Assembly (NCBI GenBank): GCA_017554145.1
Contig: JAFZIZ010000009.1
Location: 16,121 to 80,120 of the forward strand
Reading direction: 5' to 3'
Source: Prevotella sp.
GTDB lineage: Bacteria; Bacteroidota; Bacteroidia; Bacteroidales; Bacteroidaceae
Length of the DNA: 64,000 nucleotides
Positions within the stretch are counted from its first letter, which is position 1, and every line of letters begins with the position of its first letter. The notes under the pieces are model-generated. The model saw only the letters and a program-made list of their open reading frames with translations, did no database searches and was not told the DNA's origin. The position numbers and the translations under genes were made by a program. Below are positions 1 to 64,000 of the stretch, in pieces.

Positions 1-28
1 ACGATTATAGGTTAAAGGTTAACGGTTA
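1..28. repeat. Heptamer array, 4 units
   Basis: Four consecutive 7-bp units (ACGATTA, TAGGTTA, AAGGTTA, ACGGTTA). This is the first of about fifteen 7-bp-period arrays in the window. It runs into the 68-bp direct repeat that starts at 24 and may continue left of the window edge. Confidence 0.8.
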
Positions 29-91
29 TAGAAAATAAGGAAGAAAAGATGGGCTGACCTTTGGTCGGCTCATTATTTTTTAGTAACTTTG
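24..91. repeat. 68-bp direct repeat, copy A
   Basis: Bases 24-91 match 2607-2674 at 64 of 68 positions by eye, in the same orientation. Both copies end in the promoter element TAACTTTG. They bracket the Bro-N and DUF4143 genes. The repeat includes the short palindrome GACCTTTGGTC in copy A. Confidence 0.85.
84..91 (+). promoter_or_regulatory. Promoter -7 element (TAACTTTG)
   Basis: Matches the Bacteroidetes TAnnTTTG consensus 23 bp before the Bro-N start codon. It sits at the right end of direct-repeat copy A. Confidence 0.7.
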
Positions 92-114
92 TATGCTGAA
101 ATAGAAAATAGAAG

Positions 115-981
115 ATGGCAAAGGACGAGTTGATACGGCTGTTTGGAGAACAGAAAGTTCGAACAAAGTGGGACGATGAGCAAGAGAAATGGTACTTCTC
201 TATCGTCGACGTGTGTGGGGTGCTGACGGATAGCAAAGACTATCTCACAGCACGTAAGTACTGGAACAAACTGAAACAGAGGCTGAAGGAGGAAGGTAAT
301 GAAACGGTGACAAATTGTCACCAGTTGAAAATGATGGCCGCAGACGGCAAGATGCGACGGACCGACGTAGCAGACATGGAGCAGATGTTCCGATTGATCG
401 AGTCTATACCTTCGAAGAAGGCTGAGCCGTTCAAGCAATGGATGGCTGAAGTGGCAGCACGACGTGTTGACCAGATGCAAGACCCTGAACTGAATTTCGA
501 ACAGGCTTATGCTGACTATCGCAGGTTGGGCTATTCTGACAAGTGGATTAACCAGCGACTGAAGAGTATTGAGGTGCGCAAGGAACTGACGGATGAATGG
601 GACAGGGCTGGCGTGAAGGAGGGGCAGCAGTATGCGTCACTAACAGATATCATCACTCAGGCCTGGAGCGGAAAGACTACAAGACAGTACAAGCAATACA
701 AGGGGTTGAAGAAGGAGAGTCTGCGAGACAATATGACGAACATCGAGTTGGCGCTGAACATTCTGGCTGAGGCTTCGACCACAGAAATTAGCAAGGCCCA
801 GAATCCGAAAGGCTTCAAGCAGAGTGCTGCAGTTGCTCGCAAGGGAGGAAAGATTGCTGGCGATGCTAGGAAGAAACTGGAATCTCAGATTGGCCGTTCT
901 GTGATTACACGAGAAAAGGCATCTGACTACCTGCCACCAGCAGACAGGATCCAAGAACTGCCAGAGGAAACGGATGAGTGA
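115..981 (+). CDS. Bro-N domain (DinD/antirepressor-like) protein
   Basis: 288 residues. Residues about 10-115 read as a Bro-N DNA-binding domain: an aromatic WYFSIVDVCGVLT stretch at 26-38, then a helix with paired lysines, and a second block RRTDVADMEQMFRLIES at about 81-97. A basic, mostly helical C-terminal half follows, with ELTDEW near residue 160. This architecture is that of phage antirepressors and of the E. coli SOS protein DinD; which one applies here is not visible. No signal peptide or membrane segment. Together with the DUF4143 gene downstream and the flanking direct repeats it looks like accessory DNA. Its own target is unknown, and no phage structural gene lies near it. Confidence 0.75.
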   Translation: MAKDELIRLFGEQKVRTKWDDEQEKWYFSIVDVCGVLTDSKDYLTARKYWNKLKQRLKEEGNETVTNCHQLKMMAADGKMRRTDVADMEQMFRLIESIPSKKAEPFKQWMAEVAARRVDQMQDPELNFEQAYADYRRLGYSDKWINQRLKSIEVRKELTDEWDRAGVKEGQQYASLTDIITQAWSGKTTRQYKQYKGLKKESLRDNMTNIELALNILAEASTTEISKAQNPKGFKQSAAVARKGGKIAGDARKKLESQIGRSVITREKASDYLPPADRIQELPEETDE

Positions 982-1050
982 ACAATGAAGTGAGGTAGCA
1001 GAAGAATAATATAAGAGGATGAGCCTACCCGTAAGGATAGAGGGGATATA

Positions 1051-1071
1051 ATGGTTAATGGTTAAAGATAA
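1051..1071. repeat. Heptamer array, 3 units
   Basis: ATGGTTA, ATGGTTA, AAGATAA. Same 7-bp period and A/T-rich unit type as the array at 7139-7208. Confidence 0.7.
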
Positions 1072-1073
1072 AA

Positions 1074-1134
1074 CCACAAACAACCGAACAAAATTGCCAC
1101 AAACAACCGAACAAAATTGCCACAAACAACCGAA
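1074..1134. repeat. 23-bp tandem repeat, 2.65 copies
   Basis: Two identical 23-bp units at 1074-1096 and 1097-1119, each starting CCACAAACAACCGAACAAAA, followed by a 15-bp partial third unit (1120-1134). There are no spacers, so it is a plain tandem repeat and not a CRISPR array. Its minus-strand translation gives a repetitive peptide (NFVRLFV-type), which I regard as fortuitous. Confidence 0.9.
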
Positions 1135-1170
1135 AAGTTCTATAAATATTTGCATAATTCAATAATAATC

Positions 1171-1204
1171 AGTAACTTTGCCACTGAAAAGTGGCGAAGT
1201 TACT
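1171..1204. promoter_or_regulatory. Palindromic promoter (15-bp arms)
   Basis: Arms 1171-1185 and 1190-1204 are inverted copies with one mismatch (14 of 15), around a GAAA loop. The left arm holds TAACTTTG on the plus strand (1173-1180). The right arm holds TAACTTCG on the minus strand. The site could be a bidirectional promoter, a hairpin at the very 5' end of a transcript, or an operator; the sequence does not decide between these. Confidence 0.7.
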
Positions 1205-1248
1205 CACGCTCGGCAAATGAAACAAGTTTCTTTGCTCTCGTTTAATCG

Positions 1249-1256
1249 TAACTTTG
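1249..1256 (+). promoter_or_regulatory. Promoter -7 element (TAACTTTG)
   Basis: Lies 27 bp before the DUF4143 ATPase start and follows TTTAATCG. The segment before it resembles the upstream region of the gene at 2780 (shared TACTCACGYTCGG, then TTAATCGTA). Confidence 0.7.
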
Positions 1257-1283
1257 CGGCATAAATAGCAATATTCAAATGAT

Positions 1284-2561
1284 ATGGACAATAATTATAA
1301 ACTGAGAATTACCGACAAGCTGTTAGCTCGCAAGTTGGCTGGCAAGGGTGCCGTATTGATTGAAGGCCCCAAATGGTGTGGTAAGACAACTACTGCTCGT
1401 CAGTTGGCCAAAAGCCTGCTTGACCTAGGTGACACTGAGGTATTGAAACAGAGCAAGCAGATGATGGAAATCAGTTCAAAGACGCTGTTGCAGGGAGAAA
1501 CGCCCAGACTGATTGACGAGTGGCAGACAATACCTGAGCTGTGGGATACCATCCGCAACGAAGTGGACAAGCGAGGTGCTTTTTCTCAGTTCATACTGAC
1601 TGGTTCAACAGTAAAGCCGCAGGCAGAAGAGACCGTGCATAGTGGAACAGGTCGTATAGGCAGAATCAAGATGCGCCCTATGAGTCTTTTTGAATCGGGC
1701 GAATCCACAGGTAGTGTCAGTTTGCGTAGTCTGTTCGAAGGTGAGATGTTCGAACCTCTGCCAAACAGTCTGGAATTACAGGATATAGCCTATCTCACCT
1801 GCCGAGGTGGTTGGCCTCAGGCCACACTGCTTGAAGGAGAGATCGCCTTGGATCAGGCTTTTGGATATGTCGATGATGTATGCGAACGAGACATACAGCG
1901 AGTAGATGGTGTGAAGCGCAGTGCTGAGCGAACTCGATTACTGTTACGTTCCTATGCTCGTAACGTCTCACAGCAAGTATCTTATGGTACCATCAAGGCA
2001 GATATGCTGTCGAATGATGCCAACACACTTGATGAGGATACTGTCGCAGATTACATCAAGGCGCTGAAAAAGTTATTCGTTCTTGAGGACTTGGAAGCTT
2101 GGAATCCCAATATCCGTAGTAAGTCGGCAATCCGTACCAGTGACACTCGCCATTTTGTAGATGCCAGTATCGGAACTGCAGCATTAGGCTTGGGACCCAA
2201 AGACCTGATTAACGACCTTGACTCGTTTGGACTCATCTTTGAAGATATGGCTGTACGTGACTTGCGAGTGTTTGCTGAAGCGCTTGACGGAAAGCTGTAC
2301 CACTATCGCGACAGCTCAGGGTTGGAGTGCGACACTGTGTTGCATCGCAGAAACGGCACGTATGCCCTGATAGAAGTAAAACTCGGTGGTGAGAAACTGA
2401 TAAACGAAGGAGCAGAAGCATTGAAGAGCCTTGCCGACACTATCGACACCACGAAAATGAAGAATCCTTCATTCATGATGGTTCTCACGGCAGTTGGACC
2501 ATATGCTTACAGAAGACCTGACGGCATATTTGTAGTTCCCATCGGTTGCTTGAAAGATTAG
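1284..2561 (+). CDS. AAA-type ATPase with DUF4143 domain
   Basis: 425 residues. A Walker A motif GPKWCGKT lies at 28-35. Sensor-like segments RLIDEW (75-80) and FILTGS (103-108) are typical of the AAA_14 ATPases fused to DUF4143. The C-terminal part (about 200-420) is DUF4143-like and ends with an ECDTVL...ALIEVK signature, which resembles the D...ExK core of restriction-nuclease-like folds. The family is abundant in Bacteroidetes and archaea, often in strain-variable regions, and its physiological role is unsettled. There is no membrane segment. It probably has its own promoter (1249-1256) and shares the repeat-flanked cassette with the Bro-N gene. Confidence 0.85.
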   Translation: MDNNYKLRITDKLLARKLAGKGAVLIEGPKWCGKTTTARQLAKSLLDLGDTEVLKQSKQMMEISSKTLLQGETPRLIDEWQTIPELWDTIRNEVDKRGAFSQFILTGSTVKPQAEETVHSGTGRIGRIKMRPMSLFESGESTGSVSLRSLFEGEMFEPLPNSLELQDIAYLTCRGGWPQATLLEGEIALDQAFGYVDDVCERDIQRVDGVKRSAERTRLLLRSYARNVSQQVSYGTIKADMLSNDANTLDEDTVADYIKALKKLFVLEDLEAWNPNIRSKSAIRTSDTRHFVDASIGTAALGLGPKDLINDLDSFGLIFEDMAVRDLRVFAEALDGKLYHYRDSSGLECDTVLHRRNGTYALIEVKLGGEKLINEGAEALKSLADTIDTTKMKNPSFMMVLTAVGPYAYRRPDGIFVVPIGCLKD

Positions 2562-2597
2562 CAGGGAAACACTTGGTAAGAGGTAAGAGGGATTATA

Positions 2598-2674
2598 ACG
2601 GTTATAGGTTATAGAAAAGAAGGAAGAAAAGATGGGGTGACCTTTGGTTTGCTCATTATTTTTTAGTAACTTTG
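2598..2674. repeat. Short heptamer array plus direct repeat copy B
   Basis: Two heptamers (ACGGTTA, TAGGTTA; 2598-2611) merge into the second copy of the 68-bp direct repeat (2607-2674). The copy ends in TAACTTTG at 2667-2674, which together with AAAGTACT at 2684-2691 forms a decayed version of the palindrome at 1171-1204. Confidence 0.8.
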
Positions 2675-2716
2675 ACTTTGTCTAAAGTACTCACGTTCGG
2701 AAAAACTCAAAATTCT

Positions 2717-2748
2717 CTTGGTTTTTCGTTCACTTAATCGTACCTTTG
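2717..2748 (+). promoter_or_regulatory. Promoter module of the 2.8-kb gene
   Basis: Ends in TACCTTTG (2741-2748), 31 bp before the start codon. The 32-bp segment matches the pyrB upstream segment (minus strand 61554-61523) at 27 of 32 positions, well beyond the -7 element itself. Confidence 0.65.
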
Positions 2749-2779
2749 CAAATAAATAAAGAACTCTAAACCTATAAGT

Positions 2780-3862
2780 ATGATGAAGATGAAGACTCTA
2801 TTGCTCGTCTGCACAGCCTTGATGACGATGCAGGCATACGGAGAGAATGAGAAAGAGGCGGATATGCCTGTTCGCAAACCTTGTAACTTGGAGCGACTCT
2901 ATAAGGATATGCCTCAGGATATCCGGATGGATACACCCGACTTGGCATTTGTGAATGCTCTTTGTGCTGGGAAGGCCGATGAGGTGGCTGGTCTGTTTCG
3001 TGAGAAGAAACTGTTCTGGGACGAGAAACCTGCCATCGATGCACCTTACGGTCGCTTTGAAGGTCTTCAGGATATCCGTTCCTTTGCCGCAGGTTTTCTG
3101 GCTAAGTTCAAGGCGACATCGGCCACATTTACTCCAGTATTCCAAACTATCGGAGGCGGTAGGATTGCCTTGGAAGGCGTATTCAAGTTCGTGGTGGATG
3201 GAGCCATCGAGGAAGTGCCTTTCTTTGTGGTTGTCGACCTTCGGACACCATCCCTGCTGGAAGAGGTGAGGATGTACACGCACTATACTTTTATTCCAGG
3301 TCTTACGCCTTATCGAAAGCCTATTTTCAAGCCTGCCCATTACGAGATGGGCGATCCTGGTTTGTTGACAGGTGCTATGCGAGCCTATTACGAAGCTCTT
3401 CATCATGCGCCATACTGTAACCCAGACAAGATACACGCAGCCTTTGCCAAAGAGTGTATCGTGGGAGGATACGACCCGTGGGGAACGCCCATTCTCTCGA
3501 AAGAGGAGATGTCGGCTAATGCCCATAAGTTCGGCTATGGTTTGGCGACCTATATTCCTGCCTGTGTGGGTATGCGCTACGAAACGATTATCGACGACGG
3601 CAAGACCTGTGTCATAGAATGGTGTCACATCGTTTCCAAGAAGGGACAACAGGAGCGTAACCGCATCGCTATGTCTGGTTGTAGTGCCTATACTCGTAAT
3701 GACGAAGGCTACCTCTGTTCTGTACGTATCAGCGACTATGCCGGACATGAAGGGGAAATAGACTGGACGAAGACGGAAGTGTCGCGCGAAGATGCCTATT
3801 CCATCAATCTGGTGGAAGAGTTCCATGGTGGTTGTGGCATGAAAGAGCAGGAGGATTACTAA
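2780..3862 (+). CDS. Secreted protein with two NTF2/SnoaL-like halves
   Basis: 360 residues. The N terminus is a signal peptide (basic start, hydrophobic core LLLVCTALMTM, likely cleavage near residue 21); ATGs at 2780, 2783 and 2789 are all possible starts. The body appears to contain two SnoaL/NTF2-like cone domains. One is at about 50-170 (FVNALCAGKADEVAGLF ... FKFVVDGAIEEVPFFVVVDL). The second is at about 195-340 (AMRAYYEALHHAPYCNPDKI ... CVIEWCHIV). Such domains often bind small hydrophobic ligands, but no catalytic residue can be assigned here. The gene stands alone between its own promoter and a strong terminator. Confidence 0.6.
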   Translation: MMKMKTLLLVCTALMTMQAYGENEKEADMPVRKPCNLERLYKDMPQDIRMDTPDLAFVNALCAGKADEVAGLFREKKLFWDEKPAIDAPYGRFEGLQDIRSFAAGFLAKFKATSATFTPVFQTIGGGRIALEGVFKFVVDGAIEEVPFFVVVDLRTPSLLEEVRMYTHYTFIPGLTPYRKPIFKPAHYEMGDPGLLTGAMRAYYEALHHAPYCNPDKIHAAFAKECIVGGYDPWGTPILSKEEMSANAHKFGYGLATYIPACVGMRYETIIDDGKTCVIEWCHIVSKKGQQERNRIAMSGCSAYTRNDEGYLCSVRISDYAGHEGEIDWTKTEVSREDAYSINLVEEFHGGCGMKEQEDY

Positions 3863-3898
3863 AAAATCGGGCAAAGACTTTGTGCTTTGCCTGATTTT
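3863..3898 (+). terminator. Rho-independent terminator
   Basis: 14-bp stem (3863-3876 with 3885-3898, one G-T pair), 8-base loop and a following T run. It ends transcription of the secreted NTF2-like gene just before the queA promoter. Confidence 0.9.
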
Positions 3899-3901
3899 TT
3901 G

Positions 3902-3909
3902 TAATTTCG
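3902..3909 (+). promoter_or_regulatory. Promoter -7 element (TAATTTCG)
   Basis: A TAnnTTTG variant, identical to the one before the DUF3127 gene, placed 17 bp before the chosen queA start. Confidence 0.5.
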
Positions 3910-3926
3910 CAACGTTATTCGCTTTA

Positions 3927-5159
3927 ATGGAGACAAAAGAGACGAAACATATACGAATCAGTGACTACAACTATCCCTTGCCTGACGAGAGGATTGCCAA
4001 ATATCCTGTGGCTGAGCGCGACCACTCGAAACTGCTGATATACAATAAAGGTGAAGTGGGGGAGGACATGTTCTATAACCTGCCTCAACACTTGCCTGCC
4101 AACAGCCTGATGGTGTTCAACAATACCAAGGTGATACAGGCTCGTCTGCATTTCCGTAAAGATACTGGTGCCTTGATAGAGATATTCCTCTTGGAACCAG
4201 CAGAGCCTGCTGACTATGAACAGATGTTCCAGACACGCAAGAAGTGTTCGTGGCTCTGTCTGGTGGGCAACCTGAAGAAATGGAAAGAAGGAGCGCTGGA
4301 GAGAGAGTTTACAGTTGACAGTTTACAGTTGACAGTTAGGGCAACGAGGCGTGGGGAACATGGTACCAGTCAGTGGATAGACTTTGAATGGGACGGGGAT
4401 GTGTCGTTTGCTGATATCATCGACGTGATGGGTGAGTTACCGATACCGCCCTATCTCAATCGTGAGACGCAGGAGAGTGACAAGACCACTTATCAGACCG
4501 TCTATTCCAAGATAAAGGGTAGTGTGGCGGCTCCAACGGCTGGTCTTCATTTCACGGAGCGCGTGCTTGCCGATATCGACGCACGTGGGATAGAACGCGA
4601 GGAACTGACATTGCACGTAGGTGCTGGTACGTTCCGTCCTGTGAAGAGTGAGGAGATAGAGGGTCACGAGATGCATACCGAATATATCGCTGTGCGTCGT
4701 CATACCTTGGAGCGCCTGATTGCCTATGATGGTCAGGCGATTGCTGTAGGTACAACGAGTGTGCGAACGCTGGAGAGTCTTTACTATATGGGTCTGAAGG
4801 TGCTGGAGAATCCAGATGCCACAGAGGAGGAACTGCACGTGAACCAATGGGAACCGTATGATGGAAGATGGAAGAAGGAAGAAGTAAGAAGTAAGAGAGA
4901 GGTGCTGCAGGCATTGCTCGACTGGATGGACAGACGCGAACTCTCTGTGCTTCACTCCTCTACGCAGATTATCATAGCCCCTGGCTACGACTATAAGATT
5001 GTGAAGATGCTGATTACGAATTTCCATCAGCCTCAGAGTACATTGCTATTGCTGGTCAGTGCCTTTGTGAAAGGCGACTGGCATCGTATATACGACTATG
5101 CCCTGGCTCATGATTTCCGATTCTTGAGTTATGGGGATTCCTCGCTGCTGATACCGTAA
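3927..5159 (+). CDS. queA: tRNA preQ1(34) S-adenosylmethionine ribosyltransferase-isomerase
   Basis: QueA transfers and isomerises the ribosyl part of S-adenosylmethionine onto preQ1 at the tRNA wobble position, the penultimate queuosine step. Family signatures are clear: RISDYNYPLPDERIAKYPV at the start, LMVFNNTKVIQARL, then SKIKGSVAAPTAGLHF and the C-terminal LITNFHQPQSTLL. The frame is open back to 3882, but that start lies inside a terminator, so the ATG at 3927 (410 residues) is chosen. This is longer than E. coli QueA (about 356). Two inserted segments, residues about 128-137 and 312-325, are encoded by heptamer repeats (4308-4335, 4860-4901). NadE follows after another array. Confidence 0.95.
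   Translation: METKETKHIRISDYNYPLPDERIAKYPVAERDHSKLLIYNKGEVGEDMFYNLPQHLPANSLMVFNNTKVIQARLHFRKDTGALIEIFLLEPAEPADYEQMFQTRKKCSWLCLVGNLKKWKEGALEREFTVDSLQLTVRATRRGEHGTSQWIDFEWDGDVSFADIIDVMGELPIPPYLNRETQESDKTTYQTVYSKIKGSVAAPTAGLHFTERVLADIDARGIEREELTLHVGAGTFRPVKSEEIEGHEMHTEYIAVRRHTLERLIAYDGQAIAVGTTSVRTLESLYYMGLKVLENPDATEEELHVNQWEPYDGRWKKEEVRSKREVLQALLDWMDRRELSVLHSSTQIIIAPGYDYKIVKMLITNFHQPQSTLLLLVSAFVKGDWHRIYDYALAHDFRFLSYGDSSLLIP
4308..4335. repeat. Heptamer array inside queA, 4 units
   Basis: TTTACAG, TTGACAG, TTTACAG, TTGACAG: two perfect 14-bp dimers. They encode FTVDSLQLT in frame within queA, with no disruption of the frame. Confidence 0.9.
4860..4901. repeat. Purine-rich heptamer array inside queA, 6 units
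   Basis: GATGGAA twice, GAAGGAA, GAAGTAA twice, GAGAGAG. The array encodes a charged stretch DGRWKKEEVRSKRE between the conserved central and C-terminal parts of QueA. Confidence 0.85.
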
Positions 5160-5160
5160 G

Positions 5161-5209
5161 TGAAGAATGAAGAATGAAGAAATAAGAATTAAGAGTGAAA
5201 GGTTAAAGA
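5161..5209. repeat. Heptamer array between queA and nadE, 7 units
   Basis: TGAAGAA three times, ATAAGAA, TTAAGAG, TGAAAGG, TTAAAGA. The array starts one base after the queA stop and fills nearly the whole gap to nadE. Confidence 0.85.
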
Positions 5210-5216
5210 CAAAGAT

Positions 5217-7139
5217 ATGAAACATGGATTAATCACCGTGGCAGCCGCAGTGCCTGCCGTCAGAGTTGCCGATGTCGAGTATAACGTGCTCGAAATAGAA
5301 AAACTCATAGCTAATGCGGAAGGACAAGGAGTAGAGATTATCTGCTTCCCTGAACTTGCTATTACGGGTTATAGTTGTCAGGACCTCTTCAAAGGTCAAC
5401 TGCTGCTCACGATGGCAGAGGAAGGACTGATGACGCTTCTTGACTTCACTCGTAAGCTGAACATCATCTGTGTGGTAGGAATGCCAGTACAGGCAGGAGG
5501 TATCCTGCTCAACTGTGCTGCCGTTATCCAGAGCGGGTGTCTGTTAGGATTGGTTCCAAAGACGTATCTGCCTAACTATAACGAGTTCTACGAGAAACGA
5601 TGGTTTGCCTCGGCACAAGACTTGAATCCTACGGAAATCAACCTCGCAGGTTCCAAGATACTGTTATCCGCAGAGCCGAAAATCTTTGAGACGGTGGATG
5701 GCGTGAAGTTCGGTGTGGAGATATGTGAGGATGTATGGGCACCTGTTCCTCCCAGCAATCTGCTGACAATGGCTGGCGCAGATATTATCCTTAACTGTTC
5801 GGCAAGTGACGACCTGATCGGTAAGCATCGTTATCTGTGTTCACTCATCGCCCAACAGAGTGCCCGTACCATCAGTGGTTATGTGTATTCTTCCTGTGGT
5901 TTCGGAGAGTCGACTCAGGATGTGGTCTATGGTGGTAATGCGATGATCTTCGAGAATGGTCGATTGTTGGTAGAAGGGGAGCGTTACTCCTTCCAGCCTC
6001 AATTGAAGATATCTCAGATAGATGTTGAACGTTTGCGGACAGAGCGTCATTCTAATTCGACCTTTATCAATGCCCAGCGCCAGGCCACAGCACAGATCAT
6101 CAACTGTAAGGCTGTTGAACTTCCTGAATTCCAGATGTTGCGTCCTGTCAATCCACATCCCTTTATTCCTAAAGATGAAGAGATGCAGGATACTTGTGAG
6201 GAAATCCTCAATATCCAGACATCAGGACTTGCCAAGCGTCTGACACATACCAACTGTGAACATGTGGTGATTGGTATTAGTGGTGGTCTCGATTCTACAC
6301 TTGCCTTGCTGGTATGTGTACGTACCTTTGATAAACTGGGTTTGAGTCGTAAAGGAATCGTGGGCGTGACGATGCCTGGTTTTGGAACGACAGACCGTAC
6401 TCATGATAATGCCACTACGCTTATGCAGACGCTGAATATCTCGCAGATGGAGATATCTATCGCCAAGTCGGTTACCCAGCATTTTGAGGATATCGGTCAT
6501 GATATGAAGAAACATGATACGACCTATGAGAATGCTCAGGCTCGTGAACGGACGCAGATACTGATGGATCTTGCCAACCAACTCAATGCGATGGTGGTGG
6601 GTACGGGTGACCTGTCTGAACTGGCTCTTGGTTGGGCAACCTACAACGGTGACCACATGTCGATGTATGGTGTGAATGCGGGTGTTCCCAAAACACTCAT
6701 TCAGTATCTTATCCGATACATGGCAGGATTGCAACAGTTCAAGGCTCAGAAAGAGACATTGATTGACATCATCGATACACCTATCTCACCAGAACTGACA
6801 CCTGCTGACTCACAAGGTAAGATCAAACAAAAGACGGAAGACTTAGTGGGTCCCTATGAGTTACACGACTTCTTCCTCTATTATTTCCTGCGTTTCGGAT
6901 TCCGTCCAGCAAAGATATTCTTCCTGGCGCGTCATGCATTTGGGAAGAAATACGATAAGGAGACGATTAAGAAATGGCTGACGACCTTCTGTCGCCGCTT
7001 CTTCACCCAACAGTTCAAGCGCTCTTGTCTGCCTGACGGTCCGAAAGTGGGTAGTGTCAGTCTCTCTCCACGTGGTGACTGGCGTATGCCGAGTGATGCT
7101 TCTTATGCACTTTGGTTGAAAGAGTGCGAAGCACTATAA
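5217..7139 (+). CDS. nadE: Glutamine-dependent NAD+ synthetase
   Basis: 640 residues, the size of the two-domain glutamine-using enzyme. It amidates nicotinic acid adenine dinucleotide to NAD in the cytosol. The N-terminal nitrilase-type amidase (about 1-290) shows the glutamate of FPELAITGY (E46), the lysine of LVPKTYLPNYNEFYE and the cysteine of EICEDVWAP. The C-terminal synthetase domain has the ATP pyrophosphatase loop GISGGLDST (about residues 352-360) and GTGDLSELALGWATYNGDHM. It lies between queA and dnaB, separated from both by heptamer arrays; no separate promoter is obvious. Its stop codon overlaps the first base of the array at 7139. Confidence 0.97.
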   Translation: MKHGLITVAAAVPAVRVADVEYNVLEIEKLIANAEGQGVEIICFPELAITGYSCQDLFKGQLLLTMAEEGLMTLLDFTRKLNIICVVGMPVQAGGILLNCAAVIQSGCLLGLVPKTYLPNYNEFYEKRWFASAQDLNPTEINLAGSKILLSAEPKIFETVDGVKFGVEICEDVWAPVPPSNLLTMAGADIILNCSASDDLIGKHRYLCSLIAQQSARTISGYVYSSCGFGESTQDVVYGGNAMIFENGRLLVEGERYSFQPQLKISQIDVERLRTERHSNSTFINAQRQATAQIINCKAVELPEFQMLRPVNPHPFIPKDEEMQDTCEEILNIQTSGLAKRLTHTNCEHVVIGISGGLDSTLALLVCVRTFDKLGLSRKGIVGVTMPGFGTTDRTHDNATTLMQTLNISQMEISIAKSVTQHFEDIGHDMKKHDTTYENAQARERTQILMDLANQLNAMVVGTGDLSELALGWATYNGDHMSMYGVNAGVPKTLIQYLIRYMAGLQQFKAQKETLIDIIDTPISPELTPADSQGKIKQKTEDLVGPYELHDFFLYYFLRFGFRPAKIFFLARHAFGKKYDKETIKKWLTTFCRRFFTQQFKRSCLPDGPKVGSVSLSPRGDWRMPSDASYALWLKECEAL

Positions 7140-7208
7140 TGGTTAATGGTTAAAGATTAAAGGTTAAAGATTAAAGGTTAACGGTTAAAGTTTAATGGTT
7201 AAAGGTTA
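7139..7208. repeat. Heptamer array between nadE and dnaB, 10 units
   Basis: Ten gap-free units with consensus ANGNTTA (ATGGTTA, ATGGTTA, AAGATTA, AAGGTTA, AAGATTA, AAGGTTA, ACGGTTA, AAGTTTA, ATGGTTA, AAGGTTA). This is the longest and cleanest array in the window. The first unit begins at the last base of the nadE stop codon. Confidence 0.95.
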
Positions 7209-7223
7209 AAGAGTTTAAGATTA

Positions 7224-8759
7224 ATGGCAGAACAGAATAATCAGCGCAGGAGTGTGCGCAAAAAGACAACGACAGATAATACCTATGCCCATGTGCAGCC
7301 ACAGGCGACGGAGATAGAACGTGCGGTATTAGGTGCTTTGATGATTGACAAAGATGCCTATACCGTTGTCTGTGAGATGCTCTATCCAGAGAGTTTCTAT
7401 GAGCCTCGCAACCAGAAGGTATATGAGGCTATCCGTGAATTGGAGATGAAAGAGCAGCCTGTTGACGTGTGGACAGTGACAGAGCAGCTTTCCAAACAGG
7501 GCGATCTTGAGGATGTGGGCGGTCCTGCCTATATCACAGAACTGTCGTCACGCGTGGCTTCTTCAGCGAATATCGAATATCATGCTCGTATCATCGCCCA
7601 GAAATTTCTGGCCAGACAACTCATCTCCTATTCTAGCAACATACAGACAATGGCCTTTGACGAGACCGTTGATGTGGATGATCTGATGCAGGAAGCAGAA
7701 GGTTCTCTCTTCGAACTCTCGCAGAAGAACATGAAGAAGGACTACACCCAGATAGATCCTGTCATCAAGAATGCGATAGACGTCATCCAGAAAGCTGCAG
7801 AGAATAAAGACGGTCTGACGGGTGTTCCTACAGGATATCATAAGTTGGATGACCTTACCAGTGGATGGCAGGCATCCGATCTTGTCATCGTGGCTGGTCG
7901 TCCTGCGATGGGTAAGACCTCTTTTGCCCTCTCGATGGCGAAGAATATTGCCGCCGACTATAAAGTTCCTATGGCATTCTTCTCGCTTGAAATGTCGAAC
8001 AACCAGTTGGTGAACCGCTTGATATCCAATGTCTGTGAGATACAAGGTTCGAAGATTCTGAATGGACAACTGCACCCCGATGAGTGGGATCGTCTTGACA
8101 AGCGCGTCAACAACCTGTTGGGTGCGCCCTTGTTTATTGACGACACGCCAGGCTTGTCAGTCTTTGAATTGCGTACAAAGGCACGCCGTCTGGTACGTGA
8201 GCATGGCGTGAAGATTATCATGATTGACTATCTCCAGTTGATGAATGCCAATGGTATGCGCTTCTCCAGTCGTCAGGAGGAGGTCTCGACCATCAGCCGT
8301 TCATTGAAGAGTCTCGCCAAGGAATTGGATATTCCTATCATCGCTTTGTCACAGTTGAACCGTGGCGTGGAAAATCGCGAAGGATTGGAAGGTAAACGTC
8401 CGCAGTTAAGTGACCTTCGTGAATCGGGTGCCATTGAGCAGGATGCCGATATGGTCATCTTCGTACATCGTCCCGAATACTATCATATCTATCAGGACGA
8501 TAATGGCCGTGACCTGCATGGTATGGCACAGATTATCATAGCCAAGCATCGTAAGGGTGCCACAGGTGATGTCCTATTGACATTCCGTGGTGAGTTTACT
8601 CGTTTTGAAAATCCTGAAGAAGGACGTCTTGGTCGTCGTAAGAATAACGATGATAATGGAGGCGAGATACTGGGTAGCAGAATTAATGGAGACCAGTCGG
8701 ATGATTCTAACCAGTCTCCATTTACTAATTATCAGGACAATGGCCCTATGCCATTCTAA
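7224..8759 (+). CDS. dnaB: Replicative DNA helicase
   Basis: 511 residues. The hexameric helicase unwinds DNA at the fork. The N-terminal DnaB_N domain (about 25-130) begins with the usual ATEIERAVLGALM. The RecA-like C-terminal domain carries Walker A GRPAMGKT (225-232), FFSLEMS, the Walker B region IIMIDYLQLM, SQLNRGVENR and DLRESGAIEQDADMVIFVHR. The acidic, polar tail after about 460 is poorly conserved. No intein interrupts the Walker A loop, a common insertion site in this family. It is read with queA and nadE and overlaps the convergent protease/TPR gene by 4 bp. Confidence 0.97.
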   Translation: MAEQNNQRRSVRKKTTTDNTYAHVQPQATEIERAVLGALMIDKDAYTVVCEMLYPESFYEPRNQKVYEAIRELEMKEQPVDVWTVTEQLSKQGDLEDVGGPAYITELSSRVASSANIEYHARIIAQKFLARQLISYSSNIQTMAFDETVDVDDLMQEAEGSLFELSQKNMKKDYTQIDPVIKNAIDVIQKAAENKDGLTGVPTGYHKLDDLTSGWQASDLVIVAGRPAMGKTSFALSMAKNIAADYKVPMAFFSLEMSNNQLVNRLISNVCEIQGSKILNGQLHPDEWDRLDKRVNNLLGAPLFIDDTPGLSVFELRTKARRLVREHGVKIIMIDYLQLMNANGMRFSSRQEEVSTISRSLKSLAKELDIPIIALSQLNRGVENREGLEGKRPQLSDLRESGAIEQDADMVIFVHRPEYYHIYQDDNGRDLHGMAQIIIAKHRKGATGDVLLTFRGEFTRFENPEEGRLGRRKNNDDNGGEILGSRINGDQSDDSNQSPFTNYQDNGPMPF

Positions 8760-10432
8760 TTGGCGTACTTGTCAATGAGTGACTGGGCTTGCTCGTTGCC
8801 AAGTTCCTTTGCTTTATTAAGATTCTTGGCACCTTCTGACTTATTGTTTGTCAGACACTGGGCAAGTCCTAAGAATAGATAACCATCGGAGAATTCTGGT
8901 GCCATACGAATGAGTTGCTGGGAAGTCTCGATGGCTTCTTTATGTCTGCCGACACGTATTTCAAGGGAAGCCTTCTCTGCTCGGTATAAAGGATCAGAAG
9001 GAGCCAGTTCAATTGCTTTATTGATGTCGTTCAACGCCTGTTGATAGAGATGTCCACCAACTTCAGCTATCTCACGGTTATAATAGAACTGAGGTCCTAA
9101 CTGAGTTTTCATCAGACTCTCGTAGTCGTTATAGTCATTGACGGCAGGACGGAATTTTCCCATACCAGTCAGTATCTGAGCACGGACAAGCAGATAGGGT
9201 GCCACAGTCTTGACGTATGGGCGACTAAACATATTAATGGCACTGTCAAGCAAAGCCAACTCTTGGTCTGCCTCTCCCAATTGCGCCTTACATCGTGATG
9301 CGGCATAGAAGATATCGGCACTGCGGAGGTCAGTATGGGTTAGTTGCTCATAGAGCTGATAGGCTTCCGCATATTGTTGTTGTGCATAACGAATCTGTGC
9401 TTGTTGTTGGAGATAGACAGGTATGGGGTTGAGACGATAGGCTTCCTGCGATTCATTGAAAGCCTTGTCGAGTGACCATGCACTATAGGGCTTGTCACTT
9501 TGATAGATCTCTTTCTGGTAAATAAGTTCAGCATACTGATAATGGGCATCGTCTTTCTGTTCTGCCAATTTGATAACCTGCTCCATATCTTTCTCAGCAT
9601 TATTGAAGTCTTCTTTGGCGGTACGATAACGGGCACGATAGAGATAACCATCTGAGACCTGTGGGAACTTTTGGATGAAACGCTCGATGAAGTTTCCATA
9701 TTGGCTTTCATTCATGGTCGATGAAGCAAGGAACAGAGCCAGTAATGCCTCTTTCTGGTCGTCGGGTATTGCTTTAGCGATAGCCGTCTGTTTCAGTACG
9801 GGGTCGTTGATGCTCAGACCTTTGATAGTCAGGTCTGCTGCATAACGGGCACTGACAGCATAGGAAATATCCTTCTTCGTTCCTGCAGAGGGTTGGATGA
9901 TGCCGATAACAGCACCTTCTTGATTGAGAACGGGACAGCTGACTTGACTCTCTTCTGTCGTCAGTTGAAGCGTATAGTATTCATAGGTATCTTGAAATTT
10001 CTCTGCACTACTAACAGTACCTTTTACGCAGATAGGCGTCTTTTTGACAGAGTAGGGAAGCAACCATACGCTACTTCCGTTAGTGGCTGTTGAGGCAATT
10101 GTTAGTGGAACAGTTTTCTTGGTCGACACTTTGAACTTCGCCACATCATAGGTCTCGTTTGCTCCAAGGATCATTTCAACAGGCATCTCGTCGCCTTGTG
10201 CGTCGATAATCACAGCTCGTTGGGCATCCTTAAAGGGAGCATAACTGCTGACTGCCTCTCCATTCGTGCCTATAAAGAATCCTGTGCTGCTGGCAAGCAG
10301 GGAACCGTTTGCCGAGAAGGTCTTCAGCGTGAATACTGATTTGGCAGCTTTCTCAGCCCATGAGGGTGTCTGGGCTGATAAAGGTAAAAGGGTATAGAGG
10401 AAAAATGGTAATAGGATGAATAATCTTTTCAT
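8756..10432 (-). CDS. Secreted degenerate trypsin-like protease domain plus TPR repeats
   Basis: 558 residues with a signal peptide (1-20, ending LPLSAQ). Residues about 25-200 have the layout of a trypsin/DegP-type serine protease, but the triad is broken. The usual TNYHV is SSYAPF, so the histidine is lost. The aspartate survives in YDVAKFKV. The usual GNSGGPVLN is SQVSCPVLN, so the nucleophile is lost. Residues about 230-550 form a series of tetratricopeptide repeats (for example ALNDINKAIELAPSDPLYRAEKA). I infer a periplasmic, non-catalytic scaffold. It is the last gene of the dnaN operon, overlapping recN by 4 bp and converging on dnaB. Confidence 0.75.
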   Translation of the reverse strand: MKRLFILLPFFLYTLLPLSAQTPSWAEKAAKSVFTLKTFSANGSLLASSTGFFIGTNGEAVSSYAPFKDAQRAVIIDAQGDEMPVEMILGANETYDVAKFKVSTKKTVPLTIASTATNGSSVWLLPYSVKKTPICVKGTVSSAEKFQDTYEYYTLQLTTEESQVSCPVLNQEGAVIGIIQPSAGTKKDISYAVSARYAADLTIKGLSINDPVLKQTAIAKAIPDDQKEALLALFLASSTMNESQYGNFIERFIQKFPQVSDGYLYRARYRTAKEDFNNAEKDMEQVIKLAEQKDDAHYQYAELIYQKEIYQSDKPYSAWSLDKAFNESQEAYRLNPIPVYLQQQAQIRYAQQQYAEAYQLYEQLTHTDLRSADIFYAASRCKAQLGEADQELALLDSAINMFSRPYVKTVAPYLLVRAQILTGMGKFRPAVNDYNDYESLMKTQLGPQFYYNREIAEVGGHLYQQALNDINKAIELAPSDPLYRAEKASLEIRVGRHKEAIETSQQLIRMAPEFSDGYLFLGLAQCLTNNKSEGAKNLNKAKELGNEQAQSLIDKYAN

Positions 10433-12087
10433 ATTTTCAATAATTCTTTTGCGTTTTGAATAGCAGCGGCAGAGATATCACTGCCACTGAGCATTTGGGC
10501 GATTTCATGGATACGCTCTTCTTGGGAGAGCATCTGCATCTGACTGGTAGTACCTGTAGTGGTCTCCAGTTTCGATACGCGATAATGGGTGGTGCCGAGG
10601 GCGGCAATCTGTGGAAGATGGGTGATACTGATAACCTGACGGTCGTTGGCTCCCATCTCCTGCATAATCTCTGCCATGCGTTCAGCAATCTTACCACTCA
10701 CACCTGTATCAATCTCGTCAAAGATGATGGTGGGAAGCTTGACTGCACCGCTAATCATCGCCTTCAGGGAAAGCATCACTCGGGCAATCTCTCCACCAGA
10801 TGCTACCTGAGAGATTGGTTGCAAAGGACTGGAGGTGTTGGCACTAAACAGGAAAGCGATGTTGTCTTGTCCATTCTTGTGAAGGTCTTCCTGTTGGATC
10901 ATGACCTCAAAACGGACGTTGGGCATACCAAGTGTTACCAGTCGCTCACGCATCTCCTGTTCAATGTCCTTAGCGGCTTTCTGGCGGAGCTTTGTGAGTT
11001 GGTTGGCTTTCTGTTGGCATTTCTCTTTCAGGCTCTTAATTTCGTTTTGAAGAGTAGTAAGTGTCTCATCACTGTTCTCTATCTGACAGAGTTGGCGTTT
11101 CAGGTCATCGTGTATCTGTATCAATTCACCCACCGTCTCTACATGATATTTCTTCTGAAGGTCATAGAGTTTGTCAAGACGCTGGTTGATGCGTTCCAGT
11201 TCAGCAGGATCGAAATCAATAGCGTCTAAACGTGCCTCTATATCCTGAGCGATATCCTTGAGTTCTATTTGGGTACTCTCCAATCGTTCTGTCCATTCTT
11301 CTGCGGTAGGATAGACTTTAGTGATAGACTGTATGGCGGAATATGACTTACGGAGTAGGGAAAGGACACCTTGTTCGTCGGCAGAGAGGTTGTTCTGCGT
11401 CTCATAGAGTGCTGTTTTGATATCTTCACTATGAGTCATCGTGTCGCATTGCTGTTCCAGTTCCTCTTGTTCTCCTTCAGCAAGTTGGGCGTTAGAGAGT
11501 TCTTCATATTGAAACTGCATGAAGTCGAGGTTCTGACGATTACGTTCCATCTCTTCCTGTAACTCCTTCAGTTGCTGTTGTTTCTTATGATAATCGGCAT
11601 ACAACGTATGATAGTCTGCCAGCACCTCTTGGTCTTGGGCAATCGTATCTACCACCTCTAATTGGAAGTCTTGTTTTCCCAGTAACAGGTTCTGGTGCTG
11701 TGAGTGTACGTCAACCAACATATCACCCAGTTCCTTCAACATGGAAAGAGCTACGGGTACGTCGTTGATGAATGCACGACTCTTTCCTGCGGATGTCAGT
11801 TCACGACGGATGATACAGTCGGAGGCATCGTAGTCGATATCGTTATCATCAAAGAAAGACTGTAGTTGGTAGCGAGTGAGGTCGAAATGTGCCTCAATGA
11901 CACAACGGTCAGCCCCTTGTTTAATGGTTTTGGAATCTGCTCGCTGTCCCAGCAAGAGTGCAATGGCTCCAAGGATGATACTCTTACCTGCTCCCGTCTC
12001 ACCTGTAATCACAGAGAAGCCTGGGCGCAGTTCTATGTCAAGTTCATCAATCAGCGTGAAATTCCTGATGTATAGTTGCTTTAACAT
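10429..12087 (-). CDS. recN: DNA repair protein RecN
   Basis: 552 residues, normal for RecN, an SMC-like ATPase that acts on chromosomal double-strand breaks. Walker A GETGAGKS lies near residues 29-36 after LYIRNFTLIDELDIEL. There is a long coiled coil at about 165-370. The signature ASGGEIARVMLSLKA and Walker B LPTIIFDEIDTGVSG are near the C terminus, followed by QVISITHLPQIAA. It is 3 bp downstream of the PorD gene in the dnaN operon; repair is only indirectly linked to the T9SS neighbour, but this order recurs in Bacteroidetes. Confidence 0.96.
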   Translation of the reverse strand: MLKQLYIRNFTLIDELDIELRPGFSVITGETGAGKSIILGAIALLLGQRADSKTIKQGADRCVIEAHFDLTRYQLQSFFDDNDIDYDASDCIIRRELTSAGKSRAFINDVPVALSMLKELGDMLVDVHSQHQNLLLGKQDFQLEVVDTIAQDQEVLADYHTLYADYHKKQQQLKELQEEMERNRQNLDFMQFQYEELSNAQLAEGEQEELEQQCDTMTHSEDIKTALYETQNNLSADEQGVLSLLRKSYSAIQSITKVYPTAEEWTERLESTQIELKDIAQDIEARLDAIDFDPAELERINQRLDKLYDLQKKYHVETVGELIQIHDDLKRQLCQIENSDETLTTLQNEIKSLKEKCQQKANQLTKLRQKAAKDIEQEMRERLVTLGMPNVRFEVMIQQEDLHKNGQDNIAFLFSANTSSPLQPISQVASGGEIARVMLSLKAMISGAVKLPTIIFDEIDTGVSGKIAERMAEIMQEMGANDRQVISITHLPQIAALGTTHYRVSKLETTTGTTSQMQMLSQEERIHEIAQMLSGSDISAAAIQNAKELLKI

Positions 12088-12090
12088 GTG

Positions 12091-12990
12091 TCAGTTCTTA
12101 ATCTTATCCCACGCATTACTTTGCGAGGGGTTGATGTTAAAGAGAAGGTTATAGACATTCTCCTTTTCTTTCTGAGTACCTTTGCCATGATAGATATTGG
12201 CTAACTCATCACGTTTATAGTCTGTCCATATCTGTGGCAAGAGGCTCAGTGGCTTATTCTCGTGGGCTTCCTTCAGTCCGTTGAGTGCCGTCGTAATACT
12301 GGTCCTGCCTCGTTCTGCATTGTTAGCCATCTCGTCAAGTCCTGTACGATAATAGTCGTATTGCAGTTGTCGCATAGGTTTCATCGCCTCGTCCAAATAA
12401 TCGTTGATAATGGCAAAACGGTTGCGACTGGTCTCAAAGGCTTTCCATCCAGGGAAACCGAGGTTCTGGGTATTGTTGACCAGATTCAGGCAACGCTGAA
12501 GAACATCGGTTCCTCCCATTGGAGAGAAACTGTCAAGATCAAGTCCGATAATCAGATAGGCATAATAGGCTATCAATGCAGTCAACTGGTTGTCAATCAT
12601 CTCCTCTTGGAAATTCAACTGGTCGAACTGTGCATAGTCGAAGTTGAAGTCATCGTCCTTATTATTATATAAGGTGGAAGTATAAGTAGAGTAGTAGATT
12701 GGTCGGTTGGCTTGTATCATCGCCGTTGCCTCGAAACGGTCTGAAGACCTGTCGTATTTGGTAACAGTGATATTAAAGCTGCAATTGATACGTTCATTCT
12801 TTTGAAACTGATAATCAGTCCATTGGCGATCATTGATAAACTGTTCTAACGATTGTTGTAAGTTCTCGAAGACACTGGCATCTGTTCCCTGAACTTGGGC
12901 GTGATTGATATTCACCTTAGCATTCAGTTCCTGCGCATGCAAACTAAGCGGGCATAGCGTAATGATGACTAACCAGAAAATCTTCTTCAT
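12091..12990 (-). CDS. porD: DUF4835 family / type IX secretion protein PorD
   Basis: 299 residues with a signal peptide (about 1-19, ending LSLHAQ). The start ELNAKVNINHAQVQGTDASVFENLQQSLEQFINDRQWT and the central GLDLDSFSPMGGTDVLQRCLNLVNN are what I recognise as DUF4835, the family annotated PorD and linked to the Bacteroidetes type IX secretion system. The exact role of PorD in that machine is not settled to my knowledge. The position between coaBC (4-bp overlap) and recN is characteristic. Three proteins in this window carry possible T9SS C-terminal domains, consistent with a working system. Confidence 0.75.
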   Translation of the reverse strand: MKKIFWLVIITLCPLSLHAQELNAKVNINHAQVQGTDASVFENLQQSLEQFINDRQWTDYQFQKNERINCSFNITVTKYDRSSDRFEATAMIQANRPIYYSTYTSTLYNNKDDDFNFDYAQFDQLNFQEEMIDNQLTALIAYYAYLIIGLDLDSFSPMGGTDVLQRCLNLVNNTQNLGFPGWKAFETSRNRFAIINDYLDEAMKPMRQLQYDYYRTGLDEMANNAERGRTSITTALNGLKEAHENKPLSLLPQIWTDYKRDELANIYHGKGTQKEKENVYNLLFNINPSQSNAWDKIKN

Positions 12991-14180
12991 AGGATAGCTG
13001 ATAGTTCTGTGATGATATCTGCTGCTACTTCGCTTTTGGGTTTGCGGTCATAGTCTTTCTGTCCTTGTGAGGAGATGATACTGATTTGATTCTCGTCAGA
13101 CTGGAAGCAGGTTCCTTCATTACGCAAGGAATTAAGTACGATGAAGTCAAAGTTCTTACGCTTTAGTTTATCTTGTGCATTAGCCTGTTCGTCGTTTGTC
13201 TCTAAAGCAAAGCCAATCAGTCGCTGATTCTCCCGTTTCATCTTACCAAGTTCTGCAGCAATATCGTGAGTGGGCTTCAGGCGGATGACTAAGTCTTCAT
13301 TCTCTCGTTTGATTTTCTTATCTGCAATGGTGTCAGGACGGAAATCAGCAACGGCAGCACAGAGAATGGCAGCATCACATTGTCCATAAGTATTGATGGC
13401 TGCCTGATACATCTGTTCGCAACTCTCCACATCCGTGCGATGGATATGAGGGCGTGTCGTCGCAAGTGCCACTGGTCCAGCGATGAGTTCTACCTCTGCA
13501 CCTCGACGTGCACATTCCTCGGCAAGGGCAAAGCCCATCTTACCACTGGAATAGTTGCCGATAAAGCGAACAGGATCTATTTTCTCGTAGGTAGGTCCAG
13601 CCGTTATCATAATCTTCTTGCCAGCGAGTGGAGCAGAAGCATCAAGAGCACGGTCAAGATATTCTACAATCTTTTCAGGCTCCTCCATACGTCCCTTTCC
13701 TTCCAGTCCTGATGCAAGGAAACCGCTTTGTGGTTCAATAATCTGATTTCCAAACGACTGTAGTTTCTGAAGATTCTCTTGTGTTGTGGGATGTTGGTAC
13801 ATATCCAAGTCCATGGCAGGAGCAATGAAAACAGGCGCCTTCATAGACAGATAGGTGGTGATAAGCATATTATCGGCAACTCCATTTGCCATCTTTCCCA
13901 ACGTAGAGGCGGTACAAGGAGCAATCAACATCGCATCAGCCCACAAGCCAAGGGCAACATGGGAATGCCAAGAACCATCGCGCTGAGAAAAGAAGTCGCT
14001 GATAACAGGCTTCTGAGTCAGTGCAGAAAGCGTGATAGGTGTGATAAACTCTTTCCCTGCAGGAGTAATGACAACTTGTACTTCTGCCCCTGCTTTGATA
14101 AGCCCACGGATGATATAGCATGCTTTATAAGCTGCTATGGAGCCAGTAATACCTAAGACAATCTTCTTCCCTTTCAGCAT
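12987..14180 (-). CDS. coaBC: Bifunctional phosphopantothenoylcysteine decarboxylase / phosphopantothenate-cysteine ligase
   Basis: 397 residues, the usual fused length. The two domains add cysteine to 4'-phosphopantothenate and decarboxylate it, giving 4'-phosphopantetheine for coenzyme A. The flavoprotein CoaC half (1-175) starts GKKIVLGITGSIAAYKA and shows IAPCTASTLGKMANGVADN and PAMDLDMY. The CoaB half (about 185-397) shows KIMITAGPTYEKIDPVRFI followed by NYSSGKMG, and later KKIKRENEDLVIRLKPTHDI. It lies in the middle of the dnaN operon, 1 bp after the exonuclease gene and overlapping PorD by 4 bp. Confidence 0.97.
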   Translation of the reverse strand: MLKGKKIVLGITGSIAAYKACYIIRGLIKAGAEVQVVITPAGKEFITPITLSALTQKPVISDFFSQRDGSWHSHVALGLWADAMLIAPCTASTLGKMANGVADNMLITTYLSMKAPVFIAPAMDLDMYQHPTTQENLQKLQSFGNQIIEPQSGFLASGLEGKGRMEEPEKIVEYLDRALDASAPLAGKKIMITAGPTYEKIDPVRFIGNYSSGKMGFALAEECARRGAEVELIAGPVALATTRPHIHRTDVESCEQMYQAAINTYGQCDAAILCAAVADFRPDTIADKKIKRENEDLVIRLKPTHDIAAELGKMKRENQRLIGFALETNDEQANAQDKLKRKNFDFIVLNSLRNEGTCFQSDENQISIISSQGQKDYDRKPKSEVAADIITELSAIL

Positions 14181-14181
14181 A

Positions 14182-15045
14182 TTATGAGTTCATTTGGCTC
14201 TCACGTAAACGGATACGAGTGAGAACTTGTTTAGTATTATAGGTAAAGTCACCGCCAAGTATCCAACTATAATAACCTGGATCGAAGCGTAACACTTGAG
14301 CAACAGACTGACCTTTGTACTTTCCGAAATTGAAAACCTCTGTAATGACAGGGTTTCCATCCTTATCAAGAACAGTCTTACCTGTACGGTCTTTCAATTC
14401 TCCCCATACGATACGACCTGCAAAGTCAATATTGTCATTGCTCTTTGAGAAGTCAGCAAGGAACTGCATGTCGTTCTGTAACACACGTTCGGGATCTTCC
14501 TGCTTGTCTGTCGTATACATATCGAGTTGTCCTTGTAGTACCCGATAGGTTGCTTCCGTATCCTCATCGGCACGGTGTGCCTGGAAGTCGTCTTCCATCT
14601 TATGTCCACAATAGAAGAGATAGGCGGCAGCCAGATTGCGACGTTCCATCTTATGATAGATAGTCTGAACGTCAATCAGACGACATTTGGAGAAATCGAA
14701 ATCAATACCTGCACGGAGGAACTCCTCAGCCAGCAATGGAACATCGAAGTGGTTGGAATTATAACCGGCAATATCACTGCCGCTAAACACCTGATTGAGC
14801 GTCTGTGCAAGTTGCTTGAAGGTTGGTTTATCCTTTACATCCTCATTCTTGATACCAGTGAGTTCTTCTACGACTTCTGGAATAGCTTTTTCGGGATTGA
14901 TGAGATAATTCCCCCGTTCTTCTTTTCCGTCAGGAAAGACTTTGATATAGGATATTTGAATGACACGGTCCTTGACAAGGTCAAGGCCCGTGGTCTCCAA
15001 ATCGAAAATGACTAATGGTTTCTGTAAGTTCAGTTTCATTCGCAA
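14182..15045 (-). CDS. DEDDh 3'-5' exonuclease (DNA polymerase III epsilon-like)
   Basis: 287 residues; the start could be ATG 15045 or the third codon ATG 15039 (MKLNLQ). The exonuclease domain (about 8-175) shows Exo I FDLETTGLD, Exo II GYNSNHFDVPLL and Exo III HRADEDTEA, the acidic residues and histidine of the DEDDh class. A C-terminal segment (about 220-285) with FNFGKYKGQSVAQV and DPGYYSWILGGDF is the small putative quorum-sensing-like/exodeoxyribonuclease X C-terminal region often attached in Bacteroidetes. It may proofread for, or act beside, the clamp encoded 5 bp upstream. Confidence 0.9.
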   Translation of the reverse strand: MRMKLNLQKPLVIFDLETTGLDLVKDRVIQISYIKVFPDGKEERGNYLINPEKAIPEVVEELTGIKNEDVKDKPTFKQLAQTLNQVFSGSDIAGYNSNHFDVPLLAEEFLRAGIDFDFSKCRLIDVQTIYHKMERRNLAAAYLFYCGHKMEDDFQAHRADEDTEATYRVLQGQLDMYTTDKQEDPERVLQNDMQFLADFSKSNDNIDFAGRIVWGELKDRTGKTVLDKDGNPVITEVFNFGKYKGQSVAQVLRFDPGYYSWILGGDFTYNTKQVLTRIRLRESQMNS

Positions 15046-15050
15046 AGAGA

Positions 15051-16175
15051 TTAATCGTTGATGAGCATCGGCATCATCAGCATGAGTACATCTTGGTTCT
15101 CTGGCTGCTCTGAAGGAAGAACCAGTCCAGCACGGCTGGGATCAGCAAGTTGGATGATGACATCCTGACAATCGAAATTGCTCAAGATCTCGATAAATGA
15201 TGCTCCTTTGAAACCAATACTCATAGGTTGACCGCTGTAGTCACATGACATACGCTCTGTGGCAGTCTTGGAAAAGTCGTAATCCTCTGCATCCAGTTGA
15301 AGTGTACCACTTTCTACGCGGAAACGAATGAGGTTGCTGGCATCGTTGGCAAATGGCTGAACACGACGGAGGGCAGAGAGAAGACCCATGCGGTCGACAG
15401 TCAGAATGTTGGGGTTATTCTGAGGAATCACAGAATTATAATTCGGATAGCGACCCTCGATGAGACGACAGATAATCTGTCCATCAGAGAAATTAATCTG
15501 GGCATTACGTTCATCGAAGCGAATTTCTACATCACCACCGTCTTTCTGTAATAAGCCTTTCAGCAGAGCAGCAGGCTTCTTTGGTAAAATAAATGCTGCT
15601 GGTTGTTCACTCTGAATAGAAAAAATCTTGTTACGTACTAACTTATGACCGTCAGAAGCAACGACAGCAAGACATTCTGGTGTAAGGTCGAAATAGATAC
15701 CATTCATAACAGGACGCAACTCATCTTGTGCTGTAGCGAAGAGAGAGCGATTGATATTCTCTGACAGCAAGTCACTGGAGATATTGATAACGTTGGCACC
15801 TTCGCTGATACTTTGTGCCTGTGGATATTCATCTGCACTTTCAATAGGCAGTGAGAACAATCCGTTCTGGTAACTGATTTTGGCGATATTCTCCTGTAAA
15901 TTGACATCAAAGGTGATAGGCTGTTCGGAGAAGCCTTTCACACCTTCCAGCAGGTCGTGATTGCCAATGGCGAAACGGCCGTTGCTATCACTCTCAGTCA
16001 GTTCCACTTGCGTATTCATGACGTTTTCGCTATCAGAAGCGGTTAAATAGAGCACGTTGTCCTGAATGTCAAATAGGAAATCGGCTAAGATTGGCAAGGA
16101 ATTCTTGCTGTTAATCACTCTTGAAAGAGCGTTGAGTTTGCTGCTAAGCGCAGTGCTTGATACTGTAAATCTCAT
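15051..16175 (-). CDS. dnaN: DNA polymerase III sliding clamp (beta subunit)
   Basis: 374 residues, three clamp domains. The start MRFTVSSTALSSKLNALSRV, the central EYPQAQ and MNGIYFDL, the EGRYPNYNSVIP signature and a C-terminal MMPMLIND are all diagnostic. The ring tethers polymerase and other factors to DNA. It is the first gene of a six-gene minus-strand operon (dnaN, exonuclease, coaBC, PorD, recN, protease/TPR) with gaps of 5 bp or less. Its promoter lies in the divergent region shared with the DUF3127 gene. No dnaA or origin-like cluster is seen next to it. Confidence 0.97.
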   Translation of the reverse strand: MRFTVSSTALSSKLNALSRVINSKNSLPILADFLFDIQDNVLYLTASDSENVMNTQVELTESDSNGRFAIGNHDLLEGVKGFSEQPITFDVNLQENIAKISYQNGLFSLPIESADEYPQAQSISEGANVINISSDLLSENINRSLFATAQDELRPVMNGIYFDLTPECLAVVASDGHKLVRNKIFSIQSEQPAAFILPKKPAALLKGLLQKDGGDVEIRFDERNAQINFSDGQIICRLIEGRYPNYNSVIPQNNPNILTVDRMGLLSALRRVQPFANDASNLIRFRVESGTLQLDAEDYDFSKTATERMSCDYSGQPMSIGFKGASFIEILSNFDCQDVIIQLADPSRAGLVLPSEQPENQDVLMLMMPMLIND

Positions 16176-16216
16176 GTGTATTTAATTAATTTGTTTTAAG
16201 TCCTACTAATTGAGCA

Positions 16217-16224
16217 CAAAAATA
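16217..16224 (-). promoter_or_regulatory. dnaN operon promoter (TATTTTTG)
   Basis: A TAnnTTTG element on the minus strand, 42 bp before the dnaN start. Confidence 0.7.
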
Positions 16225-16288
16225 CAAAATAACTTGCTCAATAGCAAAAATATTCGGTAAAATATTCTCAAATTAAAAGTATTTTTCG

Positions 16289-16296
16289 TAATTTCG
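16289..16296 (+). promoter_or_regulatory. Promoter -7 element (TAATTTCG)
   Basis: 45 bp before the DUF3127 start. Same variant as before queA. It fires divergently from dnaN. Confidence 0.55.
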
Positions 16297-16340
16297 CAAT
16301 CTGAAACGTAAAATAAACAAATAATAACGAATAATTAATT

Positions 16341-16745
16341 ATGGATTTAACAGGTAAAATTATTGCCGTGCTCCCGGCTAATAGCGGAGTATCTTCACGT
16401 ACTGGTAATGCTTGGATGTCGCAGGAATATGTCATTGAGGTTCCTGGTCAGTATCCCCGTAAGTGCTTGTTCCGTGTTTTCGGTGAAGACCGCATCAAAC
16501 AGTTCAACATTCAGAACGGAGAAGAGTTGACAATCAGTTTTGACATTGATGCCCATGAATACAATGGACGTTGGTTCAATGAGATCCGTGCATACAATGT
16601 AACACGTGGTGCAGCACCTGCTGCAGCTCCACAGGCAACTCCATTCCCACCACAGCAGGCAGCTGCTCCTCAGGATGCTACCTCTCCATTCCCTCCAGCA
16701 CAGGAGCCCGCAGGTGAGGGTAGTGCTGATGACCTGCCCTTTTAG
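16341..16745 (+). CDS. DUF3127 OB-fold protein with SSB-like acidic tail
   Basis: 134 residues. Residues 1-93 match my memory of DUF3127: DLTGKIIAVLPANSGVSSRTG, QEYVIEVPGQYPRKCLFRVF, FNIQNGEELTISFDIDAHEYNGRWF. The pattern is an OB-fold beta barrel. A proline/alanine/glutamine-rich linker (about 94-125) then leads to an acidic tip ending DDLPF. That layout (OB fold, disordered linker, acidic tip with terminal Pro-Phe) is the layout of bacterial SSB, whose tip recruits replication and repair proteins. I infer a nucleic-acid-binding, possibly SSB-like role. It is divergent from dnaN. It should not be called ssb, because the OB domain is not of the canonical SSB family. Confidence 0.7.
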   Translation: MDLTGKIIAVLPANSGVSSRTGNAWMSQEYVIEVPGQYPRKCLFRVFGEDRIKQFNIQNGEELTISFDIDAHEYNGRWFNEIRAYNVTRGAAPAAAPQATPFPPQQAAAPQDATSPFPPAQEPAGEGSADDLPF

Positions 16746-16768
16746 GATAAAATTCTAGTGGAAAAAAA

Positions 16769-16801
16769 TATGGGCTGCAATCCTTTTGGATGCAGCCCAT
16801 A
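16769..16801. terminator. Bidirectional terminator between DUF3127 gene and rpsA
   Basis: An 11-bp perfect stem (16769-16779 with 16791-16801) extended by TCC/GGA inside. An A run at 16762-16768 gives rpsA transcripts a strong U tract. The plus-strand exit is weaker. Confidence 0.85.
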
Positions 16802-16827
16802 ATTTATTGGAAAGAAGGAGTAGGGGA

Positions 16828-18609
16828 TTACTCACCCTTCTCCATCTTAGCTTTCAATTCAGCGAGTACGTCGATGTCACCGAGAGTGGTGCTTGCGGCA
16901 ACGTTCTCAATCTTTGGAGCCTCTTCCTTCTTAGCAGCACGTGTCTTCTTAGCAGCAGCCTTCTTCTCCTCACGCTGAGGATCCTCAAAGGTACGGCTGT
17001 GAGACAGGATGATGCGCTTAGAATCCTTATTGAACTCAATTACCTTGAAGGGCAGTTCCTCGTTGAGCTGAGCCTGTGAACCATCTTCCTTGACGAGATG
17101 CTTTGGAGTAGCGAAGCCCTCAACGTCCTTGTCAAGAGATACAACGGCACCTTTCTCGAGCAACTCGATGATCTTACCCTCATGGATAGAACCAACGGTG
17201 TACTTAGCCTCGAAGACATCCCAAGGATTATCCTCCAACTGCTTGTGACCGAGAGAGAGACGACGGTTCTCCTTGTCGATATCGAGAACGACAACGTCGA
17301 TTTCTGCACCTACCTGAGTAAACTCTGAAGGATGCTTAACCTTCTTGGTCCAAGAGAGGTCGCTGATGTGAATCAGACCGTCAACACCTTCCTCCAGTTC
17401 AACGAATACACCGAAGTTGGTGAAGTTGCGAACCTTAGCGGTGTGCTTAGAACCAATAGGATACTTAACTTCAATAGCCTCCCATGGATCTTCCTTCAAC
17501 TGCTTGATGCCGAGAGACATCTTGCGCTCGTCGCGGTCGAGGGTCAGGATAACAGCCTCTACATCGTCGCCTACCTTCAGGAACTCCTGGGCAGAACGGA
17601 GGTGCTGGCTCCATGACATCTCTGATACGTGAATCAGACCCTCAACACCAGGCTGAATCTCTACGAATGCACCATAGTCAGCGATAACGACTACTTTACC
17701 CTTCACGTGGTCGCCTACCTGCAGATTAGCATCCAGAGCATCCCAAGGATGTGGAGTGAGTTGCTTCAGACCGAGGGCAATGCGTTTCTTCTCGTCGTCG
17801 AAGTCGAGGATAACGACATTGATCTTCTGGTCGAGTTCTACTACCTTGTGTGGATCGTCTACGCGGCCCCAAGAGAGATCGGTGATATGGATGAGTCCGT
17901 CAACACCACCGAGGTCAACGAATACACCGTAAGAGGTGATATTCTTAACGGTACCCTCAAGGATCTGACCTTTTTCGAGTTTACCGATGATTTCTTTCTT
18001 CTGTGCCTCCAGCTCAGCCTCAATAAGAGCCTTGTGAGAAACAACGACATTGCGGAACTCCTGATTGATTTTCACAATCTTGAAGTCCATGGTTGTACCA
18101 ACGAACTGGTCGTAGTCGCGTATGGGGTGAACGTCAATCTGACTACCAGGCAAGAATGCCTCGATGCCAAATACGTCAACAATCATACCGCCCTTCGTGC
18201 GACACTTGATGTAACCCTGAACGATTTCCTCGCTCTCGAGAGCTGCATTAACACGATCCCAACTCTTAGAGAGACGTGCTTTTTTGTGTGACAGTACGAG
18301 TTGTCCCTTCTTGTCCTCAGCGTTCTCTACGTAAACCTCTACGGTGTCACCTGCTTTCAGGTCGGGGTTGTAACGGAACTCAGAGGCGGGGATGATACCG
18401 TCGCTCTTGTAGCCGATGTTTACGACTACTTCTTTCTTGTCAACACTGATAACAGTACCATCGACAACCTGATGCTCACTGACTTTATTCAGCGTTTCAT
18501 CATAAGCCTTGTCAAGTTCTTCCTTGCTGACGTTTGCTGCCATACCATTCTCAAACTCTTCCCAATTGAAGTCGTTCAATGGCTGGACGTTCTTTGTTAA
18601 TTCTGACAT
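16828..18609 (-). CDS. rpsA: 30S ribosomal protein S1
   Basis: 593 residues. Six S1 RNA-binding repeats are visible. They start near residue 45 (VVDGTVISVDKKEVVVNIG) and continue through repeats with YGVFVDLGGVDGLIHITDLSW, YGAFVEIQPGVEGLIHVSEM and FGVFVELEEGVDGLIHISDL to about residue 545. A lysine/alanine/glutamate-rich tail follows, with KKAAAKKTRAAKKEEAP. S1 brings mRNA to the 30S subunit; Bacteroidetes rarely use strong Shine-Dalgarno pairing, which makes S1 more important. The gene is monocistronic, with a structured 140-nt leader and a strong terminator. Confidence 0.97.
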   Translation of the reverse strand: MSELTKNVQPLNDFNWEEFENGMAANVSKEELDKAYDETLNKVSEHQVVDGTVISVDKKEVVVNIGYKSDGIIPASEFRYNPDLKAGDTVEVYVENAEDKKGQLVLSHKKARLSKSWDRVNAALESEEIVQGYIKCRTKGGMIVDVFGIEAFLPGSQIDVHPIRDYDQFVGTTMDFKIVKINQEFRNVVVSHKALIEAELEAQKKEIIGKLEKGQILEGTVKNITSYGVFVDLGGVDGLIHITDLSWGRVDDPHKVVELDQKINVVILDFDDEKKRIALGLKQLTPHPWDALDANLQVGDHVKGKVVVIADYGAFVEIQPGVEGLIHVSEMSWSQHLRSAQEFLKVGDDVEAVILTLDRDERKMSLGIKQLKEDPWEAIEVKYPIGSKHTAKVRNFTNFGVFVELEEGVDGLIHISDLSWTKKVKHPSEFTQVGAEIDVVVLDIDKENRRLSLGHKQLEDNPWDVFEAKYTVGSIHEGKIIELLEKGAVVSLDKDVEGFATPKHLVKEDGSQAQLNEELPFKVIEFNKDSKRIILSHSRTFEDPQREEKKAAAKKTRAAKKEEAPKIENVAASTTLGDIDVLAELKAKMEKGE

Positions 18610-18751
18610 AAATTTAATATGTTGCCCCTTCTATTGGGTTGGGGCGAGGTCTGAACAGACGTTTATCAGACCATGTTAATGGGTTAATAATGTATAGGTG
18701 TCAGCGCCTGTTCCGGCACCTACCGTCCCCTTTTGGGACATAAAACGGCTG
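18610..18751 (-). promoter_or_regulatory. Structured rpsA 5' leader, four hairpins
   Basis: Between promoter and start codon four hairpins follow each other on the minus strand. They pair around 18739-18725 (GTCCC/GGGAC), 18720-18697 (GGTG/CACC), 18672-18648 (GGTCTGA/TCAGACC) and 18645-18624 (GCCCC/GGGGC). This density of stems in an otherwise A/T-rich gap suggests a cis-regulatory RNA, plausibly for S1 autoregulation. I do not recognise a named RNA family. Confidence 0.6.
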
Positions 18752-18759
18752 CAAAATTA
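18752..18759 (-). promoter_or_regulatory. rpsA promoter (TAATTTTG)
   Basis: TAnnTTTG on the minus strand, about 142 bp before the rpsA start, preceded by a T-rich stretch. Confidence 0.7.
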
Positions 18760-18829
18760 CAAAAACTTCCGGTCATTACCAAATGTTTTGACCAGAAGTT
18801 TCTGTAAATTATTGATTTTTCGTAAAATA

Positions 18830-20311
18830 CTAATAACTGCGGGCGATGATGACACGATATTTAGCAGGTTTGCCACTGACCATATCAGTACCAGGCGTTT
18901 GTTCGAAGGCAAAAGGTACGCAACGAATCGTTGCCTGTGTCTCTTCCTTGATTTGTGCTTCGGTCTCGGCAGTACCGTCCCAATGACAGAGGAAGAATCC
19001 ACCGTCCTTGACGCGCTCCTTGAACTCCTCGTAGTTGTCACATTCGTAGATACGCTCGTCACGATACTTGCGCGCTTTCTCGAAGATGTTCTTTTGGATT
19101 TCGTCCAAAAGTCCTTCTACGTATTGAGCGATACCCTCGATAGGACGGGTTTCCTTTTCGAGCGTGTCGCGACGCATCACTTCGATAGTGCCGTTCTCCA
19201 AGTCGCGAGCACCCAGTACCAGACGTACAGGCACACCCTTCAGTTCATAATCGGCAAACTTAAAGCCCGGACGCTTGTTATCAGCATCGTCGAACTTCAC
19301 GCTGATACCCTTTGAACGTAGCTCCTCAATGATAGGCAGCACCTCTTTGTTCACCTGCTCCATTTGCTCGGGTTTGGTGGCAATAGGGATGATGACCACT
19401 TGAATAGGAGCCAGACGTGGAGGCAATACCAAACCGTTATCGTCGCTATGGGTCATGATGAGTGCACCGATAAGTCGGGTAGATACACCCCAAGAAGTAG
19501 CCCATACATATTCAGGCTTATTTTCTTTATTAAGATAAGTAACTTCGAAGGCCTTGGCGAAGTTCTGTCCGAGGAAGTGGGAAGTTCCGCTTTGTAAAGC
19601 CTTACCGTCTTGCATCATAGCCTCGATAGTATAGGTGTCGAGGGCTCCTGCAAAACGCTCAGTCTCGCTCTTCACACCCTGCATGACAGGCACGGCCATC
19701 CATTCCTCAGCAAACTTGGCATAGACACCCAGCATCTTCTTGGCTTCCTCTTCTGCCTCTTCTTTTGTGGCATGAGCCGTATGTCCCTCTTGCCAGAGGA
19801 ACTCTGATGTACGAAGGAAAGGACGGGTACGCATCTCCCAGCGCATCACGTTACACCACTGGTTGCACATCAGGGGCAGGTCGCGCCAAGAGTGAATCCA
19901 ATTCTTATAAGTGTTCCAAATAATCGTCTCTGAGGTAGGACGGACAATCAGTTCTTCTTCCAATTTAGCAGTGGGATCAACCTCTACGCCGCTCTTGTCT
20001 TCCTTGGCACGCAGACGATAGTGAGTCACCACAGCACACTCTTTGGCGAAACCCTCTACATGCTCTGCCTCTCTTGACAAGAATGACTTTGGAATGAGCA
20101 AGGGGAAGTAAGCGTTCTGAGCCCCCGTTTCCTTAAACATTTTATCTAACTGTTGTTGCATCTTTTCCCAGATGGCATAGCCATAGGGTTTGATGACCAT
20201 ACAGCCACGAACAGCACTCTGTTCGGCAAGGTCTGCTTTAATGACGAGGTCGTTATACCACTGACTGTAATTGTCAGCCCTTTTTGTCATTTCTTTGAGT
20301 TCTTTAGCCAT
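18830..20311 (-). CDS. proS: Prolyl-tRNA synthetase (short, archaeal/eukaryal-type)
   Basis: 493 residues from ATG 20311, which has GGA a few bases upstream; the frame extends to 20344 but that part overlaps the promoter. It charges tRNA-Pro. Class II motifs are visible: motif 2 region [31 protein letters not shown] and a motif 3 stretch [26 protein letters not shown]. There is no bacterial editing insertion. The chain ends with a tyrosine (ARSY), as in ProRS of the short type. Zinc-domain-like residues ([17 protein letters not shown]) are near the C terminus. It is monocistronic, with its own promoter. Confidence 0.96.
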
Positions 20312-20341
20312 ATATATTCCTTTATTTTTCAAAATTTGGTG

Positions 20342-20349
20342 CAAAATTA
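20342..20349 (-). promoter_or_regulatory. proS promoter (TAATTTTG)
   Basis: TAnnTTTG on the minus strand, 31 bp before the chosen proS start. It supports that start over the upstream ATG at 20344. Confidence 0.7.
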
Positions 20350-20392
20350 CGAAATTATTATGAAAGTATATACCATATTACAAATTAATTTG

Positions 20393-20400
20393 TATCTTTG
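20393..20400 (+). promoter_or_regulatory. Promoter -7 element (TATCTTTG)
   Basis: 38 bp before the OmpA-like lipoprotein gene, divergent from the proS promoter. Confidence 0.7.
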
Positions 20401-20437
20401 TCGCAAATTAGTATTTGTTTAATTAAACTCAAGTATT

Positions 20438-21106
20438 ATGAAATTAAAATTAATGTCTCTGTTACTTTGCGTTGGTATGCTCTTCGCATGTAACAACACC
20501 CAGAAGGGTGCAGGTATCGGTGCCGGTGGCGGTGCTTTATTAGGTGGTATAATCGGTGCTATTGCTGGTAATACGGCAGTAGGTGTCGCAGTAGGTGGTG
20601 CCGTAGGTGCCGGTGCTGGTGCAATCATCGGTAAGAAGATGGATAAAGCTAAGGCACAGGCTGAGCAGGTTCAGAATGCTCAGGTAGAGACAGTGAAGGA
20701 TACGAACGGCCTTGATGCTGTGAAGGTGACTTTCGACTCTGGTATTCTTTTCGCTACAGGTAAGGCTGATTTGAGCGCTAGTGCTAAAAATTCACTTGCA
20801 GAGTTTGCCCGTGTGCTGAATTCCAATACCGACTGTGATGTCGCTATTATCGGACATACTGACAACACAGGTAGCGACGCTATCAACCAGCCGTTGTCTG
20901 TTAATCGTGCCAACAGCGTATCGAACTATCTGCGTTCTTGTGGTGTTCAGGGCAAGCAGATTAAGAGCGTTGAGGGTCAGGGTTCAACCAATCCCGTTGC
21001 CGATAACTCTACTGCTGCTGGTCGTCAGCAGAACCGCCGTGTGGAGGTTTACATGTATGCCAGCCAGGAGATGATTCAGAAGGCTGAGGCAGGTACGCTC
21101 CAGTAA
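20438..21106 (+). CDS. OmpA-like lipoprotein with glycine zipper
   Basis: 222 residues. A lipoprotein signal peptide ends in LFAC with the lipidated cysteine at residue 18. Residues about 23-66 are a glycine-zipper segment ([21 protein letters not shown]) that may insert in or pack against the membrane. Residues about 95-210 are an OmpA C-terminal domain that binds peptidoglycan: [41 protein letters not shown] and NRRVEVYM. It probably tethers the outer membrane to the wall. Its stop overlaps the mtgA start by 1 bp, so the two are co-transcribed. Confidence 0.9.
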
Positions 21107-21798
21107 TGAAGGCTTTCTGGAAGAAAATTAAAAGATTTCTTTTGTGGATAGTAGTTGCGTTTTTCGCTTCTACTATCCTTTCTGTTATTGTGTTACGTTG
21201 GGTGCCTGTATTCTTCACACCGTTGATGTTTATCCGTGTGGCACAACAGGTATCTGATGGTAAAGAAATGACATTGCATCATCATTGGGTGCCGTTAGAA
21301 GAGATATCTCCATCATTACCGTTGGCAGTGATGGGAAGTGAGGATGCTCGTTTTCTGGAACATCACGGTTTCGATTATAAGGCAATAGAGCATGCTGCCA
21401 TTCGTAATATGAAACATCCCGAAAAACGGAAGTTAGGAGCATCTACCATTTCCCAGCAGACGGCAAAGAATGTATTTTTATGGCCAGGTCGCTCATGGAC
21501 TCGTAAGGGTTTCGAGGTCTATTTCACCGCATTGATAGAACTTTTCTGGTCGAAGCAGCGCATCATGGAAGTCTATCTGAATTCCATTGAGATGGGAGAT
21601 GGAATCTATGGTGCCAGTGCTGTGGCGGAATGGCATTTCCATAAGGAGGCTTCCCAGTTGACGAAGGCTGAATGTGCCCTGATAGCCGCCACACTTCCTA
21701 ATCCTCTTCGATTTAATTCCGCTAAGCCCAGTGGCTACGTATTAAAACGACAACAGCGCATCCTTCATGAGATGCGCTATGTCAAACCTTTAGAATAA
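21106..21798 (+). CDS. mtgA: Monofunctional peptidoglycan glycosyltransferase
   Basis: 230 residues, one GT51 domain. An N-terminal membrane anchor (about 10-32) precedes the catalytic motif [20 protein letters not shown], with the glutamate of SEDARF as the expected catalytic base. [49 protein letters not shown] and [11 protein letters not shown]-type motifs follow. It polymerises lipid II into glycan strands at the inner membrane. The TAATG junction with the lipoprotein gene indicates translational coupling. No transpeptidase domain follows. Confidence 0.95.
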
Positions 21799-21825
21799 AG
21801 TTTAAAGGTTATAGTTTAAAGGTTA
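21798..21825. repeat. Heptamer array between mtgA and pyrF, 4 units
   Basis: AAGTTTA, AAGGTTA, TAGTTTA, AAGGTTA. It starts at the last base of the mtgA stop codon. On the minus strand it encodes the last residues (YNL) and stop of PyrF. Confidence 0.85.
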
Positions 21826-22673
21826 TAGAGTTTAAGCTCTTCTGCCATCTGTTCCTGCAACTCCTTTGCTTTCTGTGCTGCCACTTCGGCAAAATCCTCT
21901 CCGTTGCTGGCATAGATGATACCGCGACTGGAGTTTACGAGCAAGCCGCAATCTTTTGTCATACCGTATTTGCAGACTTCCTGAAGACTGCCACCCTGTG
22001 CACCGACACCAGGTACGAGTAGGAAGTGGTTGGGGGCTATTTTGCGGATGTCCTCAAACATCTGACCTTGTGTGGCACCTACCACATACATCATGTTCTC
22101 GTCGTTGCCCCATTGTTGTGACATCTTCAGTACTTTCTCAAAAAGTCGTTCCCCCTTGTTGTCCTCCGTCAACTGGAAGTCGTGACTTCCCTTGTTGCTC
22201 GTCAGAGCCAACAGAATCACCCATTTTCCCTCATACCCGAGGAAAGGCGTTACGGAATCCTCGCCCATATAGGGGGCTACGGTCAGTGCATCGACATCAT
22301 ACTCCTCAAAGAAGGTCTTGGCATACATCTTCGAGGTGTTACCAATATCCCCACGCTTGGCGTCCGCAATGATGAAGTGGTTTGGGTATTCCTCTTTCAA
22401 ATAGTCGATGGTTGCCTCGAAAGCCATCATACCGTCCACTCCATAAGCCTCATAGAAAGCAAGGTTGGGTTTGTAGGCGACACAGTAGGGTGCTGTGGCA
22501 TCGATGATGAGTGCATTAAACTCACAAAGAGCACGAAAGATATAATCTTCATCGTCCTTTGCCTTCGCCTCGTCAATGATGCACTGCGGTATCTTGTTGA
22601 TATCCGTATCGAGACCGACGCAGAGGAAACTTTGCTTCTCCTTGATTTGTTGAATAAGTTCTTGTTTAGTCAT
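21816..22673 (-). CDS. pyrF: Orotidine 5'-phosphate decarboxylase
   Basis: 285 residues, the longer type-2 form. It decarboxylates OMP to UMP in the last step of pyrimidine synthesis. The catalytic stretch [19 protein letters not shown] is present, with lysine and aspartate of the DxKxxD type, as are [15 protein letters not shown] near the start and [10 protein letters not shown] for phosphate binding. The last residues (LKLYNL) run into a heptamer repeat and look like a replaced C terminus. It is the last gene of the phoH-led minus-strand run. pyrB and pyrI lie elsewhere in this window. Confidence 0.96.
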
Positions 22674-22714
22674 ATTCTACTATTTTGATGTTGTTGCGAC
22701 AAAATCGCAACACA

Positions 22715-23824
22715 CTATAACTCTGTTTCTTTCATTCGTTCTGCATTCTCCGCTACGGTGAGGGCATCAATCATCGGCTGGATATCTCCGCCGAGGAATC
22801 CCTGAAGGTCGTGGGTGGTATAGCCAATACGATGATCTGTCACACGGCCCTGTGGGAAGTTATAGGTACGGATTTTTGCGCTTCGGTCGCCCGTTGAGAC
22901 AAGTGTCTTACGACGTGAGGCGATATCATCCATATACTTCTGGTGCTCCTTATCATATATAAAGGTATACAGGCGTGAGAGGGCGCGTTCCTTGTTTTTT
23001 GGTTGGTCACGCGTTTCTGTACATTCGATGAGGATTTCCTCCGTCTCACCTGTATTGGGATTCTTCCACATATAGCGCAGACGCACACCCGATTCCACCT
23101 TGTTCACATTCTGACCACCAGCACCGCTGCTTCGGAAGGTGTCCCATTTGATCTCACCTTCGTTGATATGTACCTCAAACTTATCCGCTTCGGGCAATAC
23201 GGCAACAGTGGCAGCAGAGGTGTGCATACGACCCTGTGTCTCCGTTGCGGGCACACGTTGTACGCGATGGACTCCAGATTCGTATTTTAGGGTACCATAA
23301 ACATCGGCACCACTTACGGCGAAGTCGATTTCCTTATAACCGCCTACGGCACCTTCGCTGACACTCGTGATACTTAGTTGCCAGCCTTTTGAGTCGCAAA
23401 AACTCTTATACATTTTGAAGAGATCACCGGCAAATAGACAGGCCTCGTCGCCGCCGGTTCCTGCACGAATCTCCATCTGTACATTCTTAGCGTCCTCTGG
23501 GTCTTTCGGGATGAGGGCGATTTTGATTTCTTCTTCCAGTTTCGGCTGCAACGCCTCGTTTTCTGCAAGTTCCTCACGTGCCATCTCCTTCATCTCCGCA
23601 TCGTCCTCGTTGGCAAGGATATCCTTTGCCTCCTTGATACTGTTCAGGCAGGCGATGTAACGCTTGCGGGCATCCATGATGTCGCCCAGGTCCTTGTATT
23701 CCTTCGTCAGTTTCACGAAGCGCTGTTGGTCGGCTATCACACTCGGGTCGGTAATCAGTGTTGACACTTCCTCGAAACGTGCCTCCAAGCCGTCCAGCTT
23801 CTGTAATATACTGTTTCTCTCCAT
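22715..23824 (-). CDS. prfA: Peptide chain release factor 1
   Basis: 369 residues. It reads UAA and UAG stop codons. The anticodon-like tripeptide PAT is in GVHRVQRVPATETQGRMHTS. The peptidyl-hydrolysis motif GGQ is in FRSSGAGGQNVNKVESGVRL. The PAT motif rather than SPF separates it from RF2, and there is no programmed frameshift site. It abuts purM with no intervening base. Confidence 0.96.
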   Translation of the reverse strand: MERNSILQKLDGLEARFEEVSTLITDPSVIADQQRFVKLTKEYKDLGDIMDARKRYIACLNSIKEAKDILANEDDAEMKEMAREELAENEALQPKLEEEIKIALIPKDPEDAKNVQMEIRAGTGGDEACLFAGDLFKMYKSFCDSKGWQLSITSVSEGAVGGYKEIDFAVSGADVYGTLKYESGVHRVQRVPATETQGRMHTSAATVAVLPEADKFEVHINEGEIKWDTFRSSGAGGQNVNKVESGVRLRYMWKNPNTGETEEILIECTETRDQPKNKERALSRLYTFIYDKEHQKYMDDIASRRKTLVSTGDRSAKIRTYNFPQGRVTDHRIGYTTHDLQGFLGGDIQPMIDALTVAENAERMKETEL

Positions 23825-24991
23825 TTAATAGCTATATTCTCCAAATTCTGATTTAATCGTTAGGCTTTTCTTGCCTTCCTCGATGTGACCAACGACTTGG
23901 GCGTCAATATTGAACGACTTTGACAGAGCAATGACCTTGTCGGCGACCTCAGGACAGACGTAGATTTCCATGCGGTGTCCCATGTTGAACACCTGGTACA
24001 TCTCGCGCCAGTCGGTACCAGAACACTCGTGGATGGCACGGAACAGCGGGGGCACGGGGAACATATTATCCTTCACCACACGGCAGTTGTCGTTGACGAA
24101 ATGAAGCACCTTGGTCTGGGCACCACCCGTGCAGTGTACCATACCATGAATCTTTGGACGCAGTTCGTCAAGCAGTTTCTTGATAACTGGAGCATAGGTG
24201 CGAGTGGGAGAGAGTACGAGCTGTCCTGTATCCACAGGCGAGCCTTCTATGGCATCCGTCAGCTTATACTTACCGCTATATACCAACTCAGCGGGCACGG
24301 CATGGTCGAAACTCTCAGGATATTTCTCTGCAAGATACTTGGCGAAGACATCATGACGGGCAGAAGTGAGCCCGTTGCTGCCCATGCCACCATTGTAACG
24401 TTTCTCATACGTAGCCTGTCCTGTGCTGGAAAGTCCTACGATGACATCGCCCGGACGGATGTTGGCATTGTTGATTACGTCGGCACGACGCATGCGACAG
24501 GTCACCGTGCTGTCGACGATAATGGTGCGCACGAGGTCGCCCACGTCAGCCGTCTCGCCACCAGTAGGCCAGATGCCAATACCCATCTCACGGAGTTCTG
24601 CCAATAGTTCGTCAGTACCATTGATAATGGCAGAGATAACCTCACCAGGGATGAGCATCTTGTTACGCCCGATGGTGGAACTGACGAGGATATTATCCAC
24701 AGCACCCACGCAGAGCAAGTCATCGGTATTCATCACGATGGCATCCTGAGCAATGCCTTTCCATACGGATAAGTCACCCGTCTCTTTCCAATACATATAG
24801 GCGAGGCTTGATTTCGTGCCAGCACCATCGGCATGCATGATGTTGCAATACTCGGGGTCGCCGCCCAGAATGTCAGGAATAATCTTACAGAAGGCTTGCG
24901 GGAAGATTCCTTTGTCAATGTTCTTAATGGCGTTGTGCACGTCTTCCTTGGCGGCAGAGACGCCACGCATCATATATCTGTTGTCGGTCAT
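23825..24991 (-). CDS. purM: Phosphoribosylformylglycinamidine cyclo-ligase (AIR synthetase)
   Basis: 388 residues, a little longer than E. coli PurM (345). It closes the imidazole ring of AIR in purine synthesis. MMRGVSAAKEDVHNAIKNI, the ATP-binding HADGAGTKSSLAY, MNTDDLLCVGA and GIWPTGGETADVGD are seen, with GLSSTGQATYEKRYNGGMGSNGL further on. The variation from the standard GVD sequence is typical of the Bacteroidetes branch as I recall it. Its upstream gap to lemA is exactly three heptamers. purC lies five genes upstream in the same run. Confidence 0.93.
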   Translation of the reverse strand: MTDNRYMMRGVSAAKEDVHNAIKNIDKGIFPQAFCKIIPDILGGDPEYCNIMHADGAGTKSSLAYMYWKETGDLSVWKGIAQDAIVMNTDDLLCVGAVDNILVSSTIGRNKMLIPGEVISAIINGTDELLAELREMGIGIWPTGGETADVGDLVRTIIVDSTVTCRMRRADVINNANIRPGDVIVGLSSTGQATYEKRYNGGMGSNGLTSARHDVFAKYLAEKYPESFDHAVPAELVYSGKYKLTDAIEGSPVDTGQLVLSPTRTYAPVIKKLLDELRPKIHGMVHCTGGAQTKVLHFVNDNCRVVKDNMFPVPPLFRAIHECSGTDWREMYQVFNMGHRMEIYVCPEVADKVIALSKSFNIDAQVVGHIEEGKKSLTIKSEFGEYSY

Positions 24992-25019
24992 TTAATTATC
25001 AATTGTTAATTATCAATTA
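24992..25019. repeat. Heptamer array between lemA and purM, 4 units
   Basis: TTAATTA, TCAATTG, TTAATTA, TCAATTA: two 14-bp dimers. The first three units are exactly the 21-bp intergenic gap; the fourth contains the lemA stop codon. Confidence 0.85.
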
Positions 25020-25603
25020 AACTGAACTTTCGGTGCTTTCTCAGCTCCAGCCTCTGCTTCGAACTTCGTCATCTGGCTGAAGCCGAAGATACCGGCGAAA
25101 ATATTCTTGGGGAACGAACGAATCTCGACGTTATACTTCTGAACAGCAGCATTATAACTGTTGCGAGCCTCGTTGATACGATTCTCTGTACCCTCCAACT
25201 GCACTTGCAGATCGCGGAAGTTCTCGTTAGCCTTTAGGTCTGGATAGTTCTCTTGAATGGCAATCAGACGACCGAGAGCACTACCGAGCTCGCCCTGTGC
25301 TTGCTGGAAATCCTTTAGTTTCTCGGGAGTCATGTTCTCTGGGTCGAGTGTGATCTGGGTAGCCTTTGAACGGGCAGCAACCACGTCTTCGAGTGTCTGT
25401 TTCTCGTGAGTAGCATAACCCTTCACAGTCTCCACGAGGTTGGGAATCAGGTCGGCACGACGCTGATAGGTAGATTGTACATTGGCCAGAGCGGTAGTAG
25501 CACTTTCCTGTACACTGACCATTGAATTGTAGGCACTTGCAGCCCATGCGCCAATAACGACGATGACTACGATAATTGCGATAAGTCCTTTACTGAGTTT
25601 CAT
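25013..25603 (-). CDS. lemA: LemA family protein
   Basis: 196 residues. One N-terminal membrane segment (about 6-26) is followed by a helical cytosolic or periplasmic domain with the LemA signature YNSMVSVQESATTALANVQ then YQRRADLIPNLVETVKGYA, and later a conserved NIFAGIFGF near the C terminus. The biochemical role is not established. The gene next upstream encodes a TPM-domain protein; a lemA-TPM pair is a common bacterial arrangement and suggests they act together at the membrane. Confidence 0.93.
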   Translation of the reverse strand: MKLSKGLIAIIVVIVVIGAWAASAYNSMVSVQESATTALANVQSTYQRRADLIPNLVETVKGYATHEKQTLEDVVAARSKATQITLDPENMTPEKLKDFQQAQGELGSALGRLIAIQENYPDLKANENFRDLQVQLEGTENRINEARNSYNAAVQKYNVEIRSFPKNIFAGIFGFSQMTKFEAEAGAEKAPKVQFN

Positions 25604-25662
25604 AATCTTTATATTTTATATTTTAAAATTTAACCATCAATTATTATCTTTTATCTATCAAC

Positions 25663-26769
25663 TTACCATCTTGATGTAGCGCCACCGCCACCAAATGAGC
25701 CTCCGCCGAACGATCCGCCTCCGAAGCCTCCTCCACCATCGAAGCTATGACCTCGGCTACTGCCGCCACCACTATAGAAACCACTACTACTGCTGGGCTC
25801 AAAGGGGTTGGACAAAAGATGGGCACTACCGATAAGTCCCATCCAAACGTATTTATTGTTGAGAAAGAGGAAGAAACCACCGCCCAGTAAGATAATGAGT
25901 AAGAATACCCCCATGATACCAACAATCTCATCATCGAAATCATCGCTCGGGCTGCTAAGTTGCGACATCTCGGGCAGGTCTTTCTTTTGCAGGGTGGAGT
26001 AGATGGCTTCTGCAAGATATATCATACCGCTGTCGGGCATCTCGGCGCGCATGGCTGGTACGACATATTGTTGTTCCAGACGATGACACTCTGCATCAGT
26101 GAGGTCGGCCTCCAGCTTCCGTCCTGGCGACATGTTGATGCTATGATCTAGATAGCCAACAACAATCACTAAGCCACGGTCATCAATCCCCACACCGTAT
26201 TTATTGCCGACATCCTGCGCCATACGGAAAGGATTATCGTTCTCGATATGGTTGACAACGATGACCACAGATTGGATACCAAGTTCATTTTCAAGACGTT
26301 GCAGCGTAATATTCATGCAATCGACAGCTCCTTGTGAGAGTACGGAGTCTGGATTTGCTACATATTGGGTGGCATCTTTCAGATAGGGTATCTCGATATT
26401 GTCTGCATTCCAGTAGGGAGTGTTTTGCTGCAGAGTAGCTGTCACGGGTCCTGTCTCATCGTCTTCCATAGCAAGCATCATCGAGCAGCCTCCGAAAAGG
26501 AAAACCGTAGCAATAAAGAAAACCCATTCCCACATTTTACGACGTTTGGCCCATTTAGGATTGGCTTTCTGATAACTGGTGAGAATGTTCTTACATTCCC
26601 TCTGGTATTCCCGTTCCAAAGTTTCATAACGCTTCGAGTATTGACGCCTCAGTTTTGAAGACGATATGAGTCCATGCGACTTCTTCTCCATTTTATAAGA
26701 GCTTTCCAGTGCACGGATGGTGTCGTTATACTGGGTGGTCAGTAGATTGATACTCTCTGCGTATTTCAT
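25663..26769 (-). CDS. TPM-domain membrane protein with glycine-rich tail
   Basis: 368 residues. The N-terminal part (1-75) is charged and helical, followed by a membrane segment at about 82-100. A TPM phosphatase-like domain (about 135-250) contains LENELGIQSVVIVVNH, FRMAQDVGNKYGVG and RGLVIVVGYLDHSINMSPGRKLE. A second membrane segment (about 275-297) precedes a tail of repeated GGGSFGGG units ending ATSRW. The tail is typical of YgcG/TPM proteins. Function is unproven. It is paired with lemA, 59 bp away. Confidence 0.8.
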   Translation of the reverse strand: MKYAESINLLTTQYNDTIRALESSYKMEKKSHGLISSSKLRRQYSKRYETLEREYQRECKNILTSYQKANPKWAKRRKMWEWVFFIATVFLFGGCSMMLAMEDDETGPVTATLQQNTPYWNADNIEIPYLKDATQYVANPDSVLSQGAVDCMNITLQRLENELGIQSVVIVVNHIENDNPFRMAQDVGNKYGVGIDDRGLVIVVGYLDHSINMSPGRKLEADLTDAECHRLEQQYVVPAMRAEMPDSGMIYLAEAIYSTLQKKDLPEMSQLSSPSDDFDDEIVGIMGVFLLIILLGGGFFLFLNNKYVWMGLIGSAHLLSNPFEPSSSSGFYSGGGSSRGHSFDGGGGFGGGSFGGGSFGGGGATSRW

Positions 26770-26787
26770 TTGTAAAGAGAAAGGGGG

Positions 26788-27534
26788 TTATTTTTCATGC
26801 CAGAATTCCCAAGAGGCGAATGCCTGTAATAGTAACATCTCCAATCCATTCTTTACGTCTGCACCGTATTGGGCACCACGCTTCATAAATAGTGTCTCAT
26901 CAGGATTATAGATTAGATCGTAGAGAATGGTGTGCGAGTCCATCGCCTCGTAGGGCAGGTTAGGACACTCTTCTGTCTTCGGATACATTCCCACAGGAGT
27001 GCAGTTGACGATCACATTATACTCTTTTAACACTTCTGGCGTGATATTCTTGTATTGAATGGCATTTGGACGTTCGTAGCGACTAACAAAAACTGTTTCA
27101 AGACCTAAGCTTTTCAAACCGTAGTCAATGGCTTTCGAGGCGCCACCTGTTCCAAGAATCAAGGCTTTCTGATGCCATTTTTTGTCAAGCATCGGTTCAA
27201 TGCTCTTGGTAAAGCCAATGACATCAGAGTTGAAACCTTTCAGTTCAATTTTGCTGCCACGATGTGTTACCCGAATCACGTTTACGGCTCCAATGGCTCG
27301 TGCCTCGGGTGAGATATTGTCGAGAAAAGGTATCACCTTCTCCTTATAGGGGATGGTGACGTTGAGTCCTTTCAATTCAGGATTTGAGTCAAGCACTTCC
27401 GCAAGTGCATCGATGTCAGGAATCTCATAGTTCTCATAGACAGCATCAATACCTTCATCCTTGAATCGTTGGTTGAAATAGCTGATAGAGAAGGAATGTC
27501 CGAGGGGATAGCCAATTAAACCGTACTTGTCCAT
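26788..27534 (-). CDS. aroE: Shikimate dehydrogenase
   Basis: 248 residues, slightly short for the family. It reduces 3-dehydroshikimate with NADPH in aromatic amino acid synthesis. The substrate site is GYPLGHSFSISYFN near the start, and the catalytic lysine sits in LNVTIPYKEKVIPFLD. The Rossmann half shows ILGTGGASKAIDYGLKSLG and a VNCTPVGMYP block. It lies in the long phoH-purC-ubiE run, 12 bp after ubiE. Confidence 0.95.
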   Translation of the reverse strand: MDKYGLIGYPLGHSFSISYFNQRFKDEGIDAVYENYEIPDIDALAEVLDSNPELKGLNVTIPYKEKVIPFLDNISPEARAIGAVNVIRVTHRGSKIELKGFNSDVIGFTKSIEPMLDKKWHQKALILGTGGASKAIDYGLKSLGLETVFVSRYERPNAIQYKNITPEVLKEYNVIVNCTPVGMYPKTEECPNLPYEAMDSHTILYDLIYNPDETLFMKRGAQYGADVKNGLEMLLLQAFASWEFWHEK

Positions 27535-27546
27535 AATTTCATTTTC

Positions 27547-28278
27547 TTATTTTGTTGCAAAATACATGGTGCAGATGCCAAAGGTTAATCTCTTGAACTT
27601 CGCATTGCTGAAACCTGCCTCCTTCAGAATATCCACCATCTGTTCACCCTGCGGAAATGCCTCGATGGTCTTGGTGAGATATGAGTAGGCGGAGGCGTCT
27701 TTAGAGATAAGCCTGCCATATATCGGCAGCACTGTGTGTGCATATATGTAAAAGAGTTGGCGCATGGGGAAACTGATAGGCGAAGTTAACTCCACAATAC
27801 TCAGATGGCCCCCTTTTTTCAAGATACGACAAATCTCTTTCAGTCCTTGATCAAGGTCGGCGAAGTTGCGAATGCCGAAAGCTGCCGTCACGGCGTCAAA
27901 ACTATCGTCAGAGTAGGAGAGTGCCGTACAGTCTTCTTTCTCAAAGGAGATAATGTTCTGTAGTCCCTTTTTCTTGACTTTCTCTCTGCCAATGTTCATC
28001 ATTCCCTCGCTGATATCAGCACCAATCAGTCTGGAAGGATGCAGCATATTTGCGGCAAGGATGGCAAAATCTCCCGTTCCTGTGGCGATATCCAGTATTG
28101 TCTGTGGCTGGTAGGGCACCAATTGTTGAATTGCTTTCTTACGCCATCCTCGGTCAATGTCCCACGAGAGACGGTGGTTCAGCGTATCGTAGGTAGAAGC
28201 AATGTTGTCGAACATCTGCTCCACCTGCGTGGCTTTCGTACCACTACCGTATGGATTTATCGTCTCTTGTTGGTACAT
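27547..28278 (-). CDS. ubiE: Demethylmenaquinone methyltransferase
   Basis: 243 residues. It is a class I methyltransferase for the last step of menaquinone synthesis. The signature [21 protein letters not shown] and the AdoMet loop [19 protein letters not shown] are clear, as are [22 protein letters not shown] and [18 protein letters not shown]. In an anaerobe that makes menaquinone and not ubiquinone, menG would be the equivalent name. It lies 43 bp after purC, in an operon that mixes purine, quinone and shikimate genes. Confidence 0.95.
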
Positions 28279-28321
28279 ATTATTTATATTATTAGGAGAA
28301 TATAGGTAGTCTTAGGATGTC

Positions 28322-29275
28322 TTAGGCTTTCCTGGATTTTAAATAATCACTGACATTCTTCTCAATACGGGCAGCGATATCATCATTTTCGCTTGCTTTC
28401 TCGAACTTCTCTCCGATGATGTGTTCATAGAGTTCGATATAACGGTCAGATACACTCTCAGCATACTCATCGGTAATTTCGGGCATCACCTGTCCAGGCT
28501 CGTTCATGAAGTTATGCTCAATGAGCCACTGACGTACAAACTCCTTTGAAAGTTGTTTCTGGGGCTCACCCTTGGCGAGTTTCTCCTCATAGCCGTCGGC
28601 ATAAAAATATCGACTACTGTCCGGGGTATGTATCTCGTCGATAAGATAAACTTTACCATCACGCTTACCAAACTCATACTTGGTGTCTACCAGAATCAGT
28701 CCCTGTTTCTTGGCAATCTCCTGACCACGTGCAAACAACTTGCGAGTATAGTCTTCCATCACGGTATAATCTTCAGCAGAGACAATGCCCTGTGCAATGA
28801 TCTCTTCTTTCGAAATATTCAGGTCGTGACCTTCGTCAGCTTTGGTGGTGGGAGTGATGATAGGCTCTGGGAAACGCTCATTCTCTTTCATGCCCTCATG
28901 CAGTTTCACACCACACAACTCACGACAACCGTTTTTGTATTCACGCCATGCAGAACCAGTGAGGATGCTACGGATAATCATCTCTACGCGGAAGCCTTCA
29001 CATTTCAAACCTACAGTCACCATAGGATCGGGAGTCGCCAATTTCCAATTCGGGCATATGTCGCTGGTAGCGTCAAGGAATTTGGCGGCAATCTGGTTCA
29101 ATACCTGTCCCTTAAAAGGAATACCCTTTGGCAGAATCACGTCAAAGGCGGAGATACGATCTGTAGCTACCATCACCATCAGGTCGTCGTTGATGTTATA
29201 CACATCACGTACTTTTCCGTGATAAACACTCTTTTGTCCTTCAAAATTGAAGTCAGTCTTTGTTAATGCTTTCAT
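28322..29275 (-). CDS. purC: Phosphoribosylaminoimidazole-succinocarboxamide synthase (SAICAR synthetase)
   Basis: 317 residues from ATG 29275 ([13 protein letters not shown]); the frame is open to 29320, but the added lysine-rich residues are only an alternative reading of the phoH 3' end. The enzyme joins aspartate to [54 protein letters not shown] and [26 protein letters not shown] are diagnostic. The chosen start overlaps the last 23 bp of phoH, so translation is probably coupled to phoH. Confidence 0.95.
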
Positions 29276-30230
29276 CTTTATTTTTATTTTGTTTCTCTTT
29301 GTCAAAACGTTCGTAGGCATTCACGATACGTGTCACCAATTTGTGGCGCACAATATCTTTACGATTGAGTTCTACAACTCCGATTCCCTCTATGTCATTA
29401 AGGATACGTAGAGCCTCTACCAGTCCGCTCTTTTGTTCACGAGGCAGGTCTATCTGTGTCATATCACCCGTGATAATCATCTTCGTGTTCCATCCCATAC
29501 GGGTTAAAAACATACGAATCTGTTGTGGCGTGGTGTTTTGTGCCTCGTCAAGAATCACAACGGCATCACTGAGAGTTCTGCCTCGCATAAAAGCGAGTGG
29601 GGCTATCTGGATGACGTGTTTCTCCATCATGTCCTGTAGTTTCACTTGTGGCAACATATCCTCTAATGCATCGTAGAGTGGTTGCAGATAGGGATCTATC
29701 TTGTCCTTCATGTCACCTGGCAAGAATCCAAGTTTCTCTCCAGCCTCTACGGCAGGGCGTGAAAGGATAATTTTCTTTGCTGTCTTCTCCTTCAATGCCT
29801 TCACGGCAAGGGCAATGGATAGATAGGTTTTTCCCGTTCCTGCTGGTCCTACAGCAAATACCATATCGTTTTGTTCATAGGCATCGATGAGTCGCTGCTG
29901 GTTTTCCGAACGTGCCTTGATGGGACGTCCCGACATAGAGTAGCAAACAACACCCTCTGGTACTTCATCCTTTGTACGATGCCCCTTTACAATATCGATG
30001 ATGTCCTCTTCTTGAAGTGCGTTAAATTTCAACACATGCTGTCTTATCTTCTCTGCACTCTCCTCGAAGGCTGCCATTTGTTCTTCATCACCCAAGATGC
30101 GGATAACATTGTCGCGAGCCACGATGCGCAGTTTAGGGTACAGGGCTCGCATCATCTGTAAATGTGCGTTTCCCGTTCCGTAAAATACCACGGGGTCAAT
30201 ATCCTCTAAAACAATATGCTTCTCTATCAA
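29253..30230 (-). CDS. phoH: PhoH family ATPase
   Basis: 325 residues. Residues about 110-320 form the PhoH domain: Walker [43 protein letters not shown] and Walker [22 protein letters not shown], then [13 protein letters not shown]. The N-terminal part (about 1-100) resembles the KH-like region of PhoL-type proteins linked to RNA metabolism. The tail is lysine/asparagine-rich. It is the first gene of the nine-gene run to pyrF, with its own promoter and a 5' gap of about 30 bp. Confidence 0.94.
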
Positions 30231-30259
30231 AATAATGTTATTTACGAATAATATGGATG

Positions 30260-30267
30260 CAAAATTA
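30260..30267 (-). promoter_or_regulatory. phoH operon promoter (TAATTTTG)
   Basis: TAnnTTTG on the minus strand 30 bp before phoH. It is the only clear promoter seen for the run down to pyrF. Confidence 0.7.
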
Positions 30268-30352
30268 CAAAGAAAATCTCACTTTACCAAAGGTAATGAG
30301 AAAAAATGAGAAAAAAGCTTTCAAGATGATGATATCTCTAGAATTAATTGTG

Positions 30353-30360
30353 TATCTTTG
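30353..30360 (+). promoter_or_regulatory. Promoter -7 element (TATCTTTG), near-leaderless
   Basis: Only six bases separate this element from the ATG at 30367. If the start point follows the usual spacing, the mRNA leader is about 3 nt. Confidence 0.7.
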
Positions 30361-30366
30361 CAAAGA

Positions 30367-31323
30367 ATGAATAGACTACAATTATTACTTTTTGGCTGTT
30401 GCTGGACTGTTATTGGCGGCTATGCACAGGAACAGCAAGTGGTGTTGCACAAGCAACGTGCATTCCCAACGACGATACCAGCAGGCAACTATAGCGGTAT
30501 TACCTGGTTGGGTGGTAGTCGCTATGCGGTGGTAAACGACAAGGCGGAGGAGAGCGGATATCATCTGTTCGTGATAGATATCGACTCGATAACGGGTAAG
30601 ATAAAGCATGCCAGAGAGGATGGCTTCCGTTCCGGTGGCGTGGCGAATCGTGACGAGGAGGGAATAGCATTTTTTGCTCCCGACAGTACCGTGTTCATCT
30701 CGGGCGAAAGTGACAATGATGTTCTTGAATATACCATTAATGGAAGATTGACAGGGCGCAGGCTACAGGTGCCCGATGTCTTCAAGAAAGCAAAAGGTAA
30801 CAAAGGATTGGAAGCTCTAACCTATCAGCAGCAGACGGGATTGTTCTATATCATTTCGGAGAAGCCCTTGAAGGGTGACAGTTACCAGCGTATTCAGAGT
30901 TTTGGTGACGATCTGCAACCTGCCTGCCAGTGGCTCTACCAGATGGATAAGCCGTCGCCTAAGGTGGAAGAAGGTCAGCATACGAATGGCGTTCCTGCCT
31001 TGGCAGCAATGCCCGATGGCAGACTGCTTGTGATGGAGCGTGAGGTATTCAGACCGAAGAATAGTATTGGCTCTTGGGTGAAGAACCACATCTATGTAGT
31101 CACCCCAACGAAAGAGATGAAAGGGCAATGCCTTGAGAAACAGTTGGTGGTATCGTTTCAGACGAGATTCAATCTGTCGACACGTAGTTTCGCCAACTAT
31201 GAAGGCATGTGTTTAGGTCCTCGACTGGTTGACGGCAGACAGGTGCTTGTACTGATCTGTGACTCGCAAAACCAGTATAAGGGCTATCTCAAGGATTGGA
31301 TAAAGACGATAGTCCTGCCTTAG
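30367..31323 (+). CDS. Secreted esterase-like phytase family protein
   Basis: 318 residues from ATG 30367. A TTG at 30358 is in frame but overlaps the promoter. The signal peptide (about 1-21) ends GGYAQEQQ. The rest reads as the beta-propeller family called esterase-like activity of phytase: AGNYSGITWLGGSRYAVVND, HLFVIDIDSITGKI, GGVANRDEEGIAFFAPDSTVFISGE, NKGLEALTYQQ and ANYEGMCLGPRL. Substrate cannot be read from sequence. It is monocistronic and overlaps the convergent GT2 gene by 4 bp. Confidence 0.8.
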   Translation: MNRLQLLLFGCCWTVIGGYAQEQQVVLHKQRAFPTTIPAGNYSGITWLGGSRYAVVNDKAEESGYHLFVIDIDSITGKIKHAREDGFRSGGVANRDEEGIAFFAPDSTVFISGESDNDVLEYTINGRLTGRRLQVPDVFKKAKGNKGLEALTYQQQTGLFYIISEKPLKGDSYQRIQSFGDDLQPACQWLYQMDKPSPKVEEGQHTNGVPALAAMPDGRLLVMEREVFRPKNSIGSWVKNHIYVVTPTKEMKGQCLEKQLVVSFQTRFNLSTRSFANYEGMCLGPRLVDGRQVLVLICDSQNQYKGYLKDWIKTIVLP

Positions 31324-32210
31324 TCTTTCAGGGAGGCATAATATCCTAAACGATACAACAGGTATACCCATAGACGTGGATGACATCCTGTGAGATGGCG
31401 GCGTTCCAGTCGTCTAAAGAGTGTATGCCAAAGTCGGAAGAGCAAGGGGATACGCTCGACATAGTCGATAATCCGTGAATACCCTTTCAGTTCTTTGCGG
31501 AAACGGAATAGGGTGGTGATGTTACGCTCCGTTTTCCGGATAAAGTCCTCGTTGTTCTCAAAATCATTGAGGATTAACGGATTGTCGATATGCAGAATGG
31601 TAGCACCAGCCTCTTGTAATGTCTTTCCGAAACAGACATCCTCGTAGCCGCTTTTTGTGAAGCGCTCATCAAAGGGATGGGCCAGGATACAGGAACGACG
31701 GATAAGGAAATTGGTGGAACGAAACTCCTTGAAGCCTGCAGTCTGACGTTTATTGACGGTATGATGGGGTTCTGCGTCTTTCTCGTAGAGGTATCTGAGA
31801 TTCTGATGATGCGTATCCCAACTGGCTCCCACCTTGATGCCTCCGTTCGTCACGTCAGTCTCGTCGCAGGGCAGGTATCTCATGATATAGTCCATCCCAG
31901 GAATCTCCATATCGCAGTCGATGAACAACAACCATTCGTACTGACTTTGGGCAGCAAGGAAATTACGGGTGGCAGCACTGCCGCTGTTCTTTTCTTTGAG
32001 GATATACCGACAGTGGGGTAATCCATCAATCGCCTTGTTAGCCTCTACCTTGTCTGTCTGGTCGGAACCGTCGTCAGCCGCGATAACCTCGTACTTAAAG
32101 GATGACGGTGCATCGAGGGCTATCCGTTCACACAAGGCAGACAACTGCTTGGCGGTGGGATAGACACTACCGTTGTAAGTTGGAATTAGGATAGACAGTT
32201 CTGTTATCAT
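31320..32210 (-). CDS. Glycosyltransferase family 2
   Basis: 296 residues. The GT-A nucleotide-sugar domain (about 1-220) starts ELSILIPTYNGSVYPTAKQL and shows IAADDGSDQTD, the metal-binding LLFIDCDMEIPG (DxD at CDM) and a later GYEDVCFGKTLQEAG. The C-terminal 60 residues are basic and aromatic and probably lie against the membrane. Donor and acceptor are unknown. A promoter lies immediately upstream. It belongs to the surface-polysaccharide neighbourhood at 31-38 kb. Confidence 0.88.
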   Translation of the reverse strand: MITELSILIPTYNGSVYPTAKQLSALCERIALDAPSSFKYEVIAADDGSDQTDKVEANKAIDGLPHCRYILKEKNSGSAATRNFLAAQSQYEWLLFIDCDMEIPGMDYIMRYLPCDETDVTNGGIKVGASWDTHHQNLRYLYEKDAEPHHTVNKRQTAGFKEFRSTNFLIRRSCILAHPFDERFTKSGYEDVCFGKTLQEAGATILHIDNPLILNDFENNEDFIRKTERNITTLFRFRKELKGYSRIIDYVERIPLLFRLWHTLFRRLERRHLTGCHPRLWVYLLYRLGYYASLKD

Positions 32211-32218
32211 ACAAGGAG

Positions 32219-32226
32219 CAAAAATA
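32219..32226 (-). promoter_or_regulatory. Promoter -7 element (TATTTTTG), near-leaderless
   Basis: Minus strand; eight bases separate it from the GT2 start codon at 32210, leaving a leader of about 4-5 nt. Confidence 0.65.
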
Positions 32227-32289
32227 CAAAATAAAAGTGATATAGCGAAAATATCTTTGGAAAATTTTGTATAATCGACTAAAAGTTCG

Positions 32290-32297
32290 TACCTTTG
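32290..32297 (+). promoter_or_regulatory. rpsP promoter (TACCTTTG)
   Basis: 62 bp before rpsP. The leader contains a small imperfect hairpin at about 32301-32320 and a long A/T-rich stretch. Confidence 0.75.
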
Positions 32298-32359
32298 CAG
32301 CCGCTATTACGAGATAGTAGCATGAAATTCAAACAAAATTAAACAATTTAAATTCAATT

Positions 32360-32935
32360 ATGGCAACAAAAATCAGATTACAGCGCCGCGGTCGTAAGAG
32401 TTATGCTTTCTATAGCATTGTTATAGCTGACGCAAGAGCACCACGTGATGGTAAATTTACTGAGAAGATTGGTACTTATAATCCTAACACCAATCCTGCC
32501 ACAGTAGATTTGAATTTCGATCGTGCACTTTACTGGGTGGAAGTTGGCGCACAGCCCACTGACACAGTTCGTAACATTCTCAGCCGTGAGGGCGTGTACT
32601 TGATGAAGCACCTGCGTGGTGGCGTTAAGAAGGGCGCGTTTGACGAAGCTGCTGCTCAAAAGAAGTTCGATGCATGGAAGGCAGACAAGCAGAAGGGCCT
32701 TGATAAGGTCGCTGCAGAGGAGGCTAAGGCAAAGAAGGACGCTGCTGCAAAGGAACTGGCTCAGGAAAAGAAACTGAACGAAGAGATTGCAAAGAAAGTA
32801 GCCGACAAGAAGGCTGCCGCTGATGCTGCTAAGGCAGAGGAAGAGTCTGCAAAGGCTGCTGAGGAAGCTACTGCTGAGGCTCCTACTGAAGAAGCTGCTC
32901 CCGCTGCAGAGACTGAGGCTCCTGCTGCAGAGTAA
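32360..32935 (+). CDS. rpsP: 30S ribosomal protein S16 with long C-terminal tail
   Basis: 191 residues. Residues 1-80 are S16 ([61 protein letters not shown]). The remainder, about 100 residues, is lysine/alanine/glutamate-rich, probably helical, and ends in repeated alanine-proline-glutamate units. E. coli S16 has 82 residues and no such tail; extended S16 is known in Bacteroidetes. No rimM, trmD or rplS follows, unlike many bacteria; a terminator comes directly after. Confidence 0.95.
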
Positions 32936-32960
32936 AGCGATTCTCTTTGAATTAATGAAT

Positions 32961-32994
32961 ATAGGGATGGATAACATTGTCCGTCCCTATTTTG
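32961..32994 (+). terminator. rpsP terminator
   Basis: Stem 32961-32970 with 32981-32990 (ATAGGGATGG / CCGTCCCTAT, one G-T pair), 10-base loop and a short T run. The glycosyltransferase start follows within 10 bp, so that gene may depend on read-through. Confidence 0.75.
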
Positions 32995-33000
32995 TTAGGA

Positions 33001-34164
33001 ATGAAGATGCATATACTGGAGATACCATCATTTTTCCCCCCTATGGGTGGTGACTTTTGCTTAGATCAGGCAAAGGCTTTATCGGCATTGGGTCATGAGG
33101 TGCGTATACTGAGCAATGTGCAGTTGGGAGTGACTGTCACTCTAAAAGATTATGTATCGCTGCCGTGGTATTGCTATGAACATGAGATGGCTGGTGTTAC
33201 AGTCTATCAATCCTATCAAAGAGGTGTTCCTAGATGTATTCGTCACAATGTTAACCATTGGGTATCTATCGTTTGTTCGATGTATGAGGACTATGTGAAT
33301 AAATACGGTACTCCGGATATCTTACATGCCCATTGTGCCAAATGGGCGGGTTATGCCGCGATGAAAATCAGTAAAGAGAATCATATACCTTATGTCATTA
33401 CGGAACATTTGTCAAAAACAATATTAGAAGAGGAGTTTGGAAAGGCTCCCAGTGATGCTTGGCAGATACCATTATTGAAATCTGCATATGAGAAGGCTGA
33501 TAAGGTGATTCCTGTTTCGGAAGAGTTGGTGGACAGTATAGCATGTTATTTTGGTAAAAAATACCAATGGCAGTATGTCTCGAATATAATAGATACGGAT
33601 TTCTTCCATTATTATCAGCGTCAATCTATGTCAGGGCGTCCATATCGTTTCTGTTGTCTGGCTAACTATTGGTCATTGAAAGGCTACGATATATTGTTTG
33701 CTGCTTTCAGAATATTACGTGAGGAAGGAATAAATGTTGAATTGCATATAGCGGGCAGAGGAACAGACTCTATGGAATGTCGTCATCAACTCTCTGAAGG
33801 AATGTCCACTCATGGACTAATAGATAAACAAGGTGTCAGGGACCTGTTATATCAGTCTGACACCTTAGTGTTGGCAAGTCGTAGTGAGGTACAGCCGTTG
33901 GTGTTAATGGAGGCTATGAGTACGGGTATTCCTGTTATTTCTACAGAATGTGTTCCACAAAATCTACGTATTGATAAGGGTTGTGTAATTGTTCCTATCG
34001 ACGATATTCAGTCTTTGGCAAAAGCAATGAAGGAACGTGTTCAAGTTCCGACCTTTGATGGAAAAGAACTATCGAATAAAATCAGGTTACAGGCTTCTCC
34101 AGAAGTAGTTGGGAAGAAGTTAGAGACAATCTTCAGTGAAATAATTTCTTTAAAGAAACAATAA
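33001..34164 (+). CDS. Glycosyltransferase family 4
   Basis: 387 residues from ATG 33001 (33007 also possible). The frame reaches a TTG at 32977 inside the terminator stem, which is unlikely. It is a GT-B enzyme: ILEIPSFFPPMGGDFCLDQAKALSALGH at the N terminus, the acceptor-side ILHAHCAKWAGYAAMKI, and the donor-binding region SRSEVQPLVLMEAMSTGIPVI with the two glutamates spaced eight apart, as in the family. It lacks a clear promoter of its own after the rpsP terminator. It overlaps the convergent GT2 gene by 32 bp. Confidence 0.9.
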   Translation: MKMHILEIPSFFPPMGGDFCLDQAKALSALGHEVRILSNVQLGVTVTLKDYVSLPWYCYEHEMAGVTVYQSYQRGVPRCIRHNVNHWVSIVCSMYEDYVNKYGTPDILHAHCAKWAGYAAMKISKENHIPYVITEHLSKTILEEEFGKAPSDAWQIPLLKSAYEKADKVIPVSEELVDSIACYFGKKYQWQYVSNIIDTDFFHYYQRQSMSGRPYRFCCLANYWSLKGYDILFAAFRILREEGINVELHIAGRGTDSMECRHQLSEGMSTHGLIDKQGVRDLLYQSDTLVLASRSEVQPLVLMEAMSTGIPVISTECVPQNLRIDKGCVIVPIDDIQSLAKAMKERVQVPTFDGKELSNKIRLQASPEVVGKKLETIFSEIISLKKQ

Positions 34165-35137
34165 CGTTTCGAGTGACTAACCCTATAATCCACAAGGGTT
34201 TATGGTCCAAAACAAAAAACAGGAACTTTGTTTTTAGAGGTCTTTGTGAGTTCCATTTTTTTTCACAGGTTCTCGTTTCATGAAAGAGTTGAACGTTATA
34301 TGCACGGAACGCATGCATGCCTAAGGAAAAGACTCGTTGCTGGAAAAAAGTTTCGATGGCAACACTATGAATGTCGTATTTCTGAGAGAGATAGTAACTT
34401 TGTGCTGATACGCGACGAACGAACTGGAATTGTTTTTCTTCATCTTTGGAAGAGGATACGGTCTCTTCTCCTTGGCTATAATTGAGTGTGCATTCAGGAA
34501 TATAAGCAATCATTCCCTGATGTGCCATCACAAAAGCCACTTGTAGATCCTCGCAGCCGAAGTCCGTATTGCGGAACATATGCTCATCTTCTTCCATAGC
34601 CTTGTGGATCACGTCTGCACGATACATAGAGGTACAAAGATGGATTACAGGCATTTGGGTCTGTATGATGATAGCCTCTAACAGTTGTTTACCGTCCATC
34701 AAAGGAGTGGTAAAAAAAGTTTTACCGCTCTTGACTGATGTTTTGCTGCGCTCATTATATCGACACCAGTCAGTATGCACTAATGTAACTTCAGGATGGT
34801 TCTCTAGAATAGTAACTTCCTTTTCCAATTTCAAAGGGTCTGTCCAAAAATCATCTCCTGCACAATCGGCGATATACTGACCTTTGCATGCCAAAAGACA
34901 GTCAAAATAGTTGTCAATGAGTCCTTTGTTTTCCTTGTTGGCAAACAATCGTATTACGTCTGGATGCTGTTCAGAATACTGTTGACAGATGGTGAGTGTG
35001 GCATCTGTTGAGCAGTCTTCGCCAATAACAATCTCGTAAGGAACATGACATTGCTGCATAAGAATGGAATCAAGCGTACGACCGATGGTTTTCTCTTGAT
35101 TATAGGTGGCAACGATGACAGATATCTTATTTTCCAT
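34133..35137 (-). CDS. Glycosyltransferase family 2
   Basis: 334 residues. The start is ISVIVATYNQEKTIGRTLDSIL, with IVIGEDCSTDATLTICQQY, then GQYIADCAGDDFWTDPLKLEKE carrying the GDD of the metal site. The region VHTDWCRYNERSK and the C-terminal basic helix (SLKKLFH) complete a GT-A fold enzyme. It is the third gene of a minus-strand set (methyltransferase, GT2, GT2) with 1-bp overlap to the preceding gene. Specificity is unknown; the set and the divergent flippase suggest assembly of a cell-surface glycan. Confidence 0.9.
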   Translation of the reverse strand: MENKISVIVATYNQEKTIGRTLDSILMQQCHVPYEIVIGEDCSTDATLTICQQYSEQHPDVIRLFANKENKGLIDNYFDCLLACKGQYIADCAGDDFWTDPLKLEKEVTILENHPEVTLVHTDWCRYNERSKTSVKSGKTFFTTPLMDGKQLLEAIIIQTQMPVIHLCTSMYRADVIHKAMEEDEHMFRNTDFGCEDLQVAFVMAHQGMIAYIPECTLNYSQGEETVSSSKDEEKQFQFVRRVSAQSYYLSQKYDIHSVAIETFFQQRVFSLGMHAFRAYNVQLFHETRTCEKKWNSQRPLKTKFLFFVLDHKPLWIIGLVTRNVIVSLKKLFH

Positions 35138-36108
35138 TATCTTTCTTTTTTCAGAAGTGGCAGGGTGTGCAGCAAAATGATGCGACCTATATTACTATTT
35201 GTCATTTTCCTGAACCAAATATATTTCTTACTATATTTAGCATTAGGAAGTGGGAAGAGTCCTTTGTTGTAAAGTCGTGGCAACCGTTGATTCAAAATTT
35301 CACTGGAATGTGTCTCTATAATAATATGGTAGAGATAGTCCATCGTCAACTGAGCAACACGTCGTTTCAGTGCCATTCTGTCTTGATGTGGCAACTTATC
35401 ACATAATTCATGAAGACGGATAATCACACCCTCGCGGTCGTTGATTCGTTTCTCAGTATCATAAGGAGTCTTACTAGAAGTAATGGAATTTTCTCTTTTG
35501 TTATAGTAATAAGCCTTGATATGGGTAGGATATACCTCTTCAGCCCGTAGGAGTAACTGAGGAGTAAACTCTTCATCTTCATGTAAGATGCCTGATGTGA
35601 AACGCAGTTCTCCTAAAATGATACGGCGGAAAAGGTATCCGCAGGCAGAACCATGGATATTGTTGTTTAGCATATAGTTAGATCCTGTAATGGGTTTTAC
35701 AGACTCAGTAACTATTTCTATTTGTAAATCTGTAGAGAAGTCAAACAATACCATATCCACATCTTTTTGATTACGTAGGATATCTATACATTGTTCGTAG
35801 GGCGCCTTAATTAACTGATCATCGGCATCTACAAACTGGAGATACGTACCTGTTGCTACGTCGATACCCTTGTTGCGGGCGGAACTTAATCCTCCGTTCT
35901 TCTGTCGTACATAGATAATCTCATCACCATATTTCATTAATTCATTCATCGGACTATTGTCAGAACCGTCGTCAACCACGATAATCTCACGCTCAGAAGG
36001 TCGCAAAGACAATCGTAGGATACTGTCGATACACTCGATAAGCAACTCGACAGGCAGATTATAAAAAGTAATGATAAAACTAATATGTAGCATTCTATGA
36101 TTTTGCAT
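35137..36108 (-). CDS. Glycosyltransferase family 2
   Basis: 323 residues. MLHISFIITFYNLPVELLIECIDSIL, EIIVVDDGSDNSPMNELMKYG, GGLSSARNKGIDVATGTYLQFVDADD (DxD at DAD) and GILHEDEEFTPQLLLRAEEVYP are all standard for GT2 enzymes of capsule or O-antigen clusters. It is not a close repeat of the neighbouring GT2, so the two probably add different sugars. It follows the methyltransferase by 8 bp. Confidence 0.9.
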   Translation of the reverse strand: MQNHRMLHISFIITFYNLPVELLIECIDSILRLSLRPSEREIIVVDDGSDNSPMNELMKYGDEIIYVRQKNGGLSSARNKGIDVATGTYLQFVDADDQLIKAPYEQCIDILRNQKDVDMVLFDFSTDLQIEIVTESVKPITGSNYMLNNNIHGSACGYLFRRIILGELRFTSGILHEDEEFTPQLLLRAEEVYPTHIKAYYYNKRENSITSSKTPYDTEKRINDREGVIIRLHELCDKLPHQDRMALKRRVAQLTMDYLYHIIIETHSSEILNQRLPRLYNKGLFPLPNAKYSKKYIWFRKMTNSNIGRIILLHTLPLLKKER

Positions 36109-36116
36109 ATTCTCTC

Positions 36117-37010
36117 TTATGCTTGCTTAATAATTCTTTTCAATTCCATTTTTGTGTCCCATGACAGTGATTGTACAAAAAATTGTATTATATTATAAAA
36201 CCAATAATTTGTTTTCTGGCAAATGGCTCTACCGATATGTTGTTGACTCAGATTTATCAATACACCTGAAAGGTTACGGATGTCTGCTTTCTCTGTTAAC
36301 ATATTTGTGGGAACATCTTCTTTTTTTGTTATAACAGCAATAATGTGTCCATTGTCATGTTGGCAAGTTTTTATGGATGCAAATGTGCCGAGCATATTAT
36401 TAATGTCCCAGTGATTTTCTTTGTTCCATATGATAAGATGATCCTTCTCTATAGTTATGTTGTATTGGTGAAACCCTTTATACTGTTCTTTTTCTGCTTC
36501 ATTAGGATGATGGTTCAGATAAAGAATTCCGTTTATTCGTAAGGCATCTATTGCTTCCAGAATACCCTTGACAGGTTCTGCTGAATGGTCAAGTGCGTTC
36601 TGGATGATAATTAAGTCCGTGTCATGGTTAGGGTAGAATGCAGATATATACTCCATCATACCAAATTCTATCATTGGTAATTGGCGGTGATACCGTTTAA
36701 GTATCTGGTTGAAGTTGGTAGCAAGCGGATCAATGTAGTGTATGTCAATTGGTTCAAGAGTTCCGTTTCGTGTAATCATGTTACCTGTAGCATAACTCAT
36801 ACCACAGCCTAAATCTATTATCTTTGGTGAGGGTTGAGAACTGAGGAATAGCGAGGCATTAAATAGCTCAAGTTCTATTTCTTTTCCATAGTGAGACCAG
36901 TTCATCATACCATTAAATGTACGCTTCCATCTGTATACGTTGTTCCAAAAAGCTAGTTCGTATGGAATTCCTTTCATCCACTTTTTGATAGTATTCTCGT
37001 TATTAGTCAT
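36117..37010 (-). CDS. Class I SAM-dependent methyltransferase-like protein
   Basis: 297 residues. The AdoMet loop IIDLGCGMSYATGN lies at about 64-77. DLIIIQNALDHSAEPVKGI (about 134-152) fills the motif between strands 4 and 5, and INGILYLNHHPNEAE follows. The rest is not recognised; the N-terminal 55 residues are aromatic-rich. Context with two glycosyltransferases downstream suggests methylation of a sugar or lipid, or a tailoring step, in surface glycan synthesis. Base composition is visibly more A/T-rich than the flanking housekeeping genes, as is usual for such clusters. It has its own promoter. Confidence 0.75.
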   Translation of the reverse strand: MTNNENTIKKWMKGIPYELAFWNNVYRWKRTFNGMMNWSHYGKEIELELFNASLFLSSQPSPKIIDLGCGMSYATGNMITRNGTLEPIDIHYIDPLATNFNQILKRYHRQLPMIEFGMMEYISAFYPNHDTDLIIIQNALDHSAEPVKGILEAIDALRINGILYLNHHPNEAEKEQYKGFHQYNITIEKDHLIIWNKENHWDINNMLGTFASIKTCQHDNGHIIAVITKKEDVPTNMLTEKADIRNLSGVLINLSQQHIGRAICQKTNYWFYNIIQFFVQSLSWDTKMELKRIIKQA

Positions 37011-37075
37011 ACTCCTAATATATTATAAATTCTCAAATTCTTATTTGATATTGATATAAATACGATATATGAGTG

Positions 37076-37083
37076 CAAAGATA
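37076..37083 (-). promoter_or_regulatory. Promoter -7 element (TATCTTTG)
   Basis: Minus strand, 65 bp before the methyltransferase start; first promoter of the three-gene glycan set. Confidence 0.65.
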
Positions 37084-37166
37084 CAATTATGTGCGAAGAA
37101 AACCAAATTTGCAAACATTTTTTCCATATTATAATTAAAAAAGTGCAGAGATAAGAATAAAAGCAG

Positions 37167-37174
37167 TACTTTTG
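37167..37174 (+). promoter_or_regulatory. Promoter -7 element (TACTTTTG)
   Basis: 20 bp before the flippase start, divergent from the promoter of the methyltransferase set. Confidence 0.65.
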
Positions 37175-37194
37175 CGTTTGTTTTATAAAGAAAC

Positions 37195-38673
37195 ATGGAA
37201 GAAAAACGCAACGAGAGTTACAACCACGTGTTGAAATACACATGGATATTTGGTGGTGTGCAGGGAATTGTCATACTTATAAGCCTTGTACGCAATAAGT
37301 TTATGGCACTGCTGTTAGGAGCAGGTGGTATAGGTTTTAATGCATTGTTGGTCTCAGCGCAGAACTTTGCTTCGCAGTGTACGAATATGGGTATCTCGTT
37401 TGGTGCTGTCCCTAGGCTTTCTGACTATTATGAGCAGCAGCGTCAGGATATGTTGGATTATTATATACAAGTTATCCGCTTGTGGAGCCTGATAGCATCA
37501 CTATTGGGTTTTGTATTTTGTATTGTTATTAGTCCGCTTATAAATGATTTGTCGTTTACGTGGGGAAATCATACGCTCCACTATGCCATGCTGGCGTTGG
37601 CGGTAGCCATGATTGCCATTACGGGTGGTGAAACAGCTATCTTGAAAGCAACACGGCGTTTGGGATCACTTGCGCGTATACAAATTTATACTGCCGTTAC
37701 TTCTGTGTTTCTTTCAGTACCATTGTATTACTTCTTTGAGCATTCTGGAGTCGTTCCAGCTATTGTGCTGATAGCGGGCATGAGTATGCTGACCACGATA
37801 CTATATTCATACCGCTGCTATCCTTTGCGTCTGCACTTTAGTCGTAATCAACTGAAAGAGGGTGCTGGTATGGTTAAGTTAGGTTTATCGTTTGTATTGG
37901 CTGCTGCTATTGGGAGTGCTGCAGAAATGTTGATTCGGGCTTTTCTTAATGTTGAAGGCAGTCTGAATGAGGTTGGGCTCTACAATGTTGGCTATATGCT
38001 AACCATTACATATGCGGGCATTGTGTTTTCTTCTATGGAAACAGACTATTTCCCGCGTTTGTCTGCAGTTAGCAAGGACATTGTTAAAACTAACGAGATG
38101 GTGAACAAGCAGATGGAGGTATCACTGCTGTTGCTTTCACCTATGCTAGTGGTATTGCTGACAGCTTTGCCTATATTGGTTCCGTTGTTGTTTAGTGCGG
38201 AGTTTTTGCCTGTGGTCAGTATGGCTCAGGTAGCTGTGTTGGCTATGTATTTTAAAGTGTTGTCTATGCCGATAGCGTATGTCACACTGGCACGAAGCTA
38301 TTCATTATCTTATCTACTATTGGAAACGTCATATTTTGTTGTCTTAGTGACTGCCATTGTCGTAGGTTTCCGTACATGGGGTATTTGGGGAACGGGTCTC
38401 GCGATTGTCATTGCTCATGTGGCAGAATTGATGATAGTTGGAGGTTATGCCTATTGGCAGTACCACTATTGTTGTACATGGACAATAGTTCGTTATGCCA
38501 TGATACAAATGTTAATAGGCTTCATTGCTTATGCGGTATCATGTTTGACTGATAATTGGCTTTATTGGATAACAGAAGCCGCACTGATACTGATCAGCAC
38601 GGCTTATTCTATTTACATCCTACGTCAGAAGACACATTTGTGGGAAGCATTGATGCGTAAGTTTAAAACCTAA
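37195..38673 (+). CDS. Wzx-type polysaccharide flippase
   Basis: 492 residues, about 12-14 hydrophobic segments spread over the whole chain, as in the MOP superfamily. The start YTWIFGGVQGIVILISLVRNKFMALLLGAGGIGFNALL resembles Bacteroidetes O-antigen translocases (Wzx-like). GSLNEVGLYNVGYMLTITYAG is in the middle. It should move lipid-linked oligosaccharide across the inner membrane, and the divergent glycosyltransferase genes probably make its substrate. The 3' end overlaps the convergent porin gene by 11 bp. Confidence 0.85.
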   Translation: MEEKRNESYNHVLKYTWIFGGVQGIVILISLVRNKFMALLLGAGGIGFNALLVSAQNFASQCTNMGISFGAVPRLSDYYEQQRQDMLDYYIQVIRLWSLIASLLGFVFCIVISPLINDLSFTWGNHTLHYAMLALAVAMIAITGGETAILKATRRLGSLARIQIYTAVTSVFLSVPLYYFFEHSGVVPAIVLIAGMSMLTTILYSYRCYPLRLHFSRNQLKEGAGMVKLGLSFVLAAAIGSAAEMLIRAFLNVEGSLNEVGLYNVGYMLTITYAGIVFSSMETDYFPRLSAVSKDIVKTNEMVNKQMEVSLLLLSPMLVVLLTALPILVPLLFSAEFLPVVSMAQVAVLAMYFKVLSMPIAYVTLARSYSLSYLLLETSYFVVLVTAIVVGFRTWGIWGTGLAIVIAHVAELMIVGGYAYWQYHYCCTWTIVRYAMIQMLIGFIAYAVSCLTDNWLYWITEAALILISTAYSIYILRQKTHLWEALMRKFKT

Positions 38674-39772
38674 AGTCAAATTCCACATCTACGAAATTGT
38701 AGTTGTGCTTGTTCAACGTACGATCATTCACCAAAGCATATTCAGCATTAATCTGAATGTTCTTGTTGATGAAGTAGTTAAGGCCTACCTCATACATTGT
38801 TTTTGAACTTCCCCATTCTTTAGAGGGACGATAGAGATTATAACGAGCTTTTGCATGTAATTTGCTCTTCAGTACAGGTACAATACCGAAAACATAAAAA
38901 CCGTCGGCCTTGTCACCCTTGGAGAAATCAACGGTTCTACTATCAACTTTGGTAGCACCCCATCCCTGACTATGGATATACTCCGTACGGAAAGTCCATT
39001 CATCCTTGTCGTATTCGGCAGATAGACAATAACGGTTCTTACTGATACTTCCTTTGCAGTCGTTACCTTGCTCATCTGTCCAAGTCATTTCACCACGTGA
39101 ACCAGTCCATCCGAAAGCACCGATGCGAACACCTTTGATAGGCATTACCCATAAACCTCCTATAATATCTTTTCGATTGTCCTTATCCTTTTGGTTGATA
39201 CCCTCACCATTATAGACTCCAATCTGATAATGAATCAGATTGCGCCCTGAGGCATTCTTCAGGAAATCACCCTGAATCTGTACACCAATATCACGTCCAC
39301 CAGAAGATTTCTCGCCAGCACGGTCACCGAAACCAGAAAGACTATTTACGACGGTGGCATACAAATACCATCCCTGCGTGATGGGGTGGGTAGGGTTCTC
39401 AAAAGTAAAAGCACGCTTAAACTGTCCAACCTTCACACGGAAGAAATCGTATTTCTGCCATTCTGCAAAGAGGTCGACCAGCATCACGGTAGGATTGCCA
39501 GGTCCGGCATTAGAAGATCCCTGCATTTGTACACGCCAGACAAAATCACTGATCTTACCGTCTAAGATTAAACGCATCAGTCGCAAGTTGAAAGCATTCT
39601 CTGTTTTCTCCTCAGGGTTTTGTGCCTGATACTGAAGCATACCGTAACCACTGAATTTGATATTCTTTACCCATTGGGGAACTTCAATAGTGTTTTTTTT
39701 CTCACTTCCTTGTGCATTGGAAGCCAATGCAAAACCCATCGTCATGAGGGCTAAGATCATTAATTTCTTCAT
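38663..39772 (-). CDS. Outer-membrane porin, Porin_O_P family
   Basis: 369 residues. A signal peptide (about 1-20, ending ALASNAQ) is followed by alternating beta strands. Family features include VKNIKFSGYGMLQYQAQNPEEKTENAFNLRLMRLILDGKI, DLFAEWQKYDFFRVKVGQFKRAFTFENPTHP and a terminal aromatic strand ending FDFRF, needed for assembly in the outer membrane. The family is named after the phosphate/polyphosphate porins OprO/OprP, but specificity here cannot be read. It follows rlmD by 3 bp. Confidence 0.88.
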   Translation of the reverse strand: MKKLMILALMTMGFALASNAQGSEKKNTIEVPQWVKNIKFSGYGMLQYQAQNPEEKTENAFNLRLMRLILDGKISDFVWRVQMQGSSNAGPGNPTVMLVDLFAEWQKYDFFRVKVGQFKRAFTFENPTHPITQGWYLYATVVNSLSGFGDRAGEKSSGGRDIGVQIQGDFLKNASGRNLIHYQIGVYNGEGINQKDKDNRKDIIGGLWVMPIKGVRIGAFGWTGSRGEMTWTDEQGNDCKGSISKNRYCLSAEYDKDEWTFRTEYIHSQGWGATKVDSRTVDFSKGDKADGFYVFGIVPVLKSKLHAKARYNLYRPSKEWGSSKTMYEVGLNYFINKNIQINAEYALVNDRTLNKHNYNFVDVEFDFRF

Positions 39773-39775
39773 AAT

Positions 39776-41212
39776 TTATCGTTTTATTAATAGTACAACA
39801 TTTTCTACGTGGGGAGTATGTGGGAACATATCGACGGGTTGTACGACTGCTACCCGATAGTCTGCATTCAGTTCCTGAAGGTCACGGGCTTGTGTAGCAG
39901 GATTACAACTGACATAGACGATGCGCTGAGGGGCAGCCTTGAGGATGGTTTTCACTACATCAGGATGCATACCAGCACGAGGTGGGTCCGTAATGATTAC
40001 GTCTGGTCTTCCATGTTCGGCAATGAAGCTATCTGTTAGGATATCCTTCATATCACCTGCATAGAACAGGGTATTGTCGATATGATTGATTTTAGAATTG
40101 ATCTTTGCATCCTCGATGGCTTCTGGAACATATTCGATGCCGATAACTTTACGGGCTTTTGGGGCGACGAAGTTGGCAATGGTGCCAGTGCCAGTATAGA
40201 GGTCGTAAACCAAGGGTTTCTCAGAATTTTCAGAGAATGCAAATTCTCTTGCAACACAATACAGATGATAGGCCTGTTCGGTATTAGTCTGGTAAAAAGA
40301 CTTCGGACCAACTTTGAAACGGAGGTCTTCCATTTGTTCGAAGATATGGTCATTACCCTTGAAAGTTAGAATCTCTTGATCACTGATAGTGTCGTTACAC
40401 TTCTGATTATTGAGATACATCAGTGCTGTAATCTGTGGGAAGGTATCAGCAATATGTTGCAATAGTCCTTTTGCTTCCTTCTCGCCCCCCGTCTCATCGT
40501 AGTGGAACTGGATAATGACGAGCCATTCACCTGTATTCGAGTTTCGGACAATGACATCGCGCAACAAACCGACCTGTTGACGTAAATCGAAAAAGGAGAG
40601 TCCATTTGCAATGGCGTAGTCACGTATTTCATTGCGTATTTGGTTTTGCAAGTCATCCATTAGCCAGCATTTTTCGATAGGTAATATCTTGTCAAAGGCT
40701 CCAGTGATATGGAAACCGATGGCGGGCAGGTCTTTCAGACTCTGCGATTTATCATGGGGAAGAGAAGCAATTTCGTCTGTCGTTAGATATCGTTTATTGG
40801 AACATCCGAAATCCAATTTGTTGCGATACTCCTGTGTCTTTACGCTGCCAAGGATAGGACGGAATTTTGGAAGTTCTATTTTACCGATGCGTGTCAACTG
40901 GTCGAATACCTGTTGCTGTTTCATCTTCAACTGTTCCTCGTAGGGCAATTGTTGCCACTTACATCCGCCACATGTGCCGAAGTGCTGACAGAATGGCTGG
41001 ATGCGCAGAGGGCTGGGAGTATGTAGACGGACAATCTCTGCCTCCATGAAACTATGCTTTTTGCGATGAACCTGCAGGTCGCAGACATCGCCAGGAACAG
41101 CCCAAGGAACAAAGACCACCATCTCATCGACTCGCGCTATAGCTTTTCCTTCAGCAGCGAAGTCAGTAATCGTGATATGTTCTAATAATGGTAATGGCTT
41201 CTTCTTTCTCAC
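39776..41212 (-). CDS. rlmD: 23S rRNA (uracil-C5)-methyltransferase, RlmD/RumA type
   Basis: 478 residues from GTG 41212, 4 bp after the uxuB stop; the frame is open to 41272, inside uxuB. A TRAM RNA-binding domain (LEHITITDFAAEGKAIARVD ... VPGDVCDLQVHRKKHSFMEA) is followed by the iron-sulfur cysteines of CQHFGTCGGCKWQQLPYEEQ and a later fourth cysteine. The AdoMet fold shows VYDLYTGTGTIANFVAPKA and DVIITDPPRAGMHPD. The nucleophile cysteine is in IVYVSCNPATQARDL. It probably modifies U1939 or another 23S uridine; the exact site is an inference. Confidence 0.9.
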   Translation of the reverse strand: MRKKKPLPLLEHITITDFAAEGKAIARVDEMVVFVPWAVPGDVCDLQVHRKKHSFMEAEIVRLHTPSPLRIQPFCQHFGTCGGCKWQQLPYEEQLKMKQQQVFDQLTRIGKIELPKFRPILGSVKTQEYRNKLDFGCSNKRYLTTDEIASLPHDKSQSLKDLPAIGFHITGAFDKILPIEKCWLMDDLQNQIRNEIRDYAIANGLSFFDLRQQVGLLRDVIVRNSNTGEWLVIIQFHYDETGGEKEAKGLLQHIADTFPQITALMYLNNQKCNDTISDQEILTFKGNDHIFEQMEDLRFKVGPKSFYQTNTEQAYHLYCVAREFAFSENSEKPLVYDLYTGTGTIANFVAPKARKVIGIEYVPEAIEDAKINSKINHIDNTLFYAGDMKDILTDSFIAEHGRPDVIITDPPRAGMHPDVVKTILKAAPQRIVYVSCNPATQARDLQELNADYRVAVVQPVDMFPHTPHVENVVLLIKR

Positions 41213-41216
41213 TATA

Positions 41217-42803
41217 TTATCTTGCTGATACGTATTTATGTAAGGTGGCACGGACAGCACCGTTGCCAGCATAAAGTTCTTTTACCATCCCCTCGATTTG
41301 TTTGCCGAGTCCTGCTTCATAGAGATCAAGACCGAAGACATCGGTTCGTGTGTATAGTTGTTTCAGGCAACTCCAATCCTGATTAGACTTACCAATCTCT
41401 AATGGAGCAACGATTGTTTGCAATTCTTCGAGCATGGGGTCTGGAGAGCAGTCAAAGGGTGTACCGTCGTCCTTGATACCTTTCAAATAGCGAGCGTAAC
41501 CGGCTAATGTAAGCGGAATCAGTATGAGGTTAGATTTATCTAATCCACGGGCCACATATTTCTTCAGCGTCTCACCAAAACGGATAGGCAGTTTCTGACT
41601 GGTATCCATCGCTATGCGTTGAGGCGCGTCTGGCATGAAGGGATTTGGCAGACGACGGTTGATGACGGCACCGATGAACTCGTAGGGATTCAGCACACCA
41701 GGGTCTACGACTACAGGCATTGCCTCCATATAACCGATTTTCTGGATGAATGCACGCAGGTCTTCATCCTTCATTTCTGCCGAGATGAGTGTATAGCCCA
41801 GCATACAACCGTAGATAGACATCGCCGTATGTAATGGGTTCAGACAGGTGGTTACCTTCATCGTTTCTACCTTGTCAACGGTCTCGCGAGTGGTATAGAG
41901 TGCCCCCCCTAAGTCGAGTGGTGGACGACCATTGGTATAATTATCTTCGATAACCAGATACTGCACTTCTTCAGCATTTACGAACGGAGCGGTGAAAGTG
42001 TGCTTCTCCGTCTCAATGTAGTCGTTGTCCTCAAAACCGTCTTTGGCCAACAATTCTTTCACCTTCTCGTGTGGACGAGGTGTTATTTTGTCAATCATCG
42101 ACCAAGGGAAAGTAATCTTTTTTACATCCTTCAGGTAGTCGAGGAAAGCTGCAGGTACGAGTCCGTCTTTCACCCAGCGCTCAGCGTAGGCAAATACGCC
42201 AGCCTTCACCTTGTCGCCATTGTGCGAGCAGTTATCCATCGACTGCACGGTGAGAGGCAGCTGTCCGGCGTTGAAGCGCTCAAGCAGCAGTGCGCAAACC
42301 TTACCCATAGCGAATACAGGCTTCAGTCCGCGAGCCAGATCGGCTTCGTTGAAACTGTAACCCTTCTCGGTGATGGTGAATGAAATCATCTGCAGACTTG
42401 GATTCTTGAAGATTTCACCCAGTCGGTTCCAGTCCTCGAACTGAGGGTCGGCTTTCAGGGCCTCGGTAACGCTGGCGATGACCTTCTTCTCGATCGAACC
42501 ATCTGAGCAGAGGTTCACGCAGAGCGACAGGTTGTTGTATGGAGCGTAGGCCTTGTCGATAACCTCGAAGTCGAAGGTTTCAGCAACGATAACACCGCGA
42601 TCGTACTTACCTGTGTTCAGAGCATCGTTCAGGATAGCAGCAGGGAATGCGCGGAAGATGTTTCCACCACCGAAGTGTACCCATGTAGGCTCCTTGGCAG
42701 TCTTTTCGCGCACGGCCTTGATGTCAAACTTAGGGAGCTGGTAGCCTTTCTGCTCCCATTCTGCGGTATTAAACTGGCCGCTGATAATATCATTAAGTTT
42801 CAT
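41217..42803 (-). CDS. uxuB: Fructuronate reductase (D-mannonate oxidoreductase, mannitol dehydrogenase family)
   Basis: 528 residues, a polyol-specific long-chain dehydrogenase. WVHFGGGNIFRAFPAAIL is the NAD site and MDNCSHNGDKVKAGVFAYAERW the family signature, with KITFPWSMIDKITPRPHEKV carrying the catalytic lysine region. The family includes mannitol, altronate and mannonate enzymes; uxuA 18 bp upstream argues for fructuronate to mannonate in glucuronate breakdown. No uxaC or kdgK/kdgA is in the window, so the pathway is completed elsewhere. Confidence 0.88.
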   Translation of the reverse strand: MKLNDIISGQFNTAEWEQKGYQLPKFDIKAVREKTAKEPTWVHFGGGNIFRAFPAAILNDALNTGKYDRGVIVAETFDFEVIDKAYAPYNNLSLCVNLCSDGSIEKKVIASVTEALKADPQFEDWNRLGEIFKNPSLQMISFTITEKGYSFNEADLARGLKPVFAMGKVCALLLERFNAGQLPLTVQSMDNCSHNGDKVKAGVFAYAERWVKDGLVPAAFLDYLKDVKKITFPWSMIDKITPRPHEKVKELLAKDGFEDNDYIETEKHTFTAPFVNAEEVQYLVIEDNYTNGRPPLDLGGALYTTRETVDKVETMKVTTCLNPLHTAMSIYGCMLGYTLISAEMKDEDLRAFIQKIGYMEAMPVVVDPGVLNPYEFIGAVINRRLPNPFMPDAPQRIAMDTSQKLPIRFGETLKKYVARGLDKSNLILIPLTLAGYARYLKGIKDDGTPFDCSPDPMLEELQTIVAPLEIGKSNQDWSCLKQLYTRTDVFGLDLYEAGLGKQIEGMVKELYAGNGAVRATLHKYVSAR

Positions 42804-42821
42804 TTTTTTACTTTTTTACCT

Positions 42822-44075
42822 TTAATCAAAGAATCCGGGTTGTTTGTATTCTATTCCAAGTTCGCGGTCAACGGTAGCCAAGATGCCCTGTACCTGTCCG
42901 AGGGCGAACATACGGCCCAAGAGCGTATAGCCGGCATTGTGGCCGTGACTGCTCTCGTCGAGGATGCCGCCAGGCTCGTCAGTGAAGGTCATGCCGTGGT
43001 CCACACGCATCGGAAGGTTAGGATTCTCCTTCTCGAAGATGCGTGCCAGTTCGATGAGGTCGGCACGTCCACCCAAATGGCTGGCCTCGGTGAAGTCGCC
43101 GTTGGGGAAGATGTGACAGCTGCGCAGATGAACGAAATGGGTGCGTGATGCGAACTTCTTGGCCAGTTCAACGACGTTGTTATAAGCACCAGCACTCAAG
43201 CTTCCAGCACAGAATGTCAGACCGTTATGCTTGTTGGGTACAGCATTGAGGAACCACTGGATATCCTCTTCGGTACGGACAATGCGCGGCAAACCGAGAA
43301 TCTCGATAGGGGGATCATCGGGGTGTACACACATATTCATATTATACTCCTCACAGGTCGGCATGATGGACTCGAGGAAGTATTTCATATTTTTGCGAAG
43401 CTGGGCTTTGTCGAAACCTTTATACAGATTGAGGAACTCGCGGAACTTCTGGATAGGCGCCTCGTCTTTCTCGGAAAAATTACCAGATACGAAACCCTGT
43501 GTCTTGATGATGATATTCTCCACAAGCTTGTGGTCTTTCTCGGGTGTCATTGTCCTAGCCAACTCATCGCACTCGGCCAGTACGTTGCGGCCTTCGGCAA
43601 CACCTTCCGGAAACTTGAACTGAGCCCATTCTTCACGGGCACCCTCACGTTTCAGGATATAAATGTCGAAGTAAGCGAACTCGGCATAGTTGAAGTAGAG
43701 GTTTGTAGCCCCGTTGGGATTGTTGTGGAACAAATCGGTACGAGCCCAATCGAGCACAGGCATGAAGTTGTAGCAGATGCAGTGGATACCTTCTGCCGAC
43801 AGGTTGCGCAGGCTCTCCTTGTATACCTCAATCTGGTGGTCGCGGTCAGGACCGCCGTATTTGATAGTTTCTACAACTGGTAACGACTCTACGACGCTCC
43901 AGCGCATACCATAACTCTCAATGTATTCTCGCAGATCACGAATCTTCTCTCTGGTCCATACCTCACCCAGAGGTACATCGTGCAGGGCCGTGACGATGCC
44001 CTCAACACCGATTTGTCTTAGCATAGCTAGGGTAATCTTGTCCTTCTTGCCAAACCATCTCCAAGTTCTTTCCAT
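42822..44075 (-). CDS. uxuA: Mannonate dehydratase
   Basis: 417 residues from ATG 44075 (MERTWRWFGKKDKITLAML); the frame extends to 44168, but those residues overlap the preceding gene and resemble nothing. It dehydrates D-mannonate to 2-keto-3-deoxygluconate. IGVEGIVTALHDVPLGEVW, CYNFMPVLDWARTDL, MNMCVHPDDPPIEILGLPRIV, FCAGSLSAGAYNN and MRVDHGMTFTDEPGG with metal-binding Cys/His/Asp residues are diagnostic. It is followed by uxuB in the same transcript. Confidence 0.96.
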   Translation of the reverse strand: MERTWRWFGKKDKITLAMLRQIGVEGIVTALHDVPLGEVWTREKIRDLREYIESYGMRWSVVESLPVVETIKYGGPDRDHQIEVYKESLRNLSAEGIHCICYNFMPVLDWARTDLFHNNPNGATNLYFNYAEFAYFDIYILKREGAREEWAQFKFPEGVAEGRNVLAECDELARTMTPEKDHKLVENIIIKTQGFVSGNFSEKDEAPIQKFREFLNLYKGFDKAQLRKNMKYFLESIMPTCEEYNMNMCVHPDDPPIEILGLPRIVRTEEDIQWFLNAVPNKHNGLTFCAGSLSAGAYNNVVELAKKFASRTHFVHLRSCHIFPNGDFTEASHLGGRADLIELARIFEKENPNLPMRVDHGMTFTDEPGGILDESSHGHNAGYTLLGRMFALGQVQGILATVDRELGIEYKQPGFFD

Positions 44076-44086
44076 AATATCAGTGT

Positions 44087-44578
44087 TTATTCTTCGTCTT
44101 CCATTAGTTTGGTAATCGCTGCCAGAGCACGTGGCCAGTCTGTATCGAGTGAGAAACGAGTCAGGCATTCTCCACAGTTATAGTAACTGAGCGTCAAATC
44201 CTTATCCTTGTCTTTGAAGAGCGGGTTCGAGTAGCTGGCATCCATGAACATCTTCGTCATCTTTACCTGAAGAGACTGTGGCATGTTATTCAGTTTGATA
44301 AGTTTCTCGATATAGAAGCTGACGAAAGCATTCATAGCATAAGCCTGACGGTCGAGATAGTCGACGGTAGAGTCGGGCATCTCTTCCTGCATCTTGATGA
44401 CCATGTAGTTCAGCGCGTCTAACTTAAACTGACTGATTTTTCTCACTAGTTCGTTACTCTGTGGGTTCTCCACAATTGACTTGTTCTTTTGGCGCAGCTC
44501 ATTGAAGACTTCCTGTGCCTGCATGTTCATGCTGAGCATCAGCAAACTTACTAATAGAATTTTTTTCATATTGTTCAT
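44087..44578 (-). CDS. Small secreted protein of unknown function
   Basis: 163 residues (ATG 44578 overlapping the ABC gene stop as ATGA; ATG 44569 is an alternative). A signal peptide (about 1-21) ends MNMQAQ. The mature part is helical and polar with VRKISQFKLDALNYMVIKMQ and a C-terminal LTLSYYNCGECLTRFSLDTDWPRAL containing a CxxC motif. I do not recognise the family with confidence; similar short secreted proteins occur in Prevotella. Its place between an ABC ATPase and uxuA says little about function. Confidence 0.6.
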   Translation of the reverse strand: MNNMKKILLVSLLMLSMNMQAQEVFNELRQKNKSIVENPQSNELVRKISQFKLDALNYMVIKMQEEMPDSTVDYLDRQAYAMNAFVSFYIEKLIKLNNMPQSLQVKMTKMFMDASYSNPLFKDKDKDLTLSYYNCGECLTRFSLDTDWPRALAAITKLMEDEE

Positions 44579-45921
44579 TGTCTTGTTAAATATTTCTTGT
44601 TAGTTATTATTGACGGAAACTCCTCTTCGTAGTGAGTCACCATGATCATCGTCTTGTTACGTCGCTCGCAGAATGTCTCGATGACATCCTTTACCAGTCG
44701 GCGATTTATTAGGTCAAGTCCGTGCAACGGTTCGTCGAGGATGAGCAGTTGCGGATCTTTCACGAAGGCCCGAGCCAATAGCACCAGTCGCTGTTCTCCA
44801 CTGGAGAGTTTCAGAAAAGGATGCTCATGTTTGTTTGCTAGTCCGAAGACGTTCATCCAGAAACGACATATAGCATATTCATCCTCATCGGGTTTCACGT
44901 AAAGCCCTACAGAGTCTTTCAGTCCACTGGCCACGATACGGATGGCGGGCAGATTGCGCTGATACGAGCGATGCATTTCTGGCGATACGTAACCGATATG
45001 GCGCTTGATCTCCCAAATGCTTTCTCCCGAACCGCGGGGTCTGTCGAATAGAGTGATGTCGCAAGCATAACTCTGAGGATTGTCGGCACATACCAGTGAT
45101 AGTAGTGTCGATTTCCCGGAGCCGTTCTGTCCTGACAGTCCCCAGCGCTCACCATTGCGTACAGTCCAGTCGAGTCCGTTGAGGATGGTGCGCTCACCAT
45201 ATCGAATACTCACCTGTCGCATTTTGATGACCTCTTGTGTATGGTAGTCATTATCGTGATAGGGCAGGGCGAGGATAGCTTTCCGCTTCTCCTCGCTCAG
45301 CACGTGGGCAGGGATTGGCATTTGTCTGTTATAATAGTCCTCCCTGCTACATGGCGGCATTACATGACCGTCTCTCAACTCGATGATCTCCGAGACAAAC
45401 AATGGGATATCGTCTGTCTTCGAGAGTACAAGGATGATTTCTATCTCATGCTTCTGTGCGAGTAGTAACAGCAGTTCTTTCAGTTGGTCACGTGTCTCTG
45501 CATCGAGTCCGATAAACGGATTGTCCATGATGAGCAGTCGTGGATTGGCAAAGAGTGTCTTTGTCAGTTGGAATTTACGTAGCTCACCGCTGGAGAGCGT
45601 GATGACATATTTATCGAGTAGCGGCTCCATATGAAAGAGGTCGTACAGATGGCGTTGTAACTCTCTGCGCTCCTTGGTATCCTCTCCTGCCAGACGATAA
45701 GCTTTTTCCAATAAATCCCTCACATTAGGAGTCTCAGGGTCAATGTCGTGTTGGTTCCAACGAAGTTGCAGATAGTAAGCTTTGTCGACGGCAGGTCCGT
45801 AGGAGTCACTGAAAGCGATGTAGCGAAGGCGGTCACTTGCCAGCTGCTTTCGCATACTGTCGATGTAAAGCGTCTTCCCACTTCCATTCCATCCTACAAT
45901 CGCTGTTATCTTTTGCATCAA
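44575..45921 (-). CDS. Tandem ABC ATPase (ModF-like)
   Basis: 448 residues with two ATP-binding cassettes and no membrane segment. Cassette 1: Walker A GWNGSGKT (10-17), signature [11 protein letters not shown], Walker [13 protein letters not shown]. Cassette 2: Walker [10 protein letters not shown], signature [11 protein letters not shown], Walker [14 protein letters not shown]-loop VTHYEEE. The layout is that of ModF/PhrA-type ATPases; unlike translation-factor ABC-F proteins it lacks their long charged linker. The substrate or partner is unknown, and no permease is adjacent. The first cassette's aspartate-asparagine variation (DNP for DEP) suggests one impaired ATP site. It overlaps ruvC by 4 bp. 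Confidence 0.85.
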
Positions 45922-46472
45922 CTCTTAACTTTCTTCGGGTTCTTATTCACAAAATCTTTCCAACCGCGATAGTTCGCTTGCGACTCAGGTCGGTTCATCT
46001 GCATGAAATGACAATAAGCAGCACCGAGGGCGTCGGTGGCATCCATAAATTTCGTCATGGCATCCTTGTCAAACTTCAACAGCCGCTGTAGCATACCTGC
46101 CACTTGTTCCTTCGATGCCGAGCCGTTGCCAGTGATTGCCATCTTGATTTTCAGCGGTGCATATTCGTGGATGGGTACTCCGTGATGGATGGCGGCAGCA
46201 ATGGCAGTGCCCTGTGCGCGTCCCAGTTTCAGCATCGACTGCACGTTTTTTCCAAAGAAAGGTGCCTCGATAGCCATCTCATCGGGTAGATAGGCATCGA
46301 TGATACCCGTTACCCTTTCGAAGATATGTCCCAGTTTCAGATAGGCATCCTCATACTTCCGCAGGTCGATGACGCCCATCGTCACCATCTCTGCCTTTCC
46401 GTCTGTCACCTTCAGCACTCCGTATCCCATGATATTCGTGCCTGGGTCGATGCCTAATATCACCTTTTCCAT
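45918..46472 (-). CDS. ruvC: Holliday junction resolvase RuvC
   Basis: 184 residues. The RNase H-like nuclease cuts four-way junctions. Catalytic acidic residues are in [14 protein letters not shown] (D9), [19 protein letters not shown] and the C-terminal [34 protein letters not shown] is the usual DNA-contact stretch. It has a promoter almost touching its start and leads the long operon to the porin gene. ruvA and ruvB are not in the window. Confidence 0.95.
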
Positions 46473-46480
46473 ATCCTCTG

Positions 46481-46488
46481 CAAAGGTA
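46481..46488 (-). promoter_or_regulatory. ruvC operon promoter (TACCTTTG), near-leaderless
   Basis: Minus strand; eight bases to the ruvC start codon, so a leader of about 4 nt. TTTAATCG lies upstream, as in the shared promoter module. Confidence 0.7.
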
Positions 46489-46551
46489 CGCTAAAAAATC
46501 GATTAAACGAAGAGAAATGTATCAAAATTTTGTTGTTTTAAGGAAAAGCCG

Positions 46552-46559
46552 TATCTTTG
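46552..46559 (+). promoter_or_regulatory. Promoter -7 element (TATCTTTG), near-leaderless
   Basis: Only four bases separate it from the ATG at 46564. A TTGTTG lies at the expected -33 distance. Confidence 0.7.
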
Positions 46560-46563
46560 TGCC

Positions 46564-47469
46564 ATGAATGTAGATTTTCTTCCCGATAAGAGGCAACGTA
46601 CAGTGTGGCGTCGAGCCTTTGGAATCTGGCAGCGACGTCCCCATGAGTTAGCCCCCAACGACGAGATGAGACATACCTGTCAGTCGTGTGGCACTATCTT
46701 TCAGGGTAACTATTGTCCCCGTTGTGGACAGTCTGCCAAGATAGGACGTTTCTCGTTTAAGACAGCTTTTTTGCTTTTCCTTGACGTCTGGGGTATGGGT
46801 AATCGTGGTATGTTTCGCAGCATTCGCGACCTGATGTTCCGTCCAGGTTATATGATTCGCGATTATCTTATCGGTCACCAGTCTGCCTATTTTCCTCCGT
46901 TTAAAATGTTCTTCATTCTCACAGCCTTGTCGCTGTTATTGTCTCACGGTATTAATTTCAATATTGATGACGTGAAGGAAGAGGTGAAAAAGGATGAGAA
47001 CAAAGTGGAGAACACGATGAAGGTAGAAACCGATGGTATAAATGTGAACGGGAAGATCATTGATAATGCTTCCATCCGTTTTGCACGTGCCGTGCCGAAA
47101 TTCATTGGTAAACTGGAGGAGAAGAGCCCTGCGCTGTCTTCCTTCCTCATGCTCTTACTGGTGTCAGGTCCTCTCTATTTCTTCTTTCGTCGTTGTCCTG
47201 CCATTCCTGACCTCCGCTACTCCGAACATCTCGTGGCGTTGGTCTATACGTCGAATGTGTATATCTTATATAGTATGCTGGCAGAACTATTTTCATCGGG
47301 GCTTATCAAACTTTTGGCTATCATTATGATATTCGTTGCCCTGAAGCAGTTCACTGGTTATTCTAAGCGCCGTCTCTTGTTATATATCTTCCTGACATCA
47401 GTTTTCTTCATCGCTATCATTGGGATTATTGGTAGCCTCTTCTATGTATTTTTCTTTCCGCACGATTAA
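46564..47469 (+). CDS. DUF3667 membrane protein
   Basis: 301 residues. A zinc-ribbon-like CQSCGTIFQGNYCPRCGQ (cysteines 39, 42, 51, 54) is followed by a conserved amphipathic stretch FRSIRDLMFRPGYMIRDYLIG and then hydrophobic segments, the first at about 118-135 and three or four more between about 190 and 297. This is the DUF3667 pattern, common in Bacteroidetes and without assigned function. The charged loop at about 140-185 is specific to this protein. It is monocistronic; its promoter leaves almost no 5' leader. Confidence 0.85.
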   Translation: MNVDFLPDKRQRTVWRRAFGIWQRRPHELAPNDEMRHTCQSCGTIFQGNYCPRCGQSAKIGRFSFKTAFLLFLDVWGMGNRGMFRSIRDLMFRPGYMIRDYLIGHQSAYFPPFKMFFILTALSLLLSHGINFNIDDVKEEVKKDENKVENTMKVETDGINVNGKIIDNASIRFARAVPKFIGKLEEKSPALSSFLMLLLVSGPLYFFFRRCPAIPDLRYSEHLVALVYTSNVYILYSMLAELFSSGLIKLLAIIMIFVALKQFTGYSKRRLLLYIFLTSVFFIAIIGIIGSLFYVFFFPHD

Positions 47470-47547
47470 CTTTTACCCCAGATATATTTTTTCGGTAGCG
47501 TAAGAATAAAAAATCGGATAAAATTTTTGTTTTTTCCAAAAAAATTG

Positions 47548-47555
47548 TATCTTTG
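47548..47555 (+). promoter_or_regulatory. Promoter -7 element (TATCTTTG)
   Basis: 26 bp before the cytidylate-kinase-like gene; likely promoter for the four-gene run to 52325. Confidence 0.7.
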
Positions 47556-47581
47556 CCCATAAATACTAAAACCGAAAGATT

Positions 47582-48202
47582 ATGAATAAGGAGGAGAAAT
47601 TCATTATCACCATCAGTCGCCAGTTCGGAACGGGCGGACATGAGATTGGAGCAGAGTTGGCACGCCGGCTCGGAGTGAAGCTGCTGGATAAGCAGATACT
47701 GAACGAAGTAGCCTCGCGGATGCGAACTGTGGAGGACGCTGTGGAGAAGATTGAGGCGCGCAATCCTTTGTGGCGCGACGACTTCACCAATTTCTATCGT
47801 ACCTATATGGCGAGTGCCCAGTACAATGGTCAGGAGCAGGAAGAAACCAGTCATGCGCTGTTCCAAGCCCAGGCAGACGTCATCCGCAACATTGCTGCAG
47901 AAGAGTCGTGTGTATTGGTAGGCCGTTGTGGTTTCGACATCTTCGCCGACCATCCCAATGCCCTGAAGATTTTCATTCATTCGACGGTAGACTGCCGTAA
48001 GCGTCGCATCGCCGAGAAGTATGACATCAGTGAGCAGGATGCTGCCGCAATGATTGTCGACAATGACTACAGCCGCGAACTCTATACGAAAAAGTTCACG
48101 GGGCGCGATTGGAAGGATGCCACGAACTACGATATATCGCTGGATGTTCGCAAGTTCGGTGTCAACGGTGCCGTCGACTTCCTCATGAAGTGTATTGAGT
48201 AA
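47582..48202 (+). CDS. Cytidylate kinase-like P-loop protein
   Basis: 206 residues. FIITISRQFGTGGHEIGAELARRLG is a modified P-loop region of the cytidylate-kinase-like family (PF13189), in which the GxxGxGK loop is replaced by GTGGHEIG. SCVLVGRCGFDIFADHPNALKIFIHS, RIAEKYDISEQDAAAMI and the C-terminal YDISLDVRKFGVNGAVDFL fit this family. Such proteins are frequent in Bacteroidetes and clostridia and their substrate is unknown; the missing lysine makes classic CMP kinase activity doubtful. It is followed within 10 bp by a secreted protein gene. Confidence 0.85.
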   Translation: MNKEEKFIITISRQFGTGGHEIGAELARRLGVKLLDKQILNEVASRMRTVEDAVEKIEARNPLWRDDFTNFYRTYMASAQYNGQEQEETSHALFQAQADVIRNIAAEESCVLVGRCGFDIFADHPNALKIFIHSTVDCRKRRIAEKYDISEQDAAAMIVDNDYSRELYTKKFTGRDWKDATNYDISLDVRKFGVNGAVDFLMKCIE

Positions 48203-48212
48203 CTAAAAACAA

Positions 48213-49121
48213 ATGTATATGAAAATACTTTTAAGGATTATGATGATGTCAGTACTACTGGTGGTGGCATTGACAATGAGTGCACAAACGGAAGAGACAG
48301 AATCTAAGGGTCAAAAGTTTTTCCGACTGACGAAAGAGGCTGACGATAACCCTACGGATTGGAAAGCCCAGTTAGAGGCGGGACATTTCCTGCTTGACAA
48401 GGAAAACGGAATCTATAACCAGTCGCAGGCTGCAAAATACTATGAACGTATCTTTCACCTTGCTACCGATTATAACAAGGAAATACCTGACTCAATCATT
48501 CGGGAAACAGGTATAACACTGATGACATTGGCTTCTGAAAAAAAAGACATAGATAAGGCTTTGTTCTATATCGATGAGATGATTCATGCTGATAAGAAGG
48601 GTGTGGATATAGGTGTCGCCTATTTGAATTCGGTCAGTGTCATGGGAATGTTGTATCGCATGCCTAAGGAAGATTTTGTCACATCATTGAAATATATATT
48701 GGATTTTCGTGAGCGTATCACCAAGAACAACCTGTCGGGAATTGAACACACAGATGTGACGACTGCTATATTGTTTGAGCATTTGTTGGCGAAGTATAAG
48801 GAGATGTTTGGCGACAAACTCATTGAAGTAGAACTTGACGGTAAGAAGTATATCCTCATTTCCAAGGGCGACTGGAATATAGAAAAGCCTCTGATGGGAT
48901 GGATGGAAGGGGAGAAAAATGACCCACTATTATATGGTGAGGACGGTAAGGTCTATGACAATCTACATGGACAAATGGAATACTCTTTCGCCTACGACAA
49001 AACGGGTGTTGTGGCAAAGGAGGGTACTAACATGAGGATGATCACCGTCACGCCCGAACGCCGTCAACAGATGGTGGAGGCTTATCGTAACTATATGAAG
49101 AAATCAAAGAATAATAAATAA
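48213..49121 (+). CDS. Secreted helical-repeat-like protein, unknown family
   Basis: 302 residues (ATG 48213 or 48219). The signal peptide (about 3-25) ends TMSAQTEE. Residues about 30-210 are helical with TPR-like spacing (YNQSQAAKYYERIFHLATDY, KKDIDKALFYIDEMIHADKK). The last 90 residues, with VELDGKKYILISKGDWNIE and YSFAYDKTGVV, look beta-rich. I do not recognise a named family. It lies between the kinase-like gene and a gene encoding a CsgG/FlgT-like protein with gaps of 10 and 5 bp, so a joint role in the envelope is likely. Confidence 0.6.
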   Translation: MYMKILLRIMMMSVLLVVALTMSAQTEETESKGQKFFRLTKEADDNPTDWKAQLEAGHFLLDKENGIYNQSQAAKYYERIFHLATDYNKEIPDSIIRETGITLMTLASEKKDIDKALFYIDEMIHADKKGVDIGVAYLNSVSVMGMLYRMPKEDFVTSLKYILDFRERITKNNLSGIEHTDVTTAILFEHLLAKYKEMFGDKLIEVELDGKKYILISKGDWNIEKPLMGWMEGEKNDPLLYGEDGKVYDNLHGQMEYSFAYDKTGVVAKEGTNMRMITVTPERRQQMVEAYRNYMKKSKNNK

Positions 49122-49126
49122 CTACA

Positions 49127-50008
49127 ATGAAAAAGAAGATGATGACGTTTGCAGCCGTCCTTTGCTGCACAATTACTATTTCTGCCCAAGATGCTCAGGA
49201 GGTCAGAAATCGAACTTATGATATTACGCTGGACAAAGTGCAATATGCACATCATGGTGAGAAATTATCAGCAGGCGAAGCCGTGGGAGCAGTGCTGAGC
49301 GGTGTTCTAACGGGTCAGACCTCAGTCGAGGCCTCGAAATATGAGGATGACGTGAAGAGTGCCATCGTGAAAGGACTCTCAGGTGCTCATCGCTTCCGTT
49401 TCAACGATGGACTGCTGCGATTGGGCGATGTTGTAGAAGACGGTAACTTGATAGTCGATGCACTTATCACCAATATTCAGGCAAAATCGAGCAGTCGTAC
49501 ATGGAAGGATAAGGACGGAAAGACCCATGTGGACACATGGTACACGGGTATCGTCGAGGCAGTCCTTTCCGTGAAGGATGCGAAGACGGGCGATGTGATT
49601 GCCAACCCTACAGTGAGGGGGCGGGGTAATACCTCTTCAACATTTTCCACTTCCGATCAAGCCATCAAAGATGCTATCAATAGATTATCGAACAGCGTCA
49701 CTTCTTGGTTGAACCAATATAAGCCTTTGCAGGCCAATATCATTCAGGGCGCTACCGCCAAGAAAGAGAAACAGAAGGAAGTATATATCGACCTTGGCAG
49801 CAATGAGGGCGCTTACGTAGGACTCCACATGGGCGTTTATGAAGTGAGTATCATTGCAGGTCGTGAGGCAAAGTCGGAGATTGGTAAGTTGAAGATAGAG
49901 GAGGTGCAAGGTGTCGATATCAGTCTCTGTAAGGTTCAAAGCGGAGGTAAGGATATTAAGGCTGCCTTGGATGCCGGCACTCGTTTGCGGGTAATCTCCA
50001 TCGATTAG
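49127..50008 (+). CDS. Secreted protein resembling CsgG/LpoB plus FlgT-like C-terminal domain
   Basis: 293 residues with a signal peptide (about 1-20, ending ISAQ). Residues about 22-200 resemble the periplasmic CsgG/LpoB-type fold in layout: a strand, a helix-rich part with KYEDDVKSAIVKGLSGAHRF, then DALITNIQAKSS and a strand-rich EAVLSVKDAKTGDVI. Residues about 218-293 (VYIDLGSNEGAYVGLHMGVYEV, IGKLKIEEVQGVDISLCKV, LDAGTRLRVI) resemble the C-terminal FlgT domain. These similarities are by eye. No flagellum is expected, so a general envelope-assembly role is an inference. Confidence 0.5.
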   Translation: MKKKMMTFAAVLCCTITISAQDAQEVRNRTYDITLDKVQYAHHGEKLSAGEAVGAVLSGVLTGQTSVEASKYEDDVKSAIVKGLSGAHRFRFNDGLLRLGDVVEDGNLIVDALITNIQAKSSSRTWKDKDGKTHVDTWYTGIVEAVLSVKDAKTGDVIANPTVRGRGNTSSTFSTSDQAIKDAINRLSNSVTSWLNQYKPLQANIIQGATAKKEKQKEVYIDLGSNEGAYVGLHMGVYEVSIIAGREAKSEIGKLKIEEVQGVDISLCKVQSGGKDIKAALDAGTRLRVISID

Positions 50009-50033
50009 TTGAATTGCTAAAATACCGAGTACA

Positions 50034-52325
50034 GTGAAAAGGCTTTCATCAACAATTCTGGTAGCGTTTTTCACCCTGAGTCTTTTGGCTCAGGGGTGGA
50101 ATACCAACAGCAAGATGTCACCGTGGCTTCTTAACAAGTACGAGCAGCAACAGGCAGCCGTGAGAGAAAACGGCGGACCTTTGCGTTCGCAGGGGCTCTC
50201 GGTGGTAAATTATATCCTGGCACTGGTGGAGAGCACCGACGGCGATGCCACCATCAAGCAGAAGGGTGGAGTAGTATGGCAGGACTTCGGCAACGGATTC
50301 TGTGCTGCCTTCCTGCCTATGGACAGCCTCGGCGTGTTAGACCAGTGTGCCAGCATTCTTCGGATGGAAGCCAACGAGCCGTGCCGTCCGTTGAACGAGC
50401 ACTCGAGTAAGATACTCGGTGTCGACAAGGTGTGGGCAGGCGAGGATCAGTTGCCTCAGGCCTTTAGGGGAGAGGGTGTTCTGGCAGGTGTGATGGATGT
50501 CGGTTTCGACTTCACGCATCCCGCCTTCCGTCATGACGACGGCACGTCACGCTTCGTGTGGTTCTGGGATCCGTTCGAAGAAAACGACAACCCTGAAGAA
50601 GTGGGTAAGATCTACAATAGTCCTGATGAAGTGCTGGCTGCCGAGCATTCGAGCGATGCAGAGAAAAAAGATCATGGTTCCCACGTTATGGGTTCTATGG
50701 CAGGTCGCGGTTTAGATGGTCGCTATGTGGGAATGGCTCCAGAGGCTGACCTGATAGGTGGTCATGTGCCGCTGGGGGTTACTTTGGATGACGCGTTCAT
50801 GAAACATTTTGAAAAATTCTTGGCTTCCCACATAAAAGAAGATTTGCTGAATCAACTGCTCACATTAAAATACAGCGATGTGTTTGACATCGTCATGCTC
50901 AATGAGATATTCAAGAAAGCAGATGAACTTGGCAAGCCATGTGTCGTGAACTGGAGTTTTGGAATTCATCCCGATTTTTCATCTGACCATTCCGCTTATG
51001 AGACAGTCCTCAACACGATGTTGGGTCCCGGACGTATTGTAGTGGCTTCGGCAGGTAATGAAGGCGGTAATATGACGTACGTCAAGAAGGAGGCAGGTCA
51101 GCCTATGGAACAGGATATCTACTGCAATTATCTATACGATTTTCAAATCCGCTCCAAGATGGACGATCCTTTCTTCAAAATAGGGTTGACCTTCGAGTAT
51201 CTGGAGGACACGATCTTCATTGACATGCATGATGTCGTTGCCCAGACGGCATTTAACAAGGTCTATACGATCGAAGGTTATGGTGTGCCTAAATCGGAAA
51301 ACTATGATTATATTTATGAGGAGGAATATGATCCTTTATTATTTCCTTTTACTGTCGAAGTTAAGACGACGGGTTACGTAGGAGATAAAGCCGGTTTTAT
51401 GTTCCATCTAACCCCTCCTCCTATATATCCACGAACAGAGACAATAAAAGGCAAGATCCTCATTGATACTCCCGTTGAGTTAGATTTGATGGGTTCGCCA
51501 GAAGATACGGGTACTGGTGTTTTTTTTAGTGACGATAATCGAAGGAATTCGCGTGGATGTCATCTGGGCACAATCAGTTTTCCGGGTGGTTTGGAACGTA
51601 TCATCACCGTCGGTGCCATGCATCAGTGTTCGTCTTTTACCAATATCTTTGGTAATCCTACCACCACTTTTAATTATGGAAGTGAGGAGGGCCATCTGGC
51701 TAGTTTCAGTTCTTGCGGTCCGACACTTGATGGTCGTGTAAAACCTGATGTGGTGGCTCCCGGACATAACATCCTCTCGGTGTTTAACTCATTCTATTCT
51801 TCATTACTTAGAGACATCGAAGATATGACGGTTTACCGCACCAATGTCTTCGACAAGGAGTATGCCATGTGGGCTATGAGCGGCACGTCGATGTCCAGCC
51901 CGATTACTGCAGGTGTCATAGCCCTGTGGCTGCAGGCCAATCCGAACCTTACCCCCGAGGACATCAAGGGTGTCATCCAGCGCACCAGTCATCAGCCTGA
52001 GCCCGAGTTCTCAGGACCCGACAAGAACAACTACTACGGCTGGGGCGAGATTGACGCCTATGCAGGACTGCTCGACATCCTCGGACTGACGGGCATAGAG
52101 GAGATATCCAAACATCAGCCCGCTGGTATGAAGTTCCGTCTCGAAGGACATACGCTCCATATCGACGGTCTCGATGGTGTAGCCTCTGTCACCGTTTTCG
52201 ATCTCAACGGACGTCCCGTGCTCCGTACAGAGACTACCGACGGCATCATCCTGTTGCCTGAACTTGCTGCTGGTGTCTATGCCGTACAGGTAGGCAAACA
52301 AGGTTCCACACTTATTCGACTGTAA
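50034..52325 (+). CDS. Secreted S8 (subtilisin-like) peptidase with T9SS-type C-terminal domain
   Basis: 763 residues from a GTG start. Signal peptide about 1-19. The triad is intact: aspartate in VMDVGFDFTHPAF (D155), histidine in KDHGSHVMGSMAG (H214) and serine in MSGTSMSSPITAGVIALWL (S619), with the oxyanion asparagine in ASAGNEGG. A large insertion separates H and S, as in Bacteroidetes S8 proteases. The last 75 residues (RLEGHTLHIDGLDG ... VTVFDLNGRPVLRTE ... LAAGVYAVQVG) match a type A T9SS sorting domain, so export through T9SS to the surface or medium is inferred. It is the last gene of the kinase-like operon, followed by a terminator. Confidence 0.9.
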   Translation: MKRLSSTILVAFFTLSLLAQGWNTNSKMSPWLLNKYEQQQAAVRENGGPLRSQGLSVVNYILALVESTDGDATIKQKGGVVWQDFGNGFCAAFLPMDSLGVLDQCASILRMEANEPCRPLNEHSSKILGVDKVWAGEDQLPQAFRGEGVLAGVMDVGFDFTHPAFRHDDGTSRFVWFWDPFEENDNPEEVGKIYNSPDEVLAAEHSSDAEKKDHGSHVMGSMAGRGLDGRYVGMAPEADLIGGHVPLGVTLDDAFMKHFEKFLASHIKEDLLNQLLTLKYSDVFDIVMLNEIFKKADELGKPCVVNWSFGIHPDFSSDHSAYETVLNTMLGPGRIVVASAGNEGGNMTYVKKEAGQPMEQDIYCNYLYDFQIRSKMDDPFFKIGLTFEYLEDTIFIDMHDVVAQTAFNKVYTIEGYGVPKSENYDYIYEEEYDPLLFPFTVEVKTTGYVGDKAGFMFHLTPPPIYPRTETIKGKILIDTPVELDLMGSPEDTGTGVFFSDDNRRNSRGCHLGTISFPGGLERIITVGAMHQCSSFTNIFGNPTTTFNYGSEEGHLASFSSCGPTLDGRVKPDVVAPGHNILSVFNSFYSSLLRDIEDMTVYRTNVFDKEYAMWAMSGTSMSSPITAGVIALWLQANPNLTPEDIKGVIQRTSHQPEPEFSGPDKNNYYGWGEIDAYAGLLDILGLTGIEEISKHQPAGMKFRLEGHTLHIDGLDGVASVTVFDLNGRPVLRTETTDGIILLPELAAGVYAVQVGKQGSTLIRL

Positions 52326-52331
52326 ACAAAC

Positions 52332-52361
52332 AATCCCTGCAGGCATACGTTAGCAGGGATT
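52332..52361. terminator. Terminator between S8 peptidase and GHL10 genes
   Basis: 9-bp perfect stem AATCCCTGC / GCAGGGATT (52332-52340 with 52353-52361) around a 12-base loop, placed between two convergent genes. T runs are short on both sides. Confidence 0.7.
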
Positions 52362-52370
52362 ATTTGAATC

Positions 52371-54035
52371 CTATTGATTATTTTCTCTTTTGACCACGAA
52401 GAAGGCGACGCGATGAGTGTCGCCCTTTTTGTTGAGGGTGCGTAACTCGTAGACACCGTTGGGAATTTCCGAGAGATAAATGTCTGCGGCAAAGGGTTTT
52501 GTATTGAGGATGTTGCCCTGCATCGAATAGATGGCAAAGTAGTTTGCCTGTGGTATCTCATTGAAGTGGGGGATATGCAAGGTGTAGCCGTCTGTCTGGA
52601 GGAGCTCTGTAGCTGATAATTGGTAATTGACAATTGATGACTGATTATTAGAGGTGATGGGGGCACTCTCTTTGCCGTAGCGGTTGACGGCTGTGACGGC
52701 ATAGTAGAGGGTTGGCTCATCGACAGAGCGGTGAAGGGAGATATGCTTCTGCATCTGTCGGGTGGCGATGAGATTACGTCCGTCTTGAATATCGACATGA
52801 GGCGTCATTGACGCATAGACATTATAGGTGAGATAGTCACCGTCGCTGGTATCCACAGCTCCGTCCCAGCTGAGGTTATCGCCGTTACTGGTACGCTCTA
52901 CATTGAGTGTTGTCAGCTTCGTAGGGGCAGGTTGATTGTTCTGCATCGCAGGAACGGTGGCAGGGTAGGTGTCGAAGTCACAAACGAAGTCATAGAGTCC
53001 CTTGGTATTGTCGGTAAGGAAACGGCTACGGAAATAGCAGTGGCCGAGTTGCATCTGACGGGCAACATTCATCTGGCGCTTGATGGCATCAAGGTTCCAA
53101 TTGCCCTCACTGCGTATCAGTCGGTAGATACCCAGTCCTGCAGCAATCTCTCGTCCGTAGCGGTGTTCACTCCAGTCGGCAGCGAAGGGATAGAAGTGCT
53201 TGCCGTCGTAGTACATCATCGGATAGAGTTGGTCCATCAGTCCGTCGTGCAACCATCCCTGTGCATCTTGACATACCTTATTATAAGCATTCCAACCGCC
53301 ACTTGGAAAACGTGTGAGGTCGTCGAACTTACCTAAGGGCGAACAACTCATCTTCACCCAGGGCTTGAGGTTTCTGACGCGTTGATGGATGGTACGGACG
53401 ATACGTGTGATGTTTTCACGACCCTGTGTACGGTTTAAGGCTCCTGTCCACTGTTCGGGATAACGGATATAGTCGAGATGGATACCATCGATGTCATAGC
53501 GACTGGTAATCTCCTCACAGATATTGGCGATATAGTCAGCTGTCTGACGGTTCTCAGGATTCAAGAAGGCATCCACACCTATACGTTTCATCAGGTCGGG
53601 ACGACGCTGACGAAGACTCTTGGCTCCATAGCTCTCCCATTTTCCCGTTGGTATGGTGACGACCCACGCATGGAGTTCCATACCTCGTTTGTGGGCTTCT
53701 TCGATGGCAAATTGCAGGGGGTCGTAGTTGGGCGCCTTGCCGAAGGTACCGCTGATGCAACCATCCCAAGGCTCATAGCGAGAAGGGTAGGTTACTGTGC
53801 CACGGATGCGAGCCTGAAAGAGGATGGTATTCACATTGGCTCGTTTCAACTTGTCGAGGATATTACGCAGTTCCTGTTTCTGTCGTTGCTCCACAGAGGC
53901 AGAAGCCCCTTTCGTACTGGGCCAGTCGAGACCTTCTAACGTGGTGAGCCATACGGCACGGAGTTCTTGTTTGGGCTGTGCACCCAATGTCAACAGGAAT
54001 GCTAAGAATAGTATGATAAGGGTATATCGTTTCAT
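52371..54035 (-). CDS. GHL10 family glycosyl hydrolase (DUF187) with T9SS-like tail
   Basis: 554 residues from ATG 54035; the frame extends to 54059 inside the promoter. Signal peptide about 1-19. The TIM-barrel GHL10 domain (about 22-350) shows ELRAVWLTTLEGLDWPS, VNTILFQARIRGTVTYPSRYEPW, GMELHAWVVTIP, DIDGIHLDYIRYPEQW with the likely catalytic aspartates, and QLYPMMYYDG. Relatives include E. coli DigH, which cuts stripped peptidoglycan. A fibronectin-like segment (about 370-470) follows, then a C-terminal module (IYSMQGNIL ... LSEIPNGVYEL) like a T9SS sorting domain. The junction is encoded by a heptamer array. Confidence 0.85.
   Translation of the reverse strand: MKRYTLIILFLAFLLTLGAQPKQELRAVWLTTLEGLDWPSTKGASASVEQRQKQELRNILDKLKRANVNTILFQARIRGTVTYPSRYEPWDGCISGTFGKAPNYDPLQFAIEEAHKRGMELHAWVVTIPTGKWESYGAKSLRQRRPDLMKRIGVDAFLNPENRQTADYIANICEEITSRYDIDGIHLDYIRYPEQWTGALNRTQGRENITRIVRTIHQRVRNLKPWVKMSCSPLGKFDDLTRFPSGGWNAYNKVCQDAQGWLHDGLMDQLYPMMYYDGKHFYPFAADWSEHRYGREIAAGLGIYRLIRSEGNWNLDAIKRQMNVARQMQLGHCYFRSRFLTDNTKGLYDFVCDFDTYPATVPAMQNNQPAPTKLTTLNVERTSNGDNLSWDGAVDTSDGDYLTYNVYASMTPHVDIQDGRNLIATRQMQKHISLHRSVDEPTLYYAVTAVNRYGKESAPITSNNQSSIVNYQLSATELLQTDGYTLHIPHFNEIPQANYFAIYSMQGNILNTKPFAADIYLSEIPNGVYELRTLNKKGDTHRVAFFVVKRENNQ
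52615..52649. repeat. Heptamer array inside the GHL10 gene, 5 units
   Basis: GATAATT, GGTAATT, GACAATT, GATGACT, GATTATT. Read on the minus strand it encodes NNQSSIVNYQLS, a linker between the fibronectin-like part and the C-terminal module. Confidence 0.9.
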
Positions 54036-54056
54036 CTTGTCTTTAATTTTTGCTTG

Positions 54057-54064
54057 CAAAGGTA
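54057..54064 (-). promoter_or_regulatory. GHL10 gene promoter (TACCTTTG)
   Basis: Minus strand, 22 bp before the chosen start; it overlaps the upstream ATG at 54059 and so rules it out. Confidence 0.7.
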
Positions 54065-54072
54065 CGAAAAAA

Positions 54073-54100
54073 TTGATAATTGATAATTGATAATTGATAA
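54073..54100. repeat. Heptamer array TTGATAA x4
   Basis: Four perfect TTGATAA units between the divergent GHL10 and cstA promoters. They occupy the -33 region of both promoters. Confidence 0.95.
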
Positions 54101-54108
54101 TTATTTCT

Positions 54109-54116
54109 TACCTTTG
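54109..54116 (+). promoter_or_regulatory. cstA promoter (TACCTTTG)
   Basis: 30 bp before cstA, just right of the TTGATAA array. Confidence 0.75.
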
Positions 54117-54145
54117 CCGGAAGATTTTAAAAACTAACAGAAAAA

Positions 54146-55615
54146 ATGATATCATTTACATTGAGCTTAGTGGCTCTCGTCTTAGGCTATCTGCTGTATG
54201 GACGCTTTGTAGAGCGTGTTTTCGGCCCCGATAATCGTGAGACACCCGCCGTCCTGAAGGCGGATGGTATCGACTATATCGTGATGCCGAATTGGAAGAT
54301 TTTCATGATTCAGTTTCTGAACATTGCAGGCACAGGACCTATCTTCGGTGCTATCATGGGTGCAAAGTTTGGACCAGTGGCTTATCTGTGGATTGTCTTC
54401 GGCTGTATCTTTGCTGGAGCCACCCACGATTATCTGAGCGGTATGCTGTCGATGCGCCATGATGGTGCAGGACTGCCGCAACTCATCGGAAAGTATCTGG
54501 GAAAGACCACAAAAGCCGTGATGCTGGTGTTCACCGTTCTGTTGTTGATAATGGTGGGAACAGTGTTTGTCTATTCTCCTGCTGAGATTCTTCACTCCAT
54601 CGGTGGTGAGACCATGATGTGGGTAGTGATTATCTTCTGCTATTATATCATTGCTACGATGCTGCCTATCGATAAGATTATCGGTAAGGTATATCCACTG
54701 TTTGCCTTCTCGTTGCTGTTTATGGCAGGTGCGCTGATGGTATGGTTGTTCATCCATTGGCCTACAGTTCCAGAGCTGTGGACACATCTTTATAATATGG
54801 GTGCTGCTACGGAGCCCGACAAATGGACGGATGCTATCTTCCCAGCATTGTTTATCACCGTTGCCTGTGGTGCTATCTCTGGTTTCCACGCAACACAGAG
54901 TCCGCTGATGGCTCGTTGCGTGAGAAGTGAGCACCAGGGACGCCCCATCTTCTATGGTGCGATGATTACTGAGGGTATTGTTGCCCTTATCTGGGCTACT
55001 GTCTCAGCATGGTTCTTCTATGGTGATCCTGCTCCTGGTTATGAGTTGATCGCTGCTGCAACAGCTGGTTTCCATACTTCGGCACCTGCCGTGGTGAACC
55101 TCGTATGTAATGATTGGCTGGGTGTGGCTGGTGCTATCCTGGCGATGCTGGGTGTCGTTGCTGCTCCTATCACTTCTGGTGATACAGCCTTCCGTTCGGG
55201 CAGACTCATTGTCGCTGAGTGGTTGAAACTCGACCAGCGCCCCATTGTGAAGCGTCTGATGATTTGTCTCCCGATGTTCTGTGTTTCTATCGCGATGCTC
55301 GTTTGGCAGATCAGTAATCCCGATGGTTTCAACACCATCTGGCAGTATTTCGGATTCAGCAATCAGGCTTTGAGCGTATTCACTCTGTGGACTATCACCG
55401 TTTATCTGGTGCGCAAGAAGAAGTGCTTCTGGATCACGCTGATTCCTGCCTTGTTTATGACCACTGTTTGCTCAACATGGTTCTTCGTATCGAAACAGGC
55501 GCTCCATCTGCCAGGAATGATAGGCTATGGCTTGGGTATTGTATGTCTCGGCATCGCCATCATGTGGTTTGCCTTCTGGTTAATCAAGTATCAAAAGAAA
55601 TCATTAAATCAATAA
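54146..55615 (+). CDS. cstA: CstA family peptide/pyruvate transporter
   Basis: 489 residues, shorter than E. coli CstA (701) because the C-terminal part is missing, as in many anaerobes. About 12-13 membrane segments. The family core IAGTGPIFGAIMGAKFGPVAYLWIVFGCIFAGATHDYLSG and AITSGDTAFRS-like APITSGDTAFRSGRLI are present. CstA is induced by carbon starvation and takes up peptides or pyruvate; which one applies here is unknown. The beta-barrel gene follows after 5 bp. Confidence 0.92.
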   Translation: MISFTLSLVALVLGYLLYGRFVERVFGPDNRETPAVLKADGIDYIVMPNWKIFMIQFLNIAGTGPIFGAIMGAKFGPVAYLWIVFGCIFAGATHDYLSGMLSMRHDGAGLPQLIGKYLGKTTKAVMLVFTVLLLIMVGTVFVYSPAEILHSIGGETMMWVVIIFCYYIIATMLPIDKIIGKVYPLFAFSLLFMAGALMVWLFIHWPTVPELWTHLYNMGAATEPDKWTDAIFPALFITVACGAISGFHATQSPLMARCVRSEHQGRPIFYGAMITEGIVALIWATVSAWFFYGDPAPGYELIAAATAGFHTSAPAVVNLVCNDWLGVAGAILAMLGVVAAPITSGDTAFRSGRLIVAEWLKLDQRPIVKRLMICLPMFCVSIAMLVWQISNPDGFNTIWQYFGFSNQALSVFTLWTITVYLVRKKKCFWITLIPALFMTTVCSTWFFVSKQALHLPGMIGYGLGIVCLGIAIMWFAFWLIKYQKKSLNQ

Positions 55616-55620
55616 TCCTT

Positions 55621-56118
55621 ATGAAAAAGAAAATCGTATTATTTGTTGCAGCCATGATGGTGTCATTGGCTTCTCATGCACAGTTTGAAGCAGGTAAGGC
55701 CTATCTGGGTGCTTCTCTCTCTAGTATTGATATCAGCAGTCAGGCGAAGCAGTTCCATATCGGACTGAATGCCAAGGTGGGTTATCTTTTTGCCGACAAC
55801 CTGATGGCTACGGCACAAGTAGGGTATGACCATTTGGAGGATGCCAACAGTCTGACGCTGGGTGCTGGTGCTCGTTACTACATCATTCAGAACGGACTCT
55901 ATTTGGGTGCCAGTCTGAAATACAAGCATGCTGAGGAGTATAACGACTTCCTGCCTGGTGTGCAGCTGGGTTATGCCTTCTTTATCAGTCGTACAGTGAC
56001 CATTGAACCAGAGCTGTATATCGACTTCTCTACGAAGAAATTCGAGAACTCTGCTTTCGGTCTTGGCGTCGGCATTGGTGTCTATCTGTTCAAGGACCAG
56101 TACAAGTTGAAGAAGTAA
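55621..56118 (+). CDS. Small outer-membrane beta-barrel protein
   Basis: 165 residues from ATG 55621. A longer frame to 55387 exists but lies inside cstA in another frame and has no signal peptide. The real start MKKKIVLFVAAMMVSLASHAQ is a perfect signal peptide. The rest alternates polar and hydrophobic residues in about eight strands (YLGASLSSIDISSQAKQFHIGLNAKVGYLF, LGAGARYYIIQNGLYLGASLKY, FGLGVGIGVYLF) and fits the OmpW/Opacity-like barrel class. No ligand can be suggested. Read with cstA. Confidence 0.85.
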   Translation: MKKKIVLFVAAMMVSLASHAQFEAGKAYLGASLSSIDISSQAKQFHIGLNAKVGYLFADNLMATAQVGYDHLEDANSLTLGAGARYYIIQNGLYLGASLKYKHAEEYNDFLPGVQLGYAFFISRTVTIEPELYIDFSTKKFENSAFGLGVGIGVYLFKDQYKLKK

Positions 56119-56143
56119 GAGGTGAGAAGTAAGAATTAAGAGA
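56116..56143. repeat. Heptamer array before nadC, 4 units
   Basis: TAAGAGG, TGAGAAG, TAAGAAT, TAAGAGA. The first unit starts with the TAA stop codon of the beta-barrel gene. Confidence 0.75.
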
Positions 56144-56151
56144 AAAGGCTT

Positions 56152-57000
56152 ATGTTAAGTGTAGAAGAACTTGTCGACCGCCTGATAGACCTCTCGTTCG
56201 CAGAGGATATTGGCGATGGTGACCATACCACCCTGTGTTGTATTCCTGAGGATGCGATGGGAAAGTCGCACCTGCTCATTAAGGAAGACGGTATTCTGGC
56301 AGGTGTGGAGATTGCCAAAGAGGTGTTCCGTCGCTTCGACCCTGAGATGAAGGTGGAAGTGCTGATGCAGGACGGTGCGAAAGTGAAGAAGGGCGATATC
56401 GCCATGATAGTGACAGGTAAGGTACGGTCGCTGTTACAGACGGAGCGCCTGATGCTGAATATCATGCAGCGTATGAGTGGTATCGCCACGATGACAAACC
56501 GTTATGTGGAGCGACTGAAAGGTACCCATACGCGTGTGCTGGATACTCGTAAGACAACCCCTGGTATGCGTATGCTCGAGAAGCAGGCTGTCAAGATTGG
56601 CGGAGGTGTGAACCATCGTATCGGACTGTTTGATATGATTCTCTTGAAAGACAATCATGTTGACTTCGCTGGTGGTATAGTGAATGCTATCGACCGCTGT
56701 CATAAATACTTGGAAGAAAAAGGATTACACCTGAAGATTGAAATAGAGGTTCGCTCTTTCGACGAGCTTCAGCAGGTGTTGGATCATGGAGGTGTAGATC
56801 GTATCATGCTCGACAATTTCTCTGTTCCTGACACGAAGAAAGCCGTCGACCTGATTGCTCATCGCTATGAGACAGAGTCGAGTGGTGGCATCACGTTCGA
56901 TACCATTCGCGACTATGCAGAGCAGGGCGTGGACTTCATCTCTGTTGGTGCGTTGACGCACTCTGTAAAAGGACTTGACATGAGTTTCAAAGCATGCTAA
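56152..57000 (+). CDS. nadC: Nicotinate-nucleotide pyrophosphorylase (carboxylating)
   Basis: 282 residues. It converts quinolinate and PRPP to nicotinate mononucleotide in de novo NAD synthesis. AEDIGDGDHTTLCCI, LLQTERLMLNIMQRMSGIATMT, HTRVLDTRKTTPGMRMLEK, KIGGGVNHRIGLFDMILLKDNH and the C-terminal VDFISVGALTHSVKGLDMSF are diagnostic. nadE lies at 5.2 kb; nadA and nadB are not in the window. It overlaps the M23 gene by 7 bp. Confidence 0.96.
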   Translation: MLSVEELVDRLIDLSFAEDIGDGDHTTLCCIPEDAMGKSHLLIKEDGILAGVEIAKEVFRRFDPEMKVEVLMQDGAKVKKGDIAMIVTGKVRSLLQTERLMLNIMQRMSGIATMTNRYVERLKGTHTRVLDTRKTTPGMRMLEKQAVKIGGGVNHRIGLFDMILLKDNHVDFAGGIVNAIDRCHKYLEEKGLHLKIEIEVRSFDELQQVLDHGGVDRIMLDNFSVPDTKKAVDLIAHRYETESSGGITFDTIRDYAEQGVDFISVGALTHSVKGLDMSFKAC

Positions 57001-58394
57001 GGGAGCTGTTAGCTATTAGCTGTTGGCTGTTGGCTTCTGGTATGAATGCCAGTGTGACTTACCACTCGCCAGTGGATTATCAGATTACGCTGGCGGGTAA
57101 TTTCGGTGAGCCACGTCCGAACCATTTCCATGGAGGAATAGATGTCAAGACCGATAATGTGGAGGGAAAACACATCTATTCAATCGGCGATGGATATGTG
57201 AGCCGTCTGACAGTAGGACTGAATGGCTTCGGCAATGCTGTTTATGTGACGCATCCAGAGGGATATACCAGCATATATTGTCATCTGAAACGCTTTGCAC
57301 CTAAATTGGAAAAGGTAGTGAAGCGTACAGGACAACGCGATGAACAGATAGATTTGCATTTCACACCCCTTGATTTCCCTGTTTCGCAAGGACAACTGAT
57401 AGCCCTGAGTGGGAATACAGGTCATAGCACAGGTCCTCATCTGCATCTGGAGATTCACGATGCCCGTACATGGGATATGATGGACCCGTTGGACTTCCTC
57501 GCAGCCTTTGTCTGCGACTCTGTTCCACCACAGGCTCATAGCTTTATGGCTTGTCCTGTAGAGGGCGAGGGTGTGTTTAACGGAGGTAGCAGCAAACAGA
57601 CCTTCGGCTTTGGCGAACAGACGATGGATGCCCGTTTCCGTTTCTCCATGCGACTCGACCATGAGTTCACAGCTTGGGGAAAGGTAGGCTTTGCTCTTTG
57701 GGCAGACGACTATATGCAGGGCGTCTATAACCATTATGGTATTCGTGAGACCATCCTGTTGGTAGACGGTCAAGAGATGTTCCGTTCGAATGTGAGTCGT
57801 ATTCCTGTGAATAGCACCCGTCAGGTGAACTCATGGGGTGATTATGACCACTGGCAGCATCATAAGACATGGTATTTGCGCTCGTATATTCCCAAGGGAG
57901 TGACACTGCCCATCCTGCAAGCTGGTGAGAACAGGGGTATTGTAGATTTCAATGAGGAGCGCCCCTATCAGATGGTGTATGTTCTCCGTGACTTCGTGGG
58001 TAACGAGGCGCGTTATGAGTTTACAGTGCGAGGACAACGCTCAGCCATTCCTGCTGCGCCCGAAAAGCGATATAATGTACGTTACGACCGTCTCTCACTC
58101 ATCTCCCTGCCAGGTATGCAGCTGACGATTCCTGCAGGAAAGGTGGAAGAGGGTTTGTGGATAGAACCCAAAGTGGAGCAGGGGAGTATTTCGCCCCGTT
58201 ATACCTTTGCCCAGCAGACGTGTCCGCTGTTTGGATGGGTGGAACTGAGTATCGCCGTTCCTCATGGTGTGAACCCCTCCAGTCTCTATATCGATGGTGG
58301 TGGACGAGATATGGGAGGTGACTACCAAGACGGTTGGATGACGACGCGTATCCGAGACTTAGGTGTTCCATATGAGTTAAGAGTTAAAAATTAA
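56994..58394 (+). CDS. Secreted M23 family metallopeptidase
   Basis: 466 residues; ATG overlaps the nadC end. The signal peptide core (ELLAISCWLLASG, residues 4-16) is encoded by a heptamer array, with cleavage expected after MNA (about residue 19). The LytM/M23 domain (about 24-175) has the zinc ligands of PNHFHGGIDVKT (H46, D50) and the HLHLEIH block near residue 150. It should cut peptidoglycan cross-bridges, or act as an EnvC-like activator if inactive; the ligands look intact. The C-terminal 290 residues are beta-rich and not recognised. The protein ends inside another heptamer array. Confidence 0.85.
   Translation: MLRELLAISCWLLASGMNASVTYHSPVDYQITLAGNFGEPRPNHFHGGIDVKTDNVEGKHIYSIGDGYVSRLTVGLNGFGNAVYVTHPEGYTSIYCHLKRFAPKLEKVVKRTGQRDEQIDLHFTPLDFPVSQGQLIALSGNTGHSTGPHLHLEIHDARTWDMMDPLDFLAAFVCDSVPPQAHSFMACPVEGEGVFNGGSSKQTFGFGEQTMDARFRFSMRLDHEFTAWGKVGFALWADDYMQGVYNHYGIRETILLVDGQEMFRSNVSRIPVNSTRQVNSWGDYDHWQHHKTWYLRSYIPKGVTLPILQAGENRGIVDFNEERPYQMVYVLRDFVGNEARYEFTVRGQRSAIPAAPEKRYNVRYDRLSLISLPGMQLTIPAGKVEEGLWIEPKVEQGSISPRYTFAQQTCPLFGWVELSIAVPHGVNPSSLYIDGGGRDMGGDYQDGWMTTRIRDLGVPYELRVKN
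57004..57038. repeat. Heptamer array encoding the M23 signal peptide, 5 units
   Basis: AGCTGTT, AGCTATT, AGCTGTT, GGCTGTT, GGCTTCT, without gaps. It is translated as LLAISCWLLAS, the hydrophobic region that a signal peptide requires. Confidence 0.9.
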
Positions 58395-58401
58395 GAGTTA
58401 T
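58374..58401. repeat. Heptamer array between M23 and C69 genes, 4 units
   Basis: GAGTTAA, GAGTTAA, AAATTAA, GAGTTAT. It encodes the last residues of the M23 protein (ELRVKN) and supplies its TAA stop. Confidence 0.8.
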
Positions 58402-58407
58402 ATAATT

Positions 58408-60054
58408 ATGAAACGATTTCTATTCATATCGGCAGTTTTGGCGATGGTAGCGTCAGCCAATGCGTGTACTAATTTCATTGTCGGTAAGAAAGCCAGTGTC
58501 GATGGCTCTGTGATCTGTAGCTATAATGCGGATTCCTATGGAGCTTACATGCCTCTTTATCATTTCCCTGCTGCCAAGCACCAGAAGGGTGATAAGCGTC
58601 CAATATTTGATTGGGATACCAACAAGTATCATGGTGAGATAGCCGAGGCCGAAGAGACCTATAACGTAGTGGGAAATATCAACGAATGGCAGGTGACCAT
58701 CGGAGAGACCACCTACGGCGGTCGTGAAGAGATGGTGGATACAACGGGTATTATCGACTATGGCTCCCTGATTTATATCGCCCTCCAGCGTTCTCGTACG
58801 GCTCGTGAGGCCATTCAGGTGATGACGACCTTAGTAGAGGAGTATGGCTATTGCTCCGAGGGAGAGACCTTTACCATCTGTGACCCCAACGAGGCTTGGA
58901 TTATGGAGATGCAGGGCTGTGGCTCCGATCGTAAGGTATCCAAGGAGCGTACCGTTTGGGTAGCCGTTCGTATTCCCGACGAGGCAATCTGTGCGCATGC
59001 CAACCAGAGTCGTATCGGACGCTTTAACCAGAAAGACAAGCGTGACGTGCTCTATTCCAAGAACGTCATCAAATATGCCCGACAGATGGGATGGTATACT
59101 GGAAAGGACGAGGACTTCTCTTGGAAGATAGCCTATGCATTCCCCACCTTCGAGGGCCGTCGTATCTGTGAGGCACGTGCCTGGAGTTTCTTCAATCATC
59201 ATAAGACGGGTATGGACCGTTATCTGCCCTGGGCCTTAGGTGTTGACAAGAATGCCGAGGATATGCCTCTGTGGGTGGTTCCTGATAAGAAACTGAGTGT
59301 AGAGGATGTCATCAACGATATGCGCGACCATTTCGAAGGTACTCCCATGGAGATAGACTCTACGGATATCGGTGGTGGTATCTGGCAGATGCCGTATCGC
59401 CCTACACCTTTATATTATAAGGTGGATGGAAAGAGATATTTCAATGAGCGTCCTACCTCTACGCAGCAGACCTCCTTCTCGTTTGTCTCTCAGATGCGTT
59501 CTTGGCTGCCTCGTGAGGTAGGCGGCTGCTTCTGGTTTGGCAACGACGACGGCAATATGGTAGCGTATGTTCCTGTCTATTGCTCCATGACTCGTCGCCC
59601 TGAGTGTTTCAATGCCCCTGGTGCCGATGCGATTACGTTTTCCGACAAAAGTGCCTACTGGATTTGCAACTGGGTGAGCAATATGGTTTATCCCCGTTAC
59701 AGCTCTCTGTTCCCCGATTTGAAACAGGTACGCGACTCATTGCAGCACGCCTATTTCGCCCAGCAGCCAGAGATAGAGGCTAAGGCTCAGACGATGGAGC
59801 CTGCTGAGATGCAACGGTTCCTCAACGACTATAGCGTTGACCAGGCACAGCAGATGCTGGCTCGTTGGAAACAACTGGCCATCTTCCTCATTGTCCGTCA
59901 TAACGATATGGCAGTGAAACCCGTTGACGAGCAAGGACGTTTCATCCGTAACAAGGAGGGATTAGGTGGAACGGTGCAGCGTCCGGGTTATCCGCAACCC
60001 TTTGCCCGTCGCTTAATCAAGGAGGCAGGCGAACGCTATACGATTCCTGAATAA
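58408..60054 (+). CDS. Secreted C69 family dipeptidase
   Basis: 548 residues. The signal peptide ends SANA just before C20, which becomes the N-terminal nucleophile: CTNFIVGKKASVDGSVICSYN is the family start (Ntn hydrolase, PepD type). ETFTICDPNEAWIMEMQGCG and VAVRIPDEAICAHANQSRIG are typical. The product should cleave dipeptides in the periplasm, matching the amino-acid-based nutrition of many Prevotella. No lipobox is seen, since the cleavage is of signal peptidase I type (ANA). It lies 13 bp after the M23 gene. Confidence 0.92.
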   Translation: MKRFLFISAVLAMVASANACTNFIVGKKASVDGSVICSYNADSYGAYMPLYHFPAAKHQKGDKRPIFDWDTNKYHGEIAEAEETYNVVGNINEWQVTIGETTYGGREEMVDTTGIIDYGSLIYIALQRSRTAREAIQVMTTLVEEYGYCSEGETFTICDPNEAWIMEMQGCGSDRKVSKERTVWVAVRIPDEAICAHANQSRIGRFNQKDKRDVLYSKNVIKYARQMGWYTGKDEDFSWKIAYAFPTFEGRRICEARAWSFFNHHKTGMDRYLPWALGVDKNAEDMPLWVVPDKKLSVEDVINDMRDHFEGTPMEIDSTDIGGGIWQMPYRPTPLYYKVDGKRYFNERPTSTQQTSFSFVSQMRSWLPREVGGCFWFGNDDGNMVAYVPVYCSMTRRPECFNAPGADAITFSDKSAYWICNWVSNMVYPRYSSLFPDLKQVRDSLQHAYFAQQPEIEAKAQTMEPAEMQRFLNDYSVDQAQQMLARWKQLAIFLIVRHNDMAVKPVDEQGRFIRNKEGLGGTVQRPGYPQPFARRLIKEAGERYTIPE

Positions 60055-60069
60055 CAAATATACCTCAAA

Positions 60070-60103
60070 AATAAAGTGGGACTCAAACGAGTTCCACTTT
60101 ATT
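60070..60103 (-). terminator. pyrBI terminator overlapping the pyrI stop codon
   Basis: 14-bp stem (60070-60083 with 60090-60103, one G-T pair) and a six-base loop. On the minus strand a T run follows. The right arm and loop encode the last residues and stop of PyrI. It can also serve the convergent C69 gene. Confidence 0.85.
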
Positions 60104-60529
60104 GATATCCTGTTCCATCTCACAATAGTGACAGGTCAGTATGCCGTCCACCACATGGAAATGTGTCTGCATCGGTTCGTTGTTCGTGATACATTTCGGA
60201 TTGTTGCATTTCACGATGCCCCGTATCTCTTCTGGAGTACGAACGGTCTTTTTCTCCACCACCTCGAAGTTGCGAATGATATTCAGCACGATATTCGGAG
60301 CGACTACAGAGAGACGGGAGATCTCCTCATCCGTAAACCATTTGTTTTCCACCTTGATAATACCTTTCTTTCCCAGTTTCTTGGAAAGGAAGTTATAGCC
60401 GATGGTGACAGGCGTCTCTAACTCGGCGAGCTTGAGCAACTGAGCCACCTGATATGTCTTCTCAGATGGGATATGATCGATAACAGTGCCGTTCTCAATA
60501 GCGGCAACAAGCATTTGGTTCTTATTCAT
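60083..60529 (-). CDS. pyrI: Aspartate carbamoyltransferase regulatory subunit
   Basis: 148 residues. The allosteric N-terminal domain (about 1-98) has ALVAAI-like [22 protein letters not shown] and the nucleotide contacts of [20 protein letters not shown]. The zinc domain shows CNNPKC and, 22 residues later, CHYC, the four cysteines that bind zinc and contact PyrB. It confers ATP/CTP control. It follows pyrB by 14 bp, the order of enterobacterial pyrBI. No pyrimidine-sensing attenuator leader is seen before pyrB. Confidence 0.96.
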
Positions 60530-60543
60530 AACTTCAGGTGCTT

Positions 60544-61491
60544 TTACTTGATGATCGTTTTGTCTTTCTTCACTTCCTCCAGACTGATGCCGAGGACATC
60601 GCAGAAGATAGCCTCACGTGCAAAGAGTCCGTTGCCTGCCTGTTGGATATAGTAGGCGTGGGGATTGTCGTCCACATCGTAGGCAATCTCGTTGACACGA
60701 GGCAGCGGATGCAGGATTCTCATATTCGGCTTGGCGAGACGCAGCATATCGTTATTGAGGATATACACGTTCTTCACGCGCTCGTATTCCATCAGGTCGG
60801 AGAAGCGCTCCTTCTGTACACGTGTCATATAGAGGATGTCCGCATCGGCAATCACCTTCTCGTTGAAGGCGGTATGCTCCTGAAACTTGATGCCATGTTC
60901 CTTGCAGTAGAGCTTGTATTCGTTGGGCATCGCCAGCTCCTTTGGAGCGATGAAGTGGAATGTGGGATTGAAGTGGCGCATCGCCATGATGAGCGAGTGC
61001 ACGGTGCGTCCGTATTTCAGGTCGCCCACCAGATAGATGTTCAGGTTGTCGAGCGTGCCCTGTGTCTTGTAGATGCTATAGAGGTCGAGCATACACTGGG
61101 AGGGATGTTGATGGGCTCCGTCGCCAGCATTGACGATGGGCACATCCGTTACCTCTGAGGCATACTGTGCAGCACCCTCGATGAAATGTCGCATGACGAT
61201 GACATCCGCATAGTTGGCTACCATCGAGATAGTATCCTTGAGCGTCTCACCTTTTGTACCACTGGTAATCTTCGGGTCGGCGAATCCGATGACGCGGGCT
61301 CCCAGACGATTGGCAGCCGTTTCGAAACTCAGTCGTGTACGAGTGGAGGGCTCGAAGAATAGCGTAGCCACCACGCGACCTTTCAGTAGTTCGCGGTTGG
61401 GATGCTTCTCAAACTCCTGTGCCATCTCAATCATATAGAGAATCTTCTCACGAGTGAGATCAGCGATGGTTACAAAGTCATGCTTTTCCAT
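60544..61491 (-). CDS. pyrB: Aspartate carbamoyltransferase catalytic subunit
   Basis: 315 residues. It condenses carbamoyl phosphate and aspartate, the first committed step of pyrimidine synthesis. The carbamoyl-phosphate loop [40 protein letters not shown] (with the loop lysine), [18 protein letters not shown] and [19 protein letters not shown] are diagnostic. pyrI follows in the same transcript. The promoter is 32 bp upstream and shares a 32-bp module with the gene at 2.8 kb. Confidence 0.97.
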
Positions 61492-61522
61492 ATTGTTTTC
61501 TTGATGTGTTGTTTTCTGCAGA

Positions 61523-61554
61523 CAAAAGTACGATAAACCGAGCGAAAAACCAAG
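61523..61554 (-). promoter_or_regulatory. pyrB promoter module
   Basis: Minus strand; ends in TACTTTTG (61530-61523). The 32-bp segment matches 2717-2748 at 27 positions, including CTTGGTTTTTCG and ATCGTAC. Confidence 0.65.
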
Positions 61555-61569
61555 AAAATCTTAAGTTTT

Positions 61570-61704
61570 TTACCATATCAAGGTTGGATCGGTAATCTCG
61601 TCTGCATCGTCGTCATACCTGCTCAAGTCGCTGCCTGCCAACAACTGGCACTGCTGTTGCAGCTTCACAACCTCAGTCTCGGGTTTGATATATTGTTTCT
61701 TCAT
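61570..61704 (-). CDS. Small Bacteroidales-type peptide, 44 residues
   Basis: ATG 61704 to TAA 61570. The peptide starts MKKQYIKPETEVVKLQQQ, continues CQLLAGSDLSRYDDD and ends in an acidic stretch with TLIW. I recognise the pattern (basic MKKxYxxP start, alternating valines, then a leucine-small-residue LLAGS block) as a recurrent type of tiny hypothetical protein in Bacteroidales, with no function known to me. It lies 20 bp downstream of the GLUG-repeat surface protein on the same strand, with only a heptamer array between them, so co-transcription is likely. It is too short for routine gene finders. Confidence 0.7.
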   Translation of the reverse strand: MKKQYIKPETEVVKLQQQCQLLAGSDLSRYDDDADEITDPTLIW

Positions 61705-61713
61705 AATCTTGTA

Positions 61714-61734
61714 AAGTTTAACGGTTAACGGTTA
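61714..61734. repeat. Heptamer array, 3 units
   Basis: AAGTTTA, ACGGTTA, ACGGTTA. On the minus strand it supplies the end (YNR) and stop of the GLUG protein. Confidence 0.75.
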
Positions 61735-63650
61735 TAGACAACTTTTTTTCCATTCACAATATAGAGTCCCTTCGTCGGATTGGTCACCTTACGACCGTTG
61801 AGATCGAAGAAAGACTTCAATTCTTCAATTCTTGAATTTTTCAGTTTTATCGAGGTCGTTTCCTCGTCTATTCCGAAGAAGTTCGAGCTATCGCCTCCAC
61901 TAATCAGCAGGAACGCCTTGCGGGCAGCCATCGTGGTACCCGTGTACTTATGGAAGCCGAAGTGTTCTTCAGTACCAACGGTGGTCTTACCCAGCACATA
62001 GAGTGTACCGTCTCCCAGTGAAGATGTGGCAGTCTGAACATCCACGCCATCCAGGTCGTTCGCGGGAATCTCGAGGTCGGGATCTTCACATTTTGTCATA
62101 CTGATTTCGTCGTCCTCGCCCTTGATGATAACTGCAGTATTCTTGGGGACGTCCTTACCCAAAGAGTGCAGTTTGATGGACCCACTTTTCACCTCTGCCG
62201 TATAGGCAGTGGCATTCTCACCCTCGTCAATCAAGTAATTCGTATGGCTGCAGTAGAATGTTGTCCAGTAGTTGCCGTCAGGAGCCAGATTGGCTGAGAG
62301 ATCGAGTTCCTCTATATAGGGATAGAGCGTCTTGCCGGCCAGAGCATTGAGTTCTTCACCCGTCAGCGTGCCGCTGTAGGTGTTATTGCCGTCAGTGAAG
62401 GTCTTACTGAAAGTAGCGGTGACATCGTTGGGGGTGGGGGTGGTGAAGATGCCGGCGATGGCGATGCGGTCGGCGAGGTTGCGCCAGCTGAAGGTGTAGC
62501 TCTTGCCGGTTGCACCGAGGTTACCGCCGTTGACGGTGACGTTGCCGCCATTATAGATGAAGTTCGCTTGGGTATAGATGGCATCGGCGTTGCCGCTGCC
62601 GCTGCCAGTAGCACTGACGGTGCCGCCGTTGATGGTGATGTCGCCGGTCGCGGTAAAGAGCGCGGAGGCATAGCTTCCATTGGCGTTGGCGGTGACGTTG
62701 CCGCCGTTGATAGTGAGGGCGCTTACGGAGATGCCATCGCCAGTAATGTCTGTGGTATAGATGCTGAGGGCACCACTACCTGCGTTTTGACCATAGATGG
62801 TGAGGGTTGCGGTGCCGCTGGGTTTATTGATGCCGTAGCCGTTGATTCTGCTCTCGCTGGTTCCGACGGTCATGGTATATCCGTCGGCAAGAATCAGTGT
62901 GACGTTGCCCGTTATCGTGACGGTACTGGTATAGGTCACATCGCTGTTCACCACGTAGGTACCTGCCGCCAACGTGGTCATGGTGTTGTCGAGCGGGATG
63001 GCCTGCACGTCTTCATGTGGTGTTCCGTCGGCTTCAACATACGAGGTAGTGATCATGCGACGGGCACCGTCGCAGTCGCCAGAGCCTGTGCCGATATTGG
63101 TGGTAGCGTTGTTCACACTGCATTCAAGATAGTAGTTGTTGGTGAGGGTTCCGCCATTATTATAGCCCACGATAACACCGACGTAATTATTACCCTTTAA
63201 GGTGGCATCTTTGACGATGACATTCTTCACAACACCACCGCTACCAATATAGCCAAAAAGGCCCATATAGTCGGAAGTTGAAGTGTTGTCCGCGGTCGAC
63301 ACTCCTGCGATGGTGTGGCCATCACCATCGAAAGTACCTGTGTAAGGGTGAGAAGCAGTGCCGATGGAATGAAACCAGTCTTGACTATATTCTTCAGCTT
63401 CAGGATATTCTTTGCAAACGATGTCTTCTACTAACTTAGCACAGGCACTGGGATTGGCATTGCCTGTATAACCATCTATGCCATTGACCATGGTTACAAA
63501 GTCCTTCAGTTCTGCATAAGACCCAATTTCATACGGGTCATCAATTGTTCCCGTACCTTGCGCCCATACGTTTTGCCCCACCATCAGTGCCACCATTGTC
63601 AGCATCAGGGCGAGGACTTGGTTAAGTCTTTTGAGTTTTAGTTTCATCAT
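61725..63650 (-). CDS. Secreted GLUG-repeat surface protein with T9SS-like C terminus
   Basis: 641 residues from ATG 63650 (63647 is the next codon); the frame extends to 63758 through a promoter and a pseudogene remnant. The signal peptide ends QNVWAQ. Residues about 30-170 hold GLUG-type repeats (YMGLFGYIGSGGVVKNVIVKDATLKGNNYVGVIVGYNNGG). Residues about 200-400 are low-complexity parallel-beta repeats rich in threonine, asparagine and glycine (ALTINGGNVTANANGS, DITINGGTVSATGSGS). The end (FFDLNGRKVTNPTKGLYIV NGKKVV) is the Prevotella form of a T9SS/surface sorting tail. It is a probable adhesin or matrix protein. Confidence 0.8.
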   Translation of the reverse strand: MMKLKLKRLNQVLALMLTMVALMVGQNVWAQGTGTIDDPYEIGSYAELKDFVTMVNGIDGYTGNANPSACAKLVEDIVCKEYPEAEEYSQDWFHSIGTASHPYTGTFDGDGHTIAGVSTADNTSTSDYMGLFGYIGSGGVVKNVIVKDATLKGNNYVGVIVGYNNGGTLTNNYYLECSVNNATTNIGTGSGDCDGARRMITTSYVEADGTPHEDVQAIPLDNTMTTLAAGTYVVNSDVTYTSTVTITGNVTLILADGYTMTVGTSESRINGYGINKPSGTATLTIYGQNAGSGALSIYTTDITGDGISVSALTINGGNVTANANGSYASALFTATGDITINGGTVSATGSGSGNADAIYTQANFIYNGGNVTVNGGNLGATGKSYTFSWRNLADRIAIAGIFTTPTPNDVTATFSKTFTDGNNTYSGTLTGEELNALAGKTLYPYIEELDLSANLAPDGNYWTTFYCSHTNYLIDEGENATAYTAEVKSGSIKLHSLGKDVPKNTAVIIKGEDDEISMTKCEDPDLEIPANDLDGVDVQTATSSLGDGTLYVLGKTTVGTEEHFGFHKYTGTTMAARKAFLLISGGDSSNFFGIDEETTSIKLKNSRIEELKSFFDLNGRKVTNPTKGLYIVNGKKVVYNR

Positions 63651-63678
63651 TTTAATGGTTAGTTTTATTTTCTGCCTG

Positions 63679-63686
63679 CGAAGATA
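63679..63686 (-). promoter_or_regulatory. Promoter -7 element (TATCTTCG)
   Basis: Minus strand, 29 bp before the GLUG protein start. It supports the start at 63650 and lies downstream of the HU-like remnant. Confidence 0.55.
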
Positions 63687-63744
63687 CGAAAATTTCCTGA
63701 GACTACCAAATTTTTTAAAGTTAAATTCCCTGCCAGCGTACCAG

Positions 63745-63826
63745 TAGGCCTTCATCACGTAACGGTAGGTGTCTGCAACTTACCGATTTTCAACAGCGTC
63801 TCTTTTGCTTTTACTTTCAACGCCAT
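63745..63826 (-). pseudogene. Frameshifted remnant of a Bacteroidales HU-like DNA-binding protein gene
   Basis: From ATG 63826 the frame reads MALKVKAKETLLKIGK, then stops after 23 codons. Shifting frame at 63778 by one base continues as ADTYRYVMKA. Joined, this matches the start of the Bacteroidales HU-related proteins as I remember them (MALKVKAKE..L.KIGKYA.TYRYVMK). A single A appears deleted (AAGTTGCAG for AAGTATGCAG). After about 27 residues the similarity ends, so the gene is both frameshifted and truncated. Its promoter and leader remain intact upstream. Confidence 0.6.
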
Positions 63827-64000
63827 AGTGTTAAGATTTTTGATTAACTGTTTAATAAGTTGTTTTGTTCGTTTTCTGTCTCTTTACGGACTCCGAAATA
63901 TCTCCCCAGTTAGGAAAATTTTTCTCGTGCACTAGAAAAATATTTTTCCTCAGTTAGGTCGAAACTCTTCGTCATTCATTTGACGTTGCAAAGGTAAACA
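63827..64000 (-). promoter_or_regulatory. Promoter and long structured leader of the HU-like remnant
   Basis: TACCTTTG at 63996-63989 on the minus strand is followed by a leader of about 160 nt. It contains a long A/T hairpin (63913-63926 paired with 63935-63950) and a direct repeat CCNCAGTTAGG on the plus strand (63904-63914 and 63948-63958). No gene is seen here. Confidence 0.6.

What the first reader, a model, noticed from the sequence alone, without database searches (positions are those of the whole stretch)
7139..7208. A dispersed family of 7-bp-period arrays (about 15 loci) unites otherwise unrelated low-complexity spots
Seen directly: arrays at 1-28, 1051-1071, 2598-2611, 4308-4335, 4860-4901, 5161-5209, 7139-7208, 21798-21825, 24992-25019, 52615-52649, 54073-54100, 56116-56143, 57004-57038, 58374-58401 and 61714-61734. 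Heptamers differ between loci (ANGNTTA, TGAAGAA, TTGATAA, TTTACAG/TTGACAG, AGCTGTT) but the period is always 7. A fixed period with changing sequence points to a generating mechanism rather than copying of one element. Heptanucleotide tandem repeats (STRR) are known in filamentous cyanobacteria; I know of no description for Bacteroidales.
Basis: partly seen in the sequence, partly recalled or inferred. Interest (0 to 1): 0.8.

Follow-up and report, generated by a model that had tools for sequence, protein, structure and literature searches.

The report
Seven-base repeat arrays in Prevotella genomes
This Prevotella chromosome is peppered with short arrays of seven-letter repeats that come, go and change their wording quickly between related species, even inside genes; repeats of this length are known in other bacteria, but the spread of one wording through a whole genome is poorly explained.

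Summary
In 742 kb sampled from this genome one detector finds 127 arrays of period 7 and 0-14 for each other period from 5 to 12; in the window 12, against 1 in 20 simulations together. Of the 15 listed spots 14 stand out; 2598-2611 does not. Arrays lie in spacers and also inside genes (queA twice). The trait recurs in many, not all, related Prevotella genomes. It is in motion: among four species 93% identical, 8 of 10 array sites differ in presence, unit or length, at two of them in 7-base steps (+14, +21). Two features exceed plain local slippage: period-7 units, unlike periods 6, 9 and 11, mostly lack C on one strand (207 of 301, 104.5 expected), and one heptamer family can fill tens of sites in one lineage yet be absent in others. 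Best explanation: heptamer microsatellites resized by slippage and seeded partly by copying array DNA between loci (inferred). A known kind (heptanucleotide repeats of cyanobacteria, Xanthomonas, Beggiatoaceae, a few Bacteroidetes); a new variant in host, use of coding sites and lineage blooms. No function is shown.

The parts
5..28 (+). array TTAAAGG/TTAACGG, spacer upstream of ORF 115-981
1049..1065 (+). array TAATGGT, intergenic
4306..4337 (+). array AGTTTAC/AGTTGAC inside queA; encodes EFTVDSLQLTV, which aligns with a variable segment of other QueA proteins, of equal length in most of them
   Evidence: Pfam Queuosine_synth
4860..4896 (+). array GATGGAA to GAAGTAA inside queA, second variable site
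5161..5194 (+). array TGAAGAA/AATTAAG between the queA stop and the nadE start (5217)
   Evidence: different or no arrays in relatives
7137..7211 (+). longest array in the window, GGTTAAN type; overlaps the nadE stop and ends 12 nt before the dnaB start (7224)
   Evidence: Pfam; relatives
21799..21828 (+). 14-bp unit of two heptamers (AGTTTAAAGGTTAT) at the junction of convergent ORFs 21106-21798 and 21816-22673
24992..25019 (-). AATTGAT-type array with a 14-bp unit at the junction of two minus-strand ORFs (overlaps the stop of 25013-25603)
52614..52649 (+). weak array TGATAAT/TGGTAAT inside minus-strand ORF 52371-54059 (GHL10 family)
54071..54102 (+). perfect array AATTGAT, 4.6 units, between divergent ORFs
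56110..56141 (+). array AAGAAGT overlapping the stop of ORF 55387-56118, upstream of the QPRTase ORF (56152)
57004..57035 (+). array AGCTGTT at the 5' end of the M23 peptidase ORF (56994-58394); encodes LLAISCWLLA, which looks like a signal-peptide core
   Evidence: translation and signal peptide by inspection
58374..58401 (+). array GAGTTAA at the stop of the M23 ORF, upstream of the C69 peptidase ORF (58408)
61718..61734 (+). array TTAACGG at the 3' end of ORF 61725-63758 (minus)

Best explanation
These are heptanucleotide microsatellites (long simple sequence repeats) in rapid turnover. Step 1, seeding: a stretch of roughly 10-35 nt of heptamer DNA appears at a weakly constrained site (spacer, variable loop, linker, signal peptide), at least in part by copying from an array elsewhere in the genome during repair or replication (template switching); inferred. 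Step 2, resizing: polymerase slippage adds or removes whole 7-nt units (differences of 7, 14 and 21 nt between species are shown; the enzyme is inferred). Step 3, selection: in genes only frame-keeping, stop-free arrays survive, so coding arrays favour the C-rich strand and can replace earlier sequence at equal length; in spacers nearly anything is tolerated. Why 7 nt is open; others propose that it is the length of DNA held by the polymerase (known to me only as cited). No function for the cell is shown.
For: Unit-step differences at orthologous sites: 12 and 33 nt, 46 and 60 nt in G294 and G396; 20 nt in L134 and, by eye, 27 nt in L133 at the site where L128 and L138 have none. At 8 of 10 sites four 93%-identical species differ. 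By eye, no matching heptamer at the empty sites 2860 and 7495 and L134:8080, which asks for imported seed DNA. One family spread through a genome. Unrelated loci of the own genome share identical array segments of 22-30 nt. Coding filter: C-rich strand coding in 32 arrays, G-rich in 9, 18 ambiguous; at gene edges between co-directional genes G-rich is coding in 18, C-rich in 3.
Against: Seeding by copying is not seen directly: no donor-recipient pair was traced, and gain and precise loss cannot always be told apart. At several of the 10 sites the length differences are not multiples of 7 (6 and 9 nt at 7861 and 7821; 39, 42, 38, 42 nt at 14959). The unit vocabulary of six genomes is only weakly genome-specific (sharing within 0.091-0.095, between 0.049-0.095; permutations reaching the observed value 23, 49, 1, 479, 64 and 229 of 1000 for six pairs). 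Slippage alone does not predict the strand bias, strongest at period 7, nor the peak at 5 units in this genome (58 of 127 arrays against 21 with 4 and 7 with 6), which tf2-5 lacks (11, 11 and 3 arrays with 4, 5 and 6 units).
Confidence: 0.55

Rival explanations
1. Purely local slippage: each array grows from a chance near-repeat already at the site; the shared vocabulary only reflects which heptamers slip easily.
For: Length changes of 14 and 21 nt at two sites. Some orthologue pairs differ by exactly 21 nt with a short, partly similar segment at the short site, e.g. L144:9187 (32 nt) against L141 (11 nt); 11 of 872 comparisons differ by -21. Families are shared between genomes nearly as much as within.
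Against: Empty sites with no matching heptamer by eye. 137 matches of one family in one genome and none in ten others is hard to get from random local seeds. In the partial listing G142, G099 and G028 show only the AACATTG variant, while every G019 place includes AACGTTG.
Confidence: 0.22
2. A dedicated sequence-specific generator, for example a telomerase-like reverse transcriptase with a short RNA template, writes heptamer arrays into DNA.
For: Fixed period, one family per bloom, and a C-free strand as in telomeric repeats (recalled); DRT10 makes tandem repeats from an RNA template (PMC12632851, abstract and passages seen).
Against: No RVT_1 match in this array-rich genome (83.5% complete) nor in G035, while G016, with no array in 100 kb, has one; 8 of the 10 genomes have a match. 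DRT10 repeats are 9 nt. Several families coexist in each well-sampled genome. The DRT10 family itself was not searched.
Confidence: 0.07
3. Arrays are regulatory sites: binding sites for a DNA- or RNA-binding protein, for instance in translation initiation, as proposed for the TAACTGA repeats.
For: Several arrays lie just upstream of start codons (5161, 7137, 58374); edge arrays favour the G-rich strand as coding.
Against: At orthologous junctions relatives have other heptamers, other periods or nothing. Orientation in co-directional spacers is mixed, 7 against 11. 59 of 127 arrays lie inside predicted genes. The edge bias can come from stop codons supplied by the G-rich strand.
Confidence: 0.12
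4. Assembly or binning artefact.
For: The genome is a draft of 38 contigs with 5.13% estimated contamination.
Against: Arrays of the same kind in G167 (record of a named strain, not marked MAG) and in the one- and two-contig genomes G117 and G266; in frame inside Pfam-recognised genes.
Confidence: 0.01

Closest known systems
Heptanucleotide long simple sequence repeats in prokaryotes (Mrazek et al. 2007, known to me only as cited in PMC4679880 and PMC4692102)
   Same: Heptamers the most abundant class in most genomes of that survey; sporadic across lineages; polymerase slippage proposed
   Different: The survey, as cited, found multiples of three most likely inside genes; here 59 of 127 seven-base arrays lie inside predicted genes, and orthologous sites turn over within about 7% divergence
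TAACTGA direct repeats of Beggiatoaceae, cyanobacteria and five Bacteroidetes (PMC4679880, abstract and sections 3, 8, 10, 23 read)
   Same: Short heptamer arrays, mostly in spacers; intergenic differences between close Cyanothece strains mostly in 7-nt steps; one heptamer favoured in one genome
   Different: Three exact TAACTGA units absent in 100 genus genomes; many families in this genome; no general placement upstream of starts
GGGAATC / GGGGA(T/C)T repeats of Xanthomonas and Nostoc (PMC4692102, passages seen)
   Same: Degenerate heptamers, one G-rich strand, length and sequence vary between close species
   Different: GGG is under-represented in the units here (11 against 35 in shuffled units), so G-quadruplexes are unlikely to be the point (inference); coding sites are used often
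Cyanobacterial STRR heptamers (recalled; no primary paper read)
   Same: Tandem degenerate heptamers in spacers
   Different: Other phylum; strand bias and genome-wide blooms not compared
DRT10 telomerase-like reverse transcriptase (PMC12632851, abstract and passages seen)
   Same: Makes tandem-repeat DNA in bacteria
   Different: 9-nt repeats; no RVT_1 match in this genome

Membership tests
Long simple sequence repeat (microsatellite) of heptanucleotides | Tandem units of 5-11 nt in runs longer than chance | tested here: met
Long simple sequence repeat (microsatellite) of heptanucleotides | Copy number changes in whole units between close relatives | tested here: met
   +14 and +21 nt between G294 and G396, one unit between L134 and L133 by eye; but other sites differ by lengths that are not multiples of 7; species, not strains, were compared
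Long simple sequence repeat (microsatellite) of heptanucleotides | Generated by polymerase slippage | not testable with these tools
   needs mutation accumulation or a slippage assay
TAACTGA repeat family | Unit TAACTGA | tested here: not met
   three exact units in 0 of 100 genus genomes
TAACTGA repeat family | Forward orientation just upstream of start codons | tested here: not met
   strand orientation in co-directional spacers 7 against 11; 59 of 127 arrays inside predicted genes
Phase-variation contingency locus | Repeat number switches reading frame or promoter of a gene | tested here: inconclusive
   the coding arrays seen keep an open frame; promoter effects not testable; host genes include housekeeping ones
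Transposable element or MITE | Constant sequence with defined ends and target duplication | tested here: not met
   no shared 9-mer in 25-nt flanks for 322 of 325 pairs; no consistent duplication, by eye, at the few empty sites seen
DRT10-like templated repeat synthesis | Reverse transcriptase present | tested here: inconclusive
   RVT_1 0 in G000 (83.5% complete) and 0 in G035 (94% complete); the DRT10 family itself was not searched

The most novel reading that the evidence does not exclude
These Prevotella have an ongoing process that spreads heptamer arrays through the chromosome in lineage-specific dialects: one family with its own variant letters reaches tens of unrelated sites within a few per cent of divergence, overwrites coding loops without changing their length, and favours units with one C-free strand. 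That would be a dispersal mechanism for ultra-short DNA without transposase or reverse transcriptase, carried by repair or replication itself.
Probability: 0.3. Interest if true: 0.85.

Novelty: new variant of a known kind. Interest (0 to 1): 0.6.

Why it matters
If right, weakly constrained DNA in these bacteria, including segments of proteins such as QueA, RsgA, LpxB and RelA/SpoT, is repeatedly rewritten by short repeats, giving a source of protein and spacer diversity. Related genomes with many and with few arrays make an old question, why bacterial microsatellites favour seven bases, directly testable. It also warns that low-complexity protein segments in Prevotella may be repeat scars rather than functional motifs.

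Tried and rejected
A genome-specific vocabulary as a strong rule: only weakly supported. An association with gene starts: 1 of 59 arrays inside genes lies within the first 30 codons, 4.1 expected; my simple gene caller may misplace starts. A replication-strand rule: array orientation did not follow GC skew of the 20-kb stretches by eye, not tested formally. A fixed 32-bp element: the length peak is clear in this genome and perhaps in G333 and G266, not in tf2-5, G350 or G117. An RT generator: no RVT_1 in this genome. Known RNA family: none at gathering score in the window. The 31- and 33-nt identical array pairs have similar flanks (paralogous or duplicated sequence) and were not counted as sharing between unrelated loci. 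G249/G294 contig extension gave no new synteny.

Errors and dropped rows. In some searches the label G117_communis, and (used by 52) the pairing of L171 with G117, are my error: contig lengths differ (3,454,626,722), so G117 is unnamed; the effect is that L171 and the G117 stretches were not compared with each other. In one search the G037 and G055 rows show the same few runs at nearly every lag, which looks like stretches of N, and were dropped. 'Inside' counts rest on a simple codon-usage gene caller, which put 57004 outside its gene.

Full report
What is there. The window lies in a 2.8-Mb draft genome (38 contigs, 83.5% complete). Its closest relatives among 398 genomes of its genus are at 89% NadE identity; named records of the genus at that level are Prevotella, mostly from ruminants by their titles (which may leave out this genome itself). 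Tandem Repeats Finder lists 43 rows in the window, 20 of them with period 7. Exact-match runs of 10 or more occur 8 times at lag 7 and 7 times at lag 14 against 0.1 and 0.0 in shuffles; no other lag from 2 to 30 exceeds 1. I sampled 742,111 bases of the genome, window included: 81 runs at lag 7, 63 at lag 14, 47 at lag 21, and 127 arrays of period 7 against 0, 9, 14, 10, 2, 14 and 10 for periods 5, 6, 8, 9, 10, 11 and 12.

Where the arrays lie. By a simple gene caller (90% coding), 40 of 127 arrays are in spacers, 28 overlap a gene edge and 59 are inside predicted genes, so spacers are strongly over-represented but genes are not spared. Ten of the 59 host ORFs were given to Pfam and all ten matched a family, among them threonine synthase, TsaE, RsgA, LpxB, MurB, CbiD and RelA/SpoT. 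In the window, queA holds two arrays, a GHL10 protein a weak one, and the 5' end of an M23 peptidase is encoded by one. Inside genes the coding strand is C-rich in 32, G-rich in 9 and ambiguous in 18; at edges between co-directional genes it is G-rich in 18 and C-rich in 3; in co-directional spacers 7 and 11. This fits filtering by stop codons, which the G-rich strand tends to carry.

How widespread. Arrays per 100 kb: own 17.1, G167 (tf2-5) 13.7, G333 11.0, G350 8.0, G266 6.5, G117 5.5, G035 2.9, G016 0.0, from samples of 742, 395, 200, 200, 200, 200, 105 and 100 kb. In 80 named loci around nadE (1.45 Mb) period 7 gives 171 arrays; periods 5, 6, 8, 9, 10, 11 and 12 give 3, 19, 58, 67, 3, 33 and 36. 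The pattern RGTGRGAGGTGRGAGGTGRGAGG matches in 51 of 200 genus genomes (not in this one; reversed control in 15) and in 1 of 198 genomes drawn from the order. So the trait is widespread in the genus yet uneven among related species.

How it changes. At one QueA segment 39 of 58 distinct sequences have the same length (78 nt), yet 16 of 58 carry strongly 7-periodic DNA (at least 16 of 21 lag-7 matches in the best stretch), with different heptamers; lag-7 identity over all 58 is 0.341 against 0.219-0.285 at lags 4-6 and 8-12. Other equal-length cases: L065:12084, 60 nt against 60 nt of non-repetitive sequence in L137; L067:7022, 29 nt against 29 nt, with GGTGAGN units here and GTTGAGN in tf2-5. 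Elsewhere arrays are insertions: over 872 array-orthologue comparisons (114 of 340 arrays; not independent) the commonest length difference is 0 (180), with further peaks at -3 (38), -6 (37), -33 (34), +3 (30) and +6 (25), and -21 in 11.

Four close species. A 16.9-kb alignment of G294, G249, G258 and G396 (pairwise 92.5-93.7%) has 10 array sites. Two are shared by all four. At 8 of 10 at least one species lacks the array or has other sequence. Site 2860: 33 nt in G396, 12 nt in G294, and no matching heptamer in G249 and G258. Site 16310: 60 and 46 nt against 13. Site 2165: 32 nt in all four but a CTCTCAC array in two, an AATTGTC-like one in G258 and a palindrome in G249. At sites 7821, 7861 and 14959 the lengths differ by 9, 6 and 1-4 nt, not by sevens. 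At L134:8080 a 20-nt AACGTTG array interrupts a site intact in L128 and L138, and L133 has a longer copy there.

Lineage blooms. AACRTTG x3 matches 152 times in G249, 137 in G396, 33 in G294 and 22 in G258 (overlapping matches counted), 28 and 27 in G059 and G143, 1-3 in four others, and 0 in ten including this genome; reversed control 0-1. Across the genus 54 of 200 genomes have a match, up to 108 in one, control in 2. Twenty stretches of G396, chosen from the matches, hold 26 arrays of this family, 24-76 nt long; 19 of 26 have no open frame through 120 nt on either side; 3 of 325 pairs share a flank 9-mer. The listing for G142, G099 and G028 shows only the AACATTG variant, that for G019 always includes AACGTTG (partial listings). 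GGTTAAN x3, a family of this genome, matches 12 times here, 12 in G189, 1-7 in twelve others and 0 in six of 20. Such blooms suggest copying within a genome, or a sequence-specific generator; they do not fit independent chance seeds well. Against a simple reading, family sharing within six sampled genomes is only slightly above sharing between them, and not at all for the pair own-G350.

Composition. Oriented by G content, 243 array units hold 3.5% C. Of 301 period-7 units with two or more G or C, 207 have them all on one strand, 104.5 expected; period 6: 13 of 53 (13.8), 8: 44 of 82 (30.4), 9: 14 of 113 (17.9), 11: 10 of 77 (10.1), 12: 17 of 87 (6.7). So the bias is strongest at period 7, weaker at 8 and 12, absent at 6, 9 and 11. 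I have no tested explanation; less hairpin formation by C-free strands is one possibility.

Explanation and status. Shown: period, location, turnover, unit steps at some sites, strand bias, blooms. Inferred: slippage as the resizing step, template copying as the seeding step. Not supported: a reverse transcriptase (no RVT_1 in this genome or G035, though this genome is incomplete), a constant regulatory motif, a mobile element with fixed ends, the TAACTGA family. Literature seen: PMC4679880 (abstract and sections 3, 8, 10, 23), PMC12632851 (abstract and passages), PMC4692102 and PMC12699852 (passages). PMC12699852 notes a subset of 6-9 nt repeats highly enriched in prokaryotic phyla and a high repeat density in Bacteroidota, consistent with this case. 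Mrazek 2007 was not read; its slippage hypothesis is taken from papers that cite it. On rechecking I mended several statements (sharing of array segments, lengths, the range for tf2-5); none of them required a change of odds.

Noticed in passing
L257 region aligned with L261-L263 (sites 1668, 2165, 14959): Palindromic inserts (e.g. CGGGGACAGTCCCC, GTTCAGCGGGGAACGCTGAAC) take the place of heptamer arrays at the same sites in sister species; the L128 queA holds a GGGGACGGTTCC palindrome too.
   Followed up: partly
L297 and L306 (G396); also the L138 insert at the nadE junction and event 2374: A dispersed element containing TTGCAACGCCACACT recurs, in L297 and L306 directly beside AACRTTG arrays.
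   Followed up: no
L133:4470-4569 and 7085-7187, L150:7208-7303: N-terminal regions that look like signal peptides have a basic part encoded by one heptamer array and a hydrophobic part encoded by its near reverse complement 36-38 nt further on.
   Followed up: partly
window 1074-1134: A 23-bp tandem repeat (CCACAAACAACCGAACAAAATTG, 2.7 copies); separately, lag 22 is raised in this genome (14 runs) and in G035 (8 runs).
   Followed up: no
L003 downstream of nadE; orthologues in L119 and L122: Sister species carry 9-bp CACTATAGT-type repeats at the junction where this genome has the 75-bp heptamer array.
   Followed up: no
window 1-90 and 2598-2675: Near-duplicate spacer sequence (aggaagaaaagatggg.tgacctttgg...cattattttttagtaactttg) occurs upstream of two genes.
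   Followed up: no
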